A stretch of 64,000 nucleotides of DNA from Methanoculleus formosensis. Its GTDB lineage: Archaea > Halobacteriota > Methanomicrobia > Methanomicrobiales > Methanoculleaceae. This document shows, piece by piece, positions 1-64,000 of this stretch. The notes beneath the pieces were generated by a model. The model ran no database searches. It saw nothing but the letters and a program-made list of their open reading frames with translations, and was not told where the DNA came from. How positions within the stretch are numbered: the stretch's first letter is position 1; each line of letters begins with the position of its first letter. The stretch is taken from the NCBI RefSeq assembly GCF_025384765.1, contig NZ_VHLL01000002.1, forward strand, positions 310,001 to 374,000, read 5' to 3'. Both the position numbers and the translations under genes were made by a program.

Positions 1-901
1 CCCGCTCGACGAGCGCTTTTAAGTCGCCCATCCCGAGCAGCCGGGATATGAACCCGTCCGGGTCGAACCTCTCAAGGTCCTCGATCGTCTCGCCGCTCCC
101 GATGAAGACGATCCCGCTCTGCGTCTCGGCTACCGCCGAGAGAGCGCCTCCGCCCTTCGCCGTGCCGTCCATCTTCGTGACCAGGACACCGTCGATCCCG
201 ATCGCCTCGTGGAATCTCCGGGCCTGCTCGCTCGCCTGCTGACCGAGCGCCGCGTCGATGACGAGCCACCGGTGGTCCGGGTGCGCGATCTCGTTGATGT
301 TGACGATCTCCTCGATCAGGTTCTCCTCGAGGGCGTGCCGTCCCTGGGTGTCGATGATGATGACTTCGTACTGTTTGCGGTACTTCGGGAGGCCTTCCCG
401 GACGATCTTGAGCGCATCCTTCTCGTTCGGGTCTCCGAAGCATGGGACGGCTATCCGGTCGCAGAGGGTCTTCAACTGCTGATAGGCGCCCGGCCGGAAG
501 GTATCGGCGCAGATCACCCCGACCCGCAGCCCCTTGCGCTGGAAGTAGCGGGCGAGTTTCGCGGTCGTCGTGGTCTTCCCGCTCCCCTGCAGCCCCGCCA
601 TCAGGATCGTCTGGGGCCCGAGAGCCACCTCGCCGGGCGTTCCCATCAGCCGGACGAGTTCCTGGTAGACGATCCGGAGAACGTGCTCCCGGACACCCAT
701 CCCCTTCAGGGGCTCCTCATCGAGAGCGCGCTGCTTGATCGCCTGGGAGAGGTGCATCACGAGTTTGACGTTGACGTCCGACTGGAGGAGCGCACGCTGC
801 AGGTCGCGCACCAGTTCGTCGACCGCCGCACGGTCGATCACCGTCTTGCCGGCGAGCTTCTTGACGGCGTCTTTCAAGGACGTGCCGAGGTTATCGAGCA
901 T
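1..901 (-). CDS. srp54: Signal recognition particle 54 kDa protein, C-terminus beyond the window
   Basis: GTPase of the signal recognition particle, which binds 7S RNA and signal peptides on nascent chains and docks with FtsY at the membrane. About 300 residues are visible, starting MLDNLGTSL. They show the N-domain helices, then the G domain with P-loop [10 protein letters not shown] (about 103-112), DTQGRH and the [10 protein letters not shown] loop. The methionine-rich M domain would lie left of base 1, so the gene is partial. Its start codon shares one base with the stop of ftsY, so the two SRP-pathway GTPases are translationally coupled at the end of a long minus-strand operon. The family assignment is secure. 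Confidence 0.97.
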
Positions 902-1992
902 CAGGCATCATCTCCAAGGAGTTCGTTCACCACGGCGCGGGGTTCAAACGGCATGATGTCGTCGTAGCCCTGGCCGGTACCGAGGAAGAGGATCGGTTTT
1001 CCAACGGTGTGAGCGACCGATATCGCCGCGCCTCCCTTCGGATCCATATCCGCCTTCGTCAGAACGACCGCATCGGTGCCGACGGCCTTGTTGAACTCGT
1101 CGGCCCGGATGACCGCGTCGTTTCCTGCGACCGCCTCGTCGACGTAGACGACGAGATCGGGCTTCATGACCCGCCGGATCTTATCGAGCTGGTTCATGAG
1201 GTTCGCCCGGTTGTGGAACCTTCCCGCCGTATCGGCGAGGACGACGTCGATATCGTGCGCCTTTGCGTACTGGACGGCGTCGAAGAGGACCGCAGAGGGG
1301 TCGGCGCCCGCCTGGTGCTGGATCGTCTTGATCCCGAGGCGGTCGGCGTGAACCCGTATCTGCTCGATCGCACCCGCACGGAAGGTGTCGCCTGCACCGA
1401 TCACGACCGTAAAACCGTTCTTCTGCAGGTATTGCCCGACCTTCGCGACGGTCGTCGTCTTGCCGGTCCCGTTCACGCCCGTAAAGAGGATCTTCACCGG
1501 CCGCTCGTGCTCGCGGATGTAGGTGGCAAGGTCGAGACCGTCGCCCAGCACCCCGCAGAGCGCGGAGCGCAGGGTCGATACGACCAGGTCGTCGACCGAT
1601 GCGCCGATCTTACGGCGCCTGCCCACCAGGTCGCGGCGCATGCGGGCGATGATCTCGTCCGTGACCGGGAGCGCGACGTCGTTTTCAAGGAGAACCATCT
1701 CGAGTTCGAAGAGCGGCTCCTCGACGTCCTTTTCCTGGAGGAGGACCTCCCGGTCCCGGACAAGGACTTTCACCTTCTCAAAAAACGTGGGGTTCTCCCG
1801 GGCCTCCTGCACCTTCTTTTCCGTGATGGAAGGTTCGGATCGGGTGGTCGGGGTGGGGACAGGTGCTTGAACCTCCGCGGCCTCCGGCAGTTCTGCAACC
1901 TGCGGCTCCGGTTCCGGCCCGGCAGCCTCCTCGATATTCGAGGCGAATTTCGTCCTGATATTCTGAAGTTTTTTCTTTAAGGAATCAAACAT
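901..1992 (-). CDS. ftsY: Signal recognition particle receptor FtsY
   Basis: SRP receptor GTPase that receives SRP-ribosome complexes at the membrane. It has 363 residues: an acidic, Pro/Glu-rich N-terminal A region (about 20-60), the NG domain with P-loop GVNGTGKTT (172-180), DTAGRF, and the [11 protein letters not shown] loop that pairs with SRP54. Length is normal for an archaeal FtsY. Its ATG overlaps the pfdA stop by one base and its stop overlaps the srp54 start by one base, the usual euryarchaeal order rplX-pfdA-ftsY-srp54. Confidence 0.97.
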
Positions 1993-2450
1993 TATGAACT
2001 TCCGCCCTGGCCTGCCTGAGCCTGCCGGGCCCCCCGATACGCCGCCTCGAGACGCCGGGAGATCTCCGTTGCCTGGCCCTGAAGGTGTTCGACCGAGCCC
2101 GAGACCTTCTTTGCCACGGCCTCAAGTTCGGTTAGCCGATCCCCCAGATACTCCACCGCGTCTGCGGTGGCCCTCTCGACGGAGACATCTGAACCGATGT
2201 TCACGAGAACGTGGCCGGCGTCGAGCACCTTCACCCGGAGGTACGCGCCTCCCCCGACAGGGAGAAGGACGACTCCGTCCGCGTTCTCCTGGATCGCGCG
2301 GAGGGTCTCGATGGCGGCGGTGCCCTCAAGCCGCTGCTGCTCGATCATCGCGAGTTGCTGCGTCATGAGTTCGATCTGCTGCCCGTACTCGTTCAGGTAC
2401 ATCTGGAGGGTCTGTATCTCGCGGGGATCTGCCTGGTTCACGTCATTCAC
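1992..2450 (-). CDS. pfdA: Prefoldin subunit alpha
   Basis: Subunit of the hexameric prefoldin chaperone, which captures unfolded proteins and hands them to the thermosome. The 152 residues show two long heptad-rich helices at the ends (residues 10-50 and 95-140) around a central beta-hairpin segment with VLLPVGGGAYL, the class alpha pattern. It overlaps the upstream ribosomal protein gene by 8 bases and ftsY by 1 base, so it is firmly inside the operon. The tail is Gln/Gly/Ala-rich and probably disordered. Confidence 0.95.
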   Translation of the reverse strand: MNDVNQADPREIQTLQMYLNEYGQQIELMTQQLAMIEQQRLEGTAAIETLRAIQENADGVVLLPVGGGAYLRVKVLDAGHVLVNIGSDVSVERATADAVEYLGDRLTELEAVAKKVSGSVEHLQGQATEISRRLEAAYRGARQAQAGQGGSS

Positions 2451-2634
2451 CAGCTACTACGTTAACCGATTCGATCGAGATATAACTTCTCTTCAGGCGG
2501 TGTTTGCTCCCGATATCGGCAAGAACCTTCTCTTTTGCCAGGTTCTCGTTCAGAGCGCCGATGACCTTGCGGTACGGTTTCCACTCGTTGTTGATCTTGC
2601 ACGCGCCTACAACTTCAAACATCTGGTTCTCCAT
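2443..2634 (-). CDS. rplX: 50S ribosomal protein L18Ae/LX
   Basis: Small (63 residues) archaeal large-subunit ribosomal protein related to the N-terminal half of eukaryotic L20/L18a. It starts MENQMFEVVG and contains the KINNEWKPYRK and SKHRLKRSYI segments typical of the family. It lies 6 bases downstream of eif6 and overlaps pfdA by 8 bases. The position between aIF6 and prefoldin alpha is conserved in euryarchaea and supports the call. Confidence 0.93.
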   Translation of the reverse strand: MENQMFEVVGACKINNEWKPYRKVIGALNENLAKEKVLADIGSKHRLKRSYISIESVNVVAGE

Positions 2635-2640
2635 GTTGTA

Positions 2641-3303
2641 TCACTCCAAAAATCCAAAGACTTCTTCTATCCGTCCCAGCTCGAACCCGGTCGTGGCGGA
2701 TCCTGCGACGTACCCCTTGCTGTTTGCAAGGAGCCCGGTACCCACGAGACCGCCGCCCATGTTGACCGACCCGAGGCCGATCGGGAGATCGACCACCCGC
2801 TCGAGGTTCGCGATCTCCGTATCGTTGGCCCTCGGGTGGACAAGGATACCCTTGTTCGTCGCAAACCCGGCCATGCCGACGGTCTTGATGCCGCCGAGCG
2901 TCAGCCGGACCACCGGCACCCCGAGGAACGATCCGATCTCTTCGGCAACATCGAACTCCATCTCGGGGTGGACGGCGGCAACGTAATCGTTTGCAAGAAT
3001 GACGTTGCCGGCCGCGTTCATGGCTCCCTCGAGCAGGAAAATGTCCCGGTACTCGCTCAGGACCGAGAGCTCAGCGTCGGTGGCAAGGCCGCTGACGACC
3101 AGGCCCCGGCTGTTACCGGCAACGAGCGAACCGATGATGCTGCTTCCCTGGATGAAGGTACTCACGATCTCGATATCGAGTTCCTGTGCAAGGGTCGCGG
3201 TGAACCCCTCGGGCGCCCCCGGGTAGACGATCGCTATATCCTCAAATACCCGGGCATAAACGCCGATGTTCGGATCGCCGGTGAGATCGATCGTCCCTGT
3301 CAT
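2641..3303 (-). CDS. eif6: Translation initiation factor 6 (aIF6)
   Basis: Anti-association factor that binds the 50S subunit and blocks premature joining with 30S. The 220 residues form the repeated pentein pattern, with recurring segments such as [16 protein letters not shown] and NKGILVHP. Full family length. It sits one base downstream of the L31e stop and just upstream of LX, a conserved archaeal translation cluster. Confidence 0.97.
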
Positions 3304-3304
3304 T

Positions 3305-3568
3305 TCACTCCTCGGCGAGCTCGGCCTGGACCTGCCCGTCCTCGAACTTCATCGCGCGGACGCGAATCTTTCTCGGGGGCTTGGAACTGCCGTTCTCCCA
3401 GACCTTCTCGTTGATGCTTTGGTCGAGTTTGACGTCCTCGCTCTTCATGTGCCGCTCGAGAAACGCCCTGATGTCCTTGATCGCAGTGTTCCCCCGCTTC
3501 CACCGGGGAGAACGCTTCACCTCACGCAGAGGGATGATATAGATATGCTCCTTCAATGCTTCTGCCAT
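3305..3568 (-). CDS. rpl31e: 50S ribosomal protein L31e
   Basis: Large-subunit ribosomal protein near the exit tunnel rim. The 87-residue protein contains [16 protein letters not shown] and the [14 protein letters not shown] helix, both characteristic of L31e, with a basic middle and an acidic tail. It starts 4 bases after the L39e stop and ends one base before aIF6, so it is co-transcribed with both. Confidence 0.96.
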
Positions 3569-3572
3569 AGCC

Positions 3573-3725
3573 TTACACCTTCAGGGAACTCCGGCGCCAG
3601 TTGCGCCGCCTCGGATGGGACGCAACCGCACGGTTGGTCTTGATCATCACCCATGCCGGCACGCGGCGGTTCTGCTCGCATGCCTTTGCCAGCCGGATCT
3701 TCCGGCCCTTCATCAATTTACTCAT
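3573..3725 (-). CDS. rpl39e: 50S ribosomal protein L39e
   Basis: Very small (50 residues), highly basic ribosomal protein lining the polypeptide exit tunnel. It starts [15 protein letters not shown] and ends with the family signature [12 protein letters not shown]. The frame stays open upstream to 3827, but L39e proteins begin at this Met, so 3725 is chosen. It lies directly upstream of rpl31e, as in most euryarchaea. Confidence 0.96.
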
Positions 3726-3745
3726 AGTTTCCACACTCGTAATAT

Positions 3746-4336
3746 TCAGGTATCTCTCAGAGCAACCACCAGCGACTGCAGGTGACCGGAGGGAAAGAAC
3801 GGCGCCGGGTCGATACCGCGGGCGCAAAGGGCGCTCCTGATCTCCCCTTCGTAGTCGCCGTTCCCGATGCTGCCCGTCTCCCCGTACCGCACCACGAGCA
3901 ATCGCTTACAGAGCCGCTCCACCTCGGTCTTCCCGTAGCCGAGGAGCGGCCGGACGTAAGAGCAGCCGGTGGTCATCTCCAGGTGCTGGACCTCGGGGCG
4001 TTCGAGCCGGGGGACCCGGTCCTCCCGGCGGGTGCCGTCGCCGACCACCGCATACTCGGCCGCAAGGGTCTCGACCGCCGTCCGGTGAACCAGGTCGATC
4101 GCGTCGTTTGGATATCCGCACGAGAGGAGCAGGTCGACGGCCTCAGAAAGCAGGTCCCTTCCGAGCACCCTTCTCCTGAAGGGAAGGCCCAGGGCAGCCG
4201 CTGCGGCCCGCACCTCCGGGACCTCACGGTCGGGATCGAATACACAGGTATTCAGTTCCACGCCGTAATCGCGCGCGAGCATGATCGCCGCGAGCGCGCT
4301 GTCTTTCCCACCCGAGAAGAGCACACCTGCTTCCAT
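3746..4336 (-). CDS. PP-loop ATP-pyrophosphatase-like protein (DUF7411 type)
   Basis: A 196-residue protein beginning [17 protein letters not shown], where SGGKDS is the PP-loop of N-type ATP pyrophosphatases that adenylate substrates such as tRNA bases or carboxylates. Further motifs are [14 protein letters not shown] and [13 protein letters not shown]. Archaeal homologues are often labelled 'alpha hydrolase'. It overlaps the pdcd5 stop by one base and precedes L39e, so it travels with translation genes, which fits RNA modification or a similar role. The substrate is not known and cannot be read from the sequence. Confidence 0.8.
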
Positions 4337-4677
4337 TATTTCCGCGTAATCCTGAACTCTCTCTTCGCCGGCGTCACCTGGGCAAGCAGGGCTTTCAGCT
4401 GCTCGTCGGTGATCCGCTGCCGGACACGGCCGCTCTGGGCCAGCATCACCAGCTGCTGCTCAACCGCTTTTGCAAACTCCGGCCGGGTCAACTTGATGGT
4501 ATTGAGCCGCTCCCTCGCTTCAGGTTCCAGGATCTCCAGGAGCGCGGCGCGGATCTGTGCATCCATCTGCTGCTGGCGTGCGGCCTCTTCCTCCAGAGCC
4601 TGCTGATCCATCCCCTGCTGCCGCTGCATCTGTTCCAGTCTGCGGCGGCGCAGTTCAGCGAGTTCGTCGTCTACCAT
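4336..4677 (-). CDS. PDCD5-family DNA-binding protein
   Basis: A 113-residue homologue of eukaryotic programmed cell death protein 5, described in archaea as a small double-stranded DNA-binding protein. The N-terminus is a charged, Gln-rich helix (residues 1-45), followed by the three-helix core with ERLNTIKLTRPEFAKAVEQQ and the IRITDEQLKALL-type segment. It lies 18 bases downstream of rps19e, the conserved euryarchaeal neighbour. Its cellular role in archaea is unsettled. Confidence 0.9.
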   Translation of the reverse strand: MVDDELAELRRRRLEQMQRQQGMDQQALEEEAARQQQMDAQIRAALLEILEPEARERLNTIKLTRPEFAKAVEQQLVMLAQSGRVRQRITDEQLKALLAQVTPAKREFRITRK

Positions 4678-4695
4678 CAGTCATGCCTCCGGAGA

Positions 4696-5145
4696 TCAGT
4701 ACTTCGCAAGGCCGGGGGCAGCTTTCGCGGCCTCGGATTTGAGGCCGTTTGCTACGTTGTCGAGGAAGGATCTGCCTGCCGGGGTCACCGTCCGTCCCCC
4801 AACACCGTGAGCGACGTATCCGGCCGCTTCGAGCTGCTGGAAGATCTTCCTGACGATCGACCCGCCTCCACGTTTGAACCGGTTCGGAGCCGAACCGCGG
4901 TTGGCACTGCCGCCGTAGGCGGAACGCATCCTCTGGATGCCGACAGGGCCGTCGGTGTAGATTCTCCGGAAGACCGCCGCCGTACGCACGTACCACCAGT
5001 CGTCATTCTCGGGGGGCATCTCTTTGTATACCCCCGTCTTTGCAAAAGCGGCCCAGTCGGGGGGCTGAATCTGCGAATTTTTCTTGAGTTCTTCTGCCAC
5101 CTGCCGGATGAGCATATCGGCAGGGATGTCATATACAGTCGTCAT
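4696..5145 (-). CDS. rps19e: 30S ribosomal protein S19e
   Basis: Small-subunit ribosomal protein of the archaeal/eukaryotic set. The 149 residues start MTTVYDIPADMLI and contain PPENDDWWYVRTAA, RIYTDGPVGI and NRGSAPNRFKRGGGSIVRKI, all family landmarks. It is the first gene behind a clear TATA element located 50-61 bases upstream, and probably starts the segment rps19e-pdcd5-PPloop-rpl39e-rpl31e-eif6. Confidence 0.97.
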   Translation of the reverse strand: MTTVYDIPADMLIRQVAEELKKNSQIQPPDWAAFAKTGVYKEMPPENDDWWYVRTAAVFRRIYTDGPVGIQRMRSAYGGSANRGSAPNRFKRGGGSIVRKIFQQLEAAGYVAHGVGGRTVTPAGRSFLDNVANGLKSEAAKAAPGLAKY

Positions 5146-5194
5146 AGATGAACCTCACTCTCGCTAACAGTCTTTACATATTCGTCCAGTGATG

Positions 5195-5206
5195 TTTTAT
5201 ATATTT
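5195..5206 (-). promoter_or_regulatory. TATA box for rps19e operon
   Basis: Minus-strand AAATATATAAAA lies 50-61 bases upstream of the rps19e start, at the end of the preceding gene. It matches the archaeal TATA consensus, and transcription should begin about 25 bases downstream of it. Seen in sequence; not tested. Confidence 0.65.
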
Positions 5207-5457
5207 CGAGGATTGTGCCCGGGCGATCGGTTCCGGCGCTCCGCAAGGACGAGCGTCCGCCCCCTGACCTCGACCAGAACCGCCCCGGCCGATGCCGCTA
5301 TCTCCTCGGGATCGACCTCGGTGTTCCTGAGCCATCTCACCTTGACGACCTTCCGGTCCTTGAGCTGCCGCCGGATCTCGTCGATCATGACGTTCGTGAT
5401 GCCGCGTTTCCCGACCCAGATGGTGGGCTTGAGATCCTGGTATGACTCTCTGCTCAT
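5197..5457 (-). CDS. YhbY-like CRM-domain RNA-binding protein
   Basis: An 86-residue stand-alone CRM domain starting MSRESYQDLKPTIWVGKRG. The GKRG loop and the following helix IRRQLKDRKVVKVRW are the RNA-binding face of this KH-like fold, linked to ribosome assembly or group II intron splicing in other organisms. Its ATG overlaps the stop of rnp4 (ATGA), implying translational coupling with an RNase P subunit. The frame is open far upstream, but the overlap and family length fix this start. Confidence 0.9.
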   Translation of the reverse strand: MSRESYQDLKPTIWVGKRGITNVMIDEIRRQLKDRKVVKVRWLRNTEVDPEEIAASAGAVLVEVRGRTLVLAERRNRSPGHNPRNI

Positions 5458-5771
5458 TCTTGCGGCCTCCCGACCGGGAACCGTGACCGGTGCCCGCAGG
5501 CAAGACAGGTGACGACCACACGGCCCCGGTGAACCCGGACACGCGCGTTCGACCCCGGGACGAGGTAGGCGTAACACCGGCGGCAGAAACGGCGCTTCAG
5601 CGGCCGCTCTATCCGGACCCGGTGGCGCATGCCGATCCTGCGGGCCAGCTCCACGCACCGGTTGCTCCAGCCGGGATTCTCCGGGTAGAACTCCGCGGCA
5701 CGCGCAAAGAGGACGGCGATCCTCTCGCGAGCAAGTCTCCGGGAGCCTGATCTTCGTGTAGTGTCTGCCAT
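5454..5771 (-). CDS. rnp4: RNase P protein component 4 (Rpp21/Rnp4)
   Basis: Protein subunit of archaeal RNase P, the ribozyme that trims tRNA 5' ends; Rpp21 pairs with Rpp29. The 105 residues show a basic N-terminal helix (ARERIAVLFARAAEF), a segment LARRIGMRHRVRI, and the zinc ribbon with CRRC and CLACGH. The frame is open upstream to 5987, but the Met at 5771 gives the family length and follows a TATA element by about 47 bases. Confidence 0.93.
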   Translation of the reverse strand: MADTTRRSGSRRLARERIAVLFARAAEFYPENPGWSNRCVELARRIGMRHRVRIERPLKRRFCRRCYAYLVPGSNARVRVHRGRVVVTCLACGHRSRFPVGRPQE

Positions 5772-5817
5772 GGTGCGATCCGTCTCAGTGGTGGGTCTTG
5801 AGATTGGAGGCGCGAGA

Positions 5818-5825
5818 ATATATAG
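5818..5825 (-). promoter_or_regulatory. TATA box for rnp4-yhbY
   Basis: CTATATAT on the minus strand sits about 47 bases upstream of the rnp4 start in the short gap after purN. It is AT-rich against a GC-rich background. Position and sequence fit an archaeal promoter. Confidence 0.55.
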
Positions 5826-5842
5826 CAGGTAGATAGTCGCGG

Positions 5843-6469
5843 TCAGCGGACCCGCACCCGGCGGCCATCGACTTCGAGGCGCCCCTCGCAGAAGAGTTTC
5901 ACCGCAAGCGGGAGGGCTTCGTGCTCCTCGGCGAGGATCCGGTCGGCGAGCGCCGTCTCGTCGTCGTCCGGGAGGACCGGCACGCACCTCTGGACGACGA
6001 TGGGGCCGGTATCCAGCCCCTCGTCGACCAGGTGGACGGTGCAGCCCGCGACCTTCACCCCGTACTCGATCGCCTGCCGCTGCGCGTGCAGGCCGGAGAA
6101 CGCCGGGAGCAGGGCGGGATGGATGTTCATCATCCGGCCCGAGAACTCGCGGACGATACCGGGCCCGAGGATCCGCATGTAGCCCGCGAGGACGAAGAGG
6201 TCTGCCCGGCAGCCCCGCATCGCGGCGATGAGCGCCTCCTCGTAGGCGGCCTTCGTTGGGAACCGCGCATAGTCGACGACCGTCACCGGGACACCGGCAC
6301 GTCTCGCCCGCTCTATCGCGTAGGCCTTCGGGTTGTCGGTGACGAGGCCCACGCAGATCCCGGGGATATCCCCGGCCGCGACGGCATCGGCCACCGCCTG
6401 AAAGTTTGATCCTCTCCCCGAGACGAGGAACGCAATCCGTTTCTTATCAACAGACATCTCTCGACGCAT
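5843..6469 (-). CDS. purN: Phosphoribosylglycinamide formyltransferase (GAR transformylase)
   Basis: Transfers a formyl group from 10-formyltetrahydrofolate to GAR, step 3 of purine synthesis. The 208-residue protein carries the PurN signatures: VSGRGSNFQAV near the start, the formyl-folate site MNIHPALLPAF with the catalytic Asn and His, and CTVHLVDEGLDTGPIV with the catalytic Asp. Full length. A second Met at 6457 (MSVDKK) is an equally possible start. It lies 14 bases downstream of the CNNM gene. Confidence 0.95.
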   Translation of the reverse strand: MRREMSVDKKRIAFLVSGRGSNFQAVADAVAAGDIPGICVGLVTDNPKAYAIERARRAGVPVTVVDYARFPTKAAYEEALIAAMRGCRADLFVLAGYMRILGPGIVREFSGRMMNIHPALLPAFSGLHAQRQAIEYGVKVAGCTVHLVDEGLDTGPIVVQRCVPVLPDDDETALADRILAEEHEALPLAVKLFCEGRLEVDGRRVRVR

Positions 6470-6483
6470 ATGTATCGACTCCT

Positions 6484-7776
6484 CTACCGGGCCTCGCCCT
6501 GCCCGTTCCGGGGGGCGACGATCAGTTTCACCTTGACGAGCCGCCGGCCCCGCACCTGCATCACCACCAGCGTGATGTTGCTCTCCTCGATCTTGACCAC
6601 CTCGCCGCGGCGGGGGATGTGGCCCAGCCGTTCGATGACGAGGCCGCCGATGCTCTCGTAGGCGTCCGTCAGCGGGAGGGACAACTCCAGGTCATCGTTG
6701 ATGTGCTCCACCCACGTCCGCGCATCGACCAGGTAGACGCCGTCCTCGATCTGCTGCACCTCAGGGTCCTCCTCGTCGAACTCGTCCATGATCTCGCCGA
6801 CCAGTTCCTCGAGCATGTCTTCGACCGTCACGATCCCGGCAAACGACCCGTATTCGTCGAGAACGACCGCCATGTGCTGTTTCTTCACCTGGAGTTCCTT
6901 CAAGAGCTCGTCGATCTTCTTGCTCTCGGGGATGAAGTAGGGTTCATACATCAGGTTCGCGATCGTCGCGCTCGTCTGCTGCCGGAAGACCGCCGAGAAG
7001 ACGTCCTTCACGTTCAGGAGCCCGACGATGTTGTCGATACGCTCATGGTAGACGGGGATCCGGGAGAACCCCGTCTCGTTGAGGATGGCAAGGGCACCCT
7101 CGAGCGTGGCGACGTCCTCGACCATGACGACGTCCACCCGGGGCGTCATCACCTCGCGAACCGTCGTGTCTCCAAAGCGCAGCACCGAGTAGAGCATGTC
7201 GCGCTCCTCCTCCTCGATCGTCCCCTCCTCCTCGCCGACGTCGATCCACTCCTTGATCTCCGCCTCGGTGACGGTCGGATCGGTCACGCCGGGCCTGAAG
7301 GCGAACTGCCCCTTGATCCGGTCCGAGACCCAGAGCACCGGGTAGAGAACCTTCGAGAAGTAGAGGATCGGCCGGGCGACGCGGAGCGCGACGTCTTCGG
7401 TGTGGCGGGACGCGTACATCTTCGGCCCGATCTCACCGAAGACCAGAAGCAGGAGCACCGTGACGACGGCCGCTATCGCGATGCCGGTGGCGGTGCCGTA
7501 GAGAGTGACGGCGATCGCGGTCGCGAGCACCGCTACCGCGACGTTCGCAATGATGTTCCCGATCAGGGTGGTGAGGGCTATAGTATCGTTCGATCGTTTC
7601 AGCGCATCGAGTGCTTCCGCTCCTTTTCGACCCTGGTTTACGAGAGCGCGGACTTTCGTCCGGGTTATCGATATGAGGGCGACTTCCGAACTCGAGAAGA
7701 AGCCCGAAAGGAGCAGACAAACAATGAATAAAATGATCCCTATGGTGAGAAAGTCTACGACTACCATTGACTCCAC
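6484..7776 (-). CDS. CNNM/CorC-type membrane protein (DUF21, CBS pair, transporter-associated domain)
   Basis: 430-residue membrane protein of the CNNM/'hemolysin' family, thought to move Mg2+ or other divalent cations. An N-terminal DUF21 region has about three to four hydrophobic segments (residues 10-32, 65-85, 90-115) and the small-residue-rich SGFFSSSEVALIS. It is followed by two CBS motifs (about 200-330; VREVMTPRVDV and VLDEYGSFAGIVTVEDMLEEL) and a C-terminal CorC/HlyC domain (about 345-430). A TATA element lies about 45 bases upstream. Substrate and direction of transport are not evident. Confidence 0.9.
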   Translation of the reverse strand: MESMVVVDFLTIGIILFIVCLLLSGFFSSSEVALISITRTKVRALVNQGRKGAEALDALKRSNDTIALTTLIGNIIANVAVAVLATAIAVTLYGTATGIAIAAVVTVLLLLVFGEIGPKMYASRHTEDVALRVARPILYFSKVLYPVLWVSDRIKGQFAFRPGVTDPTVTEAEIKEWIDVGEEEGTIEEEERDMLYSVLRFGDTTVREVMTPRVDVVMVEDVATLEGALAILNETGFSRIPVYHERIDNIVGLLNVKDVFSAVFRQQTSATIANLMYEPYFIPESKKIDELLKELQVKKQHMAVVLDEYGSFAGIVTVEDMLEELVGEIMDEFDEEDPEVQQIEDGVYLVDARTWVEHINDDLELSLPLTDAYESIGGLVIERLGHIPRRGEVVKIEESNITLVVMQVRGRRLVKVKLIVAPRNGQGEAR

Positions 7777-7818
7777 GCCGCATCAAGCGGCAACATCCGG
7801 GATTGATTGATCACCGGG

Positions 7819-7827
7819 ATTATATGA
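7819..7827 (-). promoter_or_regulatory. TATA box for CNNM-purN
   Basis: Minus-strand TCATATAAT lies about 45-50 bases before the CNNM start and matches an archaeal TATA box. It is the only AT-rich block in the gap that sits at promoter distance. Confidence 0.5.
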
Positions 7828-7862
7828 ACTATGTCGTAGGCAGATGATATAAAACCAGCGCA

Positions 7863-8687
7863 TCACGAGAACGCCTCTCGTAGCGCCTCCGATTCCCGGG
7901 AAAGAAGCACGACCTTCTCTTCGGACGAGAGCGCTCCGGGAAAGACCAGGTCCTCGAGTTCCAGGGTGAGGTATCCGTCGTAGCCCCGGTCGGCGAGGTC
8001 CTCAAGCACCCGGGTCGCAGGCAGGTCGCCGTGGATGGGGTGGTGGGGCCGCCCGTTGCCGCCGAGCGCACTGACGTGGACGTTCACCATCCGCTCGATG
8101 CAGAGATCGATGAACCGGGTCGCCTCCACCGATGACGTCATCATGGCATGCCCCATATCCAGCGTGAACCAGAGCCAGGGTTCCCGCTCGAGCACCTCGG
8201 CCGCATCCTCCGCCGTGGAGAGGAGAGCGTTGACCCGAGGCTCCAGGTTCTCGATCGCCACTTTCACCCGCGTCCCCTCGGCGGCTTCGCGGAGCCGGGC
8301 GATGTACGCCTCGAACCGCCGGTAGTCGTAGGCGCTCGGGTGCCGTTTTGCCGTCCTCTTCCCGGGGTGGACGGTGACGACCGCTGCACCCATCCGTTCC
8401 GCCATCTGGATGGCCTCGATGGTGTACTCGACCGATATATCGGCGACTCGCGGGTTGATGGAGCAGGGGTTCAGGTCCAGCGTCGGGGCATGGACGGTGA
8501 TCGGCGAGAGTTCCGGGTGGGCGGCGATACAACCGGCGAGTTCGTCTTCAGGGCGGTCGCGGAGCCAGAAGTGGGGCGTCTCGACCCAGAATTCGAGGCC
8601 GCCGAGGCCGGATTCAGCGACGTAGTCGAAGATATAGTCGCAGGGGTACTCGTGGAAGAACATGGTCGAGACGGCGAAACGGCCCAT
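7863..8687 (-). CDS. Sugar phosphate isomerase/epimerase-like TIM-barrel protein
   Basis: 274-residue protein of the xylose isomerase-like/AP endonuclease 2 TIM-barrel superfamily. Characteristic strands include TVHAPTLDLN, VVTVHPGK, VAIENLEP, LDMGHAM and HVSALGGNGRPHHPIHGD, which supply the metal-binding Glu, Asp and His residues. The frame is open far beyond 8687 into the antisense of xseA; MGRFAVST at 8687 is chosen because it gives a normal barrel start. Members act on diverse sugars or as endonucleases, so the exact reaction is open. Confidence 0.85.
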   Translation of the reverse strand: MGRFAVSTMFFHEYPCDYIFDYVAESGLGGLEFWVETPHFWLRDRPEDELAGCIAAHPELSPITVHAPTLDLNPCSINPRVADISVEYTIEAIQMAERMGAAVVTVHPGKRTAKRHPSAYDYRRFEAYIARLREAAEGTRVKVAIENLEPRVNALLSTAEDAAEVLEREPWLWFTLDMGHAMMTSSVEATRFIDLCIERMVNVHVSALGGNGRPHHPIHGDLPATRVLEDLADRGYDGYLTLELEDLVFPGALSSEEKVVLLSRESEALREAFS

Positions 8688-8723
8688 AACACTACTTGAT
8701 ATAACCGATCGGCCTAATAGATT

Positions 8724-9974
8724 GTGATGATGATCGGCGGTCATTCCACCGGCCCGGAACAGTTCGGAACCCCGATCTTCGGGGTCTCGGAGGTCTCGGG
8801 GCTCATCTGCGACCTCCTCGACGACGCCCGGCTGCACCAGATCTGGGTGCGGGGGGAGGTGACCAACTACAAGAACCACGCCTCCGGCCACCGCTACTTC
8901 TCGCTCTCGGAGAGAGACGGGCGGGACTCTGCCCTGATCAACTGCGCCATGTGGCGCTCTTACGCCGCGGGGCTCACGTTCGCGCCGGGGGATGGGATGG
9001 ACGTCCTTGCCCTGGGGACCGTGGAGGTCTACGAGCCCCACGGGAAGTATCAGCTGATCGTCAGGGAACTCCGTCAGGCAGGTGCCGGTCCCCGGCACCT
9101 CATGGTCGAGCGCTGGAAGAAGGAACTCGATGCGGAGGGGCTCTTTGCCCCGGAGCGGAGACGGGCGCTGCCCGCCTTCCCGCAGCGGATCGGCGTGGTC
9201 ACCTCCCCGACCGGCGCGGCGCTCGCGGACATCCGCTCGGTCATCTCCCGGCGCTACCCGGCGGAGGTGATCCTCTCCCCGACGGCCGTCCAGGGCGAGG
9301 GGGCGCACGCCGAGATCGCGGAGGCGATCCGGCGGATCGACGGGCTGGTGGACGTGATCATCGTCGGGCGCGGGGGCGGGAGTTTCGAGGACCTCTTCCC
9401 CTTCAACCATCCCGACGTCGTGCGGGCGGTCGCGGGGTGCAGGACGCCGGTGATCAGCGCCGTCGGGCACGAGGTGGACACCGCCCTCTGCGACTTCGCC
9501 GCGGACCTCCGGGCGCCGACGCCCTCCGCAGCGGCGGAACGGGCGGTGCCGGAGCGCCGGGAGGTGCTCCGGGAACTCGCCGGGTTCGAGGAGAGGATGC
9601 GCTCGCTCCTCCTCCACCGCGTCGCCGCCGCGGCGGGCGAGGTCGAGGACCTCCGGGAGCGCATGCACCCCCGGCGGCTTTCGCGCCGCATCAACGAACG
9701 GATGCAGCGCCTCGCCGAGCACGAGGAACTGCTCAGGCGGGCGGCGGCCGGACGGGTGCAGCGGGAACGGGCCGCCCTCGCGGAGGTCCGGGCGAGCCTT
9801 AGCGGGCAGAACCCGCTTGCGATCCTGGAGCGGGGATACTGCATCGTCGAGGCGGACGGGAGAATTGCAAGAAGTGCCGCGAGCCTCGCGCCGGGCGAGC
9901 GGGTGACGATCAGGATGATGGACGGCCGGGCGGTCGCCGTCGTGGAGGAGATAACGTATGACGAAGACCTTTGA
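8724..9974 (+). CDS. xseA: Exonuclease VII large subunit
   Basis: Catalytic subunit of exonuclease VII, which degrades single-stranded DNA from both ends to oligonucleotides. The 416 residues start with an OB-fold (FGVSEVSGLI to about 110), followed by the catalytic core with RIGVVTSPTGAALAD, IIVGRGGGSFEDL and ISAVGHEVDTALCDF, then a coiled-coil region and a C-terminal beta segment. The start is GTG 8724 or ATG 8727/8730; a TATA element about 25 bases upstream suggests a leaderless transcript. The last 17 bases overlap xseB. Confidence 0.95.
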   Translation: MMMIGGHSTGPEQFGTPIFGVSEVSGLICDLLDDARLHQIWVRGEVTNYKNHASGHRYFSLSERDGRDSALINCAMWRSYAAGLTFAPGDGMDVLALGTVEVYEPHGKYQLIVRELRQAGAGPRHLMVERWKKELDAEGLFAPERRRALPAFPQRIGVVTSPTGAALADIRSVISRRYPAEVILSPTAVQGEGAHAEIAEAIRRIDGLVDVIIVGRGGGSFEDLFPFNHPDVVRAVAGCRTPVISAVGHEVDTALCDFAADLRAPTPSAAAERAVPERREVLRELAGFEERMRSLLLHRVAAAAGEVEDLRERMHPRRLSRRINERMQRLAEHEELLRRAAAGRVQRERAALAEVRASLSGQNPLAILERGYCIVEADGRIARSAASLAPGERVTIRMMDGRAVAVVEEITYDEDL

Positions 9975-10143
9975 AGAGAACCTGGAAGAACTGCGGGGGA
10001 TTGTCCGGAAACTCGAGGGTGGTGAGACGAGCCTTGAGGAGAGCATCGTCATCTACGAGCGGGGCGCGCTCCTCGTCAAACAGTGCGAGGACTTCCTTGA
10101 GGCGGCCGAGATGAAACTCACCGAACTCGGTCGCGACCGGTAA
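9958..10143 (+). CDS. xseB: Exonuclease VII small subunit
   Basis: Small helical regulatory subunit (61 residues) that binds the large subunit to form exonuclease VII. FEENLEELRGIVRKLE and the GETSLEESI segment are the family signature. The 17-base overlap with xseA ensures balanced synthesis. The gene is followed immediately by a block of non-coding repeats. Confidence 0.95.
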   Translation: MTKTFEENLEELRGIVRKLEGGETSLEESIVIYERGALLVKQCEDFLEAAEMKLTELGRDR

Positions 10144-10158
10144 AGCGGTAGAACCCAC

Positions 10159-10725
10159 CGCGCAGCCGGTGGAGAGTTGTATCCGGGAGCATACACTATT
10201 TTTCCCGGCATCTCCCCGTGCAGTGAACCGTGGGGGTATCGCCACTGGGGGAGGGGCCGATGGGGAGGGGCATACCCCCTCCCCTGTCTCTATCTTTTAC
10301 GCGGGCACCTGTAGCCCCCACCCCGCCCGGCCTTCGGCCTCCTCCCCCGCCCACGAGGGGCGGGGCAGTGCGTGGCGATAGCCGGTGGAAAGCCGTGTTC
10401 CGGGAGCCAGCCGAATAACAGCCCTTTTCCGATTACTACCCATACAGTGGACCATGGGGGCATCGCCACTGGGGGAGGGGCCGACGGGGAGGGGGCATGC
10501 CCCCTCCCCTGTCTCTACCAATCCCGGATAACTATAGCCCCCACCCCGCCCGGCCTTCGGCCTCCTCCCCCGCCCACAAGGGGCGGGGGCAGTCCGTGGC
10601 GATAGCCGGTGGAAAGCCGTGCCGGGTTCTTCCCCTGGGCCTTCCCATGCAGTGGACCGTGGGGATATCGCCATTGGGGGTGGGGCCGACGGGGAGGGGG
10701 GCATGCCCCCCCCGTCTCTATCGCG
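10159..10725 (+). repeat. Tandem array of a ~145-bp structured element (three units) with spacer copies
   Basis: Two full units (10237-10380 and 10461-10604, both 144 bp) and one truncated unit (10666 to about 10725) follow each other with periods of 224 and 205 bases. Each full unit begins TATCGCCAC (CATCGCCAC in the second) and ends GTGGCGATA, so the ends are 9-bp inverted repeats. Inside are G-rich/C-rich arms and the hairpin GGCCTTCGGCC. The spacers (GCCGGTGGAAAGCCGTG ... CAGTGGACCGTGGGG) are also repeated, and a degenerate spacer precedes the first unit at 10159. No gene is seen. A fourth copy sits at 32580-32734. Confidence 0.9.
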
Positions 10726-10752
10726 TAAGGTCCTCCCTTCGGAGCCCCAACC

Positions 10753-11193
10753 CTACTCCCCGTCGTCCTCCGGCACCTCCGCTTCGAGTTCGACGACCAG
10801 TTCCTCTTCCCGGCGGAGCGCCTCGATGAACTCCCGGGGGAGGGTCGCCGCGGTGCGGTCGGAGCGGATGCCCACCGTCCGGTCGGAGACGAAGTCGCTC
10901 CGCCGCCAGACGAGATCGGCGGGGTGATCCAGGGTGAACGCCGCGCTGCCCCTTGAGCGGACCTCGACGGTCTCGCCCCCCGCGGTAAGACGGGTAGTCA
11001 GCACCGTCCGGTCGTCGCAGAGCAGCGCCCTGAGGTTGGAATCGAGATCGGCGGCGCCCTTGTCGGCCCCGACGGCGATGATGCAGTCCCCAGTCTCGGT
11101 CAGCGTCTCGTCTCTTGTCACCTCGAACGTCGTCCGGTGGCTACCCTGAACAAGCGGGTGCCCCCGCGCCCGCACTACATCCCGTGCCTTCAT
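10753..11193 (-). CDS. DUF371 domain protein
   Basis: 146-residue protein of an archaeal family of unknown function (DUF371). It is a predicted beta-rich protein starting MKARDVVRARGHPLVQGSHRT, with CIIAVGADKGAADL and an acidic C-terminal tail. The GHPLVQGSH(R/K)TT segment is the conserved family start and may form part of an active site. It is transcribed away from the zinc-finger gene across a 33-base gap. Confidence 0.75.
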   Translation of the reverse strand: MKARDVVRARGHPLVQGSHRTTFEVTRDETLTETGDCIIAVGADKGAADLDSNLRALLCDDRTVLTTRLTAGGETVEVRSRGSAAFTLDHPADLVWRRSDFVSDRTVGIRSDRTAATLPREFIEALRREEELVVELEAEVPEDDGE

Positions 11194-11226
11194 GCTTAAT
11201 TAGGAGAGGGACGCTATTGCTAATGA

Positions 11227-11814
11227 ATGATCGACATCGTTTGCCCCGTCTGTAAAGAGGAGTGCGAACACCAGGTTCTCCGGGAAGCCGCCGAACTGGT
11301 GGTGCAGTGCAGCGAGTGCGGCCAGGTCCACCGGGTACCGAGGCCGCCCGAACCCGAGATCCTTACCATCAAGGCCATCGTGAGCCAGGAGACGGAGTCG
11401 ACGGTCTGCAGCGTTGAGATGTTCGACGACGAGACGGTCTCCATCGGCGACCGGATCGCCGCGGAGTGCGGCGACGAGGTCTTCGGCGTCGAGGTCACCG
11501 GCATCGAGGTCGGACCGAAACGGGTCCGCAAAGCGGCGGCCTCTGAGGTGACGACCATCTGGACGCGGGGGATCGAGCAGGTCGTGGTGAAGGCGTCGGT
11601 CCATACCGGACGCACGACCATCCCGCTCTACCAGGCCGCCGACGGCGAGGACGAGTTCATCGTCGGGGAGACCTACACCCTCGGCGGCCGGCGGGTCAGG
11701 ATCTCGCACATCAAACTCCGCGACGGCCCGGTCATACGAAAAGAAGGGTGGAAGACGTTTGCCCGCAGGGTGAAGCGGATCTACGGGTATCTCGAAGGCC
11801 GCACCCGGAGGTGA
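11227..11814 (+). CDS. HVO_0476-type zinc-finger protein
   Basis: 195-residue archaeal protein with an N-terminal zinc finger (CPVCKEECEH ... CSECGQVHRV, residues 6-35) followed by beta-rich domains that may include an OB-like fold (residues 45-180) and a basic tail. Homologues are annotated as the HVO_0476 family, with no known reaction. The zinc ribbon and basic end suggest nucleic acid binding (inference). It is the divergent neighbour of the DUF371 gene. Confidence 0.75.
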   Translation: MIDIVCPVCKEECEHQVLREAAELVVQCSECGQVHRVPRPPEPEILTIKAIVSQETESTVCSVEMFDDETVSIGDRIAAECGDEVFGVEVTGIEVGPKRVRKAAASEVTTIWTRGIEQVVVKASVHTGRTTIPLYQAADGEDEFIVGETYTLGGRRVRISHIKLRDGPVIRKEGWKTFARRVKRIYGYLEGRTRR

Positions 11815-11868
11815 CCCGACCGGAGAGGGCTGCCGGCTGAGAATCATAACGGCAGACCCGGTACTTCG

Positions 11869-12005
11869 CTAACGTTTTGAGGAGAGAGACCCGGGGTCAA
11901 ACAACCGACCTCCTTTCATAACCTGACAGTTGCTTAAACTCCGTTCCCTACGAGAAACGCCCCTTCGCGGCTTCGCGTTCTTCGCGCGAGGCCGTATCGT
12001 TGTCT
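11869..12005 (-). repeat. Copy of the TTCGCG-rich dispersed repeat
   Basis: In the gap between two convergent genes, GTACTTCGCTAA (11869 onward), GGGGTCAAACAACCGAC (about 11893) and CTTCGCGGCTTCGCGTTCTT (about 11963) occur in this order. The same three blocks occur in reverse complement at 38139-38222. The block is non-coding and forms hairpins through TTCGCG/CGCGAA stretches. Confidence 0.75.
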
Positions 12006-12031
12006 GCACCTTTTCAATCTTTACCGGCCCC

Positions 12032-12310
12032 TCAACGGGGCAGGGGTTCGGGGAGGTGACGCCGGACCGCCGCCTCAAGGTCTTCCCGGTGGACGAGCCC
12101 CTCCATCCGTTCTCTGACCTCGTCGCCGTCGAGGACGATGATCGTCGGCGTCACCCGGAGACGGTACTTCTGGATAAACTCCGGGTTCTTCACGGCATCG
12201 ATCTCTTCTATCTCGATTCCGAGTTCCTTCTCGGCCTCGCGAAGGATCGGGGTCTGCTCATCGCACCCCATGCATCCTTCCTGGTAAAAACTGATCACCT
12301 TTACCGCCAT
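12032..12310 (-). CDS. Thioredoxin-like protein
   Basis: Small (92 residues) thioredoxin-fold protein with redox motif CMGC at residues 13-16 (FYQEGCMGCDEQTP) and the cis-Pro loop RVTPTIIV. Likely a cytosolic thiol-disulfide oxidoreductase or glutaredoxin-like protein. It lacks the long N-terminal helix of classical thioredoxins, as is common in archaea. Partner reductase is not encoded nearby. Confidence 0.88.
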   Translation of the reverse strand: MAVKVISFYQEGCMGCDEQTPILREAEKELGIEIEEIDAVKNPEFIQKYRLRVTPTIIVLDGDEVRERMEGLVHREDLEAAVRRHLPEPLPR

Positions 12311-12357
12311 GTAGGCGAGGTCGCAGGGAGATTATAAAAAACTGTGGGGGGGTGCCG

Positions 12358-13056
12358 TCACCCGGTTATTGCGCCGAGCGTGACCCGGGCGCTGCCGTAG
12401 CGGTGCGCGATCGTCATCGAGTCGGGGTTCTTGGCGATGACCTTGCCGAAGCGCAGCGCAGGCGTCTCGTTGCTCTCGTTGCCGAGGGAGATATCCGGCG
12501 TCGTCGTCAGCCCGAGCGGAACAAGGTCGCCCACCGCCGCCTCCGTGAAGTTGAGGCCGATGCCGGTGGCGTCCTCTTCGCTCAGGTTCATGGCGAGGTC
12601 GTTTTCCCCGTAGGAGAAACTGATCGTCTTCGTCTCGCCGGCCCGCATCCCGACGAGCCCGACGGAGATTGCGTTGGTTTCAAACCCGAGCAGGCCGAAT
12701 CCCGAGAAGCCGCTGATCTGTGGGTGCAGCACCGGGATGACGGCGATATTCTCGCCCGAGACCTGGCCGCCGACGGGCATCTCCAGGCGTTGGGTCAGGA
12801 GGACAACGTTCCCCTTCTGGTACTCGCTCTCAAGGAGACTCTGGTCGGTCGTGATGAGCGGGCGCCCGTCCTCACCGAGAACCGTATAGTCAATCACCGC
12901 CGTGTTTCCTACCTGGGCAGCCGGTTTACTCTCGAACATCGGGGCGAGGTAGGTGCCGACCATGGCAACCGCAACCAGAAGGGCAATACCCACGTAGCCC
13001 CATTTCATCCACGGGGAGTTGTCGTCCTTCGAGGTATTCTGCTGTGTCTTTTTCAT
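12358..13056 (-). CDS. Membrane-anchored FKBP-like peptidyl-prolyl isomerase
   Basis: 232-residue protein with a short cytosolic N-terminus, one transmembrane segment (about residues 18-40, WGYVGIALLVAVAMVGTYL) and an extracellular domain that resembles FKBP: QVGNTAVIDYTVLGEDG at the start and VGLVGMRAGETKTISF at the end of the fold, with an insert between. It may help fold exported proteins. FKBP active-site residues are only partly conserved, so catalytic activity is uncertain. It is divergent from hsp20. Confidence 0.7.
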   Translation of the reverse strand: MKKTQQNTSKDDNSPWMKWGYVGIALLVAVAMVGTYLAPMFESKPAAQVGNTAVIDYTVLGEDGRPLITTDQSLLESEYQKGNVVLLTQRLEMPVGGQVSGENIAVIPVLHPQISGFSGFGLLGFETNAISVGLVGMRAGETKTISFSYGENDLAMNLSEEDATGIGLNFTEAAVGDLVPLGLTTTPDISLGNESNETPALRFGKVIAKNPDSMTIAHRYGSARVTLGAITG

Positions 13057-13129
13057 TATGAGTACAATCGCCGTTTGGTGAAATAAAATGGTATCTTCCG
13101 GGAGGGGATCGGGGCCTCACCAGATACAT

Positions 13130-13139
13130 TTATAGTATA
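13130..13139 (+). promoter_or_regulatory. TATA box of hsp20
   Basis: TTATAGTATA about 75-83 bases upstream of the hsp20 ATG, in the divergent gap. A leader of roughly 50 bases would follow. Heat-shock regulation is plausible for this gene class but no specific operator was recognised. Confidence 0.5.
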
Positions 13140-13212
13140 TCACCACTACCTAAAGGTTAGGCCCGGACAACCCGGTCATCCGGGGCGATCCGGGTTTACA
13201 GAAGTGATTACA

Positions 13213-13683
13213 ATGGCAAGAATAGACCGAGGACCATACCGCACAATATGGCAGGACTTCGACGACCTGATGGCCGAGATGGAGGGGAGGTTCCAGTCCA
13301 TGCTCGGCGGGATCGGCGCGCGTGGAGAAGAGGTCCGGGGCCGGGTCGTCCCGGCGGTCCGTGACTTCCGCGTGGACGTCCGCGACCATGAGGACGAGGT
13401 GATCGTCGTTGCCGATCTCCCCGGCGTCGAGAAAGAGGACGTCGCCGTCCGGCTCGCCGATCCCCATCACCTGGAGATCAGCAGCAAGCGGACGGAAGAG
13501 ACCGGGGATGAGGGGCGCGATTTCTTCATGCGGGAGCGGATCTACGGCCAGATGAGCCGCATGGTGCTGCTTCCGGCGGAAGTGACCGAGGAAGGCTCCG
13601 CCGCGTCGTTCAAGAACGGGGTTCTCGAAGTCCGGCTGAAGAAAGCGCCGACCGAGACCGGGACCACGATCCCCATTGAGTAA
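13213..13683 (+). CDS. Small heat-shock protein, Hsp20/alpha-crystallin family
   Basis: ATP-independent holdase that binds unfolding proteins. 156 residues: N-terminal Arg/Met-rich arm, alpha-crystallin domain (about 45-140) with VRDHEDEVIVVADLPGVEKED and ASFKNGVLEVRLKKA (the GVL motif), and an IPI-type tail (TTIPIE). GTG at 13204 in the same frame is less likely than ATG 13213. A T-run (CATTTTTT) just after the stop may end transcription. Confidence 0.95.
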   Translation: MARIDRGPYRTIWQDFDDLMAEMEGRFQSMLGGIGARGEEVRGRVVPAVRDFRVDVRDHEDEVIVVADLPGVEKEDVAVRLADPHHLEISSKRTEETGDEGRDFFMRERIYGQMSRMVLLPAEVTEEGSAASFKNGVLEVRLKKAPTETGTTIPIE

Positions 13684-13747
13684 CCATTTTTTGGTGTACG
13701 GTCCGGGTTCGACCGAACATTTCATCTCAGACCAGCGTGACACTATC

Positions 13748-14539
13748 ATGATGGATAGGAAGCAGGTCAAGGATTACATGACCTACGACGTCGTCACCGT
13801 CAACGCCCACGGGACGGTCCGGGATGTCATCGAAGCCATTAAGCGGACGCACCACGACGGTTTTCCGGTCTTGGGGGACTCAAAAGAGGTGGTGGGCTAC
13901 ATATCGGCACGGGACCTCCTCTTTGCCCATCCGTCGACGCCGGTGGAGCAGGTGATGTCCCGCCACCTCATCGTCGCCGACCCGGAGATGAGCGTGAACG
14001 ACGCCGCCCGGGTCATCTTCCGCTCCGGCATACAGAAACTCCCGGTCGTCAACGAGAAGAACGAGCTCATCGGGATCATGTCGAACGCCGATGTCATCCG
14101 GTCGCAGATCGAGCACGTCTCGCCGGAGAAGGTCTTCAAGTTCATCGAGACCCTGAAGAAACTCTACGGGGTCGAGCCGGCCTTGAGAAGGGGTTCCGTC
14201 CCGATCAACGACCTCCTGCCCACCCAGTCGAAGATCTACGAGGACGAACTGGAGGGGCGGATGTACGAGATCAAGAAGGGGCTTGCCGAACCCCTGATCG
14301 TGGTCAGGCGACCGGGCCGCTGGATCCTGGTCGACGGGCACCACCGTGCGATCGCGGCCAAACGGCTCGGGATCGCGAACCTCGACGCCTACATCATCGA
14401 GGTCAGGGAGAACATCGAGCTCGGGATGGAGCGGACGGCTAAGACGCTGAACTTAAAGACGCTCGACGACATCAAGGTGCTCGATTACGCCCGCCATCCC
14501 CTCGTCGCGCTGACCCACCGGCTTGTGCGGCACGGGTGA
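13748..14539 (+). CDS. CBS-pair protein with C-terminal ParB/sulfiredoxin-like domain
   Basis: 263 residues. Residues 1-125 form two CBS motifs (VKDYMTYDVVTV; VEQVMSRHLIVA; VNEKNELIGIMSNADVI), usually nucleotide sensors. Residues 150-240 resemble the ParB/sulfiredoxin nucleotide-binding fold: INDLLPTQSKIYEDE, LAEPLIVVRRPGRWILVDGHHR and AIAAKRLG, with the VDGHHR box intact. The fusion suggests a regulator or enzyme controlled by adenine nucleotides (inference). Start at 13748, with an adjacent ATG at 13751. Confidence 0.82.
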   Translation: MMDRKQVKDYMTYDVVTVNAHGTVRDVIEAIKRTHHDGFPVLGDSKEVVGYISARDLLFAHPSTPVEQVMSRHLIVADPEMSVNDAARVIFRSGIQKLPVVNEKNELIGIMSNADVIRSQIEHVSPEKVFKFIETLKKLYGVEPALRRGSVPINDLLPTQSKIYEDELEGRMYEIKKGLAEPLIVVRRPGRWILVDGHHRAIAAKRLGIANLDAYIIEVRENIELGMERTAKTLNLKTLDDIKVLDYARHPLVALTHRLVRHG

Positions 14540-14842
14540 GGGGGCCCTCCGCGAAGGGAGGGGATTTCAGCCCTGTTGAAACGCTTTCCCCAGCCTCTGG
14601 ATAACACCCGGTTGCCGGTATAGGTCGGTGATGTGGTCTCGCGCGAAGGAGCGAAGTCTGGATGGGTATTGACAGTCTCCCCTCGCGACTTTGCGGCTTC
14701 GCGTGAGTCGTCGAGGTATGAATCACCCGGAGATGATTCGTCCTCCGGGAGAGGATTTCAACAAAGCCGGGATTTCAGTCTTTTTCAGCCCGGAGATCGG
14801 GTCAGGGCATCGCCGATACGGTAACCCGCGGGTGCCCGGACT
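14540..14842. other. Gene-free stretch with TTCGCG repeat
   Basis: About 300 bases between two convergent genes with no credible reading frame. The middle (14637-14708) carries a degenerate copy of the TTCGCG-rich repeat (TCTCGCGCGAAGGAGCGAAG and CGGCTTCGCGTGAGTCG), and GGGATTTCAG occurs twice near the edges. Confidence 0.7.
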
Positions 14843-16021
14843 CTACGACCCTTCCGTCCGGGTATCGTAGTCCTCGTTCAGGACATGCTCTTTGACGACC
14901 GTCCCCTCGGGGATGATCACCTCCGGCCAGAGCCGGGTTCCCGAGTGGACGACGACGTTGCTCTTCAGGACCGCATGCGGCCCGATGACCGTGTCGTGCT
15001 CGATGTTGCACCCGCTGCCGATGAGGGTATCGTTGTCGATGATGCTCCCGCTCACCGTGCTGTCGCTGCCGACGATCACCCGGTTGTAGATCGACGAGGA
15101 GAAGATCTTCGCGTTCTTCTTGACGATGCAGCCCTCCCCGATGCTCGTATACGGGCCGATGATGACGTTCTCCTCGATGATCGTTCCGGCGCCGATCGCG
15201 ACCGGCCCGATCACCCGGGAGTTCGCCGCAACCGAGACGCAGCTCCCCACCTGCACCGGGCCGAGGACCCGGGCGCCCTTGATGTAGAGGTCGCCGGAGA
15301 TGTTCGTGAACCCGATATCCTGCAGTTTCCATCGTTCGGCTTCGCGAAGCGACCGGGGGCTGCCCACGTCCGACCAGTTGCCGCGGGCAAGCCAGGCTTT
15401 GAGGGGATAGCCCTTCTCCATCAGTTCGGGGAAGAGGTTGCGGGCGAAGTCGAACTTCTCGCCGGTCGGTATGTGATCGAAGATCTCCGGGTCGCAGACA
15501 TACATCCCGGTGCTCGCGAGGTTCGAGAAGATCTCGCCCGGGCTCGGCTTCTCCTTGAACCGTTTGATCTGGTAGTCCGCATCGATCTCGGCGATCCCGT
15601 ACTCCGTCGGGTCGTCGATGCTGATGAGGCCGATGGTGGTGATCGTGTCGTTGTTGAGGTGCTCGCGGTAGAACTCAAGCAGGTCGAGGCCCACCACGTG
15701 GTCGCCGCCGACGACCAGGAACGGCTGCTCCTCAAGGTATTTCTGGGCGTTCTTGACACTTCCCGCCGTCCCGAGTTTCGTCTTTTCGTGGACGTAGGTG
15801 ACGTTGACCCCAAAGAGCGACCCGTCCCCGAGGGCCGCCTCGATGGCGTCGCTCATGTAGCCGAGGGTGATCACCACATCGTTGAACCCGAGGTTCGCAA
15901 GGTGTGAGACCAGGTGCTGGATGGAGGGTTTGTTGACGATCGGAATACACGGTTTTGGACGCCCGAATGTGAGGGGGCGGAGCCGTGTGCCCTCCCCTCC
16001 GCACATTATGCACACCTTCAT
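14843..16021 (-). CDS. Bifunctional-type sugar nucleotidyltransferase (NTP-transferase plus left-handed beta-helix)
   Basis: 392-residue sugar-1-phosphate nucleotidyltransferase, likely making an activated sugar for glycans. The N-terminal Rossmann domain has GGEGTRLRPLTFGRPKP (nucleotide loop), LGTAGSVKNA, VVGGDHVVGLDL (metal Asp) and FKEKP. Residues 250-370 contain hexapeptide repeats (V/I-x-G-P-x) of a left-handed beta-helix. The sequence fits mannose-1-phosphate guanylyltransferase or glucose/GlcNAc-1-phosphate transferases; the sugar cannot be fixed. Confidence 0.87.
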   Translation of the reverse strand: MKVCIMCGGEGTRLRPLTFGRPKPCIPIVNKPSIQHLVSHLANLGFNDVVITLGYMSDAIEAALGDGSLFGVNVTYVHEKTKLGTAGSVKNAQKYLEEQPFLVVGGDHVVGLDLLEFYREHLNNDTITTIGLISIDDPTEYGIAEIDADYQIKRFKEKPSPGEIFSNLASTGMYVCDPEIFDHIPTGEKFDFARNLFPELMEKGYPLKAWLARGNWSDVGSPRSLREAERWKLQDIGFTNISGDLYIKGARVLGPVQVGSCVSVAANSRVIGPVAIGAGTIIEENVIIGPYTSIGEGCIVKKNAKIFSSSIYNRVIVGSDSTVSGSIIDNDTLIGSGCNIEHDTVIGPHAVLKSNVVVHSGTRLWPEVIIPEGTVVKEHVLNEDYDTRTEGS

Positions 16022-16114
16022 AGCTCTTCCTTGTGCGCGTATCGATTTAACCCTTGGGATGAATATGCCCTCTCCCGCGAACCTTTATTCTCTGCTGCAG
16101 AGAGGATCTACAGG

Positions 16115-16612
16115 ATGACGGCGTTTGAATGTAACCTCTGTGGGAAGTGCTGCATGCACGCAGGCGATGCGCTCATCGAGGTCGAGAAGAGGCTCACGAG
16201 CCGCGACTTCCTCTGCCGGCAGAAGATCGTCGGCGGCACGTTCCGTGCCCGGGTGGAGGAGCGGTTCCTCGACGCCTTCAGGGATACCACTGAAAACGAG
16301 AAGCACCGCTCCTGGTGCCCGTTCCTCCGGCCCCTCCCGGAGGAGAGGGGGAAATACGTCTGCACCATCCACAACAGCCGCCCGCTGATCTGTCGGTCGT
16401 ACTCCTGCTGCACCATGCGGATCTTTGATCCCGCCGGCCAGGAGGTCGGGAGGGTGAAGGGGAGGAGGAGCCTCGAGACCGCCGATGCCGCCCTCCGCCG
16501 GTGCTGGGAGGAGGGGGTCGCAGGGCTCGCGACCGACGACGATACCGCCTGGAAGAGCGAGGTCGGCGCGATCCTCGGCCGGGCGGGATACCGGGTCGAG
16601 GCCTATGAGTGA
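16115..16612 (+). CDS. YkgJ-family cysteine-cluster protein
   Basis: 165-residue protein with the CxxCGxCC start (FECNLCGKCC, residues 4-11), CPFL, and YVCTIHNSRPLICRSYSCC, the UPF0153/YkgJ pattern of about eight cysteines that probably bind zinc or an Fe-S cluster. Function unknown in all family members. ATG 16115 follows AGAGGATCTACAGG; longer in-frame extensions have no family support. Its end overlaps the next gene by 8 bases. Confidence 0.85.
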   Translation: MTAFECNLCGKCCMHAGDALIEVEKRLTSRDFLCRQKIVGGTFRARVEERFLDAFRDTTENEKHRSWCPFLRPLPEERGKYVCTIHNSRPLICRSYSCCTMRIFDPAGQEVGRVKGRRSLETADAALRRCWEEGVAGLATDDDTAWKSEVGAILGRAGYRVEAYE

Positions 16613-16865
16613 ATCGCGGCGCCTTACGGTCGTCCGGGGCCGGGTCCGGTGCACGGAGAAAGAGAGCGTTCCCGTCGAGCAGTGCCGGCTCTGCGTCCAC
16701 TCTTCCCGCGTCGTGGTCAGAGGAAAGGAACTGCCGTCGCCGGCACGGGCCTACTGCAGCCGGTGCCGCGACGCACCCGATATCGATATGACGAAGGTCG
16801 AGGCGGTTCTCTGCGACGATACCGGAGGAGAAGGGTTTCGGAGCATCGCAACCATCATCAGCTGA
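16605..16865 (+). CDS. Small cysteine-rich protein, unknown
   Basis: 86-residue protein with paired cysteines (CRLC at 27-30, CSRC at 51-54, plus C16 and C70), suggesting a zinc-bound fold. Its start overlaps the YkgJ gene by 8 bases, so the two metal-binding proteins are probably co-translated and may act together. No family was recognised. It is convergent with the RHH gene, ending 5 bases before it. Confidence 0.65.
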   Translation: MSESRRLTVVRGRVRCTEKESVPVEQCRLCVHSSRVVVRGKELPSPARAYCSRCRDAPDIDMTKVEAVLCDDTGGEGFRSIATIIS

Positions 16866-16870
16866 CCGGG

Positions 16871-17206
16871 CTACTTCCGCCAGAATTCCCAGGGATGTTT
16901 CGTCTGGAACGGAACGCCCTTCGCCTCGTTGTTCCAGTCGGTCTCGATCGTGTGGTGGACCAGCCGGACTTCGTTCCTGAGCTCGGTAAGGACAGCTTTG
17001 ACGCCCTCAAGCTCCTGCTGGAGCCGGTTCAACTCCTCGGACGTCCGCGGCTGCCGGACCGTCGCCGCCCCCGCCTCCCTGGAGGCGAGACCGGCCTCGA
17101 TCAACTCGAGGATCGCCTCGTTTCTCTCGAACGCGTGATCTCTGGCGAACTGATCGATCTGCTCCATCAGGTCGGGATCGAGCGCAAACGAACATCTCAT
17201 CACCAT
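16871..17206 (-). CDS. Ribbon-helix-helix protein with coiled coil
   Basis: 111 residues. The first 45 (MRCSFALDPDLMEQIDQF ... NEAILELIEAGL) match the beta-helix-helix pattern of CopG/NikR-type DNA-binding domains. A heptad-rich helix (about 58-92) and a Trp-rich end follow. Likely a dimeric repressor; no ligand domain is seen. Targets are unknown. Confidence 0.7.
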   Translation of the reverse strand: MVMRCSFALDPDLMEQIDQFARDHAFERNEAILELIEAGLASREAGAATVRQPRTSEELNRLQQELEGVKAVLTELRNEVRLVHHTIETDWNNEAKGVPFQTKHPWEFWRK

Positions 17207-17334
17207 AGGTCGTCCACCTCCTGTATTGTACCTATCCGCTGATTATAGTGTCTCCCACCCGGAGAAGGGCGAGCCTCATCCGATGCAGTGTCTTTCAAAA
17301 AAAGTGTCCGGGTCCTCTGCCGAGGAGAGCCCGG

Positions 17335-17640
17335 TCAACTGATATTTTCCATGTTGTATCCTTTCTGGGCGAGCAGGTCCTTCACCCGTTCGCGATGGTT
17401 GCCCTGCAGTTCGATCGAGGAGTCCTTGACCGTGCCGCCGCAGGCCAGTTTCGCCTTCAGGAACTTGGAGAGGTCTTCGAGATCGATGTCGTAGGGGTCG
17501 AGACCTTCGATGACCGTGACTTCCTTTCCATACCGGCGCCTGTTTATCTTTACGCTGATTCTCTGCTGTTCTTTTGCTACTTCTTCACAGATACACAGTT
17601 CTTTTGGCAGTCCGCAAGTCGGACATATCCCACCGTTCAT
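17335..17640 (-). CDS. Translation initiation factor aIF1 (SUI1)
   Basis: 101-residue aIF1, which helps 30S start-codon selection. An N-terminal zinc-binding segment [13 protein letters not shown] is followed by the SUI1 fold: [22 protein letters not shown]-like [11 protein letters not shown] and [14 protein letters not shown]. Full length. It is transcribed alone, downstream of a gap after nrdJ on the same strand. Confidence 0.95.
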
Positions 17641-17681
17641 TGCATGTACCTTTTAGCTCTCGTTATATATTGTTTGGCATG

Positions 17682-19328
17682 TCATCCGTCAATCCGGCAG
17701 AGATCGCACCCTAGCGAGTATATCTGGTCAGGCCTGCTCCGGTAGCGGTAGACGGTTGTGCCCTTGCACCCGAGGTCGTGGGCGAGGGAAAAGACGCTGG
17801 CGATCTCATCGACGGTTGCGCTCTGTGGCAGGTTCACGGTCTTGGAGACGGCGTTGTCCACGTGCTTCTGGAACGCCGCCTGCATCCGGACGTGGTGCTC
17901 CGGTGCGATCTCGGTCGCCGTCCTGAAGAGGTCGCGGGCATGATCGTCGAGGGGGAGGCCGGCGACCGTGCCGTGGCGGCGGACGTGATCCGCCACGTCT
18001 CTCCCGCCGACCCTCTTCGGCAGAAACCCGGCGACGAGGTCGCTCGCGACGCTGACCCGCCGGCCGTCGATCGTCCGGTCGTAGGCGAGCGAGAAGACCG
18101 GTTCGATGCCGCTCGTTGTGCCGGCGATGAGGTGGATCGAGCCTGTGGGGGCGATGGTGGTGACAGTGGCGTTTCGCATCTCCCCTGAGAAGACCGAGCC
18201 TTCGACTGCTGGAAACGATCCAAGTTCCCTCCCGAGCTCCTCCGAGCGTTCCCGGGCGGTCATCTGGATGCGCTCCATCAGGCTCCCCGCGAACCGGAGC
18301 GCCTCATCCGACTCGTAGGGTATCCCGAGGCGTATGAGCGCCCCGGCGAACCCCATGACCCCGAGGCCAATCTTGCGGGTCGACAGGGTCTTCTCCCGGA
18401 TCTCGGGGAGAGGAAAGCGGTTCACGTCGATGACCGCGTCCAGGAAGTCGACGCCGCAACGGACGACCTTCGCGAGCAGGTCTTCGTCGAGGTCATTCTT
18501 TCTCACGCACCGGGCGAGGTTGACGCTCCCGAGGTTGCAGCTCTCGTAGGGGTGGAGCGGCTGCTCGCCGCAGGGGTTCGTCGCCTCGATGCGGCCGAGG
18601 TGCGGGGTGGTGCTCCTGCGGTTGATCTCGTCGAGGAAGAGCACCCCGGGCTCGCCGGTAGCCCAGGCGGACGCGGCGATGAGACGCCAGAGCGCTCGGG
18701 CGTCGATGCTCTTCCACACTGTGCCGTCGCGGGGGTTCGTGAGGTCATACGCCTTCCCCGCCGCAAGGCACGAGAAGAACCGCTCGTCGACGCCGACCGA
18801 GATGTTGAAGTTCGAGAGCCCCCCGTCCTGCTTCGCAGCGACGAACTCCTCGATGTCGGGGTGGGAGGCCGCGAGCACCCCCATGTTCGCCCCCCGCCGC
18901 CGGCCGCCCTGCCTGACCGCCCCGGTCGCCGCATCGAAGACCCGCATGAACGAGACCGGCCCGGTTGCGGCGCCCCTGACGGCGTTGACAGCGTCGCCCC
19001 GGGGCCGGAGGCGGGAGAACGAGAACCCGGTCCCTCCCCCGGACTGGTGGATGAGCGCCATGTGGCCGAGCGTCCCGAAGATCCCTTCGAGCGTGTCCTC
19101 CACGGGAAGGACGAAGCAGGCCGAGAGCTGCCCGGCGGGGGTGCCCGCGTTCATCAGGGTCGGGGAGTTCGGGAGGAAGAGGAGAGACGAGAGGAGCGAG
19201 AAGAACTCACGCGACCGTCCCGTCCCGCCCACGGCGCCGGCGACCCGGGAGAAGAGATCGTGCGGCGTCTCGCCGGGGAGGAGGTAGCGGCTCTCCAGGA
19301 GGAGGCGACCTTGCGCTGAGATCTCCAT
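17682..19328 (-). CDS. nrdJ: Adenosylcobalamin-dependent (class II) ribonucleotide reductase
   Basis: Makes deoxyribonucleotides using a B12-generated thiyl radical. 548 residues with no N-terminal ATP cone. Core signatures: LPNSPTLMNAGTP, SACFVLPVEDT, GGTGFSFSRLRP, NPCGEQPLHPYESCNLG (catalytic Cys and Glu) and TIAPTGSIHLIAG. The C-terminus SLGCDLCRIDG supplies the CxxC that re-reduces the active site. It is short compared with many class II enzymes, but all core motifs are present. Divergent from a B12-synthesis gene, with a shared TTAATAA element between them. Confidence 0.95.
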   Translation of the reverse strand: MEISAQGRLLLESRYLLPGETPHDLFSRVAGAVGGTGRSREFFSLLSSLLFLPNSPTLMNAGTPAGQLSACFVLPVEDTLEGIFGTLGHMALIHQSGGGTGFSFSRLRPRGDAVNAVRGAATGPVSFMRVFDAATGAVRQGGRRRGANMGVLAASHPDIEEFVAAKQDGGLSNFNISVGVDERFFSCLAAGKAYDLTNPRDGTVWKSIDARALWRLIAASAWATGEPGVLFLDEINRRSTTPHLGRIEATNPCGEQPLHPYESCNLGSVNLARCVRKNDLDEDLLAKVVRCGVDFLDAVIDVNRFPLPEIREKTLSTRKIGLGVMGFAGALIRLGIPYESDEALRFAGSLMERIQMTARERSEELGRELGSFPAVEGSVFSGEMRNATVTTIAPTGSIHLIAGTTSGIEPVFSLAYDRTIDGRRVSVASDLVAGFLPKRVGGRDVADHVRRHGTVAGLPLDDHARDLFRTATEIAPEHHVRMQAAFQKHVDNAVSKTVNLPQSATVDEIASVFSLAHDLGCKGTTVYRYRSRPDQIYSLGCDLCRIDG

Positions 19329-19351
19329 ACGCTACAGATAAAACCCCGCCC

Positions 19352-19358
19352 TTAATAA
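19352..19358. promoter_or_regulatory. Shared AT element between nrdJ and cobyric acid synthase
   Basis: TTAATAA (TTATTAA on the other strand) is the only AT-rich block in the 58-base divergent gap. It lies about 26 bases from the nrdJ ATG and 32 bases from the cobyric acid synthase ATG, the distance expected for leaderless archaeal transcripts in both directions. Promoter activity is inferred. Confidence 0.45.
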
Positions 19359-19386
19359 CCCGTCGTGTCCAACTCTTCTGCCGTTA

Positions 19387-20871
19387 ATGTCTCTTATTGT
19401 GCTTGGAACTGCATCCCATGTCGGCAAGAGCGTGACCGTCGCGGCGCTCTGCCGTGCGCTCTACCGCCGCGGGATCCCGGTTGCGCCGTTCAAATCCCAG
19501 AACATGAGCCTCAACTCCTACGTCACGGCCGACGGGAGCGAGATCGGGATCGCCCAGGCAGTCCAGGCCTTCGCGGCCGGAGTCGAGCCGGAGGCCGACA
19601 TGAACCCGGTCCTCCTCAAGCCCAGGGGAGATTCGGTCTCGCAGGTGGTGCTCCTCGGCCGACCGTATAAGGATGTGCAGATCCGGGACTACTACAGAGA
19701 GACCGATACGCTTCTCACCGAGGCCGTCGCCGCGTTCGAGCGGTTGCAGGGACGGTTCGGGAACGTGGTGGTGGAAGGTGCCGGGGGAGCGGCGGAGGTG
19801 AACCTCTACGACCGCGACATCGCGAACATCAGGCTCGCCCGCTCGCTCCGCCTCCCCATCCTCCTGGTCGCCGATATCGAGCGGGGCGGGGTCTTCGCCC
19901 AGGTCTACGGGACGCTCGCCCTCCTCCCGGAGGATATCCGGCCGCTCGTCGCCGGCGTGATCGTCAACAAGTTCCGGGGAGATCCCGGCCTCTTCGCCTC
20001 GGGCGTCACGAAACTCGAGGAACTCACGGGCGTCCCGGTGCTCGGGGTGGTTCCTTTCGCCGACATCCCCCTCCCGAGTGAGGACTCACTCTCGATCGCC
20101 GATAAAGGCGAGAGGGGGACCGCCAGCCCGGTCAGGATCGCCGTCCTCCGCCTCCCCCGGATATCGAACTTCACCGACTTCGAACTCCTCGAAGAGCACG
20201 CGGCGGTGGATTACGTCCCGGCCGGCGCGCCGCTCTCCGGCTACGACTGCATCATCCTTCCCGGGACGAAGAACACTGTCGAGGATCTCGACGTGCTGAA
20301 CCGCCATGGCGTCGGGGAAGAACTCCGGGACGCCCGGGAGCGGGGCGTCCCGATCATCGGGATCTGCGGCGGCTACCAGATGCTCGGGAGCCGGATCGTT
20401 GATTCCGGGATCGAGTCGGAGACCCCCGCGGAGTACCGTGGGTTTGGGCTCCTCGACGTCGTGACGGCGTTTACCGGCTACCGCAAGACGACGGTGCAGG
20501 TCAGACGCCGGGCGACCGGCCCCGGCCCCATCCTCCCGGCGATGGGGGAGGTGGAGGGCTACGAGATCCACATGGGCGAGACGGAGCGCGGAGATCTCCC
20601 CGAGGCGTTCGTCGGGGAGGGGGTCGCGACCCCCGACGGCCTGGTCTTCGGGACGTATATGCACGGCCTCTTCCGAAACACCGGCGCCGTAAACGCCCTC
20701 CTCGCCTACCTCTCGGAGCGCCGGGGTATAGCCTTCCGGCCGGTCGCGGAGGCGAGCGGAGGCGCCCTCGGGGCCGCGGATGCGTATGATGAACTCGCCC
20801 GGCATTTCGAGGAGCACGTGGATATGGAGGCGATTATGGCGTGGTTCCGGGATGGGGAGCGGGCGGGGTAG
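19387..20871 (+). CDS. cbiP: Cobyric acid synthase
   Basis: Glutamine-dependent amidase that converts four carboxylates of adenosylcobyrinic acid a,c-diamide to amides in B12 synthesis. 494 residues: N-terminal dethiobiotin synthetase-like ATPase with [19 protein letters not shown] and [11 protein letters not shown], and a C-terminal class I glutaminase-like domain with the nucleophile in [10 protein letters not shown] and the His in GTYMHGLF. Also called CobQ. Full length. Its product pathway feeds the cofactor of the divergent nrdJ. Confidence 0.95.
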
Positions 20872-21062
20872 GGGTCACCACTTCTCCTTTGTGGAAAGCC
20901 TCATCCGCACCCCGGGGCAAGGGCAGTGCCCGGGCATTGTCGGGGGAAAACCGTGCTCCGGGAAGTGCCGGGATTGCGCCTTTTCCTCCACTCCCGGTGG
21001 AGAACTGCACCTCAAACGCCGGCAACCCGGCCGTCAAAAAGAGAGAACCCGCTCCGGCCCAT
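20872..21062. other. Gap with degenerate copy of the 10.2-kb repeat spacer
   Basis: GGGGGAAAACCGTGCTCCGG (20941-20962) resembles the spacer between units of the 10.2-kb array (GGTGGAAAGCCGTGTTCCGG). GGGCAGTGCCC nearby is a hairpin. No gene is seen. Confidence 0.45.
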
Positions 21063-22115
21063 TCAGATAAAGAACCGGAACGCAATCCAGGCAATAAGCA
21101 CCATGATCGCCGAGTACTTCAGCCCCGCGACCACCCGGCCTTCGCCCATGATGCCCGCTGCAAGCCCCGAGAAGAACCCCTGGATCAGAGCCGAGTGGCT
21201 GAAGATCCGGTTGTAGAGGAAGAGGTCGACGTTGCCCATGAACGACTGGGCCGAGCTTGAGCCCGACGCAGCCACCGCCTCGCCCGCCTCCGCCATCGTG
21301 GTGAGGAATGTGCCCGAGAGCACCCCGATGACGAAGAGGAAGACGAAGAACGACATCACGACGATGATCATGTAGATCATCATCCCGCTCTTGCGCTCCG
21401 ACTGCAGGTTGAAGAACTCGTAGGCGTCGTGTGCCGCCGCCCGCAGCACCTCGCTCACGTCGCCGCCGGCGGAACTCGCGTGGGCGATCAGGTCGACGCT
21501 CCGTTCCGCGAGCGGGGTCTTCACGGTCTCCCCGAACCGCTTGATGGCCTCCACGAACGGGACGCCCCAGGACATCTCGGTATCCAGTTTACGGATATGC
21601 GGCGTGAGCGCCCCATACTCGCCTTCCGAGACGATATGGATGGCATGCGGAAGCGTCATACCTGAGTCGTTCATCCCGGCAACATCGCGGAAGAAGTTCG
21701 GGAGCGATGCTTCGACGCTCGATATGCGCCACGATTCCTTGAAGTCCAGGAGAGCAAGCGGCACGATGGCGATGAGGAGCGCAAAGACAAAGTAGTCGTC
21801 GATGACCGTCGTCGTGAAGAGGGCGCCGATACCGTAGGACGCGACGGTGCTCACGAACCCGCCGATGAAGAGGAGAAGCGCGAGCGGAACGGATATGAAG
21901 AGGGCGGTGTAGGGCTCCTCGATCATCACCTGGAGCGGGTGTTTGAGGAACCGGTAAAACCCTTCCTGGTACTTCCGCCGGTTCTCAACCCTGCCGAAGA
22001 TCTCCTGGTCCTGCTCTACGAACCGCTCGGAGTCCGGGCCGTCGTCCACCGGAGCCACCTCTCCATCCGTGGGTTTCCGGTTTAAGAAATCGTTGAAAAG
22101 GTCTTTAAATCCCAT
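21063..22115 (-). CDS. Type II secretion/type IV pilus F-family membrane protein (TadC/FlaJ-like), second copy
   Basis: 350-residue polytopic platform protein of a type IV pilus-like machine. Hydrophobic segments lie near residues 75-100, 105-130, 245-275, 310-345, around a cytosolic T2SSF domain with GMTLPHAIHIVSEGEYG and LIAHASSAGGDVSEVLR. It works with the ATPase encoded two genes upstream, pulling or pushing pilin subunits through the membrane. It starts one base after the first F-family gene ends. The exact filament type is not known. Confidence 0.85.
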   Translation of the reverse strand: MGFKDLFNDFLNRKPTDGEVAPVDDGPDSERFVEQDQEIFGRVENRRKYQEGFYRFLKHPLQVMIEEPYTALFISVPLALLLFIGGFVSTVASYGIGALFTTTVIDDYFVFALLIAIVPLALLDFKESWRISSVEASLPNFFRDVAGMNDSGMTLPHAIHIVSEGEYGALTPHIRKLDTEMSWGVPFVEAIKRFGETVKTPLAERSVDLIAHASSAGGDVSEVLRAAAHDAYEFFNLQSERKSGMMIYMIIVVMSFFVFLFVIGVLSGTFLTTMAEAGEAVAASGSSSAQSFMGNVDLFLYNRIFSHSALIQGFFSGLAAGIMGEGRVVAGLKYSAIMVLIAWIAFRFFI

Positions 22116-22116
22116 A

Positions 22117-23040
22117 TCACACCTCCGGGGTCATAGAACTGATCAGGATGATGAACATCATGCTCCCGAACGGGACGATCAGGTAGATGATGATGTAGAG
22201 GAAGAACGGATTCGAGTCGCCGGAGATGAGCGTCATGATCGACTGCAGGATGATCAGAAAGAGCATACCGGCAACCATCGCAGTGACGTAAGACTCCGCG
22301 ATCAGCCCGAGCGTCTCTAAAAACGTCTTCTGCTGCTGATTGTTCTCAAGCGTATACTGGTGAGCCTTGGTGCGGAAGTACTCCGTGAGGTTGCTCCCGC
22401 TGGAGATGCTCGCAATCGCCCCCTGCAGGAACTCCCGCATCCGTTCGCTCGGCGTCGCCTGCGAGACCGAACGCAGGGCCTCGAGGAGATCCTTCCCGAA
22501 AAAGTCGGTCTCCCGGGAGACGTAGCGCGCCTCGACAGCGCTCTCGCCGTAGATCGTGCTCTGGCCAAGCAGCCGGAAGACCTCGTCGGGGGTGATCCCG
22601 GCCGAAGACATGGCGGTGACGTAGTTGATGGCGTACGGGAGGGTGGCGTCGATGTTGCGGCGGCGCTCTCCCGCCTGTATACCGGGATAGAGGAGGAAGA
22701 TCAGGTAGGTTGCCCCACCGAAGATCAGGAGCGAGATGGCCGTGATGGCGACGGTGCCGAGCAGCATCTTGTGGTCGTTCAACGCGTACAGGAACTGCGG
22801 GACCGCCCCGCGGTAGACGATCATCTCCGGGACGCGCAGGAGGTAGGTCAGAAGCCCGATCAGCACGGCAGCGGCCAGCCCCACGATGATCGAGGAGACG
22901 TACGCAGTCGAGATATATGCCTCGAACGGGGTTGTCATCCGGGCCCCCATCATATCGTTTCTGAGGCTGATGTAGTCCCCCCGCTTCTCCTTCATGCTGT
23001 GTCCGATCAGGTTGAAGCAGAACCGTTCGTAACCGTTCAT
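22117..23040 (-). CDS. Type II secretion/type IV pilus F-family membrane protein (TadB/FlaJ-like), first copy
   Basis: 307 residues starting MNGYERFCFNLIGHSM. The cytosolic T2SSF domain shows NIDATLPYAINYVTAMSSAG and IASISSGSNLTEYFRTKA, flanked by hydrophobic segments near 45-68, 95-125, 250-280 and 285-305. ATG overlaps the ATPase stop (ATGA), so both are made together. Two successive F proteins behind one ATPase is the Tad/archaeal pilus layout. A longer reading to 23166 only runs into ATPase sequence and is rejected. Confidence 0.85.
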   Translation of the reverse strand: MNGYERFCFNLIGHSMKEKRGDYISLRNDMMGARMTTPFEAYISTAYVSSIIVGLAAAVLIGLLTYLLRVPEMIVYRGAVPQFLYALNDHKMLLGTVAITAISLLIFGGATYLIFLLYPGIQAGERRRNIDATLPYAINYVTAMSSAGITPDEVFRLLGQSTIYGESAVEARYVSRETDFFGKDLLEALRSVSQATPSERMREFLQGAIASISSGSNLTEYFRTKAHQYTLENNQQQKTFLETLGLIAESYVTAMVAGMLFLIILQSIMTLISGDSNPFFLYIIIYLIVPFGSMMFIILISSMTPEV

Positions 23041-25463
23041 ACGGAACCACCCTCCCCGTAGAGGTCTGAGCGCACCCGCTGGACGACCGTCTCCGGATCG
23101 CGGAAGTAGGAGACCAGGACCTTGCTCACGTCCTTGAAGTAGCGGATCTTCTTGATGCGCATCCATTCAAGGACTTCCTGCCGTCGTTTCAGCTCTTCAC
23201 GCATCCGCTCCTCGCTCCAGCCCCGGTCTTCCATGATCTGTTCGAGGATGTAGGATTTGCCAGAATACCGGATCTCATCGGTTGCCGGGTGCCACCGGAA
23301 TACCTCGTTCGTGATCAGTTCGTTCGTCCGGGGATCGATGTCCAGGATCTCGATGAGCTGCTTGTTGCGCCGGATCCGCTGGCCGCCGATACGGGCCTGC
23401 ACCTGGATGGACATCAGGGAGAGGGCGGAGAGCATGTTTCTCGGCACGTCGATCGGCGGGTTCTCCAGACGGTGGACGGCGCTCGCCACCGAGTCGGCGT
23501 GCATCGTCGCGTAGGTGACGTGGCCGGTGCTCATCGCCTGGAAGAGGGTCAGGGCCTCCTTGCCACGGACCTCACCGACCAGGATGTACTCCGGACGCTG
23601 CCGGAGAGCGGCGCGCAGGAGTTCGTACATATCGATCTCGCCCCGCCCGTCCTGCGAGAACGAGTCGCGGGTGATGCTCGGGATCCAGTTCGGGTGAGGG
23701 AGTTTCAGTTCACGGGTATCCTCGAGGGTGACGATCTTCGCGAGCGGCGGGATGAAGAGCGATATGGCGTTCAGGGTCGTCGTCTTCCCGGACGCCGTCC
23801 CGCCGGCGAAGATGCAGGACTTGGCGTTCTCGACCGCAAGCCAGATGAACGCGATCCCGAGCGGCGAGAAGGTGTGCCACTCGATGAGGTCCGTCGGCGT
23901 GATCGGCTCCTCCCGGAACTTACGGATCGTGAACGTCGAGCCGTGTGCGGTCACTTCCTCCCCGAGCGTCATCTGGATACGCGATCCGTCGCTCATCGTG
24001 GCGTCCAGCATCGGCTCGGCGATGGAGATGTATTTCCCGGCCCGCTGGGCAAGTTTCGTGACGAACGAGTCGAGTTCCACATGATCGTGATAGACAAGGC
24101 TCGTCTTCATCGATTCGTACGTCGTGTGATAGACGAATATGGGGCTGTTCACGCCGTCGCAGGAGATATCCTCGATGTACTTGTCGTGCATCACCGGGTC
24201 GATCAGCCCGTCGCCGAGGAACTCCTTCTCGATATGATAGAGGATCTTCTCGCGCCCGAGCGGGTCGAGCCGGATCCCGTAGTCGGCGATGATCGTGTTC
24301 GCCGCATCGCGGAGCGCGACGCGGGCTTCTTCGCGGGTGAGGTCACGAGAACTGATGGTGAGCGTCTCGAAGAGTCGTTCTTTGATCTCCGCGAAGAGCA
24401 CCTGCTCCCCGGGTGTGAGTATGGGCTCGATGACGTGGTAGGTATACTCGTGCGTCGTGCCGTCATAGGTCACCCGGACGTAGGCATATGGTTCGTTCAC
24501 CGGGTAGAGTTCGATCTCCTCAAGTCCCGGTGACGGTCGCATAACGAGATCGACGAGCGGGCCGTGGAATGCAGGGTTATATTCCTCGACCACGGCGCCG
24601 GTCTTCGGCACCTGGAGTTTGCTGAGGAACCCGAACCGCGACCGGGGAGCCTCTTCGACCGGGGTCACCACCTGTGCGGCGGCCGCAGCAACCGAAGTGG
24701 AGGAGAAGGAATGAGAGAAGATGTCGTCAAACTCCGATACGACCCGGGCGCTATCGGCAAAATCAAACCGGTTCTCGCCACGGTTGATGCTCAGTTCTTC
24801 GATCGTGAACGTCGCGCTCTTCGGGAGGATCAGGTCCGCCAGGGTCCCGAGCTCCTCGACCGTGACCACACCGTCGGAGACCTCTTCTTCGGGGTCATCG
24901 ACCGCCTCCACGATGGGGGGGTTCTCTTTCGGGGTCTCGGATTCCACGCTTTCCCGCCATCCTTTCACCCGATCGAGGATTCCCGCGGGGACATGAAACC
25001 GCGGGGCGGAACCCGGCGCGTCCGGTTTTGCAGCGAGCACCTCGGCCGCCGCCGGCGGGTCGGCCGGCATCTCCGGACTTAGAGGGAGCTCGTCCGTCTC
25101 TACGGCCGGGGCGGAGACGGCTTCTTCGGCGCCGCCCGGATCGCTCCGGCCGATCCGCTCGAGGAGCGCACGGACGGGATCGTTCTCGGCGGAGTTGTCC
25201 GACCTCGCCGCCGCGTCGATGAGCGAACGGATATCCGTGCTCTGTTGCACGGGGGGCGGCTCCGGTTGCTCATCAACGATTGGCCTTCGAACCTCCAGGA
25301 CCGTCTCTTTCTGCACATCCTCCCCCGAAGACCGGGGCGGCAAGCCCGCATCGACGGTCTCCGTCGTGGTTCTTCCGTCACTAACCCCCAGATTCCCGGG
25401 TTGTGAGAGAAGGCCCCTGACTGCTGCTATCAATTCACGTTCTTCATCTTCACCTGAACTCAT
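23037..25463 (-). CDS. Type II/IV secretion system ATPase (FlaI/GspE/VirB11-like) with long N-terminal extension
   Basis: About 808-residue hexameric ATPase that powers assembly of a type IV pilus-like filament. The first 250 residues are acidic and low-complexity (Pro/Glu/Ala-rich) and are probably disordered. The N2 domain follows, then the motor domain with Walker A GGTASGKTTT (about 550), the Asp box, Walker B with ILVGEVRGKEAL, and the His box THADSVASAVHRL. ATG 25463 (MSSGEDE) is preferred; a TTG at 25484 is in frame. It overlaps the upstream gene slightly and the first F protein by four bases. Confidence 0.88.
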   Translation of the reverse strand: MSSGEDEERELIAAVRGLLSQPGNLGVSDGRTTTETVDAGLPPRSSGEDVQKETVLEVRRPIVDEQPEPPPVQQSTDIRSLIDAAARSDNSAENDPVRALLERIGRSDPGGAEEAVSAPAVETDELPLSPEMPADPPAAAEVLAAKPDAPGSAPRFHVPAGILDRVKGWRESVESETPKENPPIVEAVDDPEEEVSDGVVTVEELGTLADLILPKSATFTIEELSINRGENRFDFADSARVVSEFDDIFSHSFSSTSVAAAAAQVVTPVEEAPRSRFGFLSKLQVPKTGAVVEEYNPAFHGPLVDLVMRPSPGLEEIELYPVNEPYAYVRVTYDGTTHEYTYHVIEPILTPGEQVLFAEIKERLFETLTISSRDLTREEARVALRDAANTIIADYGIRLDPLGREKILYHIEKEFLGDGLIDPVMHDKYIEDISCDGVNSPIFVYHTTYESMKTSLVYHDHVELDSFVTKLAQRAGKYISIAEPMLDATMSDGSRIQMTLGEEVTAHGSTFTIRKFREEPITPTDLIEWHTFSPLGIAFIWLAVENAKSCIFAGGTASGKTTTLNAISLFIPPLAKIVTLEDTRELKLPHPNWIPSITRDSFSQDGRGEIDMYELLRAALRQRPEYILVGEVRGKEALTLFQAMSTGHVTYATMHADSVASAVHRLENPPIDVPRNMLSALSLMSIQVQARIGGQRIRRNKQLIEILDIDPRTNELITNEVFRWHPATDEIRYSGKSYILEQIMEDRGWSEERMREELKRRQEVLEWMRIKKIRYFKDVSKVLVSYFRDPETVVQRVRSDLYGEGGSV

Positions 25464-26088
25464 CCTCTGTGCCCCCAATATCAACGTACGCTTCTACCTG
25501 AGGTTCATAGATCTCAACGATGCGCCGTGCCCGCTCTCCAATCCTATCCGAGACCACGCACATGTAGCGTCCGTTGAGCAGCCGAAAACAGACCTTTCCT
25601 TCGGAATCCGTCACGTCGCTCGTCATGACGAGTTTGCCTTTCCGGATCGCGACGTGGGCGCCTGCAAGCGGCATCCGGCCGTCGCGCACGATCAGGGAGA
25701 GCATTCCTATCCGCTGCTGAGTAGCGGTGCCGACGGTCGGGATCTCGAGGCGGCCATTCTTCTTCAGGTGGCTTTTGTCGAAGATCCTGCACCGTGAGAC
25801 CAGCGCATCGACGATCGACGGTGCCACCGTGAAGAGCTCGAACTCCTCCTCCCCGGTCAGGCGCAGGATGGCCGAGTCTCCAAAGAGTGTTCCCTTCGCA
25901 TCGACAAACATGGCGCCGTCCGGTTCGCCCCCGGAGATGAACAGGAAGAACGAGTGTTCCTTCTCCTCGAAGACCCCTATTCCAGTCATGGGACTGCTGT
26001 TGGTGTAGCGCAACAGCTCATCAAGCGTGAAGTGTCCGTCGCTCGTTGACTGTCGAAGGATCTCGCCCATAAGGTCGTGTATTTCCAT
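25450..26088 (-). CDS. Accessory protein of the pilus-like module with C-terminal beta domain
   Basis: 212-residue soluble protein of unknown family, first gene of the secretion operon. Residues 1-110 form an alpha/beta region with ELLRYTNSSPMTGIGVF and GGEPDGAMFVDAKGTLFGD. Residues 125-205 look like a carboxypeptidase-regulatory or PEGA-type beta sandwich (GMLSLIVRDGRMPLAGAHVA ... SDSEGKVCFRLLNG-like). It may regulate or recruit the ATPase (inference from the overlap). A TATA element lies about 30 bases upstream of the ATG. Confidence 0.65.
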   Translation of the reverse strand: MEIHDLMGEILRQSTSDGHFTLDELLRYTNSSPMTGIGVFEEKEHSFFLFISGGEPDGAMFVDAKGTLFGDSAILRLTGEEEFELFTVAPSIVDALVSRCRIFDKSHLKKNGRLEIPTVGTATQQRIGMLSLIVRDGRMPLAGAHVAIRKGKLVMTSDVTDSEGKVCFRLLNGRYMCVVSDRIGERARRIVEIYEPQVEAYVDIGGTEDEFR

Positions 26089-26116
26089 GCAGATCTTCAG
26101 GTACGGTATTTTGTAG

Positions 26117-26124
26117 ATTATATG
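26117..26124 (-). promoter_or_regulatory. TATA box of the pilus-like operon
   Basis: Minus-strand CATATAAT about 30-36 bases upstream of the ATG at 26088, implying a very short leader. Upstream of it lies AAAGGGGTTTTTTACCCCCT, a small hairpin-forming palindrome at 26129-26148. Confidence 0.5.
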
Positions 26125-26463
26125 CCGGAAAGGGGTTTTTTACCCCCTACCACAATATATCACATCAGTATGCTATTATTAATACCTTGTGATAATTGAA
26201 TCTGGATTCTAACAGATATCCTTGAGAAAAAAGCGTATCCGGAAGATGGAATGAGAGCGTTTGGGCTCAGTAACCTCCGGTGGATCTTCGATACATAAAG
26301 GGCGCCGGGCTGGAGAACCCAGGCCTCCCGCGGGCCGCCCCGGCGGGCGAGGACTGCCCGTAGCGCGCCTTATTCTCCGGGAAAATGCATCGAAACAGCA
26401 GCGATCCTCTGCAAAGAAAGATCGCCAGAAATAAGAGATAACAGATGAATACGGTACCTGCCC
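26125..26463. other. Divergent gap upstream of the pilus-like operon
   Basis: About 340 bases between the secretion operon and the prepilin peptidase. The first 100 bases are AT-rich (hairpin at 26129-26148 and TATTATTAATA near 26172), the rest GC-rich with hairpins. No reading frame has recognisable coding character. Regulatory signals for both directions probably lie here. Confidence 0.5.
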
Positions 26464-27267
26464 ATGATTCTTCCGCTCGTGATAAGTGTTCCCCTCATGA
26501 TTGCAGCGGCTGCAATAGGGATTACGCTCATATACGCGTCCATCCTGGACGCAAGGGAGCGGCGGGTGCCCCACAAGACCTGGCGTCCCGCACTCGCGAT
26601 AGCGATCCCGGCAGCCTTCTGGGTGTACGGGCTGACCATCCTCGCGGACTGGCGGGCGGCGGTGGGATACCTCATCCTGGTCGCGGTCTTCTGCGGATTT
26701 TTTTACCTCTTCCAGGCGGTAAACCTCTTCGGGGGGGCGGACGCGTACGCCCTCATCATCATCACCGCATGCATCCCGTTCTACCCGATCGAGCCGTACT
26801 TCGGCGCATCGCCGCTCGGGTTCTTCCCGTTCAGCGTGCTGACAAACGCCGTGCTCATCAATATCGCGGCACCCGTCGCAATCTTCGCGAAGAACATCCT
26901 GGAGGGGAACCGGGGCCCGCTGCCCTGCCTCTTCCTCGGCTTTCCCGTCGATGGAAAGAGTATCCAGAACGAGTTCGGTTTCGTCATGGAAGATATCGAG
27001 GAGGAGGACGGCAGACTGGTCAGGCGGTTCGTCGGGTTTACGGAATCGCTCAGGCGCATCGTGCGGGGGGAGCGGCGACTGTATACAAAAGATCTCAGGC
27101 TGCACCCCGAAGACTACCGGAGGGAACTTGCCCTCTACCGGAAGGCCGGCAAGGTCTGGATATCCTACGGCATTCCATTCATTATACCGATCGCGGCGGG
27201 GTTCCTGACCGCACTGTTCATGGGAGATATCCTCTTTGTAATCATGAAGGCAATCGCGGGAATGTGA
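26464..27267 (+). CDS. A24-family prepilin peptidase (FlaK/EppA-like)
   Basis: Membrane aspartic peptidase that cleaves the class III signal of archaeal pilins or archaellins. 267 residues with hydrophobic segments near 5-28, 40-60, 66-85, 95-115, 118-140 and 235-262. Catalytic aspartates are D29 (SILDARERR) and D93 in GGADA, the FlaK version of GxGD. A cytosolic loop (about 150-230) follows. It is divergent from the pilus ATPase operon and probably processes that system's subunits, although no pilin gene is seen. Confidence 0.88.
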
Positions 27268-27272
27268 ATAGT

Positions 27273-27638
27273 ATGGAGATACGGTTCAAGGACGGATTGG
27301 TGCCTGTCATCGTGCAGGAACGACGGACTCGTGATGTCCTGATGCTCGCCTATGCGAACGCGGAGGCGCTGGAACTCACCAGGACCACAGGATATGCACA
27401 TTATTACAGCAGGAGCAGACAGAAACTCTGGAAGAAAGGGGAGGAGAGCGGGCACGTTCAACGAATCTCGCGCATCCTCGTCGACTGTGACGAGGATGCC
27501 ATCCTTTACGAGGTGGAGCAGATCGGTGCCGCCTGCCATACCGGCCACGCATCGTGCTTCTACCGGACGGCCGAGGGTGAGGAGATCGCTGGAAAGGTCT
27601 TCGATCCGGAGAAGGTATACGCTAATAAGGGTGAGTAA
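27273..27638 (+). CDS. hisI: Phosphoribosyl-AMP cyclohydrolase
   Basis: Opens the purine ring of PR-AMP in histidine synthesis, a Zn/Mg enzyme. 121 residues with [30 protein letters not shown] and the metal site [29 protein letters not shown] 27273 gives family length and lies 5 bases after the peptidase stop. No other his gene is nearby. Confidence 0.95.
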
Positions 27639-27661
27639 CCTCATTACTATGGTGATTTTTT

Positions 27662-29560
27662 ATGAAAATTGTACCCGATACGAGCGTCGTAATAGACGGA
27701 CGCATAACATCGCTGATAAAAACCGGAGAATATAAGGGCGCAACAATAATCATACCGGAAGCCGTCGTCGCCGAGCTGGAGGCCCAGGCGAACCAGGGGC
27801 GGGAGATTGGGTTTTCCGGTCTGAACGAACTTCAGGAGCTCTTCCAGATGTCGGGGGAGAACGTCATCGAACTCCAGTATTCCGGAGAGCGCCCGAGTCT
27901 CGACCAGGTGAAACTCTCCAGCGGAGGCGAGATCGACGCCCTTATCCGGAACGTTGCGATCGACCACGACGCCCGGTTCATCACGAGCGATCTCGTGCAG
28001 GCGGAGGTGGCGAAGGCAAAAGGGCTCGACGTCACCTACCTGCGGCCGCAGATCGGCGACTTCTCGCCGCTCTCGATCGACCAGTACCTCGATGAGGAGA
28101 CGATCGCGATCACGCTCAAAGAGCGGGCGCCGCCGGTGGCAAAGATCGGAAAACTCCAGGAGACCCGCCTGGTCACCCTCCGGGATGCGCCGATGACCGA
28201 GTACGAGCTCAAGGCCATGGCGCAGGAACTCCTTGAGCGGGCGAAACGCGACCCGGACGGCTTCATCGAGCTCGAGAAGCGGGGGATCACGGTCGTCCAG
28301 ATCGGATCGCTCCGGATCTCGATTGCCCGGCGACCGTTCTCGGACGGGATGGAGATCACGGCCGTCCGGCCGCTTGTGGATCTGGCGCTCGACGACTACG
28401 CCATGGCGCCCGAGATCAAGCAGCGGATCCTCGGGAACCGCCGCGGCGTCCTGATCGCGGGACCCCCCGGAGCGGGGAAGACCACCCTCGCCCAGAGCCT
28501 CGCGACGTTCCTCGCCGACAACAACTTCATCGTGAAGACAATGGAGGCCCCGCGCGACCTGCAGGTGCCCGACCACATCACCCAGTACACGGCGCTCGAG
28601 GGGAGCATGGCGAACACCGCCGAAGCCCTCCTGCTCGTCCGGCCGGACTACGTGATCTTCGATGAAGTCCGCAAGAACGAGGACTTCACCGTCTATGCGG
28701 ATATGCGCCTCGCCGGGATGGGCATGGTCGGCGTGGTCCACGCTATGGAGGTGCACGACTGCCTCCGGCGGTTCTGCGACCGCGTGGACTACAGCATCCT
28801 GCCGCAGATCATCAACACCGTCATCTATGTCGTCAAGGGCGCTATCGCGAAGATTTACGACCTCGAACTGACGATCAAAGCACCGGAGGGCATGCCCGGC
28901 GACGTGCATATCCGCCCGGTGATCGTCGTCCGCGAGCACGACCGGCAGGAGCCCGAGATCGAGATCTTCCGCTACGAGGGTGAGACCCTGGTGATGCCGC
29001 TCGCGAAAAAGAGAGACGCCGGAGAGCCGATCGCAGCACCGGCGGAGCATCCGGTCGTCGTGTCGAAGACGGCGGCGGAACCCGAGGAGAACGTCACCTG
29101 GAAGGTTGCGGGAAAAGAGGTCCAGCGCGAGATCGGGCGGTATACGAGCGGCCCGGTCGAGGTCAGGATCATCAGCGACAACAAGGCGGTCGTCTACATC
29201 GATGACAAGGATGTCCCGGCGGCGATCGGGAAGGGCGGCAAGAACGTCTCGGCGATCGTGAACAAACTCGGTATCGGTATCGACATCCGGCCGAGGAGTG
29301 AACTCGAGGCGCAGAAACCCGTCGAGGAGGAGATGCAGCTCGCCGGCGGCATCAAGATCCGGCTTGACCGGAAGCAGCTGACGATCGTCTCACCCGAGAA
29401 CAGCGGTAAGATCGTGGATGTCTTCGCCGGGAAGGAGTATCTCTTCACGGCGACGGTGAACGATGAGGGGGACATCCTCCTCGCGAAGAACAGCACGATC
29501 GCCCAGGAGATGATCAAGCGCTACAACGAGGGCGAGACGATCCGGCTGCGGCCGGTATGA
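27662..29560 (+). CDS. PIN domain-ATPase-KH protein (PINc/VapC-type ATPase)
   Basis: 632-residue archaeal protein: N-terminal PIN nuclease-like domain ([12 protein letters not shown] with D6; residues 1-130), a secretion-type/VirB11-like ATPase domain with P-loop GPPGAGKT (267-274) and [14 protein letters not shown], and a C-terminal KH motif with GKGGKN (about 521). It probably binds and processes RNA in an ATP-dependent way, but its substrate is unknown. GGTGAT five bases before the ATG fits an archaeal ribosome-binding site. It lies between hisI and leuS. Confidence 0.9.
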
Positions 29561-29598
29561 TGGGGCAACTATGAGGAACCAGAATCTGGAGGCTTAGA

Positions 29599-32376
29599 GT
29601 GGGCGGACTTGATATGCAGGAGAGCGAACGGGAGTGCATCACCCGGTGGGAGCACGCGTTCGAGGCCGATCCGGCAGAGAAGGAGAAGTATTACCTGACC
29701 GTGGCGTACCCGTATCCGAGCGGGGCGATGCACGTCGGGCACGGGCGGACCTACATCGTCCCGGATGTCCTCGCCCGGTACCAGCGGATGCGGGGGAAGC
29801 AGGTCCTCTTCCCGATGGCGTTCCACGTCACCGGCACCCCGGTCATCGGGATATCAAAGAGGATCTCGAACGGCGACGCGAAGACGATCGGGCTCTACCG
29901 CGACCTCTACCGGGTGCCGCAGGACATCCTGGACCGGTTCATCGACCCGATGGAGATCGTCCGCTACTTCTCGGAGGAGTACCGGCGGGTGATGCAGAAG
30001 TGCGGGCTCTCGATCGACTGGCGGCGGCGGTTCATCACCGTCGATCCCCAGTACAGCAAGTTCATCGAGTGGCAGTACAAGCACCTGCACGAGGACGAGC
30101 ACGCCGTCAAGGGCGCTCACCCGGTCAAATACTGCCCACAGTGCGAGAACCCGGTCGGCGATCACGACCTCCTCGAGGGCGACAAGGCCGAGATCATCAA
30201 ATTCACCCTGGTGATCTTCTCCTGGGACGGCGCGAAGGTTCCGTGCGCCACCCTCCGGCCCGAGACGGTCTACGGGGTGACGAACCTCTGGGTGAACCCG
30301 GACGTCACCTACGTCCGGACGACGGTCGACGGCGAGGAGTGGATCCTGAGCCGGGAGGCGGCAGGGAAACTCGCCCTGCAGGATCATGAGGTCGTTGTGG
30401 GAGAGGAGATCCCCGGGACGGCGCTCGTCGACCGGACGGTCTCCCACCCCCTCTCCGGCGAGGTTCCGGTTCTGCCGGCCTCGTTCGTCGACCCGGAGAT
30501 GGGAACCGGGATCGTGATGAGCGTTCCCGCCCACGCGCCGTTCGACTACATCGCCCTCCGCGACCTGCAGCAGCAGGGGAAGTATACGGCCATCCGGCCG
30601 GTCCCGCTCATATCCGTCGAGGGCTACGGCGAGATCCCGGCAGAGGACGCGGTCGAGCGCTCGGGCATCCGCGACCAGAACGACCCGGGGATGGAGGCGC
30701 TCACCCAGGAGGTCTACAGCGCGGAGTTCTCCCGCGGGAAGGTCTTTGAGAAGTACGGCGGTAAGCCCGTCCGCGAGGCCCGGGACGATGTTGCGGCGCT
30801 GATGATGGAGCGCTACGGCTCGATCCCGATGTACGAGTTTGACAACCGCCAGGTGATCTGCCGCTGCGGCGGGAGGGTCTATGTGAAGATCCTGCACGAC
30901 CAGTGGTTCCTGGAGTACAGCGACCCGTGCTGGAAGGAGCAGGTGAAGACCCAGCTCGAGAGGATGGCGCTCGTCCCGCCCGAGGTCCGGACAGAGTTCG
31001 ACCGGACGGTCGACTGGCTGAAGGACTGGGCCTGCACCCGCCGGGTGGGGCTCGGGACGAAACTCCCCTGGGACCCGACCTGGATCATCGAGCCGCTCTC
31101 CGACTCGACGATCTACATGGCCTACTACACGATCGCCCATCACCTGAAGGCGATCCCGCCGGAGAACCTGACGCCGGAGGTCTTCGATTACATCTTCAAG
31201 GGCGAAGGGAACCCCGAGACCGTCGACCGGGAGACGCTTGACCGGCTCCGAAGCGAGTTCCTCTACTGGTACCCCTACGACTACCGGTTCTCGGCAAAGG
31301 ATCTCATCTCGAACCACCTCACCTTCCAGCTCTTCCACCACCGGGCGATCTTCCCGCAGGAACTGCAGCCGAAGGGCATGGTGATCTTCGGGATGGGCCT
31401 CCTGAACGGGGCGAAGATGTCGTCGAGCAAGGGCAACGTCTTCCTGCTCGAGGACGCCGTGGAGGAGTTCGGCGCCGATACGGTCCGGATGTTCCTTGTC
31501 GGGAGCGCGGAGCCCTGGCAGGACTTCGACTGGAGGAACGAGCTCGTCTCTTCGACGAGGAAGCAGATCGAGCGGTTCTGGAACACGGTCGAGGGTGCAA
31601 AAGAGGCGGAGGGCGCTTACGACATCGACGCCTGGCTCGCGAGCAGACTCCAGCGCCGTATCGAGAGCACCACTGCGGCGCTCGACGGGTTCCAGACCCG
31701 GCAGGCGTTGCAGGAGGCGTTCTTCGGGGTGGAGGCCGACCTGAAGTGGTACCGCCGCCGCCTGCCCGAGGGCGCAACCGGCGGGGCGGTGATGCTGGAC
31801 TTCTGCCGCACCTGGGTGCGGCTGCTCGCCCCGGTCGTCCCCTTCACCTGCGAGGCGCTCTGGAAGAGCGTCGGCGGGGAGGGCATGATCTCCTTCGCCC
31901 CCTGGCCTGAGGTGGACGAGAGCAGGGTCAGACCGGAGATCGAACTCGCCGAGGAACTTCTCGCGAGGACGGTCGAAGATATCGAGTCGATCAGGAGACT
32001 CATCCCGATGGAGCCGGAGTCGATCAGCCTCTTCGTCGCCCCGGCATGGAAGCACGAGGCCTTCCGGATCATCGCGGCATCGGCCGACAAGACGAGGGTT
32101 ATGCGCGAGATCATGCAGAACGAGGGGATGCGCAAGCGCGGCCGCGAGGCGACGGACGCCGCAAAGCAGATCACGAAACTTGTCCTGAAACTCCCGCCCG
32201 AACTCGTGAGACAGCTCACGGCGTCGCAACTCGACGAGCAGGCGATCCTCGAGGGCGCACGGGCGTTCCTGGAGCACGAGTTCGGCGTGCCGGTGAAGGT
32301 CCTCGCCGCCGAGGCGAGTGCTCACCCGAAGGCCTCGGGGGCGCTCCCGTTCAAGCCGGCGATCGTGATCGAGTAA
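29599..32376 (+). CDS. leuS: Leucyl-tRNA synthetase
   Basis: Charges tRNA-Leu. 925 residues, class Ia, archaeal type. HIGH region YPSGAMHVGHGRTY, a CP1 editing domain (about 210-420, with the TLRPETVYGVTNLW threonine-rich loop), the KMSKS equivalent GAKMSSSKGN, then the anticodon-binding helical bundle and C-terminal domain. GTG 29599 is preferred because GGAGG lies six bases upstream; ATG 29614 is the alternative. Confidence 0.97.
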   Translation: MGGLDMQESERECITRWEHAFEADPAEKEKYYLTVAYPYPSGAMHVGHGRTYIVPDVLARYQRMRGKQVLFPMAFHVTGTPVIGISKRISNGDAKTIGLYRDLYRVPQDILDRFIDPMEIVRYFSEEYRRVMQKCGLSIDWRRRFITVDPQYSKFIEWQYKHLHEDEHAVKGAHPVKYCPQCENPVGDHDLLEGDKAEIIKFTLVIFSWDGAKVPCATLRPETVYGVTNLWVNPDVTYVRTTVDGEEWILSREAAGKLALQDHEVVVGEEIPGTALVDRTVSHPLSGEVPVLPASFVDPEMGTGIVMSVPAHAPFDYIALRDLQQQGKYTAIRPVPLISVEGYGEIPAEDAVERSGIRDQNDPGMEALTQEVYSAEFSRGKVFEKYGGKPVREARDDVAALMMERYGSIPMYEFDNRQVICRCGGRVYVKILHDQWFLEYSDPCWKEQVKTQLERMALVPPEVRTEFDRTVDWLKDWACTRRVGLGTKLPWDPTWIIEPLSDSTIYMAYYTIAHHLKAIPPENLTPEVFDYIFKGEGNPETVDRETLDRLRSEFLYWYPYDYRFSAKDLISNHLTFQLFHHRAIFPQELQPKGMVIFGMGLLNGAKMSSSKGNVFLLEDAVEEFGADTVRMFLVGSAEPWQDFDWRNELVSSTRKQIERFWNTVEGAKEAEGAYDIDAWLASRLQRRIESTTAALDGFQTRQALQEAFFGVEADLKWYRRRLPEGATGGAVMLDFCRTWVRLLAPVVPFTCEALWKSVGGEGMISFAPWPEVDESRVRPEIELAEELLARTVEDIESIRRLIPMEPESISLFVAPAWKHEAFRIIAASADKTRVMREIMQNEGMRKRGREATDAAKQITKLVLKLPPELVRQLTASQLDEQAILEGARAFLEHEFGVPVKVLAAEASAHPKASGALPFKPAIVIE

Positions 32377-32387
32377 GGACGCCCACT

Positions 32388-32408
32388 CTTTTTTACGCTT
32401 GTTTTTCG
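32388..32408 (+). terminator. T-rich transcription stop after leuS
   Basis: CTTTTTTACGCTTGTTTTTC shortly after the leuS stop. Archaeal RNA polymerase ends at such T-runs without a hairpin. Seen in sequence; not tested. Confidence 0.55.
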
Positions 32409-32564
32409 AGAATAGTTCTTTAAGCGTTCATCCCCCACGCCTCTCGTATCTCCATGGAGATTCGGCGGTGGAGCCGGGGCAGAGGGTCTGGTATACAATA
32501 AGGATGAAGGCCACTGTCCGTCACATGCCTCTTGAACAACCAAAGCGAGGGAAAAGCTCGTTAC

Positions 32565-32755
32565 GGTGGACCGTTGGGGTATCGCCATTGGGGGTGGGGC
32601 CCACGGGGAGGGGGGCAACCCCCCTCCCCTGTCTCCGAAACCCATCTCAGGTGCTTCGGAGCTGATTGAGAGACCCCTCCCGGCCTCCGGCCTCCTCCCC
32701 CGCCCCTGAGGGGCGGGGGCAGTGCGTGGCGATAGCCAATGAAAAGCCGCGCATG
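32565..32755 (+). repeat. Dispersed fourth copy of the ~150-bp element with inverted ends
   Basis: TATCGCCAT ... GTGGCGATA (32580-32734, 155 bp) with the same G-rich and C-rich blocks as the array at 10.2-10.7 kb. The flanks GGTGGACCGTTGGGG and GCCAATGAAAAGCCG also match the array spacers. The copy lies between leuS and a convergent gene, 22 kb from the array. The rest of the 32409-32928 gap shows no gene. Confidence 0.88.
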
Positions 32756-32928
32756 GGTTTGTGTACCCAGTTAGAGAACTGAAGCGGGAGAAGGTCCTAC
32801 GTGCAAGTGACAAGCAACGACATCAGAACGGCAGGAGCACTCTACCTCACTGCACCGAAAATCAGAATGAAGAACGCGGATTTACAGCCCGCAAAAGAGA
32901 AGCGATACCGGGTCGAAGAAAAATCCGG

Positions 32929-33255
32929 TTACTCTTTCCCCTTCACGGCCTGCTGGGCCTTCTTCGCCCGCTCTTTCGCCGTGTACCCGGTCACCTGCTG
33001 GAGGTAGTTCCTGAACCGGCGGTTGGTGTCGATGATCGTCTCGTCGTCGACGGTCTTGTCCGCCTCGGTATCGACGACCAGGGTCTTTCCGCCTGCACCC
33101 AAAGAGACCTCAAGACGCAGGAGCGCTCCGTAGGAGATAATATAATGGCCGTCCTCCGCCGCACGGGGTTCGGTCTCGAACTGGTCGCGGAGTCCCTGGA
33201 TCATCGATTCTGCGAGTTGTTTCGTGTATCCGCGCTTGATCGGGTATTCCTGCAT
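32929..33255 (-). CDS. DUF5611 family protein
   Basis: 108-residue small soluble protein starting MQEYPIKRGYTKQL, the usual start of this methanogen family. It contains GLRDQFETEP and DTNRRFRNYLQQVTGYTAKER. Function unknown. A GTG at 33273 would add six residues; ATG 33255 matches the family start better. Divergent from the PAC2 gene, separated by about 60 bases. Confidence 0.75.
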   Translation of the reverse strand: MQEYPIKRGYTKQLAESMIQGLRDQFETEPRAAEDGHYIISYGALLRLEVSLGAGGKTLVVDTEADKTVDDETIIDTNRRFRNYLQQVTGYTAKERAKKAQQAVKGKE

Positions 33256-33314
33256 AATATTTTTAAGGGACACTCAGCTATGTTAAACTAATCCAGGAGT
33301 GAGTGATTGATCCC

Positions 33315-34028
33315 ATGGACGATATAAAGGTTACATCCAGAGCGCTCGAGGGCGCCGGAAAAACGGTCCTGATCGGCTTTCCCGGGAGCGGACTCGTCGG
33401 GAGTATTGCCCTGCAGTATCTCGTCGAGCAGATGGAGTTCGAACAGATAGGGGCGATCACGAGCAAATACTTCCCGCCGGTCGCCCTCATGACGAAAGGC
33501 GTCATCAATGCTCCCGTACGCCTCTACGAGAAGGATGGCCTCGTCGCGGTCATCTCCGACGTCCCCATCCACCCGGCGATCAGCTACGAGGTGGCGAACG
33601 GCATCATGGACTGGCTCACCCAGTTCGATATCAGGGAGATCGTCACGATCGCAGGGATCATCACGAACGAACCGGAGAAGAGGGTCTTCGGGGTCGCGAC
33701 CAGCAGCGAAGTGCTGCAGCGCGTCGAGGAGAAGACGATCATCCTTCCGATGGGGAGCATCTCCGGCGTCGCGGCAAGCCTCCTCACGGAGTGCAAGACG
33801 CGGGGCATCCCGGGGATAGGGCTCCTCGGCGAGACGGTGAACACCCCCGACCCGCGGTCGTCGGCGGCCACGATCGAGGTCCTGAACCAGATCTACGACC
33901 TCAACCTGGACATCCAGCCGCTGCTCGAACAGGCGGTGGAGATCGAGGCGGCAATGTCCGAGATCGCCGAGCAGGTGCAGAAGACGGAGGCTACGCCCCG
34001 GAGAGAGCAACTGCCGATGTATGGGTGA
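33315..34028 (+). CDS. PAC2-family proteasome assembly chaperone-like protein
   Basis: 237-residue archaeal homologue of PAC2/PbaB, chaperone-like proteins linked to proteasome assembly. Signatures are VLIGFPGSGLVGSIALQYLV and GIGLLGETVNTPDPRSSAA, with an acidic helical C-terminus. ATG 33315 (MDDIKVTS) is preferred over the upstream GTG 33303. It lies 6 bases before a DUF473 gene. Confidence 0.87.
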   Translation: MDDIKVTSRALEGAGKTVLIGFPGSGLVGSIALQYLVEQMEFEQIGAITSKYFPPVALMTKGVINAPVRLYEKDGLVAVISDVPIHPAISYEVANGIMDWLTQFDIREIVTIAGIITNEPEKRVFGVATSSEVLQRVEEKTIILPMGSISGVAASLLTECKTRGIPGIGLLGETVNTPDPRSSAATIEVLNQIYDLNLDIQPLLEQAVEIEAAMSEIAEQVQKTEATPRREQLPMYG

Positions 34029-34034
34029 GGAAGC

Positions 34035-34424
34035 ATGAAGCACGCAGCGTTAACCGGAATTTCGCCGGCGGTCATTGCCGAACTCAAGAACGGCAGGGCC
34101 CGCACCCTCGAACTGACCAGCGCCCACAACATCATCACGCTGACCGAGGCCGCTCCCGGCGAGTGCATCTTCGTGACGTCGGTGAACGAGGAAGACCTCT
34201 CGCCCGGCGATCCGGGGATCATGGTCGATCTCCTCGCCCTCAACATCGGCATGAGGCGGATCGAGGTCGCCAACTCGTTCTTCTACGAGGAGCGGGAGCG
34301 GATGTCCGCCCGGATCAAGGTCCAGTTCCGGGGGATAACCCTCACGCGCGACGTGGAGGGGCGGAAGTGGGGAGACCCGACCAAAGTCGAGATCGTCCGT
34401 TCGGCATGTTACCGGGCCGGATGA
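34035..34424 (+). CDS. DUF473 family protein
   Basis: 129-residue methanogen protein of unknown function, with an alpha/beta pattern: LTGISPAVIAELKNG, ARTLELTSAHN and MRRIEVANSFFYEERERM. A GAGG ribosome-binding site lies 5 bases before the ATG. Likely co-transcribed with the PAC2 gene. The conserved family name is all that can be said. Confidence 0.78.
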   Translation: MKHAALTGISPAVIAELKNGRARTLELTSAHNIITLTEAAPGECIFVTSVNEEDLSPGDPGIMVDLLALNIGMRRIEVANSFFYEERERMSARIKVQFRGITLTRDVEGRKWGDPTKVEIVRSACYRAG

Positions 34425-34502
34425 TCCGCTCCTCCATTTTGGCGTCAGAACCCTCAAAGGGTTAATATCCCCGTGCGACCAAAATGTATGGGAATACCAC
34501 AG

Positions 34503-34577
34503 GGGTCTGTGGCTTAGCCAGGACATAGCGCCGGGCTTCTAACCCGGATGCCGAGGGTTCGAATCCCTCCAGGCCCG
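34503..34577 (+). tRNA. tRNA-Arg (anticodon TCT)
   Basis: 75-nt tRNA. Acceptor GGGTCTG pairs with CAGGCCC, anticodon stem CCGGG/CCCGG encloses CTTCTAA with anticodon TCT at 34538-34540, and the T-loop is GGTTCGAATCC. Discriminator G; CCA not encoded. No intron. A T-run (ATTTTTAT) follows. Confidence 0.97.
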
Positions 34578-34710
34578 TCATTTTTATCCTCAGTTGCGAG
34601 TGTCAGGAGATAGGCGCCGCCATACCCCGTTCTCCGGCATGAACGTTCAAAACCTCATCCCGGTCAGGTATGAGCCTTATTCAACGCGGAACCTGTACCG
34701 CGATGGATCT

Positions 34711-34760
34711 AACTAATAGTTATTAAGTAACCGATAGTTATATTACAACCGATAGATATA
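34711..34760 (+). promoter_or_regulatory. Three 18-bp operator-like repeats upstream of the redox cassette
   Basis: TAACTAATAGTTA (34711-34723, a perfect palindrome), TAACCGATAGTTA (34729-34741) and CAACCGATAGATA (34747-34759) start exactly 18 bases apart, so they lie on one face of the DNA over nearly two turns each. They overlap TATA-like sequence about 80-130 bases before the first gene. The TetR-type regulator at the end of the cassette is the natural candidate to bind them (inference). Confidence 0.65.
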
Positions 34761-34840
34761 CACATCTGACGTGACTCTCTCCCGATAGGAGGGAGGTGCG
34801 AGCGGGTTCTGAAGGCCCCTGCCTTCATGGAGTGAGCGAG

Positions 34841-35641
34841 ATGGAAGTAGAGTCTGTCATACTGGTTTACTTTTCACCAACCAGGACGACGAAAGCGGTC
34901 GTCCAGGGTATCGCACGCGGACTGAACCGCGGCAACGTGGAGATGCTCGACATCACCCGGCCGGATGCAAGAAGAGAGCCCTTACGAACCTCGGAGAACG
35001 AGCTCCTCATCATCGGCGTGCCGGTCTACATGGGAAGGGTGCCGGCACTCCTGAACGAGTGGCTGCACACGATCTCCGCCCGGAATACGCCTGCGGTACC
35101 TGTCGTCGTCTACGGTAACCGCGTCTATGACGATGCGCTCATCGAACTCGGCGATATCCTGCTTCAACGCGGATGCAGGCCGATCGCCGGTGCGGCCTAC
35201 ATCGGGGAGCACTCGTTCTCCACCGACGAGACCCCGACGGCGGGAGGACGTCCGGATGCAGGCGACCTCTCCCACGCAGAGTCGTTCGGGCGAACGATCC
35301 GGGAGAAACTCGCTGCCGTCCCCTCCGCCGACCGTATCGCCGATCTCTCCCTGCCCGGCACCCGCCCGTACCGGGGAGATTCGAGGCTGTGGACCGTCGA
35401 TTTCATCGCGGGCGGCGATGCGTGTGTCCGGTGCGGGATCTGTGCGGAGGGATGCCCTGTCGGCGCCATCGATCCGGAGGACTATGCCCTGGTCGACACG
35501 ACGACGTGCATCACCTGCTGCGCGTGCATCAAGAACTGCCCGGAGAACGCCCGAACGATGAAGCCCGGGCCGGTTAGTGACGCATCGATGCGCCTCCATA
35601 CGCTGTATCGCGAGCGAAAGGAGCCGGAACATTTCCTGTAA
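34841..35641 (+). CDS. Flavodoxin-ferredoxin fusion (EFR1-type)
   Basis: 266-residue electron-transfer protein. Residues 1-150 are a flavodoxin-like FMN domain (ILVYFSPTRTTKAVV, GVPVYMGRVP). Residues 190-240 hold two 4Fe-4S motifs, CVRCGICAEGCPVGA and CITCCACIKNCPENA. Likely a soluble redox carrier or reductase in the cytosol. ATG 34841 is chosen because the sequence before it has no domain. First gene of a plus-strand redox cassette behind three operator-like repeats. Confidence 0.88.
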   Translation: MEVESVILVYFSPTRTTKAVVQGIARGLNRGNVEMLDITRPDARREPLRTSENELLIIGVPVYMGRVPALLNEWLHTISARNTPAVPVVVYGNRVYDDALIELGDILLQRGCRPIAGAAYIGEHSFSTDETPTAGGRPDAGDLSHAESFGRTIREKLAAVPSADRIADLSLPGTRPYRGDSRLWTVDFIAGGDACVRCGICAEGCPVGAIDPEDYALVDTTTCITCCACIKNCPENARTMKPGPVSDASMRLHTLYRERKEPEHFL

Positions 35642-35701
35642 CGGATAGGTTCGTGCCGGCAATCGGGAGATATTTCAGGGTTGCAGACTGAGGATATACG
35701 T

Positions 35702-36538
35702 ATGGAGCACCGTCCGTTCTATTCAGTCCGCCCCCTCTTCCCCGTCTACCCGGAGGATCCGTCGCCGCACGAGAGGCGCTGGGTCCTGGTTCAGGGGAAC
35801 TCCGTGCTCTTCACGGGCAACCCGGCACCCGGCACCGTCCTGATGCCGGACCCGCTCCCCGCCGGTCTCTCGTGCGGCGCGCCGGTCTACCTCGGCACCC
35901 GCGACGCCGCCGCCTACTACGCTTGCGAGGTCGCTGCCGGAGCCGCGCTCCCCACCGGCTGGCAGCCGTCGCCCGTCCGGGAACTTCTCGGCAGGGTCCC
36001 GGAGAGCAATATGGCCGTCGCCGCCTACGCAGTGCGGATCCTCGACTTTGACCGGTCGACCGCCTTCTGCGGCAGGTGCGGCGCAACGACCCGTCCGCTC
36101 ACGACTGAGAGGGCACGGGCCTGCACGGCCTGCAACCGCATCGTCTACCCCCGGATCTCCCCCGCCATCATCGTGCTGATCAAGAGAGGGGAGGAGATCC
36201 TCCTCGCCCGTTCCCCCCGCTTCACGCCGGGGCTCTTCTCGGTCATCGCCGGATTCAACGAGCCCGGGGAGAACCTCGAACAGACCGTCCACCGCGAGGT
36301 CGCGGAAGAGGTCGGGATTACGGTGCGAAACATCCGCTACTTCGGGAGCGAGCCCTGGCCGTTCCCCGACTCGCTCATGATCGGCTTCGTCGCGGAGCAT
36401 GCCGGCGGGGAGATCCGGGTCGACAACCAGGAGATCGAGGCCGCCGGCTGGTTTTCCCGCGAGACCCTGCCCTCCGTTCCAACGGGGGCAAGCATATCGC
36501 GGGCGCTGATCGAGGCCTGGCGCCGGCGGGAGATTTAA
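35702..36538 (+). CDS. nudC: NAD(H) pyrophosphatase NudC
   Basis: Nudix hydrolase that cleaves NADH to NMNH and AMP; bacterial NudC also removes NAD caps from RNA. 278 residues: variable N-terminal domain, zinc ribbon FCGRCGATT ... CTACNR (about 121-145), Nudix box GFNEPGENLEQTVHREVAEEVG, and the NudC motif SEPWPFPDSLMIGF. Full length with all catalytic Glu residues. In the same direction as the flavodoxin-ferredoxin gene, 60 bases downstream of it. Confidence 0.92.
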   Translation: MEHRPFYSVRPLFPVYPEDPSPHERRWVLVQGNSVLFTGNPAPGTVLMPDPLPAGLSCGAPVYLGTRDAAAYYACEVAAGAALPTGWQPSPVRELLGRVPESNMAVAAYAVRILDFDRSTAFCGRCGATTRPLTTERARACTACNRIVYPRISPAIIVLIKRGEEILLARSPRFTPGLFSVIAGFNEPGENLEQTVHREVAEEVGITVRNIRYFGSEPWPFPDSLMIGFVAEHAGGEIRVDNQEIEAAGWFSRETLPSVPTGASISRALIEAWRRREI

Positions 36539-36600
36539 CGAGATGGGCCGGTGCGCCCTCTCCATGGGAACACTGCATGGACAACACTGAGTGGTGAACG

Positions 36601-37185
36601 ATGACAAAGGTAGTCGCGATCAACGCCAGCCCCCGGAAAAAGGGAAATACTTCCATTCTTCTGGGGCATATCCTGGAAGAGCTTGAGAACGCCGGTATCG
36701 ACACTGAAGAGGTGAGCCTCGGCGGAGGCGAGGTGCGGGGCTGTACCGCCTGCATGAGGTGCCGGGAGAACCAGGACGGGCACTGCGCCTTAGACGACGA
36801 TATCGTCAACACCTGCATCGATAAGATGGTCGAGGCGGACGGGATCGTCCTCGGTTCGCCGGTATACTTCCTCGACGTCACGGCCGGGATGAAAGGACTG
36901 ATCGACCGGGCAGGGTTTGTCGCGATGGTCAACAACGACCTCTTCCGGCGCAAGGTCGGCGTCGCAGTGACCGTCATGCGCAGGGCCGGAGCCACCACCG
37001 CCCTGAACACGATGATCAACTTCATGGTATACTCCGGCATGATCGTTCCGGGGAAACCCGTCATCGGTCTCGGGAGAGAGATCGGGGCTGTTAGCGGGGA
37101 TGATGAGGGGATCGGGCGCGCTCGCGATGCCGGCAAAAACATGGCATGGCTGCTTGAGGCGCTCGCGACCCCGCGGGGATCGTGA
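36601..37185 (+). CDS. NADPH-dependent FMN reductase-like iron-sulfur flavoprotein
   Basis: 194-residue flavodoxin-fold protein. INASPRKKGNTSILL is the FMN phosphate loop, and CTACMRCRENQDGHC is a compact cysteine cluster like that of archaeal iron-sulfur flavoproteins. GSPVYFLDVTAGMKGLIDR is also conserved. Likely reduces FMN, quinones or peroxides/O2 as part of oxidative-stress defence (inference from family). Confidence 0.85.
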   Translation: MTKVVAINASPRKKGNTSILLGHILEELENAGIDTEEVSLGGGEVRGCTACMRCRENQDGHCALDDDIVNTCIDKMVEADGIVLGSPVYFLDVTAGMKGLIDRAGFVAMVNNDLFRRKVGVAVTVMRRAGATTALNTMINFMVYSGMIVPGKPVIGLGREIGAVSGDDEGIGRARDAGKNMAWLLEALATPRGS

Positions 37186-37207
37186 GAGGAAAGGCCGGAG
37201 AGTCGGG

Positions 37208-37885
37208 ATGGGCATAGCCGAGAGAAGACAACGGGAGAAGGAACAGCGAAAGACCGAGATCGCCGATGCAGCGGAGCGCCTCTTCTTCGCCCGGGGTTAC
37301 GAAGACGTCTCGATGGAAGATATCGCCCGCGAGGTCGAACTGAACAAGGCAACCATCTATCTCTACTTCAAAAACAAGGAGGCGCTCTTTGCCACCATCG
37401 TCCTGCGGGGCATCGAGATCCTCAAGGAGAAGTACCGGGAGTGCATGGAGAGAGATGTCCCCGGCATCGTCAGGGTGGCCCTGATGGGCCGGGCCTACTA
37501 CCGGTTCTCAGAGGAGCACCCGGAGTATCTCCGGCTGATCCACTTCTACGGCTCCGAACGGTTCTCCCGGGAGAACCCCTACACCGCAGAGATCGGGAAG
37601 GGATACGGCACCTGCCGCGGGATGCTCGCGGACGCGGTCAGGGAGGGCATCGACGACGGCACCATCCGGGCCGACCTCGATCCCTTCCTGACCTCGATGT
37701 ACCTCATGACATCCTTCATGGGCATCCTCTCCATGGAGCAGAAGTGGAGGCTGGCGATCGAGGCGGAGGGGTTCAGTTACGACCGGTTTGCCGACGAGTT
37801 CTTCCGGTTCATCATGCCGGCGATTGCTGCCGGCGGTGGATCTCAGGATATCGGCGATCAGCCCGAAGAGAGGAAGAGAGCATAG
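37208..37885 (+). CDS. TetR/AcrR-family transcriptional regulator
   Basis: 225-residue repressor. The N-terminal HTH is canonical: RKTEIADAAERLFFARGYEDVSMEDIAREVELNKATIYLYFKNKEAL, residues about 15-60. The ligand-binding C-terminal domain is variable. It is the last gene of the redox cassette and probably controls it through the repeats at 34711-34759 (inference). It starts 22 bases after the flavoprotein gene. Confidence 0.9.
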   Translation: MGIAERRQREKEQRKTEIADAAERLFFARGYEDVSMEDIAREVELNKATIYLYFKNKEALFATIVLRGIEILKEKYRECMERDVPGIVRVALMGRAYYRFSEEHPEYLRLIHFYGSERFSRENPYTAEIGKGYGTCRGMLADAVREGIDDGTIRADLDPFLTSMYLMTSFMGILSMEQKWRLAIEAEGFSYDRFADEFFRFIMPAIAAGGGSQDIGDQPEERKRA

Positions 37886-37949
37886 CGCCGGAAAGATAAC
37901 GCCTCCCCGGCCGCCGGGTTTCAAGGAATTTCCCGGCGCACCCCCGCCC

Positions 37950-38222
37950 CAGTAATTCGCTAGTTTCGGCACCCGACACTGAGCAATGCGGCCTCGTACA
38001 ATACGGTAACGGGGAGTTGGCAGCACCCGGGGACCGGACGTCGCACCTGATGGTGCTCACGCTCCTGCCTTTCGGCCAGTCGCGCTTCGCGGCTTCGCGA
38101 TCTTCGCGTGAGACCGTATTGGTATCTTCGCTCATCAACTCACGCGAAGGCGCGAAGAACGCGAAGGGAAGTCGATGGTTTGACCCCTTGAAAACTATCT
38201 CGGCCAATTTAGCGAAGTACTG
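37950..38222 (+). repeat. Large inverted copy of the TTCGCG-rich repeat
   Basis: Left part ends CTTCGCGGCTTCGCGATCTT-CGCGTGAG (38085-38112); right part begins ACTCACGCGAAGGCGCGAAG-AACGCGAAGG (38138-38167). The outer edges AATTCGCTA (37953) and TTAGCGAAGT (38211) are also inverted. The right half is the reverse complement of the element at 11869-12005. The 37886-38242 gap contains no credible gene. Confidence 0.8.
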
Positions 38223-38242
38223 TGCCCCGAACCGCGGGGTTG

Positions 38243-38572
38243 ATGACGATGGACGGCTCACCACATCTCATGCAGCACGAAACGGTCAGATTGGCCGGAA
38301 GAGAGGCCGACGGCTACGTCATTCCCCTCGGCCCGGTGAACCTCGTCGCGGTGGTGACGGATGCCGGGATGGTCGGTTGCGGCGCGTTCGACGTCGATGC
38401 GCTCGAGAAGTTCGGTTACCCCGCGGCACGTGTCAAGCCCGCGGGAGGCGCATCCTCGATCGAGACGGTCGACGACCTCCTCCGCGGCGAGATCAAGGGG
38501 GCGAACCGGCATGCAGGGGAGCGTGGGGTTGTGGTCGGGATGACCGGGCGGGAAGCGCTCGAGCGGCTTTAG
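38243..38572 (+). CDS. DUF1805 family protein
   Basis: 109-residue protein with the DUF1805 (YunC-like) pattern: GYVIPLGPVNLVAVVTDAGMVGCGAFD and a C-terminal SIETVDDLLRGEIKGAN. Function unknown. ATG 38243 is chosen; ATG 38270 (MQHETV) and an upstream start at 38222 are alternatives. It follows directly after a large repeat, which may have displaced its original promoter. Confidence 0.72.
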   Translation: MTMDGSPHLMQHETVRLAGREADGYVIPLGPVNLVAVVTDAGMVGCGAFDVDALEKFGYPAARVKPAGGASSIETVDDLLRGEIKGANRHAGERGVVVGMTGREALERL

Positions 38573-38667
38573 GGCTCCCCCGCTATCTCCCTATGTTTCC
38601 AGACCCCTTCTCAGGTCCCCGCTCCATCCCATAGGTTCAAATACAGGCTGAGCTACAGAGGCGGCTC

Positions 38668-39168
38668 ATGGGACGTGGGCCCATCTCCACCGGAACAGCG
38701 ACAGTCTTTGCCGTCGTCATCGCCGCAGTGATGATGACCGCCGTAGCCGCGGTTCTCCTCCCGCCCGGCGATGGGCCGGGGCTCTCGCTTCCGGATACCG
38801 CATCCCCGGTGGAGGTCGTCGCCGGCCACAACGGGACGGCGGTGATCCGCGTCGCGATGGGAGCCGCGAACCTCACGGAGTGCCGGGTCTACCTCACCGA
38901 CCCGGAGGGAGGGCTCCACAATGTCGAGACCGCGGTCCTCACGGATAGTGCGGACGGGCGGGCCGCATACATCTTCTGCTTCCCCGCCCCCGATCGCTCC
39001 GGCTACTGGATAACCGACGAGCCGAAGATGGTCTTTACGACGGCCTACCACCCCGGCGTCCAGGCGTTCTCGCCTGGCGACTGGCGGGTCGTCGTCTACG
39101 ATCAGACGCTCCGGAAAAACAGGATCGACCGGGTTGTCCCGGTCAACGGACCTTCGTCCCCGGCCTGA
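38668..39168 (+). CDS. Secreted or membrane-anchored protein, unknown
   Basis: 166 residues with one N-terminal hydrophobic helix (about 10-32, rich in Ala/Val) and an extracytoplasmic beta-rich domain with three cysteine-poor strands (VEVVAGHNGTAVIRVAMG, GDWRVVVYD). No known family was recognised. The last 26 bases overlap the end of the convergent metG. Confidence 0.6.
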   Translation: MGRGPISTGTATVFAVVIAAVMMTAVAAVLLPPGDGPGLSLPDTASPVEVVAGHNGTAVIRVAMGAANLTECRVYLTDPEGGLHNVETAVLTDSADGRAAYIFCFPAPDRSGYWITDEPKMVFTTAYHPGVQAFSPGDWRVVVYDQTLRKNRIDRVVPVNGPSSPA

Positions 39169-41137
39169 CCGGGCGGAGGGGAACGAGGAGCGAGGCCTCG
39201 TCGCCGGCGGCGAGGATCATCCCCCGGCTCTCGACGCCGAAGATCTTCGCGGGCGCAAGGTTCACGATCATCGCGACGTCCTTCCCCACCAGTTCGTCGG
39301 GGGAGTAGAACTGCGCGATCCCGCTGACCACCTGCCGCTTCTCGCCGCCGAGGTCGACGACGAGTTTGTAGAGTTTCTTCGACCCCTTGATCGGCTCGGC
39401 CGAGACGACCCTGGCAACCCTGATATCGAGGTTGCCGAACTCCTCGATCGAGACGGTGGGCATCTTCGGTGCGGCGGCCGCCTTTGCCTTCTCGACCTGC
39501 GCATCGAGGGTCGCCTCGAGGGCAGCGACCTGCTCCTTCTCGACCTTCGTAAAGAGCGTGGCGGGTTTTTCAAGCGGCCGCGCCCCGACCGGCTCCGTGG
39601 CCTCGGCGATCGGGTGATCCGCGATATTGTCCTCGTAGCCGAGCATCGCCCAGGCCCGCTGCATCGCCTCAGGCATCAGGGGCTGGAAAACCAGGACGAG
39701 CGCCTTCACGATCTGGAGGCAGTCGGCGATCACTTGCTGTGCCGCCGCCCGGTCCTCCTTGATCAGTTTCCAGGGGGCGTTGTTCTGGATGTAGCCGTTC
39801 CCGTACGACGCGAGCGCCATCATCGTATCGACGGCGTTCTTGAAGTCGTAGTCCCGCATCAGACCGTCGACGGCAACAAGCGACCGCTCGATCTCCTCGA
39901 CGACCTCCGGGCGGGGGGCGAGGTCGGGGACGCCGGCGAACTCCTTCTCGGCGAAGTACATCGTCCGGTAGATGAAGTTCCCGAGCGTCCCGACGATCTC
40001 GTTGTTCACCCGCTCGGCGTAGACCTTCCAGGAGAAGTCGAGCTCCTTTGTGTGGTTCGTGTAGGAGAGGAGGTAGTAGCGGAGGTAGTCCGCCGGGAGG
40101 CCCACATCAAGGTAGTCGTCGTTCGTCCAGACGACGTAGCCGCGGGACTTCGAGAACTTCTTCCCCTCGATCGTGACCATGCCGCTCGCGACCACCGCGT
40201 GCGGGAGGCCGTAGCCCGCCCCTTTGAGGAGCGCCGGCCAGAAGATACAGTGGTGGTAGATGATGTCCCCGCCGATGAAGTGCGCAACACGGGTGTCGTC
40301 GCCGCACCAGTAGTCCTTCCAGTCGGTTCCCGCCTTCTGTGCCCACTCCTTCGTGAAGGAGATGTAGCCGATCGGCGCGTCGACCCAGACGTAGACGACG
40401 AGGTCGTCGCGGCCGGGGAACGGAACGCCCCAGTCCAGCGTCCGGGTGATGCACCAGTCGTGCAGGGCCTCCTTCACCCACCCGAGGGCATAGTTCCGGG
40501 CGGTCGAGGTGCCTTTGAGGTCCGGGAGGTAGTCGAGGAGGAACTCGCGGAAGGCCGAGAGCTTGAAGAAGTAGTGTTCCTGCTCGCGGTACTCCGCCCT
40601 GGCGCCGCAGACCTTGCAGACCGCGTCCTTGATCTCGCCGGGCTCCAGGTGCTGCCCGCATCCCTGGTCGCACTCGTCACCCCGGGCGACGGCGCCGCAG
40701 TGGGGGCAGATCCCCTCCACGTAGCGGTCGGGGAGGAACCGCTCGCACTCCGGGCAGTAACTCTGGCTGACGGTCTCTGCGTAGACGTAGCCGTTCTCGA
40801 TGAGCCGTTCGACGATCGATCGGGTGGTCTCGCGGTTCATGGCGTCGTCGGTCATACCGAACCGGTCAAAGACGACGCCCATCCGCCGGAACGTCTCGTA
40901 GAAGTGCTCGTGATACCGCTCCGAGAGGGCGCGGGGGGTCGAACCCTCCTGCTCGGCGCTGATCACGATCGGCGTCCCGTGGTTGTCGGAACCGCATATG
41001 AAGACAACCTCCTCCCCGGACCGGCGCATATACCGGACGTAAAAGTCCGCCGGAACGTAGGTCCGCAGGTGCCCGATATGGCAGGGGCCGTTCGTGTACG
41101 GGAGCCCGCACGTCACCAGCAACGGCTTATCACTCAT
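39143..41137 (-). CDS. metG: Methionyl-tRNA synthetase
   Basis: Charges initiator and elongator tRNA-Met. 664 residues: class Ia core with PYTNGPCHIGHLRTY (HIGH), a zinc knuckle region (CPECERFLPD ... CPHCGA ... CDQGCGQ ... CKVCGARAEY), KMSKS equivalent KFSKSRG, and the anticodon domain. The C-terminal tRNA-binding OB fold (residues about 560-664, DIRVARVVSAEPIKGSKKLY) is fused, as in many archaea. Convergent with the previous gene, overlapping by 26 bases. Confidence 0.97.
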   Translation of the reverse strand: MSDKPLLVTCGLPYTNGPCHIGHLRTYVPADFYVRYMRRSGEEVVFICGSDNHGTPIVISAEQEGSTPRALSERYHEHFYETFRRMGVVFDRFGMTDDAMNRETTRSIVERLIENGYVYAETVSQSYCPECERFLPDRYVEGICPHCGAVARGDECDQGCGQHLEPGEIKDAVCKVCGARAEYREQEHYFFKLSAFREFLLDYLPDLKGTSTARNYALGWVKEALHDWCITRTLDWGVPFPGRDDLVVYVWVDAPIGYISFTKEWAQKAGTDWKDYWCGDDTRVAHFIGGDIIYHHCIFWPALLKGAGYGLPHAVVASGMVTIEGKKFSKSRGYVVWTNDDYLDVGLPADYLRYYLLSYTNHTKELDFSWKVYAERVNNEIVGTLGNFIYRTMYFAEKEFAGVPDLAPRPEVVEEIERSLVAVDGLMRDYDFKNAVDTMMALASYGNGYIQNNAPWKLIKEDRAAAQQVIADCLQIVKALVLVFQPLMPEAMQRAWAMLGYEDNIADHPIAEATEPVGARPLEKPATLFTKVEKEQVAALEATLDAQVEKAKAAAAPKMPTVSIEEFGNLDIRVARVVSAEPIKGSKKLYKLVVDLGGEKRQVVSGIAQFYSPDELVGKDVAMIVNLAPAKIFGVESRGMILAAGDEASLLVPLRPVRPGTKVR

Positions 41138-41179
41138 CCTTATCTACTCTGGTTGCGATGCTAATAAAGATACCAGCGC

Positions 41180-41965
41180 ATGGCACGAAGGATTACAATA
41201 CCCGTGAGAGCGTTCGGCTCCGAGGTCGGGATGCCCGCGGTTCCGGAACTCGCGAAGTGGCTGAAGGGGAAGCGAGGAGTGGAAGCGGACCTCACCACCT
41301 ACCGGCTCGACCGCTCGCTCGACGGACAGGAGGAGGTGGCGGTCCCCACCGCCGGCGGCCTCTTCTACGGTGAACGGTTGAGCGGGGCCTTCCTCGGCAT
41401 GGAGGACGGGGTGCTCGTCGGCGAGCCGGGGATCGATCCGGCCGCCGTCGCCGCCGATGCCCGCTCAGTCACGGCACGGCGCAAGGACGCATGGTTCTCC
41501 CTCCCCGCCCCGCACGTGCTCGGGTTCTCTGATGCGAGCATCGGGGATGATGAGGAGTTTTCCGAGACGATCGCGGACCTGTATGCCCGCCTCGCGCGGG
41601 AGATGCGGGATCTCGGCGTGCGGGGGCACGTCCTGGTCGCAGAGGAGGCGGACGCGATCGAACTCGAGGTGCTGGCCGGCCGGAAGATGCTCTTCTTCCC
41701 GAAAGACCCGGAGACGTTCGACCTGGAACTGCTGCTCGAGTACCAGGGCGAACTCATCCTCCCGGCAAAGGCCCTCTCCCGGGCTCCCGACCTGATGGAG
41801 CGGTTCCGCGTCAGGAAACTCATCCTCCTCGATGCGGAGGAGGCGGATCTCCGGGCGGCGGCCGAGTTCGCCGACCCGGATATGCTCGAGTCCGGCGGCT
41901 ACTGCGAGGAGGCCTGCCCGGGCTACTGGAAGAGCCTCGTCGAGCGGGCGTCTATTCCCCGATAG
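41180..41965 (+). CDS. Conserved-looking protein of unknown function
   Basis: 261-residue soluble alpha/beta protein with no motif that I recognise. It starts MARRITIPVRAFGSEVG and has repeated acidic strands (GHVLVAEEADAIELEVLAGRK, ILLDAEEADLR) and a late CEEACPGYW motif. Codon use is like its neighbours. It begins 43 bases after the metG start in divergent orientation and overlaps the end of the convergent DHH gene by 14 bases. Confidence 0.65.
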   Translation: MARRITIPVRAFGSEVGMPAVPELAKWLKGKRGVEADLTTYRLDRSLDGQEEVAVPTAGGLFYGERLSGAFLGMEDGVLVGEPGIDPAAVAADARSVTARRKDAWFSLPAPHVLGFSDASIGDDEEFSETIADLYARLAREMRDLGVRGHVLVAEEADAIELEVLAGRKMLFFPKDPETFDLELLLEYQGELILPAKALSRAPDLMERFRVRKLILLDAEEADLRAAAEFADPDMLESGGYCEEACPGYWKSLVERASIPR

Positions 41966-42926
41966 ACTCCGCCTTCTCCGCAAGGCGGCGGTAGTGGCGG
42001 TTCCGCTTTATGAGCCAGAAGAGGAGCCGGTCGAGGAGGGTGAAGGGGAACGTTCCCCCGGCAGCGTGGGGATGGCCGCCGCCGGAGAACTCCCGGGCGA
42101 TGAGGTGGCTGACCGGGGGGACGGAGCGGATGGATATGCGGCCGTTAGAGGAGACGACCACCTCGACGTCGGTCTTCAATTCGTCGCGGATGGCGTGGGC
42201 GGTCTCGCTCGGGTAGCCATAGAGGGGCGCGAACGCGATCCGGTAACGGCCGCTACCGATGATCGTGGTGTGCCGGATGCTCTTTCTGATGTCCCGCTCC
42301 ATCTCCCGGACGATCCGGTCGTACTCGCCCTCGATCTTTTCATCGGTGATGACGCCGCGGACCAGGTTGTCGCGGACGTACTCCCGGAAGCCCTTCTGCA
42401 TCACCACCTGGCCGAGGACCTTCGAGCGGGGGTCCTGGTGCTTCCAGAGGTCGTAGTCGCAGACGACCCGCGCGATCTCGATCGCCACCGGATCGTCGGG
42501 GGCGAGGTCGCGTGCGACGATCCCGGTCGCGCAGGTGGTGACGTCGACGTGGAGGAGGCTCGTCTTCTTCTCGACGGCGCGGATCTCCTCGTCCTTCCAG
42601 CGGTGGTGGTCGCGCCACTCGATCCGCCACCCGTTGGAGCGGGCTTTCGCGAGGCGCTGCTCGACACCCTGCTGGTAGCCGATATCCGATATGCTGAGGA
42701 GGTCGCCCCGGCCGGGAGAGCCGGCGACGGCGTCGAAGAGGGAGAGGAACTTGCCGACCGAAGCCCAGACGGTGAAAACGTCCCCGTACTTCCGGCGGTG
42801 GATGGCATCGCTCCCGGCGGCGTCGAGGTCGTTGTGCGTGAGGTGCACGACGTGCTCCGTCCTCCCGGTGAGAGCCTTCATAAAATTCGTGTCCCGGGTA
42901 TCCGGCTTTCGATCGCTTCCAGCCAT
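41952..42926 (-). CDS. DHH-family phosphoesterase
   Basis: 324-residue member of the DHH/DHHA1 superfamily (RecJ, NrnA, cyclic dinucleotide phosphodiesterases). Metal-binding motifs are THNDLDAAGSD, ISDIG, the DHH triad in EWRDHHRW and D in VCDYD; the DHHA1 end shows GGGHPHAAGG. Likely a cytosolic nuclease or nano-RNase. Its substrate cannot be read from the sequence. A hydrophobic/basic C-terminus FWLIKRNRHYRR follows the core. Confidence 0.87.
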   Translation of the reverse strand: MAGSDRKPDTRDTNFMKALTGRTEHVVHLTHNDLDAAGSDAIHRRKYGDVFTVWASVGKFLSLFDAVAGSPGRGDLLSISDIGYQQGVEQRLAKARSNGWRIEWRDHHRWKDEEIRAVEKKTSLLHVDVTTCATGIVARDLAPDDPVAIEIARVVCDYDLWKHQDPRSKVLGQVVMQKGFREYVRDNLVRGVITDEKIEGEYDRIVREMERDIRKSIRHTTIIGSGRYRIAFAPLYGYPSETAHAIRDELKTDVEVVVSSNGRISIRSVPPVSHLIAREFSGGGHPHAAGGTFPFTLLDRLLFWLIKRNRHYRRLAEKAESIGE

Positions 42927-43034
42927 TCTTCTCTATATCGGTGTACGACGTGATAAACAGGCGGTTATGACTCCGTTCCCACCCCGGGAAACACAGTATT
43001 TATTAGGAACAACCGATAACATTGTAGGGCAGAA

Positions 43035-43108
43035 GCCCCTGTAGCTCAGACTGGGAGAGCGCCAGACTGAAGATCTGGTTGTCCCCGGTTCAAATCCGGG
43101 CGGGGGCA
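43035..43108 (+). tRNA. tRNA-Phe (anticodon GAA)
   Basis: 74-nt tRNA. Acceptor GCCCCTG/CGGGGGC, anticodon stem CCAGA/TCTGG with loop CTGAAGA and anticodon GAA at 43069-43071, T-loop GGTTCAAATCC. TATTTATTA about 35 bases upstream is a likely TATA box. The sequence turns AT-rich directly after it, as expected for an integration site of a mobile element. Confidence 0.97.
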
Positions 43109-43647
43109 TATTTTAACCTCTGTTTCAATTCCTGAGCCCGCATTTTTGCCGTTTTTGCCTCTCGCGCATCCCAACCTACCCTCCTGCGGCAGGGCCTAAT
43201 CCGGGCCCACAACCCGGATCTGAGATTGTCGATAATTCCCCAGTAGTGGAAACAAACCGTTTTTCCGTGAGGAAATGGGAATCCCGGGGAATAGAGCGTA
43301 ACAAATCGTAACGAACCAGTTTTGTCCGGTTCCCAACGATTCTAAACCGAACGTGGGTATGTCGCCGCAACTAGGCGGGCGCCCGAAAAGTAAAATTTAT
43401 ATGCAAGTTGTTCAAAAAACCACCTTTAATTTGATGTGTTAATATTCCAAACGTAAACCGTGTTTTCAACACCTCCTGTGACAATAGAGCGATTAATAGC
43501 ATTAAATTTATGCGTAATAACTGTTGCAGAATTCACGAAGGTGACGACAGAGAAAAGAATCTGCACGTGCATTTTTTTTGGCAATCTATTGACGGTTTCG
43601 GGATTGATACTGTTTTGAGGGTTTAAAAAAACACAGGCAAATTATAT
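43109..43647. other. AT-rich gene-free left end of the integrated element
   Basis: About 540 bases with no credible gene. Composition drops sharply (23 G/C in the 60 bases 43441-43500, compared with the GC-rich chromosome to the left). It contains several TATA-like blocks (AAATTTATATG near 43399, TTAAATTTATG near 43504, AAATTATATATG at 43639) and a T8 run near 43576. Probably a regulatory or attachment region. Confidence 0.6.
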
Positions 43648-43992
43648 ATGGGGGTGTATCGACACTGTTTTGTAACAAACGCACAGGAGTTGATAGAAAC
43701 GCCAAACACAGCAGAATTTACGCGGTTCCTCTCAGTCGCGGTCGTAGCGGCGATTCTGGGGATTTCCCGCCCGTCTGTTCTGACGCTGGTTCGCGACGGC
43801 GAACTGCCCGGGATCTGGGTCGGTCACCGGGTCAGGATCCCGGCGGCGGGACTAGAAACGTTTTTAATTGCCCAGGGGCTCAAACCGAGCGCAATCTACC
43901 GGGGAACGGGGCAGACCGCCACAGCCAGCCCGTCCCCGGCGACCATCACCAACGCCAGCCGAACGGCCGACGCGGGGGCGATCACCCGTTGA
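43648..43992 (+). CDS. Excisionase-like helix-turn-helix protein
   Basis: 114 residues. Residues 28-75 form an excisionase/MerR-type HTH: VAVVAAILGISRPSVLTLV, DGELPGIWVGHRVRIP and an ending helix ETFLIAQG. The tail is Thr/Ala/Ser-rich and disordered. Such proteins direct integration or excision of mobile elements or regulate them. A TATA box overlaps the ATG, so the true start may be slightly downstream. First gene of the element next to tRNA-Phe; no integrase gene is visible. Confidence 0.65.
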   Translation: MGVYRHCFVTNAQELIETPNTAEFTRFLSVAVVAAILGISRPSVLTLVRDGELPGIWVGHRVRIPAAGLETFLIAQGLKPSAIYRGTGQTATASPSPATITNASRTADAGAITR

Positions 43993-44138
43993 CCGCCGTA
44001 CACCAAAAAACTGTCGAGCGCCGACCGGATCCGATCCGACTGACCCAGGCAGAATTAGGGGCGTTGCCCGAACTGCACCGCCTCGTGGCGCAAATTTACC
44101 TGAACCGGGGTTCTGGAGAGGTTCTTTTAGTAGAATAA
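43989..44138 (+). CDS. Possible small protein overlapping the HTH gene
   Basis: A 49-residue frame with TTG start overlapping the HTH stop (TTGA), ending TAA at 44138. It reads as a plausible helical protein with LTQAELGALPELHRLVAQ and ends EVLLVE. The base pattern fits coding better here than the other frames, but the TTG start and lack of family keep this tentative. Confidence 0.35.
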   Translation: MTAVHQKTVERRPDPIRLTQAELGALPELHRLVAQIYLNRGSGEVLLVE

Positions 44139-44145
44139 CCGTAGT

Positions 44146-44256
44146 ATGAGCACATTTATTAAGGAGGAATTAAAACGTCTCAAATTTGGAAAACGGCCGC
44201 CCTCACCACAGGGCAGCCCAAAACTCAGTTCTCCAGCCCCCCCAGGGCACTGGTAG
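44146..44256 (+). CDS. Possible 36-residue basic peptide
   Basis: ATG 44146 to TAG 44256, starting MSTFIKEELKRLKFGKRPP with a Pro/Ser-rich tail. It lies in series with other small ORFs of the element. It has no recognised family, and could be spurious. Confidence 0.3.
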   Translation: MSTFIKEELKRLKFGKRPPSPQGSPKLSSPAPPGHW

Positions 44257-44333
44257 GTAATAGTAGGGCAGCAACCGTAATAACGTTTCCGGTTTCCGAG
44301 CCGCGCTACGTTGATGCGCGGGCGGGGCGGGCT

Positions 44334-44660
44334 TTGATCAGGTACCTGTCCGATCCCCGGGCAAACGCTGGGACGCCGGGGCTCTGGCGGACGGTCAGCA
44401 ACGACCCGCGGGAACTGATCTCACCGTTCGCCCTAACCCGAATCGAAACTGGGCGGGGGTCTAACGTCGAGATTGCGGCGATCCGCCCCGGGACCGAGGA
44501 CGAGCGGCTCTACGAGGGTGACCTGGACGTCGCCGCAACCCTCCTCTGGCGGGCCGGGCAGCGGTTCGGGTGCCGGGCGGAGCGAAAAACGCTTTACTGG
44601 GCGTTGTTTGAGTTTTGCGCCCTGGCCCGGCGGCAGGCGGCGGCGCGGGGGGAGCTGTGA
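44334..44660 (+). CDS. Unknown protein of the integrated element
   Basis: At least 108 residues from a TTG start. The frame remains open upstream to about 44247 without an ATG or GTG, and this extra part (ITFPVSEPRYVDARAGRA) looks coding, so the true start is uncertain. The C-terminal half has LWRAGQRFGCRAERKTLYWALFEFCALARRQ, a helical basic region. No known family. It directly precedes the iteron block. Confidence 0.5.
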   Translation: MIRYLSDPRANAGTPGLWRTVSNDPRELISPFALTRIETGRGSNVEIAAIRPGTEDERLYEGDLDVAATLLWRAGQRFGCRAERKTLYWALFEFCALARRQAAARGEL

Positions 44661-44681
44661 TGGCCCCCCTCACCCATCTTT

Positions 44682-44898
44682 GTAGCTACTGTAGCTACGT
44701 GATTATGGTCCTGCTCTGCTGTAGCTGCTGTAGCTACTGTAGTTACAGTATCAGAGACTCGTTGACTCAGATTGGTGGAGCAACGGGGGCAGTAGCGAGG
44801 GATTTGAGCGGGAGTTTTAGGAGAGATTATATAGGAGAACTCAGGCTCCCTGTATTGTATAGAGACGAAATCCTTTGTAGCTACATGCATGTAGTTAC
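44682..44898 (+). repeat. Iteron-like cluster of GTAGCTAC palindromes
   Basis: Seven copies of the 8-bp palindrome GTAGCTAC or one-base variants start at 44682, 44691, 44721, 44730, 44739, 44877 and 44891. Five are spaced in 9-bp tandem (TGTAGCTAC units). Two more flank ATGCAT just before the next gene. The block surrounds the promoter of the RHH-MCM pair and has the look of a replication origin or a multi-site operator. Confidence 0.8.
44826..44833 (+). promoter_or_regulatory. TATA box for the RHH-MCM pair
   Basis: ATTATATA, about 110 bases upstream of ATG 44941, lies between the two groups of GTAGCTAC sites, so a protein bound there would affect this promoter. The leader would carry the last two sites. 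Confidence 0.5.
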
Positions 44899-44940
44899 AA
44901 TAAGATCCGCACTACCTCTTTTCGATGGGGGGTGGGGGTG

Positions 44941-45504
44941 ATGGCTACAGGCAAGTCGGCCGTCCTTCAAGCTCGGTACCCGGAGGATCTCAGGGTGGTT
45001 GGGCGTGCCCTCGGTGTGAACCTGAGCGAGGCGGCTGTACGGGGCGTGGTCCAGGCAATCTGCACTGCAGCCGGTATCGCCGGGCATGATTCGCTATCGC
45101 CTGATCTAGAAATCGCCCTTCTCGCGACCCTACGGTCACGGCGGGACGAGCTCACCTTGGAACTCGAGGAGCTCACCGAGTACATTACTCGGGTCGAAGG
45201 ACTTGAGGAGGCTCGAAAACAACAGGTAGCCGAGCGACAAAACGAGGCACGGCGCCAGCAGGAACGGGTGGCAACGTATGAGGCCATTGCGACGGCTAAG
45301 TGTCAATTCGACGCCGCGCTAAACTCTCTCTCAGATCAGACCCTCTCAGCACTTCGGGCATCCCTTGAGACTGATAATCTCGGAGACGTGGCTGCGACGG
45401 TGGCAGAGGATCTGGTGGCCCGGAACGGCCTGTCGATGCCTCCTGGTGCGGATCCCGCTCAGTGGCTCGTAGATCACCTGGTCGCTATGAGGGGGTCCGC
45501 ATGA
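44941..45504 (+). CDS. RHH-like/coiled-coil protein upstream of MCM
   Basis: 187 residues. The N-terminus (VLQARYPEDLRVVGRALG, then NLSEAAVRGVVQAI) has the strand-helix-helix pattern of a ribbon-helix-helix DNA-binding domain. Residues 60-115 form a long charged coiled coil, followed by a helical C-terminus. It overlaps the MCM start by four bases (ATGA) and follows the iteron block, so it is a candidate origin-binding or autoregulatory protein of the element. The role is inferred; the family is not recognised. Confidence 0.6.
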   Translation: MATGKSAVLQARYPEDLRVVGRALGVNLSEAAVRGVVQAICTAAGIAGHDSLSPDLEIALLATLRSRRDELTLELEELTEYITRVEGLEEARKQQVAERQNEARRQQERVATYEAIATAKCQFDAALNSLSDQTLSALRASLETDNLGDVAATVAEDLVARNGLSMPPGADPAQWLVDHLVAMRGSA

Positions 45505-47537
45505 CAGAGCCCACAGCGACCATCACTGATCGCGTTGGTGATTGGGCCGGGGTTCTCTCCCGGAAGTACACGATTGAGCTGGCTGAACTGAAGCGGCTCT
45601 GGCCGCACCAGCACTCCTTTGTCATTGACACCGACCGGCTGGCTCATTCTGGGGCGCTCGGCCTAACCCTCCTCACGGAACTGGAGAGGTCCCCGGATCG
45701 GAGTATCAGTGACATTAGGGATGCTCTGATTCAGCGGTGTCAGTATGAAGTGAGTTCCGGGCGGATTGACCCCGCACTCATAGAGGTCCGGCCCGCGAAC
45801 CACAACTACACCACCCCTATAGGCCGGATCCGGTCTGGGCACGCAAACACGCTGGTTTCACTTGATGGCATCATCCGGAGGGCTACGCAACCCATCGCGC
45901 ACATGACCCGGGCGGTATATCGGTGCCGCTCCTGTGGAGCCCTCACCGACCCGATCCCACAGGGTCGGCGCCAGGCCGAGGAGCCCGATATTTGCCCCAG
46001 GTGCGAGCGGAAGGCGAGAATGGACCTCATAAAAGAGAGGTCATCGTTCATCGACTACCAACGGCTACAACTAGCTGAGAACCCAGAGGGTGCCTCGTCT
46101 CAACCACAGGCCATCGATGTGGATGTGGTCGGGGACGTCGTCGGGGCGGTTCAGCCTGGGGACCGGGTTAGGATAACCGGGATACTCCGGACCCAACAGG
46201 AGAGGGCTGGAGTTCAAAATCTCCCGGACTTCAAGTATTATCTCGAATGCCTTTCGATTCGGACGGAGGAATTATCGTTTGAGGAGGTACGGATCGATGA
46301 GGCGGACGAGCGGAAGATCCGGGAACTGGCCGCACAGCCGAACGTATGTCACGTAGTGGGGCGATCGATAAGCCCCTCGGTGTATGGTCATGAGAGAGTG
46401 AAACGGGCGATCGGCCTTCAGCTGTTTGGAGGGGTGCGGAAGACGATGGCAGACGGAACCCCTCGGAGAGGGGACGTGCATGTCCTTCTGGTAGGGGATC
46501 CGGGTATTGCCAAATCAGTTCTTCTCCGGTATGCGGTGAAGGTCGCGCCCCGTGGGATCTACACGAGCGGTCAGGGAACCACAAAGGCGGGTCTCACCGC
46601 AGCAGCCGTGAAGGATGACTTCAGCGACGGCCGATGGATGTTGGAGGCTGGCGCCCTGGTGCTCGCCGACACCGGGATGGCCGCAGTGGACGAACTCGAC
46701 AAAATGAGCGACACCGACCGATCCGGGCTGCATGAAGCGATGGAGCAACAGTCTGTGAGCTTGGCCAAGGCAGGGATAACCGCCACCCTCCGGTCTCGGT
46801 GCGCCCTCCTCGGAGCAGCGAACCCGAAAAAAGGGAGATTTGATATGTTCGTTCCTCTCGCGGAACAGATCAACATGCCCCCGTCACTCCTCTCACGCTT
46901 CGACCTCATCTTCGTCCTGCAGGACGTAGCTGACCCGGAGGCCGATGCAAGGTTGTCACGGCACCTCCTTGGCAACCACCGGCAGCAGGCAGCAGACGCT
47001 AATGAGGATGTGATCCCTCCGGAGCTCCTCCGCAAGTGGGTCAAAATGGGAAGGGATCTCAACCCGGTTCTCACAGATGCGGCAGAGGAGGCTATCCATG
47101 CCTTCTACCTCGGTATGCGAAGTGGGGCGCAACGGAAGGGGGCCCCCCTGCCGATAACCCCTCGGCAGGAAGAGGGTGTGATCCGGCTGGCTGAAGGAGC
47201 AGCTCGGATGCGGCTCAGCGAAACGGTGTCTGCAGATGATGTTCGCGTAGCTATGACTTTAATGGATTCGTGCCTCCGCGACGTTGCCTACGACGCCGAA
47301 ACTGGGCAGTTCGATATCGACCGGCTGTATTCGGGCGCGAGTCAAAAGGATCGAGGCCTTGAGCGCGAGATCGAGGCCATGATCCAAGATGCAGAGGGTA
47401 AGATGAGAGTGAGTGCAATCTTTGAGTCGTTCATGGGTCGCGGTCACGGCCTCGACCAAATTGAGCGCAATCTGGCCCGGATGGAAAGATCTGGGTACTC
47501 TATTGCAAACGGAATGGTGTACCGAAACGAGAACTGA
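45501..47537 (+). CDS. mcm: MCM-family replicative helicase of the integrated element
   Basis: 678-residue AAA+ hexameric DNA helicase. N-terminal domain with zinc ribbon CRSC/CPRC (C142, C145, C165, C168) and OB-fold hairpin, then Walker A GDPGIAKS (332-339), Walker B AVDELD (395-400), arginine finger SRFD (465-468), and a C-terminal winged-helix domain (about 615-678). All catalytic motifs are intact. Its location in a foreign-looking element next to tRNA-Phe suggests that it replicates the element rather than the chromosome. Codon use is less GC-biased than the chromosome to the left. Confidence 0.93.
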   Translation: MTEPTATITDRVGDWAGVLSRKYTIELAELKRLWPHQHSFVIDTDRLAHSGALGLTLLTELERSPDRSISDIRDALIQRCQYEVSSGRIDPALIEVRPANHNYTTPIGRIRSGHANTLVSLDGIIRRATQPIAHMTRAVYRCRSCGALTDPIPQGRRQAEEPDICPRCERKARMDLIKERSSFIDYQRLQLAENPEGASSQPQAIDVDVVGDVVGAVQPGDRVRITGILRTQQERAGVQNLPDFKYYLECLSIRTEELSFEEVRIDEADERKIRELAAQPNVCHVVGRSISPSVYGHERVKRAIGLQLFGGVRKTMADGTPRRGDVHVLLVGDPGIAKSVLLRYAVKVAPRGIYTSGQGTTKAGLTAAAVKDDFSDGRWMLEAGALVLADTGMAAVDELDKMSDTDRSGLHEAMEQQSVSLAKAGITATLRSRCALLGAANPKKGRFDMFVPLAEQINMPPSLLSRFDLIFVLQDVADPEADARLSRHLLGNHRQQAADANEDVIPPELLRKWVKMGRDLNPVLTDAAEEAIHAFYLGMRSGAQRKGAPLPITPRQEEGVIRLAEGAARMRLSETVSADDVRVAMTLMDSCLRDVAYDAETGQFDIDRLYSGASQKDRGLEREIEAMIQDAEGKMRVSAIFESFMGRGHGLDQIERNLARMERSGYSIANGMVYRNEN

Positions 47538-47724
47538 TCTCAGGGAAGAAGAAGGCGCCATGCCTCTCAAAAACCACCTCTCCCCTGCCTTCCCCAATAT
47601 CAGATAACGGGGGCATCGTTTCAGGATGTCTCGAAAGGTGAAAGTTAGTGTTCACTCATCAAAGACAGGTCATCCGGGGATTAAAATCGCCAGTTTAAAG
47701 CATTGAAGCGATAAGGTGTTTCCT

Positions 47725-48126
47725 ATGGGTAAAAGGAAATATTATTCGCATCCCCATAGTTCGCACCGTGGTGAGTATCAGCCTCACAGTTATCGCCCTC
47801 ACGACCGGCATAAGGATAACCGGCAACCGAAGCAGAACCGGTCAACCCTTACAACAATATACCGAAGATTTGAGCGTTTCTCCTGGCGTCATCCAATTGC
47901 ATCTGTCGGGTTGTACCTATTTGTTGCCCTTGTCCTGTTCCGAATCGCGTTCCTCGACGCCTCGTTCGCGCCTTACACCCACCTTGACGAGATTCGTTTC
48001 TGGGTCGCTGTAATCGCTACGATAATGGTCGGCGTCGCGCTTTTATCAGCCCGTGCCTGGTGGAAACGGAATGTCCCAGACGTCAATATCCGGGGAACCG
48101 CGGACGTTACGTGGAGAAATAGGTAG
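47725..48126 (+). CDS. Small membrane protein with basic N-terminus
   Basis: 133 residues: a His/Arg/Tyr-rich hydrophilic start (MGKRKYYSHPHSSHRGEYQP), then two transmembrane segments (about 60-82 and 92-112) and a short tail. No family is recognised. ATG 47725 is preferred over GTG 47716. It is the last gene of the element before a stretch of hairpins. Confidence 0.55.
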   Translation: MGKRKYYSHPHSSHRGEYQPHSYRPHDRHKDNRQPKQNRSTLTTIYRRFERFSWRHPIASVGLYLFVALVLFRIAFLDASFAPYTHLDEIRFWVAVIATIMVGVALLSARAWWKRNVPDVNIRGTADVTWRNR

Positions 48127-48613
48127 CAAACCCATATTTTTCCAGTTGAATTTTGGAGTTATATCAAAGGAGCCACTGAAAGACGGTCAGAAACTCCGCC
48201 AATCGCGCTGTTCCGTCCACAAATTGCATTCGGTTGGAGTGCCAAAGATGCACCCATCACAACGACCTGTTTTGCTAGGACATAACGATCCGTTCCACAC
48301 AAATGTGGGGATGTCTTTGCCCTCCATTTTTGTGCCTGTGCCTAGTACCATGGTGGGGGATATTCTGTTAATATATTTTAATGTTTTGTATTCTGGGCGG
48401 GGGCGGAGCCCAGATGTCAAGAGTTAGCAGGGGCTCGCGGGGACACGCGGGAGCAGCGAGGCCGCCCCCGGTTTCAATCTCCAGAGGAAATTAGGTTCGC
48501 CTAAACTCAACTCAGATCAAAAGATAATATAGGGCCTGAACATGATATCTGTCTCTTTGCGTATAGTTTCCTAAGGAAATTTGGGGTTATATAAAGGCCC
48601 CACCGAAAGAAGG
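48127..48613. other. Gene-poor stretch with duplicated flank and possible right end of element
   Basis: Contains an imperfect 40-bp direct repeat (48149-48189 and 48577-48616) and a strong hairpin TCTGGGC/GCCCAGA at 48390-48412. CCCCGGTTTCAATC (48466-48479) resembles the tRNA-Phe T-arm. A minus-strand frame at 48187-48420 (77 residues) has no recognised family and may be a relic. Confidence 0.5.
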
Positions 48614-49684
48614 TCAATGACACCAGGCCGAGGCCACAAACGCCGCCAGCATCCCGTCCGCCACATCGGTTCCTCCCTGAGTCTCCAGAGCAAACAGGAT
48701 TGTTCGATCTGTGCGATCGCAATACCATCCTCCAAGATATCCTGCAATATGAACCTCATCTGGAGAGATCTCCTCATACACGGTGTCATACATGATCGGG
48801 ATATAGGTGACCGTGTGTCCGGTATCAAGAGCCCGCGTGTACTTCACACCAACGGCAAGGTTGGAGAATGTGGGATCCTTATTCAGATCGTTGATCCAGG
48901 TTGATAGGGCATCTGAGATCTCTGGGGTTTCTGTGCCCGAATACCACCAAGTAGCCATGATCGATTCGTGGACCCCAGAGTCCTGCACCGTCACCATACC
49001 GTCGTCGTAGGTATTCCAACCCGTTTCCGATTCGTCATCGTAAAGCCAGAGCCCTTTCGGGTACGAAAACGAGATACCATGCTTAGCATACGTATCCGTC
49101 GGGGAGTTTGCAGTTGAGTAGGTGTAATCGGACCATGCGGCAGAGGCCGTTGTGTATGAAGGGGTCTCTCTAGGAGATAGGGTGGGATCCATAACTACAA
49201 ATGCAGCAACGGAAGCAGCAACGAAAACCATTGCGAGGGTCAGGGCCAGCATTCCCAAGATCATCGGAGGATACCCCGGGGTGTCTGGCTTTGGGATCGG
49301 ATCAACCTTGAGGATATGCCGTTTGACTAGTTTTTTTATCCAGACCCAGAATAGAATGCCGATCACCGAGAAGATCAGGATCCCAAAACATTCGCCCATG
49401 AACCTTGCGGGATTGGTCGCGGGGAGCGATCCTACCGCTGCAATGACCAGGGAGGGGATGGTCCAAAATGCAATTGCCGCAAGCTCCGCTCCGGACTCCC
49501 AGAAGCGGAGGACATTTAAGAGGTAGGCCACGTAGAGCCCACAAAAGCAGAGGAGCAACAGGGCAAGCCCAAGACCCCCGATCACCTCTGATCCGGCAAA
49601 ACTTCCGATAGTGGCTATCAGGATTCCCGCCCCGCCTAGAACTAGCGACCCCAGGGCAACATTCTTTGGAGAGAATTGTGTCAT
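48614..49684 (-). CDS. Membrane protein with extracellular PsbP-like domain
   Basis: 356 residues: four hydrophobic segments near residues 8-30, 35-55, 68-88 and 98-118, a fifth near 145-168, then an extracellular domain of about 185 residues with AKHGISFSYPKGLWLYDD and VTVQDSGVHES, the look of a PsbP-like lipoprotein fold. Unknown function. It stands alone between the integrated element and the defence island. Its stop codon is part of a duplicated 40-bp segment. Confidence 0.6.
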   Translation of the reverse strand: MTQFSPKNVALGSLVLGGAGILIATIGSFAGSEVIGGLGLALLLLCFCGLYVAYLLNVLRFWESGAELAAIAFWTIPSLVIAAVGSLPATNPARFMGECFGILIFSVIGILFWVWIKKLVKRHILKVDPIPKPDTPGYPPMILGMLALTLAMVFVAASVAAFVVMDPTLSPRETPSYTTASAAWSDYTYSTANSPTDTYAKHGISFSYPKGLWLYDDESETGWNTYDDGMVTVQDSGVHESIMATWWYSGTETPEISDALSTWINDLNKDPTFSNLAVGVKYTRALDTGHTVTYIPIMYDTVYEEISPDEVHIAGYLGGWYCDRTDRTILFALETQGGTDVADGMLAAFVASAWCH

Positions 49685-50227
49685 TTAATTGTGCGAGGTA
49701 TTAATGTATTATATATTTTGTGTTTTGCATATATTCGTGTAAAGAGCGCTATATTGATAGTATAACTCAAAAATCCTCACCCTCCGCAGAGAGAGTTTGT
49801 GGTATCTTACTCATACCTGGCAGGGTGTCTACGGTGGGTGGCAGCGGGTGCCCAGAGTTGGTCTGGATATACCTTGCCCTGCAACGCACCTCAGTGCAGG
49901 CGAAACCCCCTCGATCCTATTCCTTGGTCGATTCTAAAAAGATCCGCGGCCATATCCCCATAGCGAGGCCACCCCTCGGCCGCATTTCCTGCTCCACAGG
50001 TAGAAGACAATCAATGAGCATCTGGGAGAGCGTCAGCAGATAAGAAGGTGCAAAAATCTTCCGGTCTACTGCCCAGAGCGGAAATCGTTGCCAGCCTCCC
50101 ACCTTCCAATGTATTGGGCCACAGGTTTGCTCTCAGAAACTATTGTTCTGCATATGCAACATAATTCACTCCAGGGAAGATTCGAAAGACTCTTCTTACA
50201 CAAGTTGAACCTTCCATCTGTTGTATT
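49685..50227. other. Gene-free stretch left of the defence island
   Basis: About 540 bases. The 49720-49770 part is AT-rich with TATA-like blocks. A minus-strand frame at 49917-50102 (61 residues, MGGWQRFPLWAVDRK) looks partly coding but has no family I recognise and could be a transposase relic. Confidence 0.4.
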
Positions 50228-53200
50228 ATGGCAGACATGCATGCGAATGACATTTTCAGCATAATAAAACCACGGGCAATCATAAAGGAGGGATCTCTTT
50301 TCCCCGAAGACGTTGAAGTTCTGACCGTAAGGTCGATTGGGGTATCCCTGAAGATAGAGGGCAAGGGTCGCAATTCCGGGCAGTCTTATACACGGTTTCT
50401 CAGCCCCCAACTCTTCGGCCAGATCGAGGTGTTCCCGGAGCATGAATCATTCAATGGTGACGCACACAAATTTCGGCTTGGAATTGAAGCACGGCGGCTG
50501 GGTCTTGCTTACGAATATGATCCATTTTTTTCCCTCTCAATAGCACGGATCGATCCTCTCCCCCACCAGCTGGAAGCAGTCTATGACTATTTCCTGAAGT
50601 TGCCCCGCATACGATTCCTCCTTGCCGATGATCCGGGTGCAGGAAAGACGATCATGGCAGGTCTGCTCATCAAGGAGCTGAAGATCCGGGGTCTTGTCAA
50701 GCGTATCTTGATCGTCACGCCCGCGAATCTCACCTTCCAGTGGATGCGCGAACTCAAGGAAAAATTCCGGGAGGATTTCAGTGTCGTGCGAGGTGAGATC
50801 CTCCGTGCGGCGTATGGATCGAATCCCTGGGATGAGCGAGATCAGGTTGTCACCTCGCTTCCCTGGATTGCGCGCATTGAAGATGCACAGCAGAGTTTGT
50901 TGAAGTCAAAGCGGTGGGATCTCATCATCGTGGACGAGGCACACAAAATGAGTGCCTCCTCAGAAGACAACAAAACGCTTGCCTACCGGATTGGGGAGGA
51001 ACTCTCCAAGATGACGGATCACTACCTGCTCATGACAGCGACGCCTCATAAAGGGGACAAAGAGAACTTCCGTCTCTTCCTTTCACTGCTCGATAAGGAC
51101 GTTTATGGGGACATTGAGAGCCTGGAGCGGGCGGTAAAGACACGGGAAGCACCGTTCTATCTCAGAAGAGTGAAAGAAGCGCTTGTCAACTTCCCGGATC
51201 CGGAGACGGGGAAAGTTACCAGTCTCTTCAGGAAGCGGAATGTGTACACCGTTCCCTTTGATATCGATGCCGATGAGATCGAATTCTACGACCATCTGAC
51301 TGCATACGTTGAGAAGCAATCCGTCAGGGCAGCGGCTGACGGTACCATCCGTGGCAGGGCGCTTGGGTTTACGATGGCAATGCTCCAGCGCCGTTTTGCC
51401 TCAAGCATCTATGCGGTACGCTGCACACTTGAGCGGATGTGCAACAAGCGCGAAGAAATCCTCCGTGATCCTGAAGCATACCGGAAGAAGGAGATCGACC
51501 GGCGTCTCCAGCGAGAACTGGACAAGCGTTTTGGTGGTGAAGAGGAGGTTATAGCCGATCTTTATGATGATGAACGGGAGCGGTTGCTGCTTGAATTCGA
51601 GGAGGCAGTCATCTCGTACAGGCCGGAGGACCTTCGGGAAGAGATATCTGACCTCTCCCTGCTTGTCGTAATGGCCAAACGCCTCGAAGAACGAGAAATC
51701 GAGACCAAGCTCGTCAAGCTCAAGGAGCAGCTGACCACCGAGGGCATCTTCACCGATCCCAAGATGAAGTTGCTCATCTTCACCGAGCACAAGGACACGC
51801 TGGTGTATCTGACCGAGAAGCTCCGTTCATGGGGGCTTACGGTCACGCAGATCCACGGCGGCATGAAGATCGGCGACCGCAATACGCCGGGCTCCCGGTT
51901 GTGCGCGGAGAAGGAGTTCCGGGACGATTGCCAGGTGTTGGTCGCGACCGAGGCGGCGGGCGAGGGTATCAACCTCCAGTTCTGCTGGTTTATGATCAAC
52001 TATGATATCCCCTGGAACCCGGTCCGGCTCGAGCAGCGGATGGGGCGTATTCACCGTTACGGACAGGAGAAGGACTGTCTGATTTACAACTTCGTGGCTC
52101 AGAACACCCGGGAGGGCAGGGTGATGGATAAACTCTTCACCCGGATCAGCCTGATCGAGGACGATCTCGACCCCGAGAGGACTGGGAAGATCTTTAACGT
52201 ACTCGGCGATGTCTTCCCGGCAAACCAGATCGAGCGCAAGCTCCGGGAGATGTATGCCCAGAGCCTTGAGGTACAGGAGATCATCTCCTGGATCACTGAC
52301 GAAACTGAGGCAGAGCGGTTCAAGCATATCACAAGTTCGACACTCGAAGGACTCGCCAAGACCCATCTCAACCTCTCTGCCATCATCGGCAAGCGGGAGG
52401 AGGCAAAAGAGCGCCGCCTTGTCCCTGAAGTGGTTGCAGATTTCTTTACCGCCGGCGGGAAGCTCTGCGGCCTCAGTCTACGGGAGATGAAGAACCCATC
52501 GGGGATATTCCGTCTGGGGCAGGTCCCGCGCCTGCTCGTCCCCATCGGCGAGACGCTCGCACCACAGTTCGGGACGCTGGGGCATGAGTACAAGGAGATC
52601 TGTTTCGACAAGGAGGTGCTCAAGGCCTATCCGAATATTGAGTGGGTCACTCCCGGCCACCCACTCTTCGAGACCGTCCGCCACTTTGTGCTCCGCGAGA
52701 CGGAGAACGATCTTCGTTCCGGAGCGGTCTTCTACGATCTGCACCGTGACATTCCGGCAGTCCTTGACGTCTTCTCGGCGGCGGTCACCGACGGTCTGAG
52801 CAATACGATGCACGAGCGTCTCTTCGTCCTGGAGCACGACGGGGGCGAGCATGCAAAAGTCCGCCAGCCGACGGTGTTCCTGGATGTTATCCCGGCAGAT
52901 GAACCCGTCGCAGTTCCCGATGTCCCGCTGCCCGACTACGAGGAGGTGGAAGCCCTGCTCTATGAGCGTGCCCTCATCCCCTTTCAGGAGGAGGTAGCGA
53001 ACGAACGCAGGCGTGAGGTGGCGATCATTCGCGCTCACCTGGAGACAAGCCTGCAGGAGCTGCTCATGCGGGAGAACTCCCGTAACATGGATCTGCACAA
53101 CCGGGAGCGTGCAGGGGACTCCGACCCGACGCTCCAGGCGCAGATTGCGAACTCCGATCGTCGTCTCGACGAACTCAATCGCCGCCTGAACGTCCGCAGA

Positions 53201-53716
53201 GCCGAACTTTCCAAGGAAGAAAGCCTCACGATCGGTGCCATCCGGCACTACGGGCGGGCGTGGGTGCTCCCCCATCCCGAGCGTAACGCGAACGGAATCC
53301 GGCGCATGCGCCGCGACGATGCGATCGAGCGGATTGCCGTCGATGCCGTGATCGCCTATGAGAATGCGCGTGGCTATGAGGTGGAGAGCGTTGAGGATCA
53401 GAACTGCGGCTATGACCTGAAATCCCGGAGGTTCGATCCCGACAATCCCGATACCGCGGTGGATCTCCGGTTTATCGAGGTGAAGGGGCGATCCGGCGTG
53501 GACGACGTCTTCCTCTCCGTCAATGAGTACAGGACGGCGGTGCGGCAGAAGGAGGACTACTGGCTCTACGTCGTCTACAACTGCGCGACACCCAACCCCG
53601 AGGTCTACCCGATCCGCAATCCCGCGACGATGGGATGGGAGCCGGTGGTGAAGGTGGAGCACTACCATGCGAACGCACGGGACATTCTGGGTGCAAGTGA
53701 AAAACTAAAGAAATAA
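50228..53716 (+). CDS. SNF2-type helicase with DUF3883 nuclease-like domain (DISARM DrmD-like)
   Basis: 1162-residue DNA translocase. Walker A DDPGAGKT (134-141), DEAH (236-239), TATPHKGD, the second RecA domain with VATEAAGEGINLQF and HRYGQEKD, then a long helical region and a C-terminal DUF3883 domain with GYDLKSRR and FIEVKGRSG, a PD-(D/E)xK-like pattern. The architecture is that of DrmD of class 1 DISARM and related anti-phage systems that pair a helicase with a DNA methylase. It likely remodels or scans incoming DNA. First gene of the defence island. Confidence 0.88.
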   Translation: MADMHANDIFSIIKPRAIIKEGSLFPEDVEVLTVRSIGVSLKIEGKGRNSGQSYTRFLSPQLFGQIEVFPEHESFNGDAHKFRLGIEARRLGLAYEYDPFFSLSIARIDPLPHQLEAVYDYFLKLPRIRFLLADDPGAGKTIMAGLLIKELKIRGLVKRILIVTPANLTFQWMRELKEKFREDFSVVRGEILRAAYGSNPWDERDQVVTSLPWIARIEDAQQSLLKSKRWDLIIVDEAHKMSASSEDNKTLAYRIGEELSKMTDHYLLMTATPHKGDKENFRLFLSLLDKDVYGDIESLERAVKTREAPFYLRRVKEALVNFPDPETGKVTSLFRKRNVYTVPFDIDADEIEFYDHLTAYVEKQSVRAAADGTIRGRALGFTMAMLQRRFASSIYAVRCTLERMCNKREEILRDPEAYRKKEIDRRLQRELDKRFGGEEEVIADLYDDERERLLLEFEEAVISYRPEDLREEISDLSLLVVMAKRLEEREIETKLVKLKEQLTTEGIFTDPKMKLLIFTEHKDTLVYLTEKLRSWGLTVTQIHGGMKIGDRNTPGSRLCAEKEFRDDCQVLVATEAAGEGINLQFCWFMINYDIPWNPVRLEQRMGRIHRYGQEKDCLIYNFVAQNTREGRVMDKLFTRISLIEDDLDPERTGKIFNVLGDVFPANQIERKLREMYAQSLEVQEIISWITDETEAERFKHITSSTLEGLAKTHLNLSAIIGKREEAKERRLVPEVVADFFTAGGKLCGLSLREMKNPSGIFRLGQVPRLLVPIGETLAPQFGTLGHEYKEICFDKEVLKAYPNIEWVTPGHPLFETVRHFVLRETENDLRSGAVFYDLHRDIPAVLDVFSAAVTDGLSNTMHERLFVLEHDGGEHAKVRQPTVFLDVIPADEPVAVPDVPLPDYEEVEALLYERALIPFQEEVANERRREVAIIRAHLETSLQELLMRENSRNMDLHNRERAGDSDPTLQAQIANSDRRLDELNRRLNVRRAELSKEESLTIGAIRHYGRAWVLPHPERNANGIRRMRRDDAIERIAVDAVIAYENARGYEVESVEDQNCGYDLKSRRFDPDNPDTAVDLRFIEVKGRSGVDDVFLSVNEYRTAVRQKEDYWLYVVYNCATPNPEVYPIRNPATMGWEPVVKVEHYHANARDILGASEKLKK

Positions 53717-53721
53717 TTACA

Positions 53722-54066
53722 GACCTCCACTCGTCCATGCTCAAGCAGGATCCGATAGATCGTATTGTGGGGAATATGCATCCTATACTCCTCTTCGATC
53801 TTCTTCTCGAGATGTGTGGGGCCGAGAGAATACTGGTCCTGAGCGGCCAGGACGAGAGTTTCAGTCTCGTGCGGGATCTGAGCAGGCTTTCTTCCCGGCG
53901 CTTGTGGATAGGGATACAAGCCGGTCTGCCGATACGCTGCGATAATCTGGTAGATTCTTTGCCTGCTGACGTGATGATAGTCCGCAAGGTCACGAATAGG
54001 CCGCCCTCTCTTCCACTGACGAGTGATACTTCGGATATCCCGGTCGGAGAGTTTGCTCACAGCCAT
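53722..54066 (-). pseudogene. IS481-like transposase, N-terminal fragment
   Basis: About 115 residues from MAVSKLSDRDIRSITRQWKR with HTH (PIRDLADYHHVSRQRIYQII), PGRKPA linker and HLEKKIEEEYRMHIPHNTIY, the N-terminal DNA-binding part of an archaeal IS481-type transposase. The catalytic DDE domain is missing; homology stops next to the end of the helicase gene. It is a decayed insertion that split the island. Confidence 0.75.
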
Positions 54067-54230
54067 ATATAAATCTGGTGTCAAATGATTTCGGGGTACT
54101 ACACCTCAAATTCCAATCAGAAAACCATAACAAGGAAATGATATCATCTGGATTATGAGAATTGAAATATCGTGAGCATCAATTCATCATCGATCACCGA
54201 AGAAATGTCTGGAAAAGGATGCCTGTAGTT

Positions 54231-54275
54231 GTGAGTTCTCACGACGATGTCGTCGTTTGGGGGATAAATAATATC
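54231..54275 (+). promoter_or_regulatory. Palindromic operator and TATA box of the SIR2-STAND gene
   Basis: GTGAGTTCTCAC (54231-54242, perfect inverted repeat) is followed by the near-palindrome ACGACGATGTCGTCGT (54241-54256) and the TATA box GGATAAATAATATC (54262-54275). The TATA is 30-35 bases from GTG 54301, fitting a leaderless transcript. The palindromes could bind a repressor. Confidence 0.55.
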
Positions 54276-54300
54276 ACGGGTGTCTAGGGGGGCGGATGCC

Positions 54301-57300
54301 GTGCTTATTTCTGAAGATCTGAAAGCGCGAATTGACATCGTCAGCCGGCATCTGTCCCTCGGTGCGGTAGTTGTGGTCGGAGCGGGACTCTCGATATCCA
54401 ACCGGTTTCCGGACACTGCAGGGCTCACGTCGCTGCTGTGGGATGCGCTCGACTTTGACATGGCCACCCGCAAAGAATTCGCTCAAGCGCTTGGACAAGC
54501 GGATGCCTCAGCGAAAGAGTTAGTTGGGGATAATAAGATAAATATCCTGGCAGCGTGGGCTGCGATTGCGTCCAGCATCCCGGCTAGAGCGAGATTCCAA
54601 AAGCAGTTCGCCGCCTTGGACGCACAACGGAGCGCCCAGCCGTCACGCGCTCACGAGGCTCTGGCCTGTCTAATTCACGCGGGAGTTGTTGAGTGTGTCG
54701 TCTCGTTGAACTGGGATACAGCCCTCGAAAGCGCGTACAAGAGGCTGTACGGAACCTCGCTCCCGGAAAACCTTCTGTTCAAACCACATGGAGATGCCGC
54801 CAAGCCCGACGATCCGTGGATACTCCCTCACGAGCCCGGTCTTATCCCACCAGAGGTCACTACTAAGGTGACACTCCTCGCTAGCGAACACGCCCGCACA
54901 TTACTCGTCATCGGATTCTCGGGGAGTGACCGTGTGGTCGTCGACGAGCTCATCAAACCACTGGATAGATCGTGGCGGACCGTGCGGGTTGGCCCCAACG
55001 CGACAGGATTGGATGATCTCACAGCCGGAGCGGAAACCGTGATCCCGCTACTCGCCGAACCATACGAGAATAGGGAGGATCACTCGTCTTGGTGCGCTAT
55101 GTCTTTCTCAGGTCGGCGTGACATCGAGGCTGCGCTCCGGGGAGAGCGCCTCGGGCCGCAAGACATATTCTCCTGTCCTGAGTTGGACGAGGTGGAAGTG
55201 CTCGCCCGATCACTCCGCATGGATAAGGCGGTCGTCCTCAATGGTCAGACCGGCTCGGGCAAATCGATCACTGCATACCAAGCCTTATACCGCCTGACCC
55301 GAGAAGGCTTCGAGATACTGCGTTTACGTGATAACGCCCGCACATGTAGTCTGCGCACGTTGTTGAATGACCTTGCGCAGTTTCCCCACAAGAAAGTGCT
55401 CCTTGTGGACGATGCCCAGGATATGTCCCCGGACACTGTGCGCGAGCTCGCCGAAGCCGCCGCCGCCGATTTACTCATCCTCATTGTCGGCATCGACCAT
55501 GTAGCAGGGGGTGTGCGGACGGTGCATCTCAGCGCACGCCTGGCAGTAGTCCGTCTTTCCCGGTTCGTCCGCGAGGAACGCGCGACTCTTTTCCCCCGCA
55601 TCCGCGATCTCGACAACAGTGTTGGCACTTTCCCTAACGACGTGTTCTTCGACCGTCGCATCGACGTTGCCGAGCGGCAGCTCACTTCCTGGCAGTTCTT
55701 CTACATCCTCACAGGTGGTTGGCGACGCGTCCGTCGCGATGCCATCGAACTGCGCGACAACAACCGTGCTGACGTGGCTCTCCTGGCAATCGCAGTCGCA
55801 CAAATCGCCGGAGTTGATGCCGGTGTTAAGCGGGACGAGTTGTTGGCGATGCTGAACGTACTCGGAAGGGACAATGTGTGGCTGGACAGCAGTCTGGACA
55901 CGCTACGCGCCAGAAAGCTCGTGACTGAGGCTGACGGTCGGCTGCGGTGCACCCACCTGGAAGCCGCCCTTCACATGGTCGCCTGGATGCTCCATCCACC
56001 TGAATCTCATTGCACGCTATCAAGCCCACGAGTCGAGATTCCACCCATCCCCTCGGCAACAGGCTCAGTAAAATCGGAACAAACCGCTGTCCCCTCGCCA
56101 AAAAAACCCCGGCAGGCTCCGCTCCTCTCCAAAGAGGAGATGGATGAGGATCGTGGCACAGCCTGCGCTCTTATAGAACTCGCCCTCGACTCTCCTAACA
56201 CACCCCTGCGAGGCTGCACGTGGCTCTCCGGCCAGAGGTTTATCGAGGACACTCACTGGATTCTCGTCTCTAAAGGCGTCCTGGCACCAGATCGTTACGA
56301 TAGGCTTGCCCATCGCGCTCTCTTAACCCCAACCGATGGCGATCTGGCTGCCGCCGCTCAACTCCTCTCAGAGATTGTCAAATATTCGTGCAGTTCCGTG
56401 ATGGACACGGTGAAAGCGCACGCGTCCCGCCTTTCGGACTGGTACGGTGTCATTTCACCGGAGAATGGTTGGGCGCTTGGCGATCTAGCCAATACCATAC
56501 ACAATGTCGACAAGAGCTTTGCGGCCGAACTTGCCGGATACACAGATCCCCAACGACTCGCGAATCTCGTCCTCGACGGGGGGTGGCCGCATATCTACTC
56601 GACGTCTCACGCCCTTGATCGGATATGTACCGCCGACGGTATACCCGTCCGTGGGGCGGTTGCTGCGGAGTTAGATGAAGATGCGTATAAGCATATGCTC
56701 TCAACCGGCAACCCGAACCTGAGTGACGCGGCCCTTCTCATCGAAAACATTGCCTCGGCGGATCCCGACCTGTCCCTCCGTCTTTTTGAGTATGCAGCCC
56801 CGATGCTTGCTCACCAATTCGTCGACAACCCAGTACGCCAATGGAGCGAGATATCGGAATGTGTAATGTTCGTGCTGGGCTATGCACCGGATTTCTTACG
56901 CGTCCGTAAACGCCCTCTAGCTAACTGCCGGAGAGTCGCACAGTCGTTCATCAGAGCGCTCGACCGTAATAGGGTCGCCGAAACGATCGCCGGTCCGAGC
57001 GACCAGTGGGCGCAGATGAACTTCCACGAATTCATCCGTTTCCTATCTGAAGCCGATCCCACTACTTTTGCGGATATCGTCGACCGCGTTGATATGACCG
57101 CATTTGAGAAGTCCCTCCGATCTCATCCTGAGAAACCCTGCAAAACAGCGTTATACGTATGCGCCTGTCTGTGGGAGAACAGGCCCGACCCAATCCATGA
57201 CCTTCTCGACCGGCTCGAACCTGACCTTGCTCATCTGGATTCGCTTTTCGTATATATGGCGCCCGACGTAGCATGCCGTGCCCTGCTGCGCGGGTTGCCA

Positions 57301-57735
57301 CTCGATCTCGAACTTGACCACGACCGCTGGGGCTGGGCTGCAAGTGTTCTCGCGAGGCTCCACCAGCACAACCCCCAGGTGGCACGAGAGGTCGCCCACG
57401 CTAATCGCGAAGGAATTAAGGCAGGACTTATTATTAGTAAAAAGTCCGATCCATTAGAAGGGCTGAATAAGTGGGTCTCCGAGTGCGATCGGATCGCCCC
57501 CGGACTGATCGACTCCGTCATCAGCGACCTTCCGAAAGGGGCGGTTACTGCGTGGGGGGGCGTTATCACGCGATCAGTGAAGCACCGCCGCACCCGACGC
57601 AAGGAGATCGCCCCGCTCGTGCATCGAGCAGCACGCGCGAGCGGACACGTTCAGATGGAGGCCAAAGCGCTGCTAGTGAGGTTCCCAGCTCTCGCACACG
57701 AAGGACCTACCGGCACGACCGCACCCTCACCTTGA
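54301..57735 (+). CDS. SIR2-STAND anti-phage-type protein
   Basis: 1144 residues. Residues 1-260 are a SIR2 NADase-like domain: GAGLS (27-31), catalytic-type SLNWD (135-139), KPHGD with H163 (161-165) and IGFSGSD (204-210). Residues 290-480 are a STAND/AAA NTPase: GQTGSGKS (315-322) and LLVDDAQ (367-373). The remaining 650 residues are helical and probably sense a target. Family knowledge: such proteins deplete NAD+ upon phage sensing and kill the infected cell. GTG 54301 is preferred to GTG 54280 from the TATA position. The 3' end runs into IS66 sequence. Confidence 0.85.
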   Translation: MLISEDLKARIDIVSRHLSLGAVVVVGAGLSISNRFPDTAGLTSLLWDALDFDMATRKEFAQALGQADASAKELVGDNKINILAAWAAIASSIPARARFQKQFAALDAQRSAQPSRAHEALACLIHAGVVECVVSLNWDTALESAYKRLYGTSLPENLLFKPHGDAAKPDDPWILPHEPGLIPPEVTTKVTLLASEHARTLLVIGFSGSDRVVVDELIKPLDRSWRTVRVGPNATGLDDLTAGAETVIPLLAEPYENREDHSSWCAMSFSGRRDIEAALRGERLGPQDIFSCPELDEVEVLARSLRMDKAVVLNGQTGSGKSITAYQALYRLTREGFEILRLRDNARTCSLRTLLNDLAQFPHKKVLLVDDAQDMSPDTVRELAEAAAADLLILIVGIDHVAGGVRTVHLSARLAVVRLSRFVREERATLFPRIRDLDNSVGTFPNDVFFDRRIDVAERQLTSWQFFYILTGGWRRVRRDAIELRDNNRADVALLAIAVAQIAGVDAGVKRDELLAMLNVLGRDNVWLDSSLDTLRARKLVTEADGRLRCTHLEAALHMVAWMLHPPESHCTLSSPRVEIPPIPSATGSVKSEQTAVPSPKKPRQAPLLSKEEMDEDRGTACALIELALDSPNTPLRGCTWLSGQRFIEDTHWILVSKGVLAPDRYDRLAHRALLTPTDGDLAAAAQLLSEIVKYSCSSVMDTVKAHASRLSDWYGVISPENGWALGDLANTIHNVDKSFAAELAGYTDPQRLANLVLDGGWPHIYSTSHALDRICTADGIPVRGAVAAELDEDAYKHMLSTGNPNLSDAALLIENIASADPDLSLRLFEYAAPMLAHQFVDNPVRQWSEISECVMFVLGYAPDFLRVRKRPLANCRRVAQSFIRALDRNRVAETIAGPSDQWAQMNFHEFIRFLSEADPTTFADIVDRVDMTAFEKSLRSHPEKPCKTALYVCACLWENRPDPIHDLLDRLEPDLAHLDSLFVYMAPDVACRALLRGLPLDLELDHDRWGWAASVLARLHQHNPQVAREVAHANREGIKAGLIISKKSDPLEGLNKWVSECDRIAPGLIDSVISDLPKGAVTAWGGVITRSVKHRRTRRKEIAPLVHRAARASGHVQMEAKALLVRFPALAHEGPTGTTAPSP

Positions 57736-57976
57736 GCGAGAAATCCTGGCACTCTTGAGAGATTTCACCATGCCCTTCACCAATAATCAGGCCGAACGCG
57801 ATCTCCGAATGATGAAACTGCAGCAGAAGATCTCCGGAACATTCCGGAGTGAAGAAGGCGCTCGGAACTTCCGTAGGGTCAGAGGATTCATAGCAACCGT
57901 CAAGAAGCACGACCGCCCGGTATTATCGGAACTGGGGGAGGGTATTCGAAGGGATGCCCTTCGTCCCGAAGACGGC
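57731..57976 (+). pseudogene. IS66-family transposase, C-terminal fragment
   Basis: About 80 residues from LEREILALLRDFTMPF, with NNQAERDLRMMKLQQKISG and RNFRRVRGFIATVKK, the conserved C-terminal end of IS66 transposases. The rest is missing. Homology begins in the last bases of the SIR2-STAND gene in another frame, so the insertion or deletion joined the two. The frame runs on to 58189, but that part has no homology to a transposase. Confidence 0.8.
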
Positions 57977-58011
57977 TCACCTGATACACTGAACAGTTAC
58001 GAAATAATTGC

Positions 58012-58764
58012 CTATTCTTTATTTTTTATAGGTGGATTCTCACGGCAATCCTTGAAATACTCGCGTATTGTCGACCTGAGATCATCACGAGACCGTTTGA
58101 ATTCTTTGTATGCAAGGAAGATGCGTGCAGCATCACCGAGCGCACGATGCGGTTTGATCTTTGATTCATATGTTTTTTGGATGGAATAGTCAAAATTTTT
58201 CGATCTGAAGCAATTGTTGCTGACGTCAATGCCCAGAGCATACGAAACCCGGTCGAGTGACAAGAGTTTTTCCATCTTCAGTGCATCCTTGATTTTATCC
58301 TGGATGTCAAGGAACTGGAGATTTTTCGTATCGAATTTTGCCCGTGCGATGGCCGCCATCTCCATTCGTTTAGAGAAAAACACCATCGTCTGGATATGGT
58401 GCTCCCTGGTGAGCTTCGTAAGATAGGTATTCAGGTCAGCGTATGCAGACCACGTGACCTCAAGTGCAGGTTGGAGATCCTCCATTTCGAGGGTGTACTC
58501 CTTATCGTAGGGTAACTGGTACTGTTCCTTTGCGACGTTTGCGCAGGTGGTGGTGGATCCTGCCGTTCGTTTAAGGTCGTCGGTAGTATTTTTCCACATT
58601 TCAACGACGATATCTTTCTTGATCTTCCTTTGAGACGTTGATATCGAATCTTTTTGGCGATCATAGAGCAGGACGCCGACTTCAATCGGCATATAGATGA
58701 GTTTCTTCGTTCCATAGACGTGACCGAACTCCATATCGATGAATGCCATTTCCTGGACAACCAT
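58012..58764 (-). CDS. Putative DEDDh-type exonuclease
   Basis: 250 residues with an RNase H-like exonuclease pattern: FIDMEFG (D10, E12) near the start and HRALGDA (H206, D211) near the end, the DxE and HxxxxD motifs of DEDDh 3'-5' exonucleases. A candidate middle Asp is D145 or D153. The middle is long and Lys/Glu-rich and differs from known polymerase-type proofreading domains. It is on the opposite strand to the rest of the island, between the IS66 fragment and the methylase. Family placement is an inference from motifs. Confidence 0.6.
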   Translation of the reverse strand: MVVQEMAFIDMEFGHVYGTKKLIYMPIEVGVLLYDRQKDSISTSQRKIKKDIVVEMWKNTTDDLKRTAGSTTTCANVAKEQYQLPYDKEYTLEMEDLQPALEVTWSAYADLNTYLTKLTREHHIQTMVFFSKRMEMAAIARAKFDTKNLQFLDIQDKIKDALKMEKLLSLDRVSYALGIDVSNNCFRSKNFDYSIQKTYESKIKPHRALGDAARIFLAYKEFKRSRDDLRSTIREYFKDCRENPPIKNKE

Positions 58765-58874
58765 TTTAGCGCCAGGGGAGTTATCAGGGCTCCGTTTACA
58801 AAAATGAATTCATTTGATTGTAGCAATCATGGTAATTCACAGCAGTTATAAGCTGACGCACACATGTTTTTACA

Positions 58875-61757
58875 ATGGATGCCTACCCCAAACGACTCAT
58901 CGAAGTCGATCTTCCAATAAAGCAGATATCCGAACATGCCCGGCGCGAGAAATCCATCCGCCACGGCCACATATCCACGCTCCATATCTGGTGGGCGCGC
59001 CGGCCGCTCGCCGCCTGCCGGGCGGTGCTCTGTGCAGCGCTCTGGCCGGACCCTGCCGATCCACTCTGCCCGAAGGAGTTCATCATCACCGCGACGGAAC
59101 AGATGGACCGGTTCTGGAACACGCTTGATGCGACCAACTACGATCTCTCCGACCTCACCGTGCTCCGGCGGGCGCTCCTGGACTTCATCGCTGACTTTGC
59201 AAACTGGGATAACACCACCGACGAGCGCTACCTCTCGACTGCCCGGACCCTGACCGGATCCGCCCATGTCGCCCTCGGGGGCCAGCCTGGCACCCGGCCG
59301 CTCGTGGTGGATCCCTTCGCCGGCGGCGGTGCGATCCCGCTCGAGGCGCTGCGGGTCGGTGCGGATGCGTTCGCCTCCGATCTCAACCCGGTCGCGGTGC
59401 TGCTCAACAAGGTGGTGCTCGAGTACATCCCGAAGTACGGTCAGGAGCTCGCCGATGAGGTGAGGAAGTGGGGACAGTGGGTAAAGGAGGAGATGGAGAA
59501 GGATCTAGCCGAGTTCTACCCGAAAGATCCGGACGGGGCGACGCCGATTGCATATCTCTGGGCACGGACGATCACCTGTGAGAATCCGGCGTGTGGGGCG
59601 GAGGTGCCGCTCATCCGGTCGCTGTGGCTCGCGAAGAAGAAGGGGCGTTCGGTGGCGCTGAAGTTGATCCCAAATAAAGATGAGAAGCGAGTGGACTTCG
59701 AGATCGTGGAGAATCCGAAGGCATCCGAAGTTCAGGACGGGACAGTAGCACGTGGATCTGCCACCTGCCCAGTCTGTGGATATACAACTCCAGTGGAGTC
59801 AATACGGGCTCAATTTAAGACGAGACGTGGGGGAGCCGCGGATGCGCGGCTGTTCTGTGTAGTGACGACGCGGCCCGGGCAGCAGGGGCGGTTCTATCGA
59901 CTACCAAATAAAAGAGATTTAGAGGGTGTGGAAAAAGCCTCGGAGATGATAAAGCGGCGAAAGGAAGAATGGACTGGCAAATTAAGTCTTGTGCCAGATG
60001 AGCCTTTACCGCCCCAAGGCACACTTGGATTCCGCGTTCAGGGGTATGGCATGAAAGAGTGGGGTGATCTCTTCACGCCAAGACAAATTCTAGCATTGAC
60101 ATCTCTGATTCAGCTATTGAATGACCTCTATGAGACAAATAAAGAAGAAAATCTATTTAGAGCAATATGCACTTGCTTGAGCCTTGCTATAGATAAGCAA
60201 GTAGATAGTAACTCCTCTCTTTGTGCTTGGCGGGCCGTAAGTGAGGATATAGGGCACACATTTGGGCGCCAAGCTCTCCCCATGGTTTGGGATTTTGTTG
60301 AGGCAAATGTAGTTAGTGGGTCTACAAGGGATTGGGGTAACGCGGTTGAGGGTGTTTTAAAGGCACTCGAATGTTTGGATGACGGAATCAATGTAGGACA
60401 TGCCGAAAAAGCATCGGCAACAAAATTACTGTTGCCTGATGATTCAGCGCATTCATTCTTTACGGATCCGCCTTACTATGATGCCATTCCATATTCAGAC
60501 TTGTCTGATTTTTTCTATGTTTGGTTAAAGCGATCCGTCCCTCTGTCCTCATTAAACATGTTCAATGAAACCAGAGCACCAAAAGATGAGGAATGCATCG
60601 TTGATCCCATAAAAGGAAAAGACAAGCAATATTTTGAAAGAACAATGACAGATGCAATGGCAGAAGGGCGCCGAATTCTGGTTCCTAATGGAATTGGGTG
60701 CATCGTTTTTGCCCATAAGTCAACTGCTGGGTGGGAGGCAATGCTAAACTCTATGGTAGAAGCGGGTTGGATCGTCACTGGTTCATGGCCAATTGACACC
60801 GAATTGGCAAACAGATTGCGTGGCTTGAACTCCGCCGCCCTCGCCTCCTCCATCCACCTCGTCTGCCGTCCCCGCGAGAATCCCGACGGTTCGCTCCGCA
60901 CAGAAGACGTGGGCGACTGGGGCGCCGTGCTCAAAGAACTCCCGCCACGGATCCATGAGTGGATGGAGCGCCTCTCCTCCGAGAACGTCGTCGGTGCCGA
61001 CGCGATCTTTGCCTGCCTTGGTCCGGCGCTCGAAATTTACTCACGCTACTCGAGGGTCGAGAAGGTCTCCGGTGAAGAGGTGACGCTCGGGGAATACCTC
61101 GAGCATGTCTGGGCAACAGTCTCCCGGGAGGCACTCTCAACGATCTTCCAGGGCGCCGATACCGAGGGGTTCGAACCCGACGCCCGGCTCACGGCGATGT
61201 GGCTCTGGACGCTCTCCGCCGGGAACGGGAACGGGAACGGCAACGGAGATGGGGAAGATGCCCAGAAGAGCACCGGCTACTCGCTTGAGTACGACACCGC
61301 CCGCAAGATCGCCCAGGGTCTCGGGGCGCACCTCGACCAGCTGCCCGGTCTGGTCGGAATCAAGGGCAGCGAAGCCCACCTGCTGCCGGTAAGGGAGAGA
61401 GGGGACTATCTCTTCGGCCGCGGTGGCCTGTCCGCCCCGCAGAAGGCGAAACCGATCGGCAAGCAGCTCACCCTCGGAGGCGAATCGGTGGGCGGCGCCT
61501 ACGAGGCGGTAAGCATCAGGGATGCGGCGACGCTCGAGTTCACCGGCGAGACCACGCTCGACCAGGTGCACCAGGCCATGCTCCTCTTCGCCGCAGGCCG
61601 GGGCGATGCACTCGGACGATTCCTGAGAGAGGACATCGGTCGTGACCAGAAGTTTGCGAAACTCGCCCAGGCACTCTCCGCCCTCTACCCTGCCACCTCT
61701 GAGGAGCGGCGGTGGGTTGACGGCGTGCTCGCGAGGAAGAAGTCGCTTGGCCTGTGA
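58875..61757 (+). CDS. DUF1156 DNA methylase of the defence island
   Basis: 960-residue SAM-dependent DNA methyltransferase. Residues 1-60 are DUF1156 (LIEVDLPIKQISEHARREKS, HIWWARRP). The SAM-binding loop DPFAGGG is at 146-152 and the catalytic TDPPY motif at 530-534, the N6-adenine/N4-cytosine type. A zinc-ribbon-like CxxC pair lies between. Such methylases mark host DNA in DISARM-like systems. The low-GC part (about 59905-60830) suggests replacement of the target-recognition and catalytic middle by recombination. A long C-terminal region with a repeated Gly-Asn stretch follows. Confidence 0.88.
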   Translation: MDAYPKRLIEVDLPIKQISEHARREKSIRHGHISTLHIWWARRPLAACRAVLCAALWPDPADPLCPKEFIITATEQMDRFWNTLDATNYDLSDLTVLRRALLDFIADFANWDNTTDERYLSTARTLTGSAHVALGGQPGTRPLVVDPFAGGGAIPLEALRVGADAFASDLNPVAVLLNKVVLEYIPKYGQELADEVRKWGQWVKEEMEKDLAEFYPKDPDGATPIAYLWARTITCENPACGAEVPLIRSLWLAKKKGRSVALKLIPNKDEKRVDFEIVENPKASEVQDGTVARGSATCPVCGYTTPVESIRAQFKTRRGGAADARLFCVVTTRPGQQGRFYRLPNKRDLEGVEKASEMIKRRKEEWTGKLSLVPDEPLPPQGTLGFRVQGYGMKEWGDLFTPRQILALTSLIQLLNDLYETNKEENLFRAICTCLSLAIDKQVDSNSSLCAWRAVSEDIGHTFGRQALPMVWDFVEANVVSGSTRDWGNAVEGVLKALECLDDGINVGHAEKASATKLLLPDDSAHSFFTDPPYYDAIPYSDLSDFFYVWLKRSVPLSSLNMFNETRAPKDEECIVDPIKGKDKQYFERTMTDAMAEGRRILVPNGIGCIVFAHKSTAGWEAMLNSMVEAGWIVTGSWPIDTELANRLRGLNSAALASSIHLVCRPRENPDGSLRTEDVGDWGAVLKELPPRIHEWMERLSSENVVGADAIFACLGPALEIYSRYSRVEKVSGEEVTLGEYLEHVWATVSREALSTIFQGADTEGFEPDARLTAMWLWTLSAGNGNGNGNGDGEDAQKSTGYSLEYDTARKIAQGLGAHLDQLPGLVGIKGSEAHLLPVRERGDYLFGRGGLSAPQKAKPIGKQLTLGGESVGGAYEAVSIRDAATLEFTGETTLDQVHQAMLLFAAGRGDALGRFLREDIGRDQKFAKLAQALSALYPATSEERRWVDGVLARKKSLGL
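59905..60830. other. Low-GC block inside the DUF1156 methylase gene
   Basis: Line counts: 19 of 60 G/C at 60121-60180, against 43 of 60 at 59341-59400 and 41 of 60 at 60841-60900. The right edge is sharp near 60830 and the left edge is gradual between about 59690 and 59905. The reading frame is intact throughout. It covers the DPPY motif and surrounding recognition region. Confidence 0.75.
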
Positions 61758-61827
61758 AAATACAAATCAGTCATTTTATGGAACGATTTATACGATCTCT
61801 ATCGTAACAAGAAAGAGGGAATGTTGG

Positions 61828-64000
61828 ATGGCAATGAAACCCTGGTATAAAGTGGTCACGCCGCGGGAAGATCTGCGGGAAGGAAGGCCACAGGACGCAT
61901 CGGAATTCGCCGTGCACCTCGATAAGGTGCGGGAGGGCTCGGCGCCCCGCGACTATCAGGACCCGCGCCGGTTCTTCGAGCGGACGTATCTCACCGAGAC
62001 GCTCTGCTCGTTCGCAGCAGATGTCGTCGCCCGCCTCTCCGGCAAGACGGTCGAGACGAGCGCCGTATACAACCTGACGACACAGTTCGGAGGCGGAAAG
62101 ACCCACGCGCTCACCCTCGCGTACCACCTTGCCCGTGCCGGATCGAAGGCATATGCCTGGCCGGGTGTCATGGAGATTGCAAATAAGGCCGGTGTATCCA
62201 CCCTCCCCGAAGCTGCCACTGCCATCTTCGTCGGCACCGAGTTTGACTCGCTCACCGGCAGGGGTGGCGAGGATGGCACGCCGCTCCGCAAGACTCCGTG
62301 GGGCGAGATCGCCTTCCAGCTTGGTGGATCCGAGGCCTTCGAGAAAGTCCGTGAGCACGACGAGCGGATGGTTGCACCGGGCGGAGATGTCATCCGCTCT
62401 ATCCTCCCGAAGGATAAGCCAAGCCTCATCCTCATGGACGAGATCGTCAACTACACCAACCGCTCCCGCAAGCTCAAGAACGGCATGGCAGAACAACTCT
62501 ACGTCTTCATCCACAACCTCTCCGAAACGGCTCGAAGCACTCAGGGAATTGTTCTTGCCATCTCCGTCCCTGCTTCTGAACTCGAGATGACCACCGATGA
62601 CCAGGGCGACTACATTAAACTCGAAAAACTTCTTGAGCGGGTCGGGAAAGCCTATATTATGTCCGCGCGGTCCGAGACCGCCGAGATCATCCGCCGTCGC
62701 CTCTTCGAGTGGGAGGGGGTCCCCTCTGACGCAAAGACCACCATCGCCGAGTACGCCGACTGGGTCCGGGAGTACCGCCATACGATCCCGAACTGGTTCC
62801 CTGTCGACCAGCCTTACGAACCGTTCGAAGCGACCTACCCCTTCCACCCCATGGCGCTCTCGGTTTTTGAGCGTAAATGGCAGGCGTTGCCCACGTTCCA
62901 GCAGACACGCGGCGTATTGAAACTCCTCGCCCTCTGGGTCTCGTACGCTTACCAGAAGAGTTACCGCAAGGGCGAGAAGGCACCGCTCATCACGCTCGGC
63001 TCAGCACCACTTGAGGACCCCCTCTTCCGGGCTGCTGCCCTCAAGCAGATCGGTGAAGGCAGGTTTGAAGGTGTCATCACCACGGATATCTGTGGCAACG
63101 CCAATTCCCATGCGACCCGCCTGGACGATGAAGCAGGGGAACCCATCCGGTCGCATCATCTCCACCAGAGCGTGGCCACCACCATCTTCTTCGAGTCGAT
63201 CAGTGGGGGTGCAGGCCGGACCGCTGCCACACTACCCGAGGTCCGGCTGGCAGTCGGGGGTCCCGGTGTGGACACCGCCAACATCGACACCGTTCTGGAA
63301 GGACTCGCACCCCCTACTGGAAACTGCTTTTTCCTCAACGCCGAAAATAACATCTACCGGTTCGGGGTCAAGACGAACCTTATCAAGATCCATGCGGACC
63401 GAAAAGCCAGCATCGACGAGAGGGAAATCCACACCCTCGTCAAGGAGAACGTCAGGAAGGTGTTCGACCAGGCGTCTACAGTCGAACGGGTCTACTTCCC
63501 GAAACGGAGCGGCGATGTGATGGACAAGCCAGCCATTATGCTGGCTGTGATGGCACCGAACAGGGAGACCACCAGCGAAGAAACCAGAACGATGGTGCTT
63601 GAGTTCTCCAAGCATCATGGCGAAGCAGGCAGAACCTACAAGAGCGCGCTCATCTGGTCGATGGCGTCCGATTCGAGCAGTCTCTACGAAGCAGCACGTG
63701 ATCACCTCGCTTGGAAGGAGATTTCAGATGAGGCAGATGCCCTCAACCTCGATGAAGGGCAGCGTAAACAGGTGCGGCAATACACTGAATCCTCAAAGCG
63801 GGCCATCAAGGAGAAGGTCTGGGAAGCTTACAACATGATCGGTCTCTACACTGAGAGAGATGACATCGAGTTTATCGATCTCGGCCGGATCAATTCCAGT
63901 GCATCTGAGTCGATCACACGCCTCATCACCACCAGATTGAACCAACTGGAGAAGCTTACTGGCACCGTCGGTTCGAACTTCCTTGTGCGCAACTGGTCAC
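61828..64000 (+). CDS. DUF499 ATPase, C-terminus beyond the window
   Basis: At least 724 residues of a large AAA-type ATPase of the DUF499 family. Walker A FGGGKTH (about 87-93), Walker B LILMDEIVNY (about 199-208), then a helical region with SLFVRNW-type end missing. ATG 61828 follows GAGGGAATGTTGG. The family occurs beside DUF1156 methylases in defence islands and is thought to be the system's NTPase core. It starts 70 bases after the methylase and is probably in the same operon. Cut by the right edge. Confidence 0.87.
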   Translation, partial: MAMKPWYKVVTPREDLREGRPQDASEFAVHLDKVREGSAPRDYQDPRRFFERTYLTETLCSFAADVVARLSGKTVETSAVYNLTTQFGGGKTHALTLAYHLARAGSKAYAWPGVMEIANKAGVSTLPEAATAIFVGTEFDSLTGRGGEDGTPLRKTPWGEIAFQLGGSEAFEKVREHDERMVAPGGDVIRSILPKDKPSLILMDEIVNYTNRSRKLKNGMAEQLYVFIHNLSETARSTQGIVLAISVPASELEMTTDDQGDYIKLEKLLERVGKAYIMSARSETAEIIRRRLFEWEGVPSDAKTTIAEYADWVREYRHTIPNWFPVDQPYEPFEATYPFHPMALSVFERKWQALPTFQQTRGVLKLLALWVSYAYQKSYRKGEKAPLITLGSAPLEDPLFRAAALKQIGEGRFEGVITTDICGNANSHATRLDDEAGEPIRSHHLHQSVATTIFFESISGGAGRTAATLPEVRLAVGGPGVDTANIDTVLEGLAPPTGNCFFLNAENNIYRFGVKTNLIKIHADRKASIDEREIHTLVKENVRKVFDQASTVERVYFPKRSGDVMDKPAIMLAVMAPNRETTSEETRTMVLEFSKHHGEAGRTYKSALIWSMASDSSSLYEAARDHLAWKEISDEADALNLDEGQRKQVRQYTESSKRAIKEKVWEAYNMIGLYTERDDIEFIDLGRINSSASESITRLITTRLNQLEKLTGTVGSNFLVRNWS

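Follow-up and report, generated by a model that had tools for sequence, protein, structure and literature searches.

MCMs in mobile elements were reportedly described by Krupovic et al. in 2010, and integrated archaeal plasmids that carry an MCM of their own are already known, including the pT26-2 family, pTN3, and TKV1. Plasmids of the pT26-2 family, found in Thermococcales and Methanococcales (e.g., pMEFER01), are integrated at tRNA genes and encode tyrosine integrases of differing types, MCM is their commonest putative Rep protein, and these MCMs were recruited from hosts (PMC6972569). The element described in this article is a new relative of such plasmids. It resembles the pT26-2 family in its integration at a tRNA gene, in the differing tyrosine integrases carried by related elements, and in the possession of its own MCM, and is unlike it in host order. 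When 25 of the 34 proteins of pMEFER01 were compared by tblastn with this element and its sister (see below), MCM was the sole match to either, a result compatible with distant homology; thus, the pT26-2 seven-gene core was not found among the proteins compared. An MCM is likewise carried by pTN3, pMETHO01, haloarchaeal plasmids, and tailed viruses; among the matches listed, plasmid and viral MCMs are ~30–39% identical to that of the element, and no counterpart of the coiled-coil protein that the two elements share was found in plasmids. Free Methanosarcina plasmids (32–58 kb) have a homologue of the short recombinase in common with the element, and no Methanosarcina plasmid appears in the listed 20 of 26 MCM matches. 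The cargo genes of the element belong to Hma, a candidate defence system (PMC8565338) that also occurs in an archaeal provirus (PMC11705971).

The window, i.e., the whole stretch of 64,000 nucleotides that was analysed, corresponds to positions 310001–374000 of contig C2 of the 2.65-Mb source genome (G000), and the locus designated L056 runs past its end. About two thirds of the element lies in the window and the remainder past the window end. Very probably, the element is an integrative plasmid of 29.4 kb from a species of Methanoculleus, predicted to be able to replicate with its own MCM; its features are collected in the table.

Features of the integrated element (window coordinates unless a locus or contig is named)
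Feature	Coordinates	Strand	Remarks
tRNA-Phe (GAA), target gene	43035..43108	+	ARAGORN; Rfam tRNA 66.5 bits
attL core, 22 nt	43087..43108	+	identical attR at extended coordinate 72447-72468 (G000:C2:382447)
Integrated element	43087..64000 in window, on to 72468		G000:C2:353087-382468; 29,382 bp with both core copies
Excisionase-like HTH_17 protein, 114 aa	43648..43992	+	Pfam E 8.7e-11; PHROG phrog_66 (excisionase) E 2.5e-7
Small ORF, 49 aa	43989..44138	+	TTG start overlaps preceding stop, in both elements; conserved in sister
Small ORF, listed at 108 aa; open frame extends back to 44163	44334..44660	+	conserved in sister; no Pfam match
Repeat block 1: five TGTAGCTAC-type 9-mers, 9-bp steps, two groups	44681..44748	+	
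Repeat block 2: two TGTAG(C/T)TAC units 14 bp apart	44876..44900	+	behind stretch conserved in sister
Coiled-coil protein, 190 aa, putative N-terminal RHH-like DNA-binding part	44932..45504	+	ATG alternative 44941
MCM helicase of 678 aa, additional to the chromosomal MCM	45501..47537	+	Pfam MCM E 5.2e-89; OB, P-loop, lid domains
Hypothetical protein, 136 aa	47716..48126	+	no Pfam or PHROG match
Hypothetical protein	48614..49684	-	hydrophobic N-terminus by eye; Pfam match sub-threshold only
HmaA-like SNF2 helicase with NOV_C domain, predicted defence cargo	50228..53716	+	PADLOC HmaA E 2.8e-193; Pfam
STAND-type NTPase-like protein within Hma cluster, 1151 aa	54280..57735	+	Pfam nSTAND matches just below cut-offs
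HmaB-like DNA methylase (DUF1156)	58875..61757	+	PADLOC HmaB E 2.7e-138; Pfam DUF1156
HmaC-like ATPase (DUF499)	61828..64000, on to 64791	+	PADLOC HmaC E 4.4e-89; Pfam DUF499; frame open from 61627
Short tyrosine recombinase, catalytic domain only	L056:4795-5397 = extended window 66795-67397		
Tyrosine integrase, 427-472 aa by start choice	L056:9114-10532		beside attR; Phage_integrase E 3e-23

The boundaries of the element are defined by its target. The genome has exactly two copies of the 3′ end of the tRNA-Phe gene, GGTTCAAATCCGGGCGG, which lie on the same strand of C2 at a spacing of 29,360 bp; attL and attR are identical over 22 nt, and the tRNA gene has been kept whole despite the insertion at its 3′ end, directly after which G+C drops from ~0.65 to 0.42. 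The corresponding site is empty in genome G008, where tRNA-Phe abuts the sequence found 3′ of attR in G000, with the same core, an exact junction, and flanks that are 88–95% identical. At the level of sequence, these observations show insertion at the tRNA-Phe 3′ end by site-specific recombination over the 22-nt core. Further tRNA-Phe loci were located through the neighbouring gene, which is present in 32 of 35 genomes; 30 of these loci were fetched, and the left end of the element, and with it this gene order, is present in G000 alone, three of the other 29 loci (L041, L045, and L047) being uninformative because their contigs end ~100 nt or less from the tRNA.

Much of this agrees with the earlier note, which had proposed an element inserted at tRNA-Phe and equipped with an MCM of its own, AT-rich from the end of the tRNA gene onward and beginning with an excisionase-like HTH: the att repeats, the empty site, and the presence of a second MCM bear out its main claim, and the profile matches bear out the HTH assignment. 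Neither outcome that the note had named as contradicting it was observed: the window MCM is not the sole MCM and does not group with the chromosomal copies of the genus, and the gene order does not recur at this site in the relatives' loci fetched. Where that note erred was in extent and in the integrase. It had placed the end of the element near 48500, when attR lies 29.4 kb downstream of tRNA-Phe, and, seeing no integrase, had suggested a remnant or an element mobilised in trans; the 29,382-bp element in fact carries an intact tyrosine integrase past the window end, directly inside attR and oriented away from it into the element.

From tRNA-Phe, the gene order is excisionase-like HTH, 49-aa ORF, 108-aa ORF, repeat block, coiled-coil protein, and MCM, followed by two hypothetical genes, HmaA, a STAND-type gene, HmaB, and HmaC; past the window end come the short tyrosine recombinase (200 aa), PEGA, CAP, Cys-rich, and TPR proteins, and then the integrase. 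HmaA, HmaB, and HmaC are all present according to PADLOC, as in the known system, with other genes interspersed, here a STAND-type gene between HmaA and HmaB; the defence function is predicted from the genes. HmaB and HmaC of the sister element are separated by a different gene (L057:6684-8357). A frameshift in HmaC was considered and rejected, the frame being open upstream of the listed start, and an ORF on the opposite strand (61771–62847) was dropped as antisense to HmaC. The short recombinase is common to G000, G005, and G016, and 12 of 231 genomes in the order encode it; its homologues on five free Methanosarcina plasmids are full-length and 30–33% identical, and no match was obtained among the viral contigs searched. 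It may be a plasmid dimer resolvase.

A sister element of 37,364 bp is present in G005, sited between secD and a thioredoxin-like gene (names assigned by reading the sequence rather than by profile search). The two sides of this site are adjacent, and the site thus empty, in five of six genomes (G000, G001, G002, G003, and G009), where the secD-side and thioredoxin-side matches overlap by 7–10 bp; the sixth, G006, has only one side within its fetched flank. In G009, the empty junction is letter-exact around a 9-bp core, AGGTTGTTG, which was recognized from comparison with the relatives, no att repeats of at least 18 nt having been found around the element. A tRNA-Leu gene ~16 kb beyond secD had been entertained as the target and was dropped after comparison with the secD region of the relatives. 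The integrase of the sister is of another kind (438 aa) and stands at the opposite end, adjoining the excisionase-like gene. The core genes of both elements occur in the same order, with identities of 48% over 73 aa for the HTH protein, 44% over 59 for ORF49, 47% over 108 for ORF108, 51% for the coiled-coil protein, 80% for MCM, and 79% over 200 aa for the short recombinase. The Hma proteins are only 28–32% identical between the elements and are oriented differently relative to the core; the Hma cargo is therefore not a stable part of the lineage, and its genes would not be inherited cargo in any simple sense. G016 encodes an integrase that is 89% identical, accompanied by a degenerate att copy, and a short recombinase that is 86% identical, at a contig end; it lacks the coiled-coil protein, for which a search of 232 genomes of the order returned two carriers. 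The G016 locus (L217, G016:C52:91500-100242) represents the end of a third related element, truncated where the contig stops; it comprises integrase, a PEGA-like gene, the short recombinase, and a large Ala-rich frame of repetitive sequence.

The repeats lie ahead of the coiled-coil gene. Counted on both strands, such that palindromic sites count twice, TGTAGCTAC has 13 matches with at most one mismatch in the element, all within 44681–44899, and the five that are exact compare with a mean of 0.03 expected from 100 random first-order Markov sequences. Tandem matches number three in the whole genome, all in this block. The iteron-like block of the earlier note is thus real, with short-unit repeats far above chance. 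The repeat of G005, TGTATATAC, has seven exact matches, all between ORF108 and the coiled-coil gene, and 14 with one mismatch in the element, five of them elsewhere. Neither element holds an exact copy of the other's repeat, and the palindromic core differs only in its middle, TGTAGCTACA in G000 having become TGTATATACA in G005. The two units of block 2 are 14 bp apart in both elements; in block 1 the units do not correspond one to one, there being five in G000 and three to four in G005. Before block 2 is a conserved stretch (~44825–44870) that looks promoter-like by eye and in which GTATTGTATAGAGACGA is common to both elements.

The coiled-coil protein has no Pfam match, and single-sequence models, which are weak, give a long helix at residues 57–132 and no strand. 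The stretch QINIRVPQEILDL of its sister copy aligns with the Arc repressor at E 0.43, which is not significant, and the RHH label that the earlier note attached to the protein is accordingly unproven. Arc repressor reads DNA with Gln9, Asn11, and Arg13 of its strand; the putative DNA-reading strand would be AVLQARYP in G000 and TQINIRVP in G005. By alignment columns, identity between the two proteins is 3 of 18 in 1–22, 18 of 51 in 1–55, 18 of 55 in 56–110, and 57 of 80 in 111–190. A repeat layout that is kept while its sequence is changed, together with a protein whose N-terminus has diverged far more than its C-terminus, suggests a natural switch of operator specificity, an argument weakened by the low identity of the middle part, as divergence extends beyond the N-terminus. 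No coiled-coil protein was found in the plasmids searched, and 37 pattern matches on viral contigs yielded none that was confirmed.

A life cycle can be proposed from this arrangement. The excisionase-like HTH protein would help excision, and the excised circle would replicate from the repeat block; the coiled-coil protein, putatively of DNA-binding type, would bind the repeats, repress its own operon, and assist in delivering the co-translated MCM to the origin. As no Orc1/Cdc6 was detected within the element, that of the host may be involved; in both G000 and G005, the contigs with matches to the Orc1/Cdc6 C-terminal domain are never the ones that carry the elements. The short second recombinase would resolve dimers, and the Hma cargo, a predicted defence, would protect the host and hence the element. 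The layout, with its confirmed four-base overlap between mcm and the upstream gene, fits the minimal replication module that the earlier note had read in it; replication itself we infer. That the coiled-coil protein (RHH-type) and the repeats form an origin-recognition pair bringing MCM to the origin in place of Orc1/Cdc6 is a tentative and somewhat unlikely proposal; were it true, the two elements would represent a natural recognition switch that makes them compatible plasmids.

The chances are even that the repeats and the coiled-coil protein are instead an operator with its repressor, or a partition site with the protein that binds it, with host Orc1/Cdc6 loading MCM at an unseen origin, a difference that concerns mechanism only and not the nature of the element. 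The position of block 2 in both elements, directly behind the promoter-like stretch and before the protein gene, is the usual one for an autorepressor site, and host Orc1/Cdc6 genes are present in both genomes; against this, the position of block 1, just after the preceding ORF and ~130 bp ahead of block 2, goes beyond what simple repression would require, and in both elements the coiled-coil gene and mcm share the ATGA overlap.

Integrated elements commonly decay, no circular form was seen, and the MCM could be idle within an inactive remnant. This is improbable for an element whose att cores are identical and in which the integrase, MCM, HmaA, HmaB, and HmaC frames are open. Between the two elements, MCM has a dN of 0.133 and a dS of 1.40 (NG86), which points to purifying selection over that divergence, rather than being a sign of activity after this insertion. 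A provirus is a very improbable reading: MCM helicases are found in archaeal tailed viruses, and phrog_10371 matches the window MCM, but no capsid, portal, terminase, or tail gene was detected (ORFs scanned with Pfam, and six ORFs plus the two recombinases with PHROGs), and the cargo consists of defence and surface-type genes.

The MCM of the integrative plasmid is distinct in sequence from that of the chromosome, which occupies C5:14331-17477 (L002, L003) in a 1099-aa frame split by an intein-like insertion at approximately query residue 430, and to which it is 54% and 49% identical in the two parts. The intein-like split and frame size are the same in many relatives of the genus and absent in some. 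No close copy of the window MCM is present in 33 of the 35 genomes of the genus. In a tree of 50 rows, the MCMs of the two elements pair as sisters (100/100) with a shared stem of 1.66, inside a clade of Methanomicrobiales chromosomal MCMs (98/96) which also takes in a viral-contig pair (L068/L069) on a long branch; the chromosomal MCM of G000 groups with the copies of the genus and the window MCM does not. Removing 15 long or divergent rows (35 rows remaining) gave the same picture, clade support being down to 83/80. The element MCMs sit on a long branch, with a source that can be placed within the order and no more narrowly than that. An AU test did not reject element and genus chromosomal MCMs as one clade (p 0.355), and the element may therefore have taken its MCM from a close ancestor of the host. 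Such capture from a host has precedent in the pT26-2 family (PMC6972569). The least credible reading, that MCM arose by duplication or domestication of a chromosomal gene and lies by chance in an island, could draw on that clade and on the AU test, but the surrounding genes, not MCM alone, recur in G005 at another locus, and both element MCMs share the long stem and lack the intein-like insertion of the chromosomal MCM of G000.

The 80 best of 548 MCM loci on named genome contigs are 43–50% identical, which indicates no further close copy within a set from which records near the source genome may be absent. The viral-contig search with MCM gave 13 loci of 30–44% identity, in three of which (L062–L064) the other core genes were looked for without a match; neither the plasmid nor the viral-contig searches produced a close relative of MCM or of the coiled-coil protein on a free plasmid or virus. 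A literature search, bearing mostly on papers outside subscription, found no report of an MCM-bearing integrated element in Methanoculleus or Methanomicrobiales, which is weak evidence.

The two elements provide Methanomicrobiales with a precisely bounded MCM-bearing integrative plasmid, in two members at two sites with empty sites for both, and bear on the question of MCM recruitment in the absence of a plasmid-encoded Orc1/Cdc6. The paired change in the repeats and the protein N-terminus offers a testable case of diverging plasmid origin or operator recognition in archaea, and this switch is the part of the system worth an experiment. Methanoculleus is common in biogas reactors, and the predicted replication module could be tried as the base of a shuttle vector.

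The tRNA-Phe site itself has a longer history. The conserved flank begins within ~130 bp of tRNA-Phe in many relatives and only 2.7 kb past attR in G000, which points to earlier insertions at this site; the intervening ~2.7 kb (L056:10469-13150) is partly common to G008 and has the appearance of an older insertion.

What the first reader, a model, noticed from the sequence alone, without database searches (positions are those of the whole stretch)
50228..64000. Composite defence island: DrmD-like helicase, SIR2-STAND, DEDDh-like nuclease, DUF1156 methylase, DUF499 ATPase
A SNF2/DUF3883 helicase, a DUF1156 DNA methylase and a DUF499 ATPase recur together in prokaryotic defence islands and resemble class 1 DISARM parts, but no drmA, drmB or drmC is present up to the right edge. 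Here the helicase is separated from the methylase by a SIR2-STAND gene, a reverse-strand exonuclease and two transposase fragments. Either a DISARM-like system was interrupted by insertions, or the SIR2 and nuclease genes are working parts of a new arrangement. The full extent lies beyond the window.
Basis: partly seen in the sequence, partly recalled or inferred. Interest (0 to 1): 0.8.

Follow-up and report, generated by a model that had tools for sequence, protein, structure and literature searches.

The report
Hma defence operon on integrated element
An archaeal integrated mobile element carries a known three-gene anti-virus system (Hma: helicase, methylase, ATPase) that has been split by an unrelated single-gene immune sensor and some transposon debris, so it is an ordinary system with an unusual passenger rather than a broken DISARM or a new machine.

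Summary
Helicase, DUF1156 methylase and DUF499 ATPase are HmaA, HmaB and HmaC (PADLOC 643, 460 and 424 bits), the Hma or 'Type-1 BREX-related' system. DrmD scores well below its cut-off and drmA, drmB and drmC are absent. Extending the contig shows the set is cargo of a 29.4 kb element integrated in tRNA-Phe: a 22-bp att repeat, an exact empty site in a congener, an integrase and an MCM helicase. A sister element in another species carries a different Hma at the same place.

The SIR2-STAND and the exonuclease-like gene are not constant partners. The SIR2-STAND is absent from the other 231 genomes of the class; its two full-length bacterial relatives stand alone. The exonuclease family is an ordinary gene of the lineage. 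None of 28 other Hma loci carries either. However, 15 of those 28 carry some other accessory gene inside the operon (TIR, GmrSD, YhcG, DUF4062 and others).

Best reading: an intact Hma restriction-modification-like system, interrupted by an IS-associated insertion of an Avs5-like NAD-depleting sensor that works independently or, at most, as a backup effector.

The parts
43109..64000 (.). Left and central part of an integrated mobile element; it continues to extended position 72468 (contig position 382468)
   Evidence: 22-bp repeat of the tRNA-Phe 3' end at 43087-43108 and 72447-72468; exact empty site in congener G053; GC falls from 0.65 to about 0.5 and recovers
43035..43108 (+). tRNA-Phe gene; last 22 bases = attL
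   Evidence: ARAGORN; repeat
43648..43992 (+). HTH_17 excisionase-like DNA-binding protein of the element
   Evidence: Pfam PF12728 E=8.7e-11; homologue in sister element
45462..47537 (+). MCM replicative helicase of the element
   Evidence: Pfam PF00493 E=5e-89; 80% identical copy in the sister element of G050
50228..53716 (+). hmaA: SNF2 helicase with C-terminal NOV_C (PD-(D/E)XK-type) nuclease domain
   Evidence: PADLOC HmaA 642.8 bits over 73-1153 against 394.3 for the best DrmD; NOV_C; D...EVK motif conserved
53662..54084 (-). Degenerate IS481/IS630-type transposase N-terminal fragment; single copy in genome
   Evidence: NCBIfam NF033577 positions 5-109 of 284
54280..57735 (+). SIR2-STAND single-gene immune protein (Avs5-like layout): SIR2 about 25-240, STAND NTPase about 300-410, helical repeats about 420-1140
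   Evidence: GAGLS, NWD and HG motifs and Walker A kept in relatives; nSTAND models just below cut-off
57755..57937 (+). Remnant of IS66 transposase C-terminus; single copy in genome
   Evidence: NCBIfam NF033517 positions 321-381 of 387
58012..58764 (-). DEDDh-type exonuclease-like gene, an unrelated passenger
   Evidence: D10, E12, D110, H206, D211 conserved in the family; family in 74 of 232 genomes away from Hma
58875..61757 (+). hmaB: DUF1156 adenine-type DNA methyltransferase with DPPY motif
   Evidence: PADLOC HmaB 460 bits; PF06634; DPPY read from the sequence
61828..64000 (+). hmaC: DUF499 AAA+ ATPase, continues to extended position 64791
   Evidence: PADLOC HmaC 423.7 bits; NCBIfam NF042962; Walker A GGGKT and B LMDE

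Best explanation
The region is the cargo of an integrative element sitting in tRNA-Phe. The cargo's core is one cognate Hma (Type-1 BREX-related) system. By analogy with the published family, HmaB methylates self DNA, the HmaC ATPase is thought to build a scanning complex on unmodified invading DNA, and HmaA translocates and cuts it with its C-terminal nuclease domain. Between hmaA and hmaBC an IS-associated insertion brought a stand-alone SIR2-STAND gene of bacterial type. It probably senses a virus protein with its helical C-terminus, oligomerises through the STAND NTPase and depletes NAD+ (Avs5-like). A lineage-specific DEDDh exonuclease-like gene lies there on the opposite strand. Shown: gene identity, kept catalytic motifs, element borders, cognate halves, no constant association. 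Inferred: all biochemical activities, and that SIR2-STAND works independently of Hma.
For: Near full-length HmaA, HmaB and HmaC matches. Hma and Type-1 BR literature. HmaA and HmaC 83.6% and 81.5% identical to G016. att repeat, empty site and right-end integrase with 83 bits. Sister element in G050 with a different Hma between the same MCM and recombinase genes. SIR2-STAND in 1 of 232 class genomes; relatives in Rhodococcus (41%) and Streptomyces (46%) without Hma within the DNA held. DEDDh family elsewhere in 74 genomes, including a second copy in this genome. Of 28 other Hma loci none has either gene.
Against: Accessory defence genes inside hma operons are common, and TIR and DUF4062 proteins occur at the B|C junction, so a functional link of a SIR2-STAND to Hma cannot be excluded. 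HmaA scores lower than canonical members (643 against about 2000 bits), so this is a divergent branch. No activity was measured.
Confidence: 0.82

Rival explanations
1. SIR2-STAND is a recruited backup effector of this Hma system. It shares the island and perhaps the hmaA transcript, and kills or stalls the cell by NAD+ depletion when the primary restriction is overcome.
For: Co-oriented with hmaA. 16 of 29 Hma loci carry at least one substantial accessory gene inside the operon, including TIR and DUF4062 proteins. The BR literature proposes backup suicidal nuclease effectors.
Against: 563 bp and an IS fragment separate it from hmaA, whereas most accessory genes in relatives sit tightly between hma genes. 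Its full-length relatives stand alone. Present in one genome of the class.
Confidence: 0.12
2. An interrupted class 1 DISARM system (drmD, drmMI) that lost drmA, drmB and drmC.
For: The helicase has sub-threshold DrmD similarity and a methylase is nearby.
Against: HmaA, HmaB and HmaC all fit far better; no drmA, drmB or drmC in the element; DUF499 is not a DISARM part; DrmD cut-off missed, 354 against 610 bits.
Confidence: 0.02
3. SIR2-STAND, DEDDh, methylase and ATPase form a new composite system in which the exonuclease and NADase are obligatory parts.
For: Physical co-location only.
Against: DEDDh gene in opposite orientation and from a widespread chromosomal family; SIR2-STAND unique in the class; IS remnants around the insertion.
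Confidence: 0.03

Closest known systems
Hma system (HmaABC) = Type-1 BREX-related (BR) system (PMC8565338; PMC12839542)
   Same: SNF2 helicase with C-terminal PD-(D/E)XK-type domain, DUF1156 methylase, DUF499 ATPase; no DUF3780, HKD or PglZ gene found
   Different: hmaA is 5.2 kb away from hmaBC; HmaA, HmaB and HmaC form a divergent branch with an extra Ig/FnIII-like stretch near the HmaC C-terminus (sequence reading)
Avs5 (AVAST type 5, SIR2-STAND; PMC12931631)
   Same: N-terminal SIR2 with GAGxS, NxD and HG motifs, STAND NTPase, C-terminal helical repeats
   Different: No Avs5 model in PADLOC hit it; nSTAND3 just below cut-off; a separate sequence family with actinobacterial relatives
DISARM class 1 (DrmD, DrmMI, DrmA, DrmB, DrmC)
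   Same: Both have a SNF2 helicase and a DNA methylase
   Different: drmA, drmB and drmC absent; helicase and methylase belong to other families; DUF499 ATPase present
tRNA-integrated archaeal elements with MCM and tyrosine recombinase
   Same: att repeat in the 3' end of a tRNA gene, integrase at one end, MCM replication gene, excisionase-like HTH
   Different: Defence cargo; two tyrosine recombinase genes (66795-67397 and 71114-72532 in extended coordinates)

Membership tests
Hma / Type-1 BR | HmaA, HmaB and HmaC all present | tested here: met
   643, 460 and 424 bits, near full length for HmaA
Hma / Type-1 BR | Three genes adjacent as an operon (usual layout; not treated as excluding) | tested here: inconclusive
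   hmaBC adjacent, hmaA separated by 5.2 kb; enlarged or split loci are common among undoubted Hma loci, so strict adjacency is not a defining feature in practice
Hma / Type-1 BR | Helicase with C-terminal active PD-(D/E)XK domain | tested here: met
   NOV_C E=4e-21; D...EVK motif conserved in relatives; activity untested
Hma / Type-1 BR | DUF1156 amino-methyltransferase with catalytic motif | tested here: met
   PF06634 over cut-off; DPPY present
Hma / Type-1 BR | No DUF3780/HKD (Type-2) and no PglZ (Type-3) | tested here: met
   No such Pfam hit among the larger proteins of the element
Hma / Type-1 BR | Anti-virus activity | not testable with these tools
   -
DISARM class 1 | DrmD above curated cut-off | tested here: not met
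   353.8 bits, cut-off 610
DISARM class 1 | drmA, drmB, drmC | tested here: not met
   None among the larger proteins of the element; the only MZB (DUF1998) protein in the genome is 1815 aa and DruE-like, 350 kb away
DISARM class 1 | DrmMI-type methylase | tested here: not met
   Methylase is HmaB, no DrmMI hit
Avs5 | SIR2 GAGxS, NxD and HG motifs | tested here: met
   G34-S38, N144/D146, H170-G171, kept in relatives
Avs5 | nSTAND3-type NTPase | tested here: inconclusive
   25.3 bits, cut-off 27.2; nSTAND5 31.1, cut-off 34
Avs5 | C-terminal structural repeats | tested here: inconclusive
   All-helical 420-1134 in a low-confidence model, pLDDT 52
Avs5 | Match to Avs5 sequence models | tested here: not met
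   PADLOC gave only Aga_SIR2 and PDC-S65, weakly
DEDDh exonuclease | DxE, D and HxxxxD acidic/His motif | tested here: met
   D10, E12, D110, H206, D211 conserved or nearly so in 11 sequences
DEDDh exonuclease | Profile or fold match to a known DEDDh family | tested here: inconclusive
   No Pfam or PDB profile match; fold model too poor, pLDDT 36
tRNA-integrated element | att repeat, empty site, integrase | tested here: met

The most novel reading that the evidence does not exclude
The inner junctions of archaeal hma operons act as docking sites for exchangeable backup effectors, and here an Avs5-like SIR2-STAND NADase has docked as a guard that fires when the Hma restriction complex is blocked by a virus, a NAD-depleting layer that the main text of the main BR survey does not describe.
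Probability: 0.12. Interest if true: 0.6.

Novelty: new member of a known kind. Interest (0 to 1): 0.33.

Why it matters
It turns a puzzling composite island into three known things: an Hma system, an Avs5-like sensor and an integrative element. It also shows that archaeal hma operons often carry other defence genes between their core genes, which makes a testable series of natural Hma variants. If the inserted sensors guard Hma, that would link restriction-type and abortive defence.

Tried and rejected
DISARM: rejected on model scores and missing parts. Conserved SIR2/DEDDh partnership: rejected. Relatives in viral contigs for HmaB and SIR2-STAND: none. Single-sequence genome scan with SIR2-STAND: nothing; the two-sequence scan found one Streptomyces relative. 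DEDDh in plasmids: none. PDB and Pfam searches with the DEDDh profile: nothing. Structure models of DEDDh (pLDDT 36) and SIR2-STAND (pLDDT 52) were too poor to search with. Sigma-70 promoter scan at the split: no more than in shuffles and the wrong promoter type for an archaeon. Further copies of the two IS pieces: none in the genome, so the mode of insertion is not reconstructed.

Full report
Check of the observation. Family searches give: 50228-53716, SNF2 helicase with C-terminal NOV_C; 54280-57735, SIR2-STAND; 58012-58764 on the minus strand, no library match; 58875-61757, DUF1156 methylase; DUF499 ATPase from about 61828 to 64791, so it runs past the window. The two transposase remnants are real: an N-terminal IS481/IS630-type piece and a 61-residue C-terminal IS66 piece. 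Neither has a second copy in the genome.

What the core is. PADLOC assigns the helicase to HmaA with 643 bits over residues 73-1153; the best DrmD model gives 394. The methylase is HmaB (460 bits) and the ATPase HmaC (424 bits). The curated DISARM DrmD cut-off is missed, 354 against 610 bits. Hma was defined as a helicase-methylase-ATPase operon in PMC8565338. A 2026 survey, PMC12839542, recasts it as the DUF499-centred 'Type-1 BR' system. That type has a C-terminal PD-(D/E)XK nuclease on the helicase, a DUF1156 methylase, no DUF3780 and no PglZ, and the locus fits it. The nuclease motif (D, then EVK), the DPPY methylase motif and the ATPase Walker motifs are intact. Activities were not tested.

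One system, split. The closest relative, genome G016, has HmaA at 83.6% and HmaC at 81.5% identity to the window's. The HmaB tail on its second contig looks equally close by eye. So hmaA and hmaBC are cognate, and the 5.2 kb between them was inserted or exchanged. In G016 the place right after hmaA is held by a different gene, an HD-domain protein overlapping hmaA by 4 bp.

The element. The contig runs 218 kb beyond the window. The last 22 bases of tRNA-Phe (43087-43108) recur at extended position 72447-72468. GC drops from about 0.65 to 0.5 between them. A tyrosine integrase (82.9 bits) lies beside the right copy. In congener G053 the tRNA-Phe 3' end is followed directly by the sequence that starts at 72469 here, at 87-95% identity, which is an empty site. 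The element is therefore 43109-72468, 29.4 kb. It has an HTH excisionase-like gene, MCM, a second recombinase gene (66795-67397) and a few further proteins (PEGA, CAP, TPR). Genome G050 carries a sister element: MCM 80%, recombinase 79%, and related small genes, with a different, canonical Hma (HmaA about 33% identical) between them. Hma is thus exchangeable cargo of this element family.

The SIR2-STAND. It keeps the SIR2 motifs GAGxS, NxD and HG, and Walker A, in an alignment with its relatives. It occurs in no other of 232 genomes of the class. Full-length relatives are a Rhodococcus plasmid protein (41%) and a Streptomyces protein (46%); no Hma protein was detected in the 10-16 kb held around them, though the Rhodococcus gene lies within 1 kb of the end of its linear plasmid. 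More distant plasmid proteins (Janthinobacterium, Klebsiella) share the NTPase and C-terminal half but have another N-terminus. That is the modular pattern of STAND immune proteins. The layout matches Avs5, whose SIR2 domain hydrolyses NAD+ on sensing an early phage protein (PMC12931631), but no Avs5 model matched, so membership is not claimed.

The exonuclease-like gene. Its family has conserved D, E, D, H, D positions of the DEDDh type. It occurs in 74 of 232 genomes of the class, with a second copy on another contig of this genome. The four relatives' neighbourhoods examined hold no Hma gene and look like ordinary chromosome. It runs against hma transcription. It is best read as a passenger.

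Are extra genes inside hma operons meaningful? I measured hmaA-hmaC distances in 31 co-located pairs: 20 have at least 1 kb more than hmaB needs. Reading 29 loci including the window, 16 have at least one substantial accessory gene between the core genes. These include GmrSD, YhcG, TIR, SDH-type protease, DUF4062, AAA+DUF4276, sacsin-like ATPase, Schlafen-type and DUF3800 proteins. The count of 16 is my reading, leaving out small or implausible frames; the script's raw count of loci with any extra frame of 100 aa or more is 18. Most of these accessory genes are co-oriented and many are tightly spaced. None of the 28 other loci has a SIR2-STAND or the DEDDh gene. The published survey notes nucleases near or within the loci; its main text does not mention SIR2 or TIR. 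A looser principle remains open: hma operons gather exchangeable defence genes.

How it most likely works. HmaB marks self DNA; HmaC is thought to assemble on unmarked DNA; HmaA translocates and cuts. This rests on the family literature. The split probably makes hmaA and hmaBC two transcripts, because the gene just upstream of hmaB is on the opposite strand; this is inference. SIR2-STAND probably acts alone as a virus sensor that depletes NAD+.

Limits. Only proteins of about 100 aa or more were scanned, and the smallest frames of the element were not. Accessory genes in other loci were called mechanically.

Noticed in passing
L120/L121 (contig C2:5773-20703, outside the window): A second defence island in the same genome: a DruE-like 1815-aa helicase (439 bits), a DrmMI-like methylase (286 bits) next to a DrmD-like helicase, and a HerA-like gene. 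The DISARM/Druantia-like parts of this genome are there.
   Followed up: partly
L067/L042/L066 (G050 C8, about 5.0-37 kb): Sister integrative element with 80% identical MCM and 79% identical recombinase carrying a different Hma, an N6 methylase and a DEAD/MZB helicase as cargo.
   Followed up: partly
L034-L036, L041-L047, L049, L104-L108: The inner junctions of hma operons hold many different accessory defence genes (GmrSD, YhcG, TIR, DUF4062, AAA+DUF4276, sacsin-like and others).
   Followed up: yes
L116:9557-10366: A frame with IIILGAGASKSEGAP near its start, a SIR2-like motif, lies directly downstream of hmaC in G350; no Pfam hit.
   Followed up: no
L063:7428-10499 and L064:4682-7804: Plasmid proteins share the STAND core and C-terminus of the window's SIR2-STAND but have another N-terminus that looks like a PD-(D/E)XK nuclease (VQCKGK): an effector swap.
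   Followed up: partly
extended 72469-75150 (right of the element): In most congeners tRNA-Phe is followed directly by the sequence at about 75150, so another 2.7 kb stretch beside the tRNA looks like a second insertion; G053 shares it.
   Followed up: partly
L109 (G286) and L047 (G197): hmaB in G286 and hmaA in G197 are interrupted in their coding regions, so decayed hma operons exist in relatives.
   Followed up: no

Follow-up and report, generated by a model that had tools for sequence, protein, structure and literature searches.

A putative SIR2-STAND immune sensor with a helical-solenoid C-terminus, lodged in an HMA defence operon of Methanoculleus formosensis

SIR2-bearing sensors and genes embedded in HMA operons

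A hallmark of STAND immune proteins is an exchangeable N-terminal enzyme mounted on a conserved switch and sensor. Avs5 (AVAST type 5, represented by EfAvs5 and PaAvs5) combines an N-terminal SIR2 domain, a central nSTAND3-like NTPase and a C-terminal helical-repeat sensor; it senses a phage protein, depends on both its repeat domain and its STAND ATPase, and uses SIR2 to hydrolyse NAD+ (PMC12931631). A second group of known elements is represented by single defence-type genes located inside HMA (DUF499/DUF1156/helicase) operons, that is, the Hma-embedded candidates (HECs) and the back-up effectors of BREX-related loci. Antiviral activity has been validated for some of the Hma-embedded genes (Payne et al. 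2024, as cited in PMC12988326), and a survey of the embedded back-up effectors of DUF499 systems argues for a back-up role of the genes in such loci (PMC12839542); the effectors described in the main text of that survey are nucleases, and the words 'SIR2' and 'NADase' are absent from it.

Here we describe a gene that resembles both groups. It was analysed within a 64,000-nt stretch of Methanoculleus formosensis DNA (contig NZ_VHLL01000002.1, positions 310,001 to 374,000; the window hereafter), for which a preliminary description had proposed an intact SIR2-STAND suicide sensor in a methanogen. The host is indeed a methanogen, since its genome carries two MCR-alpha genes. The gene is also intact, while the HMA operon that surrounds it, with hmaA upstream and hmaB downstream, had been overlooked.

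Reading frame and domain architecture

The gene spans positions 54301..57735 of the plus strand and codes for 1144 residues from a GTG codon, as judged from the ORF translation, the motifs and the start points of the relatives. The reading frame is open already from GTG 54280 to TGA 57735 (1151 residues), but GTG 54301 is the more likely start, because a TATA-like box (ATAAATAATAT, 54264..54274, plus strand) lies too near the former codon and 27-37 nt before the latter, and because the actinobacterial relatives start at about the equivalent point. This box is probably part of an archaeal promoter, from which a near-leaderless mRNA would start at 54301. Directly upstream of it maps a perfect 7-bp inverted repeat (ACGACGA-TG-TCGTCGT, 54241..54256), and dinucleotide shuffling of the 216-bp region produced an equally good one in 9.7% of cases. 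Thus, of the promoter and palindromic operator previously assigned to the gene, a promoter of its own is plausible, whereas the palindrome, although real, occurs at chance level and gives no evidence for an operator. The gene is present in single copy in its genome, and its base composition and third-position GC are similar to those of the neighbouring genes; by composition, therefore, it is no fresh arrival.

The encoded protein consists, in this order, of a SIR2 domain, a STAND NTPase, a winged helix and a helical region of about 530 residues (residue numbers count from GTG 54301 unless stated otherwise). Specifically, the SIR2-like, putative NADase domain covers residues 5-258 (54313..55074, plus strand, as are all the following features of the protein), and contains the motifs GAGLS (54379-54393), SLNWD (54703-54717, with the catalytic N137) and KPHGD (54781-54795, with H163). 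The STAND nucleotide-binding domain (55189..55527) includes the P-loop GQTGSGKS (55243-55266) and the Walker B motif VLLVDD (55396-55413). All these motifs, already named in the preliminary description, were found in the translation. In the family alignment, every one of the eight SIR2-bearing relatives keeps N137 and H163, and the P-loop K321 and the Walker B residues D370/D371 are unchanged in all 11 aligned members.

When searched against Pfam, the NTPase matched nSTAND_NTPase5 (2.4e-07) and nSTAND3 (1.4e-05), both slightly below the curated cut-offs; across the family the former matched 11 of 11 members and the latter 10 of 11, with a best nSTAND3 value of 5.3e-13. The Pfam SIR2_2 match is weak (0.027), and we accept the SIR2 fold nonetheless because it is clear in the structure model. 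In fact, the SIR2 part aligned to an archaeal Sir2 with Z 15.7 (rmsd 4.2, 192 residues aligned) and to the SIR2 domains of SPARSA, KomBC, ThsA and DSR2 with Z 12-15 (VIA-align 2). The sirtuin/NADase fold, whose absence was to speak against the earlier proposal, was thus found at residues 12-265 in the numbering from GTG 54280, although the pocket geometry around H163 is of low confidence in the model (pLDDT < 50 at residues 162-180).

The structural matches also bear on the chemistry of the domain. True deacylases (archaeal Sir2, Hst2) stand among the best of them at the same Z as SPARSA, as would be the case if the domain were an ADP-ribosyl-transferring or deacylating enzyme rather than a bulk NADase, and the protein regulated rather than killed. 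Such matches are, however, expected from the shared fold, and the SIR2 domains linked to STAND or solenoid sensors that have been tested (Avs5, DSR2) hydrolyse NAD+ (PMC12931631; PMC10981675), so that we regard this alternative as very improbable and favour a predicted NADase.

The full-length AF2 model, built from a six-sequence alignment, is of moderate quality (pLDDT 74.6, pTM 0.55) and contains SIR2, STAND nucleotide-binding, helical and winged-helix-like domains, a disordered linker and a long helical region. The helix/strand pattern of this model points to the winged-helix-like domain at about residues 490-564 (55768..55992), C-terminal to the helical segment of the STAND module. It is followed by the linker (56002..56121), which shows pLDDT < 50 and 23-34% identity to close relatives, and by the C-terminal region (56122..57699). 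The latter, left without a recognised repeat family in the preliminary description, was predicted separately as an ARM/HEAT-type alpha-solenoid made entirely of paired helices (pLDDT 85.8, pTM 0.76), and is the proposed sensor. Foldseek (1e-4) and VIA-align (Z up to 11.4) relate it to ARM/HEAT and other helical-repeat proteins of a generic kind, none of them a specific non-defence protein; since the best VIA-align Z falls short of the threshold that the tool sets for helical repeats, we assign a fold class and claim no specific relative. Avs5, DSR2 and SAMD9 are not in the VIA-align list of the solenoid, an absence that carries no weight.

By comparing the protein with known systems, its likeness to Avs5 emerges in the domain content: a SIR2-like effector with intact catalytic residues, a nSTAND3-type NTPase with Walker A and B motifs, and a helical C-terminus. 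For the whole model the best Foldseek match in the PDB was the EfAvs5 SIR2-STAND structure (9jap, 1.1e-10), with SAMD9 and the AVAST5 filament ranking next; the whole-chain TM-scores to EfAvs5 are low (~0.2), so that domain content is comparable and domain packing is not. Unlike Avs5, the methanogen protein is longer, has an archaeal host and lacks any sequence-level match outside the P-loop, where the family profile reaches EfAvs5 at 0.003. A TPR/Avs5-type sensor was considered and dropped, because the C-terminus gave no TPR, Sel1 or PPR match in Pfam and its separate model is of the ARM/HEAT type, whereas TPR/Sel1/PPR sensors are those reported for Avs5 (PMC12931631). No Avs5 family model matched in PADLOC or NCBIfam, as far as these libraries include such models, and among the PADLOC-DB 2.0 models the gene matched none beyond weak SIR2-domain hits. 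DSR2 is similar in joining a SIR2 NADase to a long helical C-terminal sensor (VIA-align Z ~12); to our knowledge it has no STAND NTPase, and the methanogen protein differs from DSR1/DSR2 in its intact STAND module with invariant P-loop and Walker B. All together, these comparisons indicate that the protein may work like Avs5, with a putative NADase activity, but would belong to a separate, uncatalogued sequence family.

Relatives, effector exchange and origin

Scanning genomes with this one protein as query at first returned no relatives; a scan with an alignment then found six. Through these scans, full-length SIR2-STAND-solenoid relatives were recovered from three Streptomyces species, Flexivirga and Microbacterium (45-48% identity; the Microbacterium contig has a break) and from a Rhodococcus plasmid (41%), those at 41-48% being all actinobacterial. 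More distant ones occur in a Rhodoglobus MAG and in one further genome of the actinobacterial phylum, and a single Planococcus protein shows 25% identity. None was found in the viral contigs and phage records scanned. Within its own phylum the gene is present in one of 294 genomes, its own, and is absent from the 293 others, which include 11 other species of its genus; so rare an occurrence offers no indication that the archaeon has kept it for long. Where the surroundings of relatives were read, they were never those of an HMA operon. In the actinobacterial locus L053 (2825-12492) the SIR2-STAND relative has as neighbours a HerA-like ATPase, a possible NurA-like protein and a Dam-type methylase on the opposite strand.

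A maximum-likelihood tree joins the methanogen protein to those of Streptomyces, Flexivirga and Rhodococcus, with support of 100/100 when all sites are used and of 99/100 for STAND plus solenoid, and places it within this group and no finer. This grouping, together with the absence from the rest of its phylum, suggests that the gene was transferred between domains; the direction, read from the spread of the family, would be from bacteria to the archaeon, most likely from an actinobacterial-type source. Hence, what had been presented as an archaeal version of such proteins appears by descent, from the tree and the taxonomic spread, to be an import of an actinobacterial-type family.

Proteins of Janthinobacterium and of replicons from Klebsiella, Enterobacter and E. 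coli (WP_023300121 for Klebsiella/E. coli) align over the STAND module at 32-34% identity (E 1e-16 to 3e-20), and the alignment runs on over the solenoid at 15-17% identity, the two parts standing in the same order as in the methanogen. Their first ~200 residues differ, being restriction-nuclease-like (GVD...VQCK) instead of SIR2. Between the Klebsiella and Janthinobacterium N-termini E18, GVD48 and VQC-K66 are invariant, a D-QxK pattern of the kind seen in Mrr-type restriction nucleases; the sole match of the Klebsiella N-terminus is a PHROG of unknown function (4e-27). That homologous STAND and solenoid parts carry two different enzymes would follow from an N-terminus that serves as an exchangeable effector, and the tripartite effector-NTPase-sensor order of STAND defence proteins, exchange included, is thus found in this family. 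In addition, SIR2 and the STAND core are 57% and 54% identical, respectively, to those of Streptomyces, and the solenoid ~39%; the solenoid is therefore the fastest-changing folded part, as expected of a sensor.

Among 5426 complete E. coli genomes, 27 contain near-identical DNA encoding the nuclease-STAND protein, and such DNA occurs on Klebsiella plasmids as well. In both Klebsiella and E. coli the gene adjoins Hachiman in a defence island (L058, E. coli NZ_CP063503.1, 12001-15123; L007, 7413-10535); here and in Janthinobacterium the proteins are annotated as 'hypothetical'.

Position in the HMA operon and proposed function

The surroundings of the methanogen gene form a complete, BREX-related HMA operon, in which a SNF2 helicase, a DUF1156 adenine methyltransferase and a DUF499 ATPase follow each other in order on the plus strand: hmaA (50228..53716; PADLOC HmaA 2.8e-193), hmaB (58875..61757; PADLOC HmaB 2.7e-138, DUF1156 1.7e-22) and hmaC (61828..64000, running past the window to 64791; DUF499 4.7e-27). 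The distance between hmaA and hmaB is 5158 bp, compared to ~50 and ~230 bp in two other loci (L031 and L029, respectively) that share 61-63% identity with the window in HmaA and HmaB. The resulting 5.16-kb insert contains, besides the SIR2-STAND gene, a truncated transposase start with a helix-turn-helix (Pfam HTH_32/HTH_23; 53717..54084, minus strand) that abuts the end of hmaA, an IS66 transposase fragment directly after the gene (57758..57865, plus strand) that corresponds to its last ~36 residues (PF03050 4.9e-09, profile positions 248-283 of 284), and a minus-strand ORF of 250 residues (58012..58764) with a GC content lower than that of its neighbours. A search of the genome for further copies of the flanking transposase fragments found none. 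For the 250-residue ORF, searches of Pfam, NCBIfam, PADLOC, PHROGs and the PDB yielded nothing convincing, and its reading by eye as DEDD-exonuclease-like was dropped, as no library supported it.

The hmaA-hmaB gap is occupied in other archaeal HMA operons as well, by a Schlafen-type gene in two loci (L030, 6673-8370; L032, 3021-4703; called by eye from the sequence and the description in PMC12839542) and by the nuclease PDC-S02 in a third (L036, 6753-7880), which makes it a repeated landing place for defence-type genes. HEC-05 is found between hmaB and hmaC in a further archaeal locus (L035, 11684-13357). Seated within a complete hmaA-hmaB-hmaC operon, the SIR2-STAND gene is an uncatalogued Hma-embedded gene. 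In one archaeal family, a 4-5 kb insert interrupts HmaB itself near residue 500 (L033, 1763-8407; L034, 6279-13793; also genomes G127, G063, G050 and G282) and leaves its two halves as separate ORFs; several genomes share almost the same break point. Among the genes of the insert are an ATPase with OLD/GajA-like matches and a possible HEPN-MNT pair.

The transposase remnants on either side, together with the occurrence in a single genome and the bacterial nearest relatives, would also suit a recently inserted, perhaps silent passenger, cargo of a mobile element in a tolerated intergenic spot and with no role in the archaeon. We hold this to be unlikely, because the ORF is intact over 1144 codons with its catalytic residues all kept, a TATA-like archaeal promoter is present, and the neighbour-like composition suggests some residence time.

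The exact seat between hmaA and hmaB of an otherwise complete operon, the use of the same slot by other genes, and the back-up role argued for genes so embedded (PMC12839542) could indicate a protein that is not autonomous but guards HMA, being triggered when restriction by HmaA-C fails or is inhibited and not by a viral protein of its own. This possibility, to which we give as little credit as to the silent passenger, is countered by the relatives, which sit outside HMA operons and imply that the protein needs none, as well as by its own putative promoter and the mobile-element remnants on its flanks. A slightly more doubtful variant joins several of these elements: a distinct STAND family, with an ARM/HEAT-solenoid sensor and a SIR2 or nuclease effector, would have passed from actinobacteria to the methanogen and been wired into HMA as an NAD+-depleting fail-safe, firing when HMA is beaten.

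In conclusion, the explanation that we consider clearly the most probable is that of a single-gene antiviral STAND protein with an effector-switch-sensor layout, an Avs5-like abortive-infection NADase imported from bacteria, which resides in the HMA operon as a passenger or back-up effector. Its autonomous action is favoured by the position of the relatives outside HMA operons, and defence genes surround the gene both here and in its relatives. By analogy with Avs5 we infer NADase activity, oligomerisation, a viral trigger and a function in the archaeon. In the proposed mechanism, the ARM/HEAT-like solenoid would bind a viral or virus-altered protein, and this binding would free the ATP-bound STAND module to oligomerise; the N-terminal SIR2 domains would be clustered as a result and hydrolyse NAD+, and the loss of NAD+ would stop the infected cell. 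The methanogen would have acquired the gene from a bacterial, most likely actinobacterial-type, source, and its present seat between hmaA and hmaB may be that of a passenger or of a back-up effector. The earlier proposal of a SIR2-STAND sensor is in agreement with the sirtuin/NADase fold of the model and with a helical C-terminus that has no specific non-defence match.

Proteins of this kind are already known, while the libraries searched catalogue neither the family, nor its sensor type, nor an archaeal setting within HMA. SIR2-STAND immune proteins would thereby gain an uncatalogued family with a sensor unlike that reported for Avs5, in which effector swapping points out the part that acts as sensor. 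The relatives carried by the 27 E. coli genomes, annotated as hypothetical proteins, bring a search for the trigger within reach of a laboratory strain. The locus is a clear example of an archaeon with a suicide sensor of bacterial type inside another defence operon; if the fail-safe reading were true, it would provide the HMA system with an NADase back-up and the archaeon with an abortive defence. Archaeal immunity is described as less rich in known systems (PMC12988326), and a bacterial-type gene inside an HMA operon bears on how that immunity is supplied.
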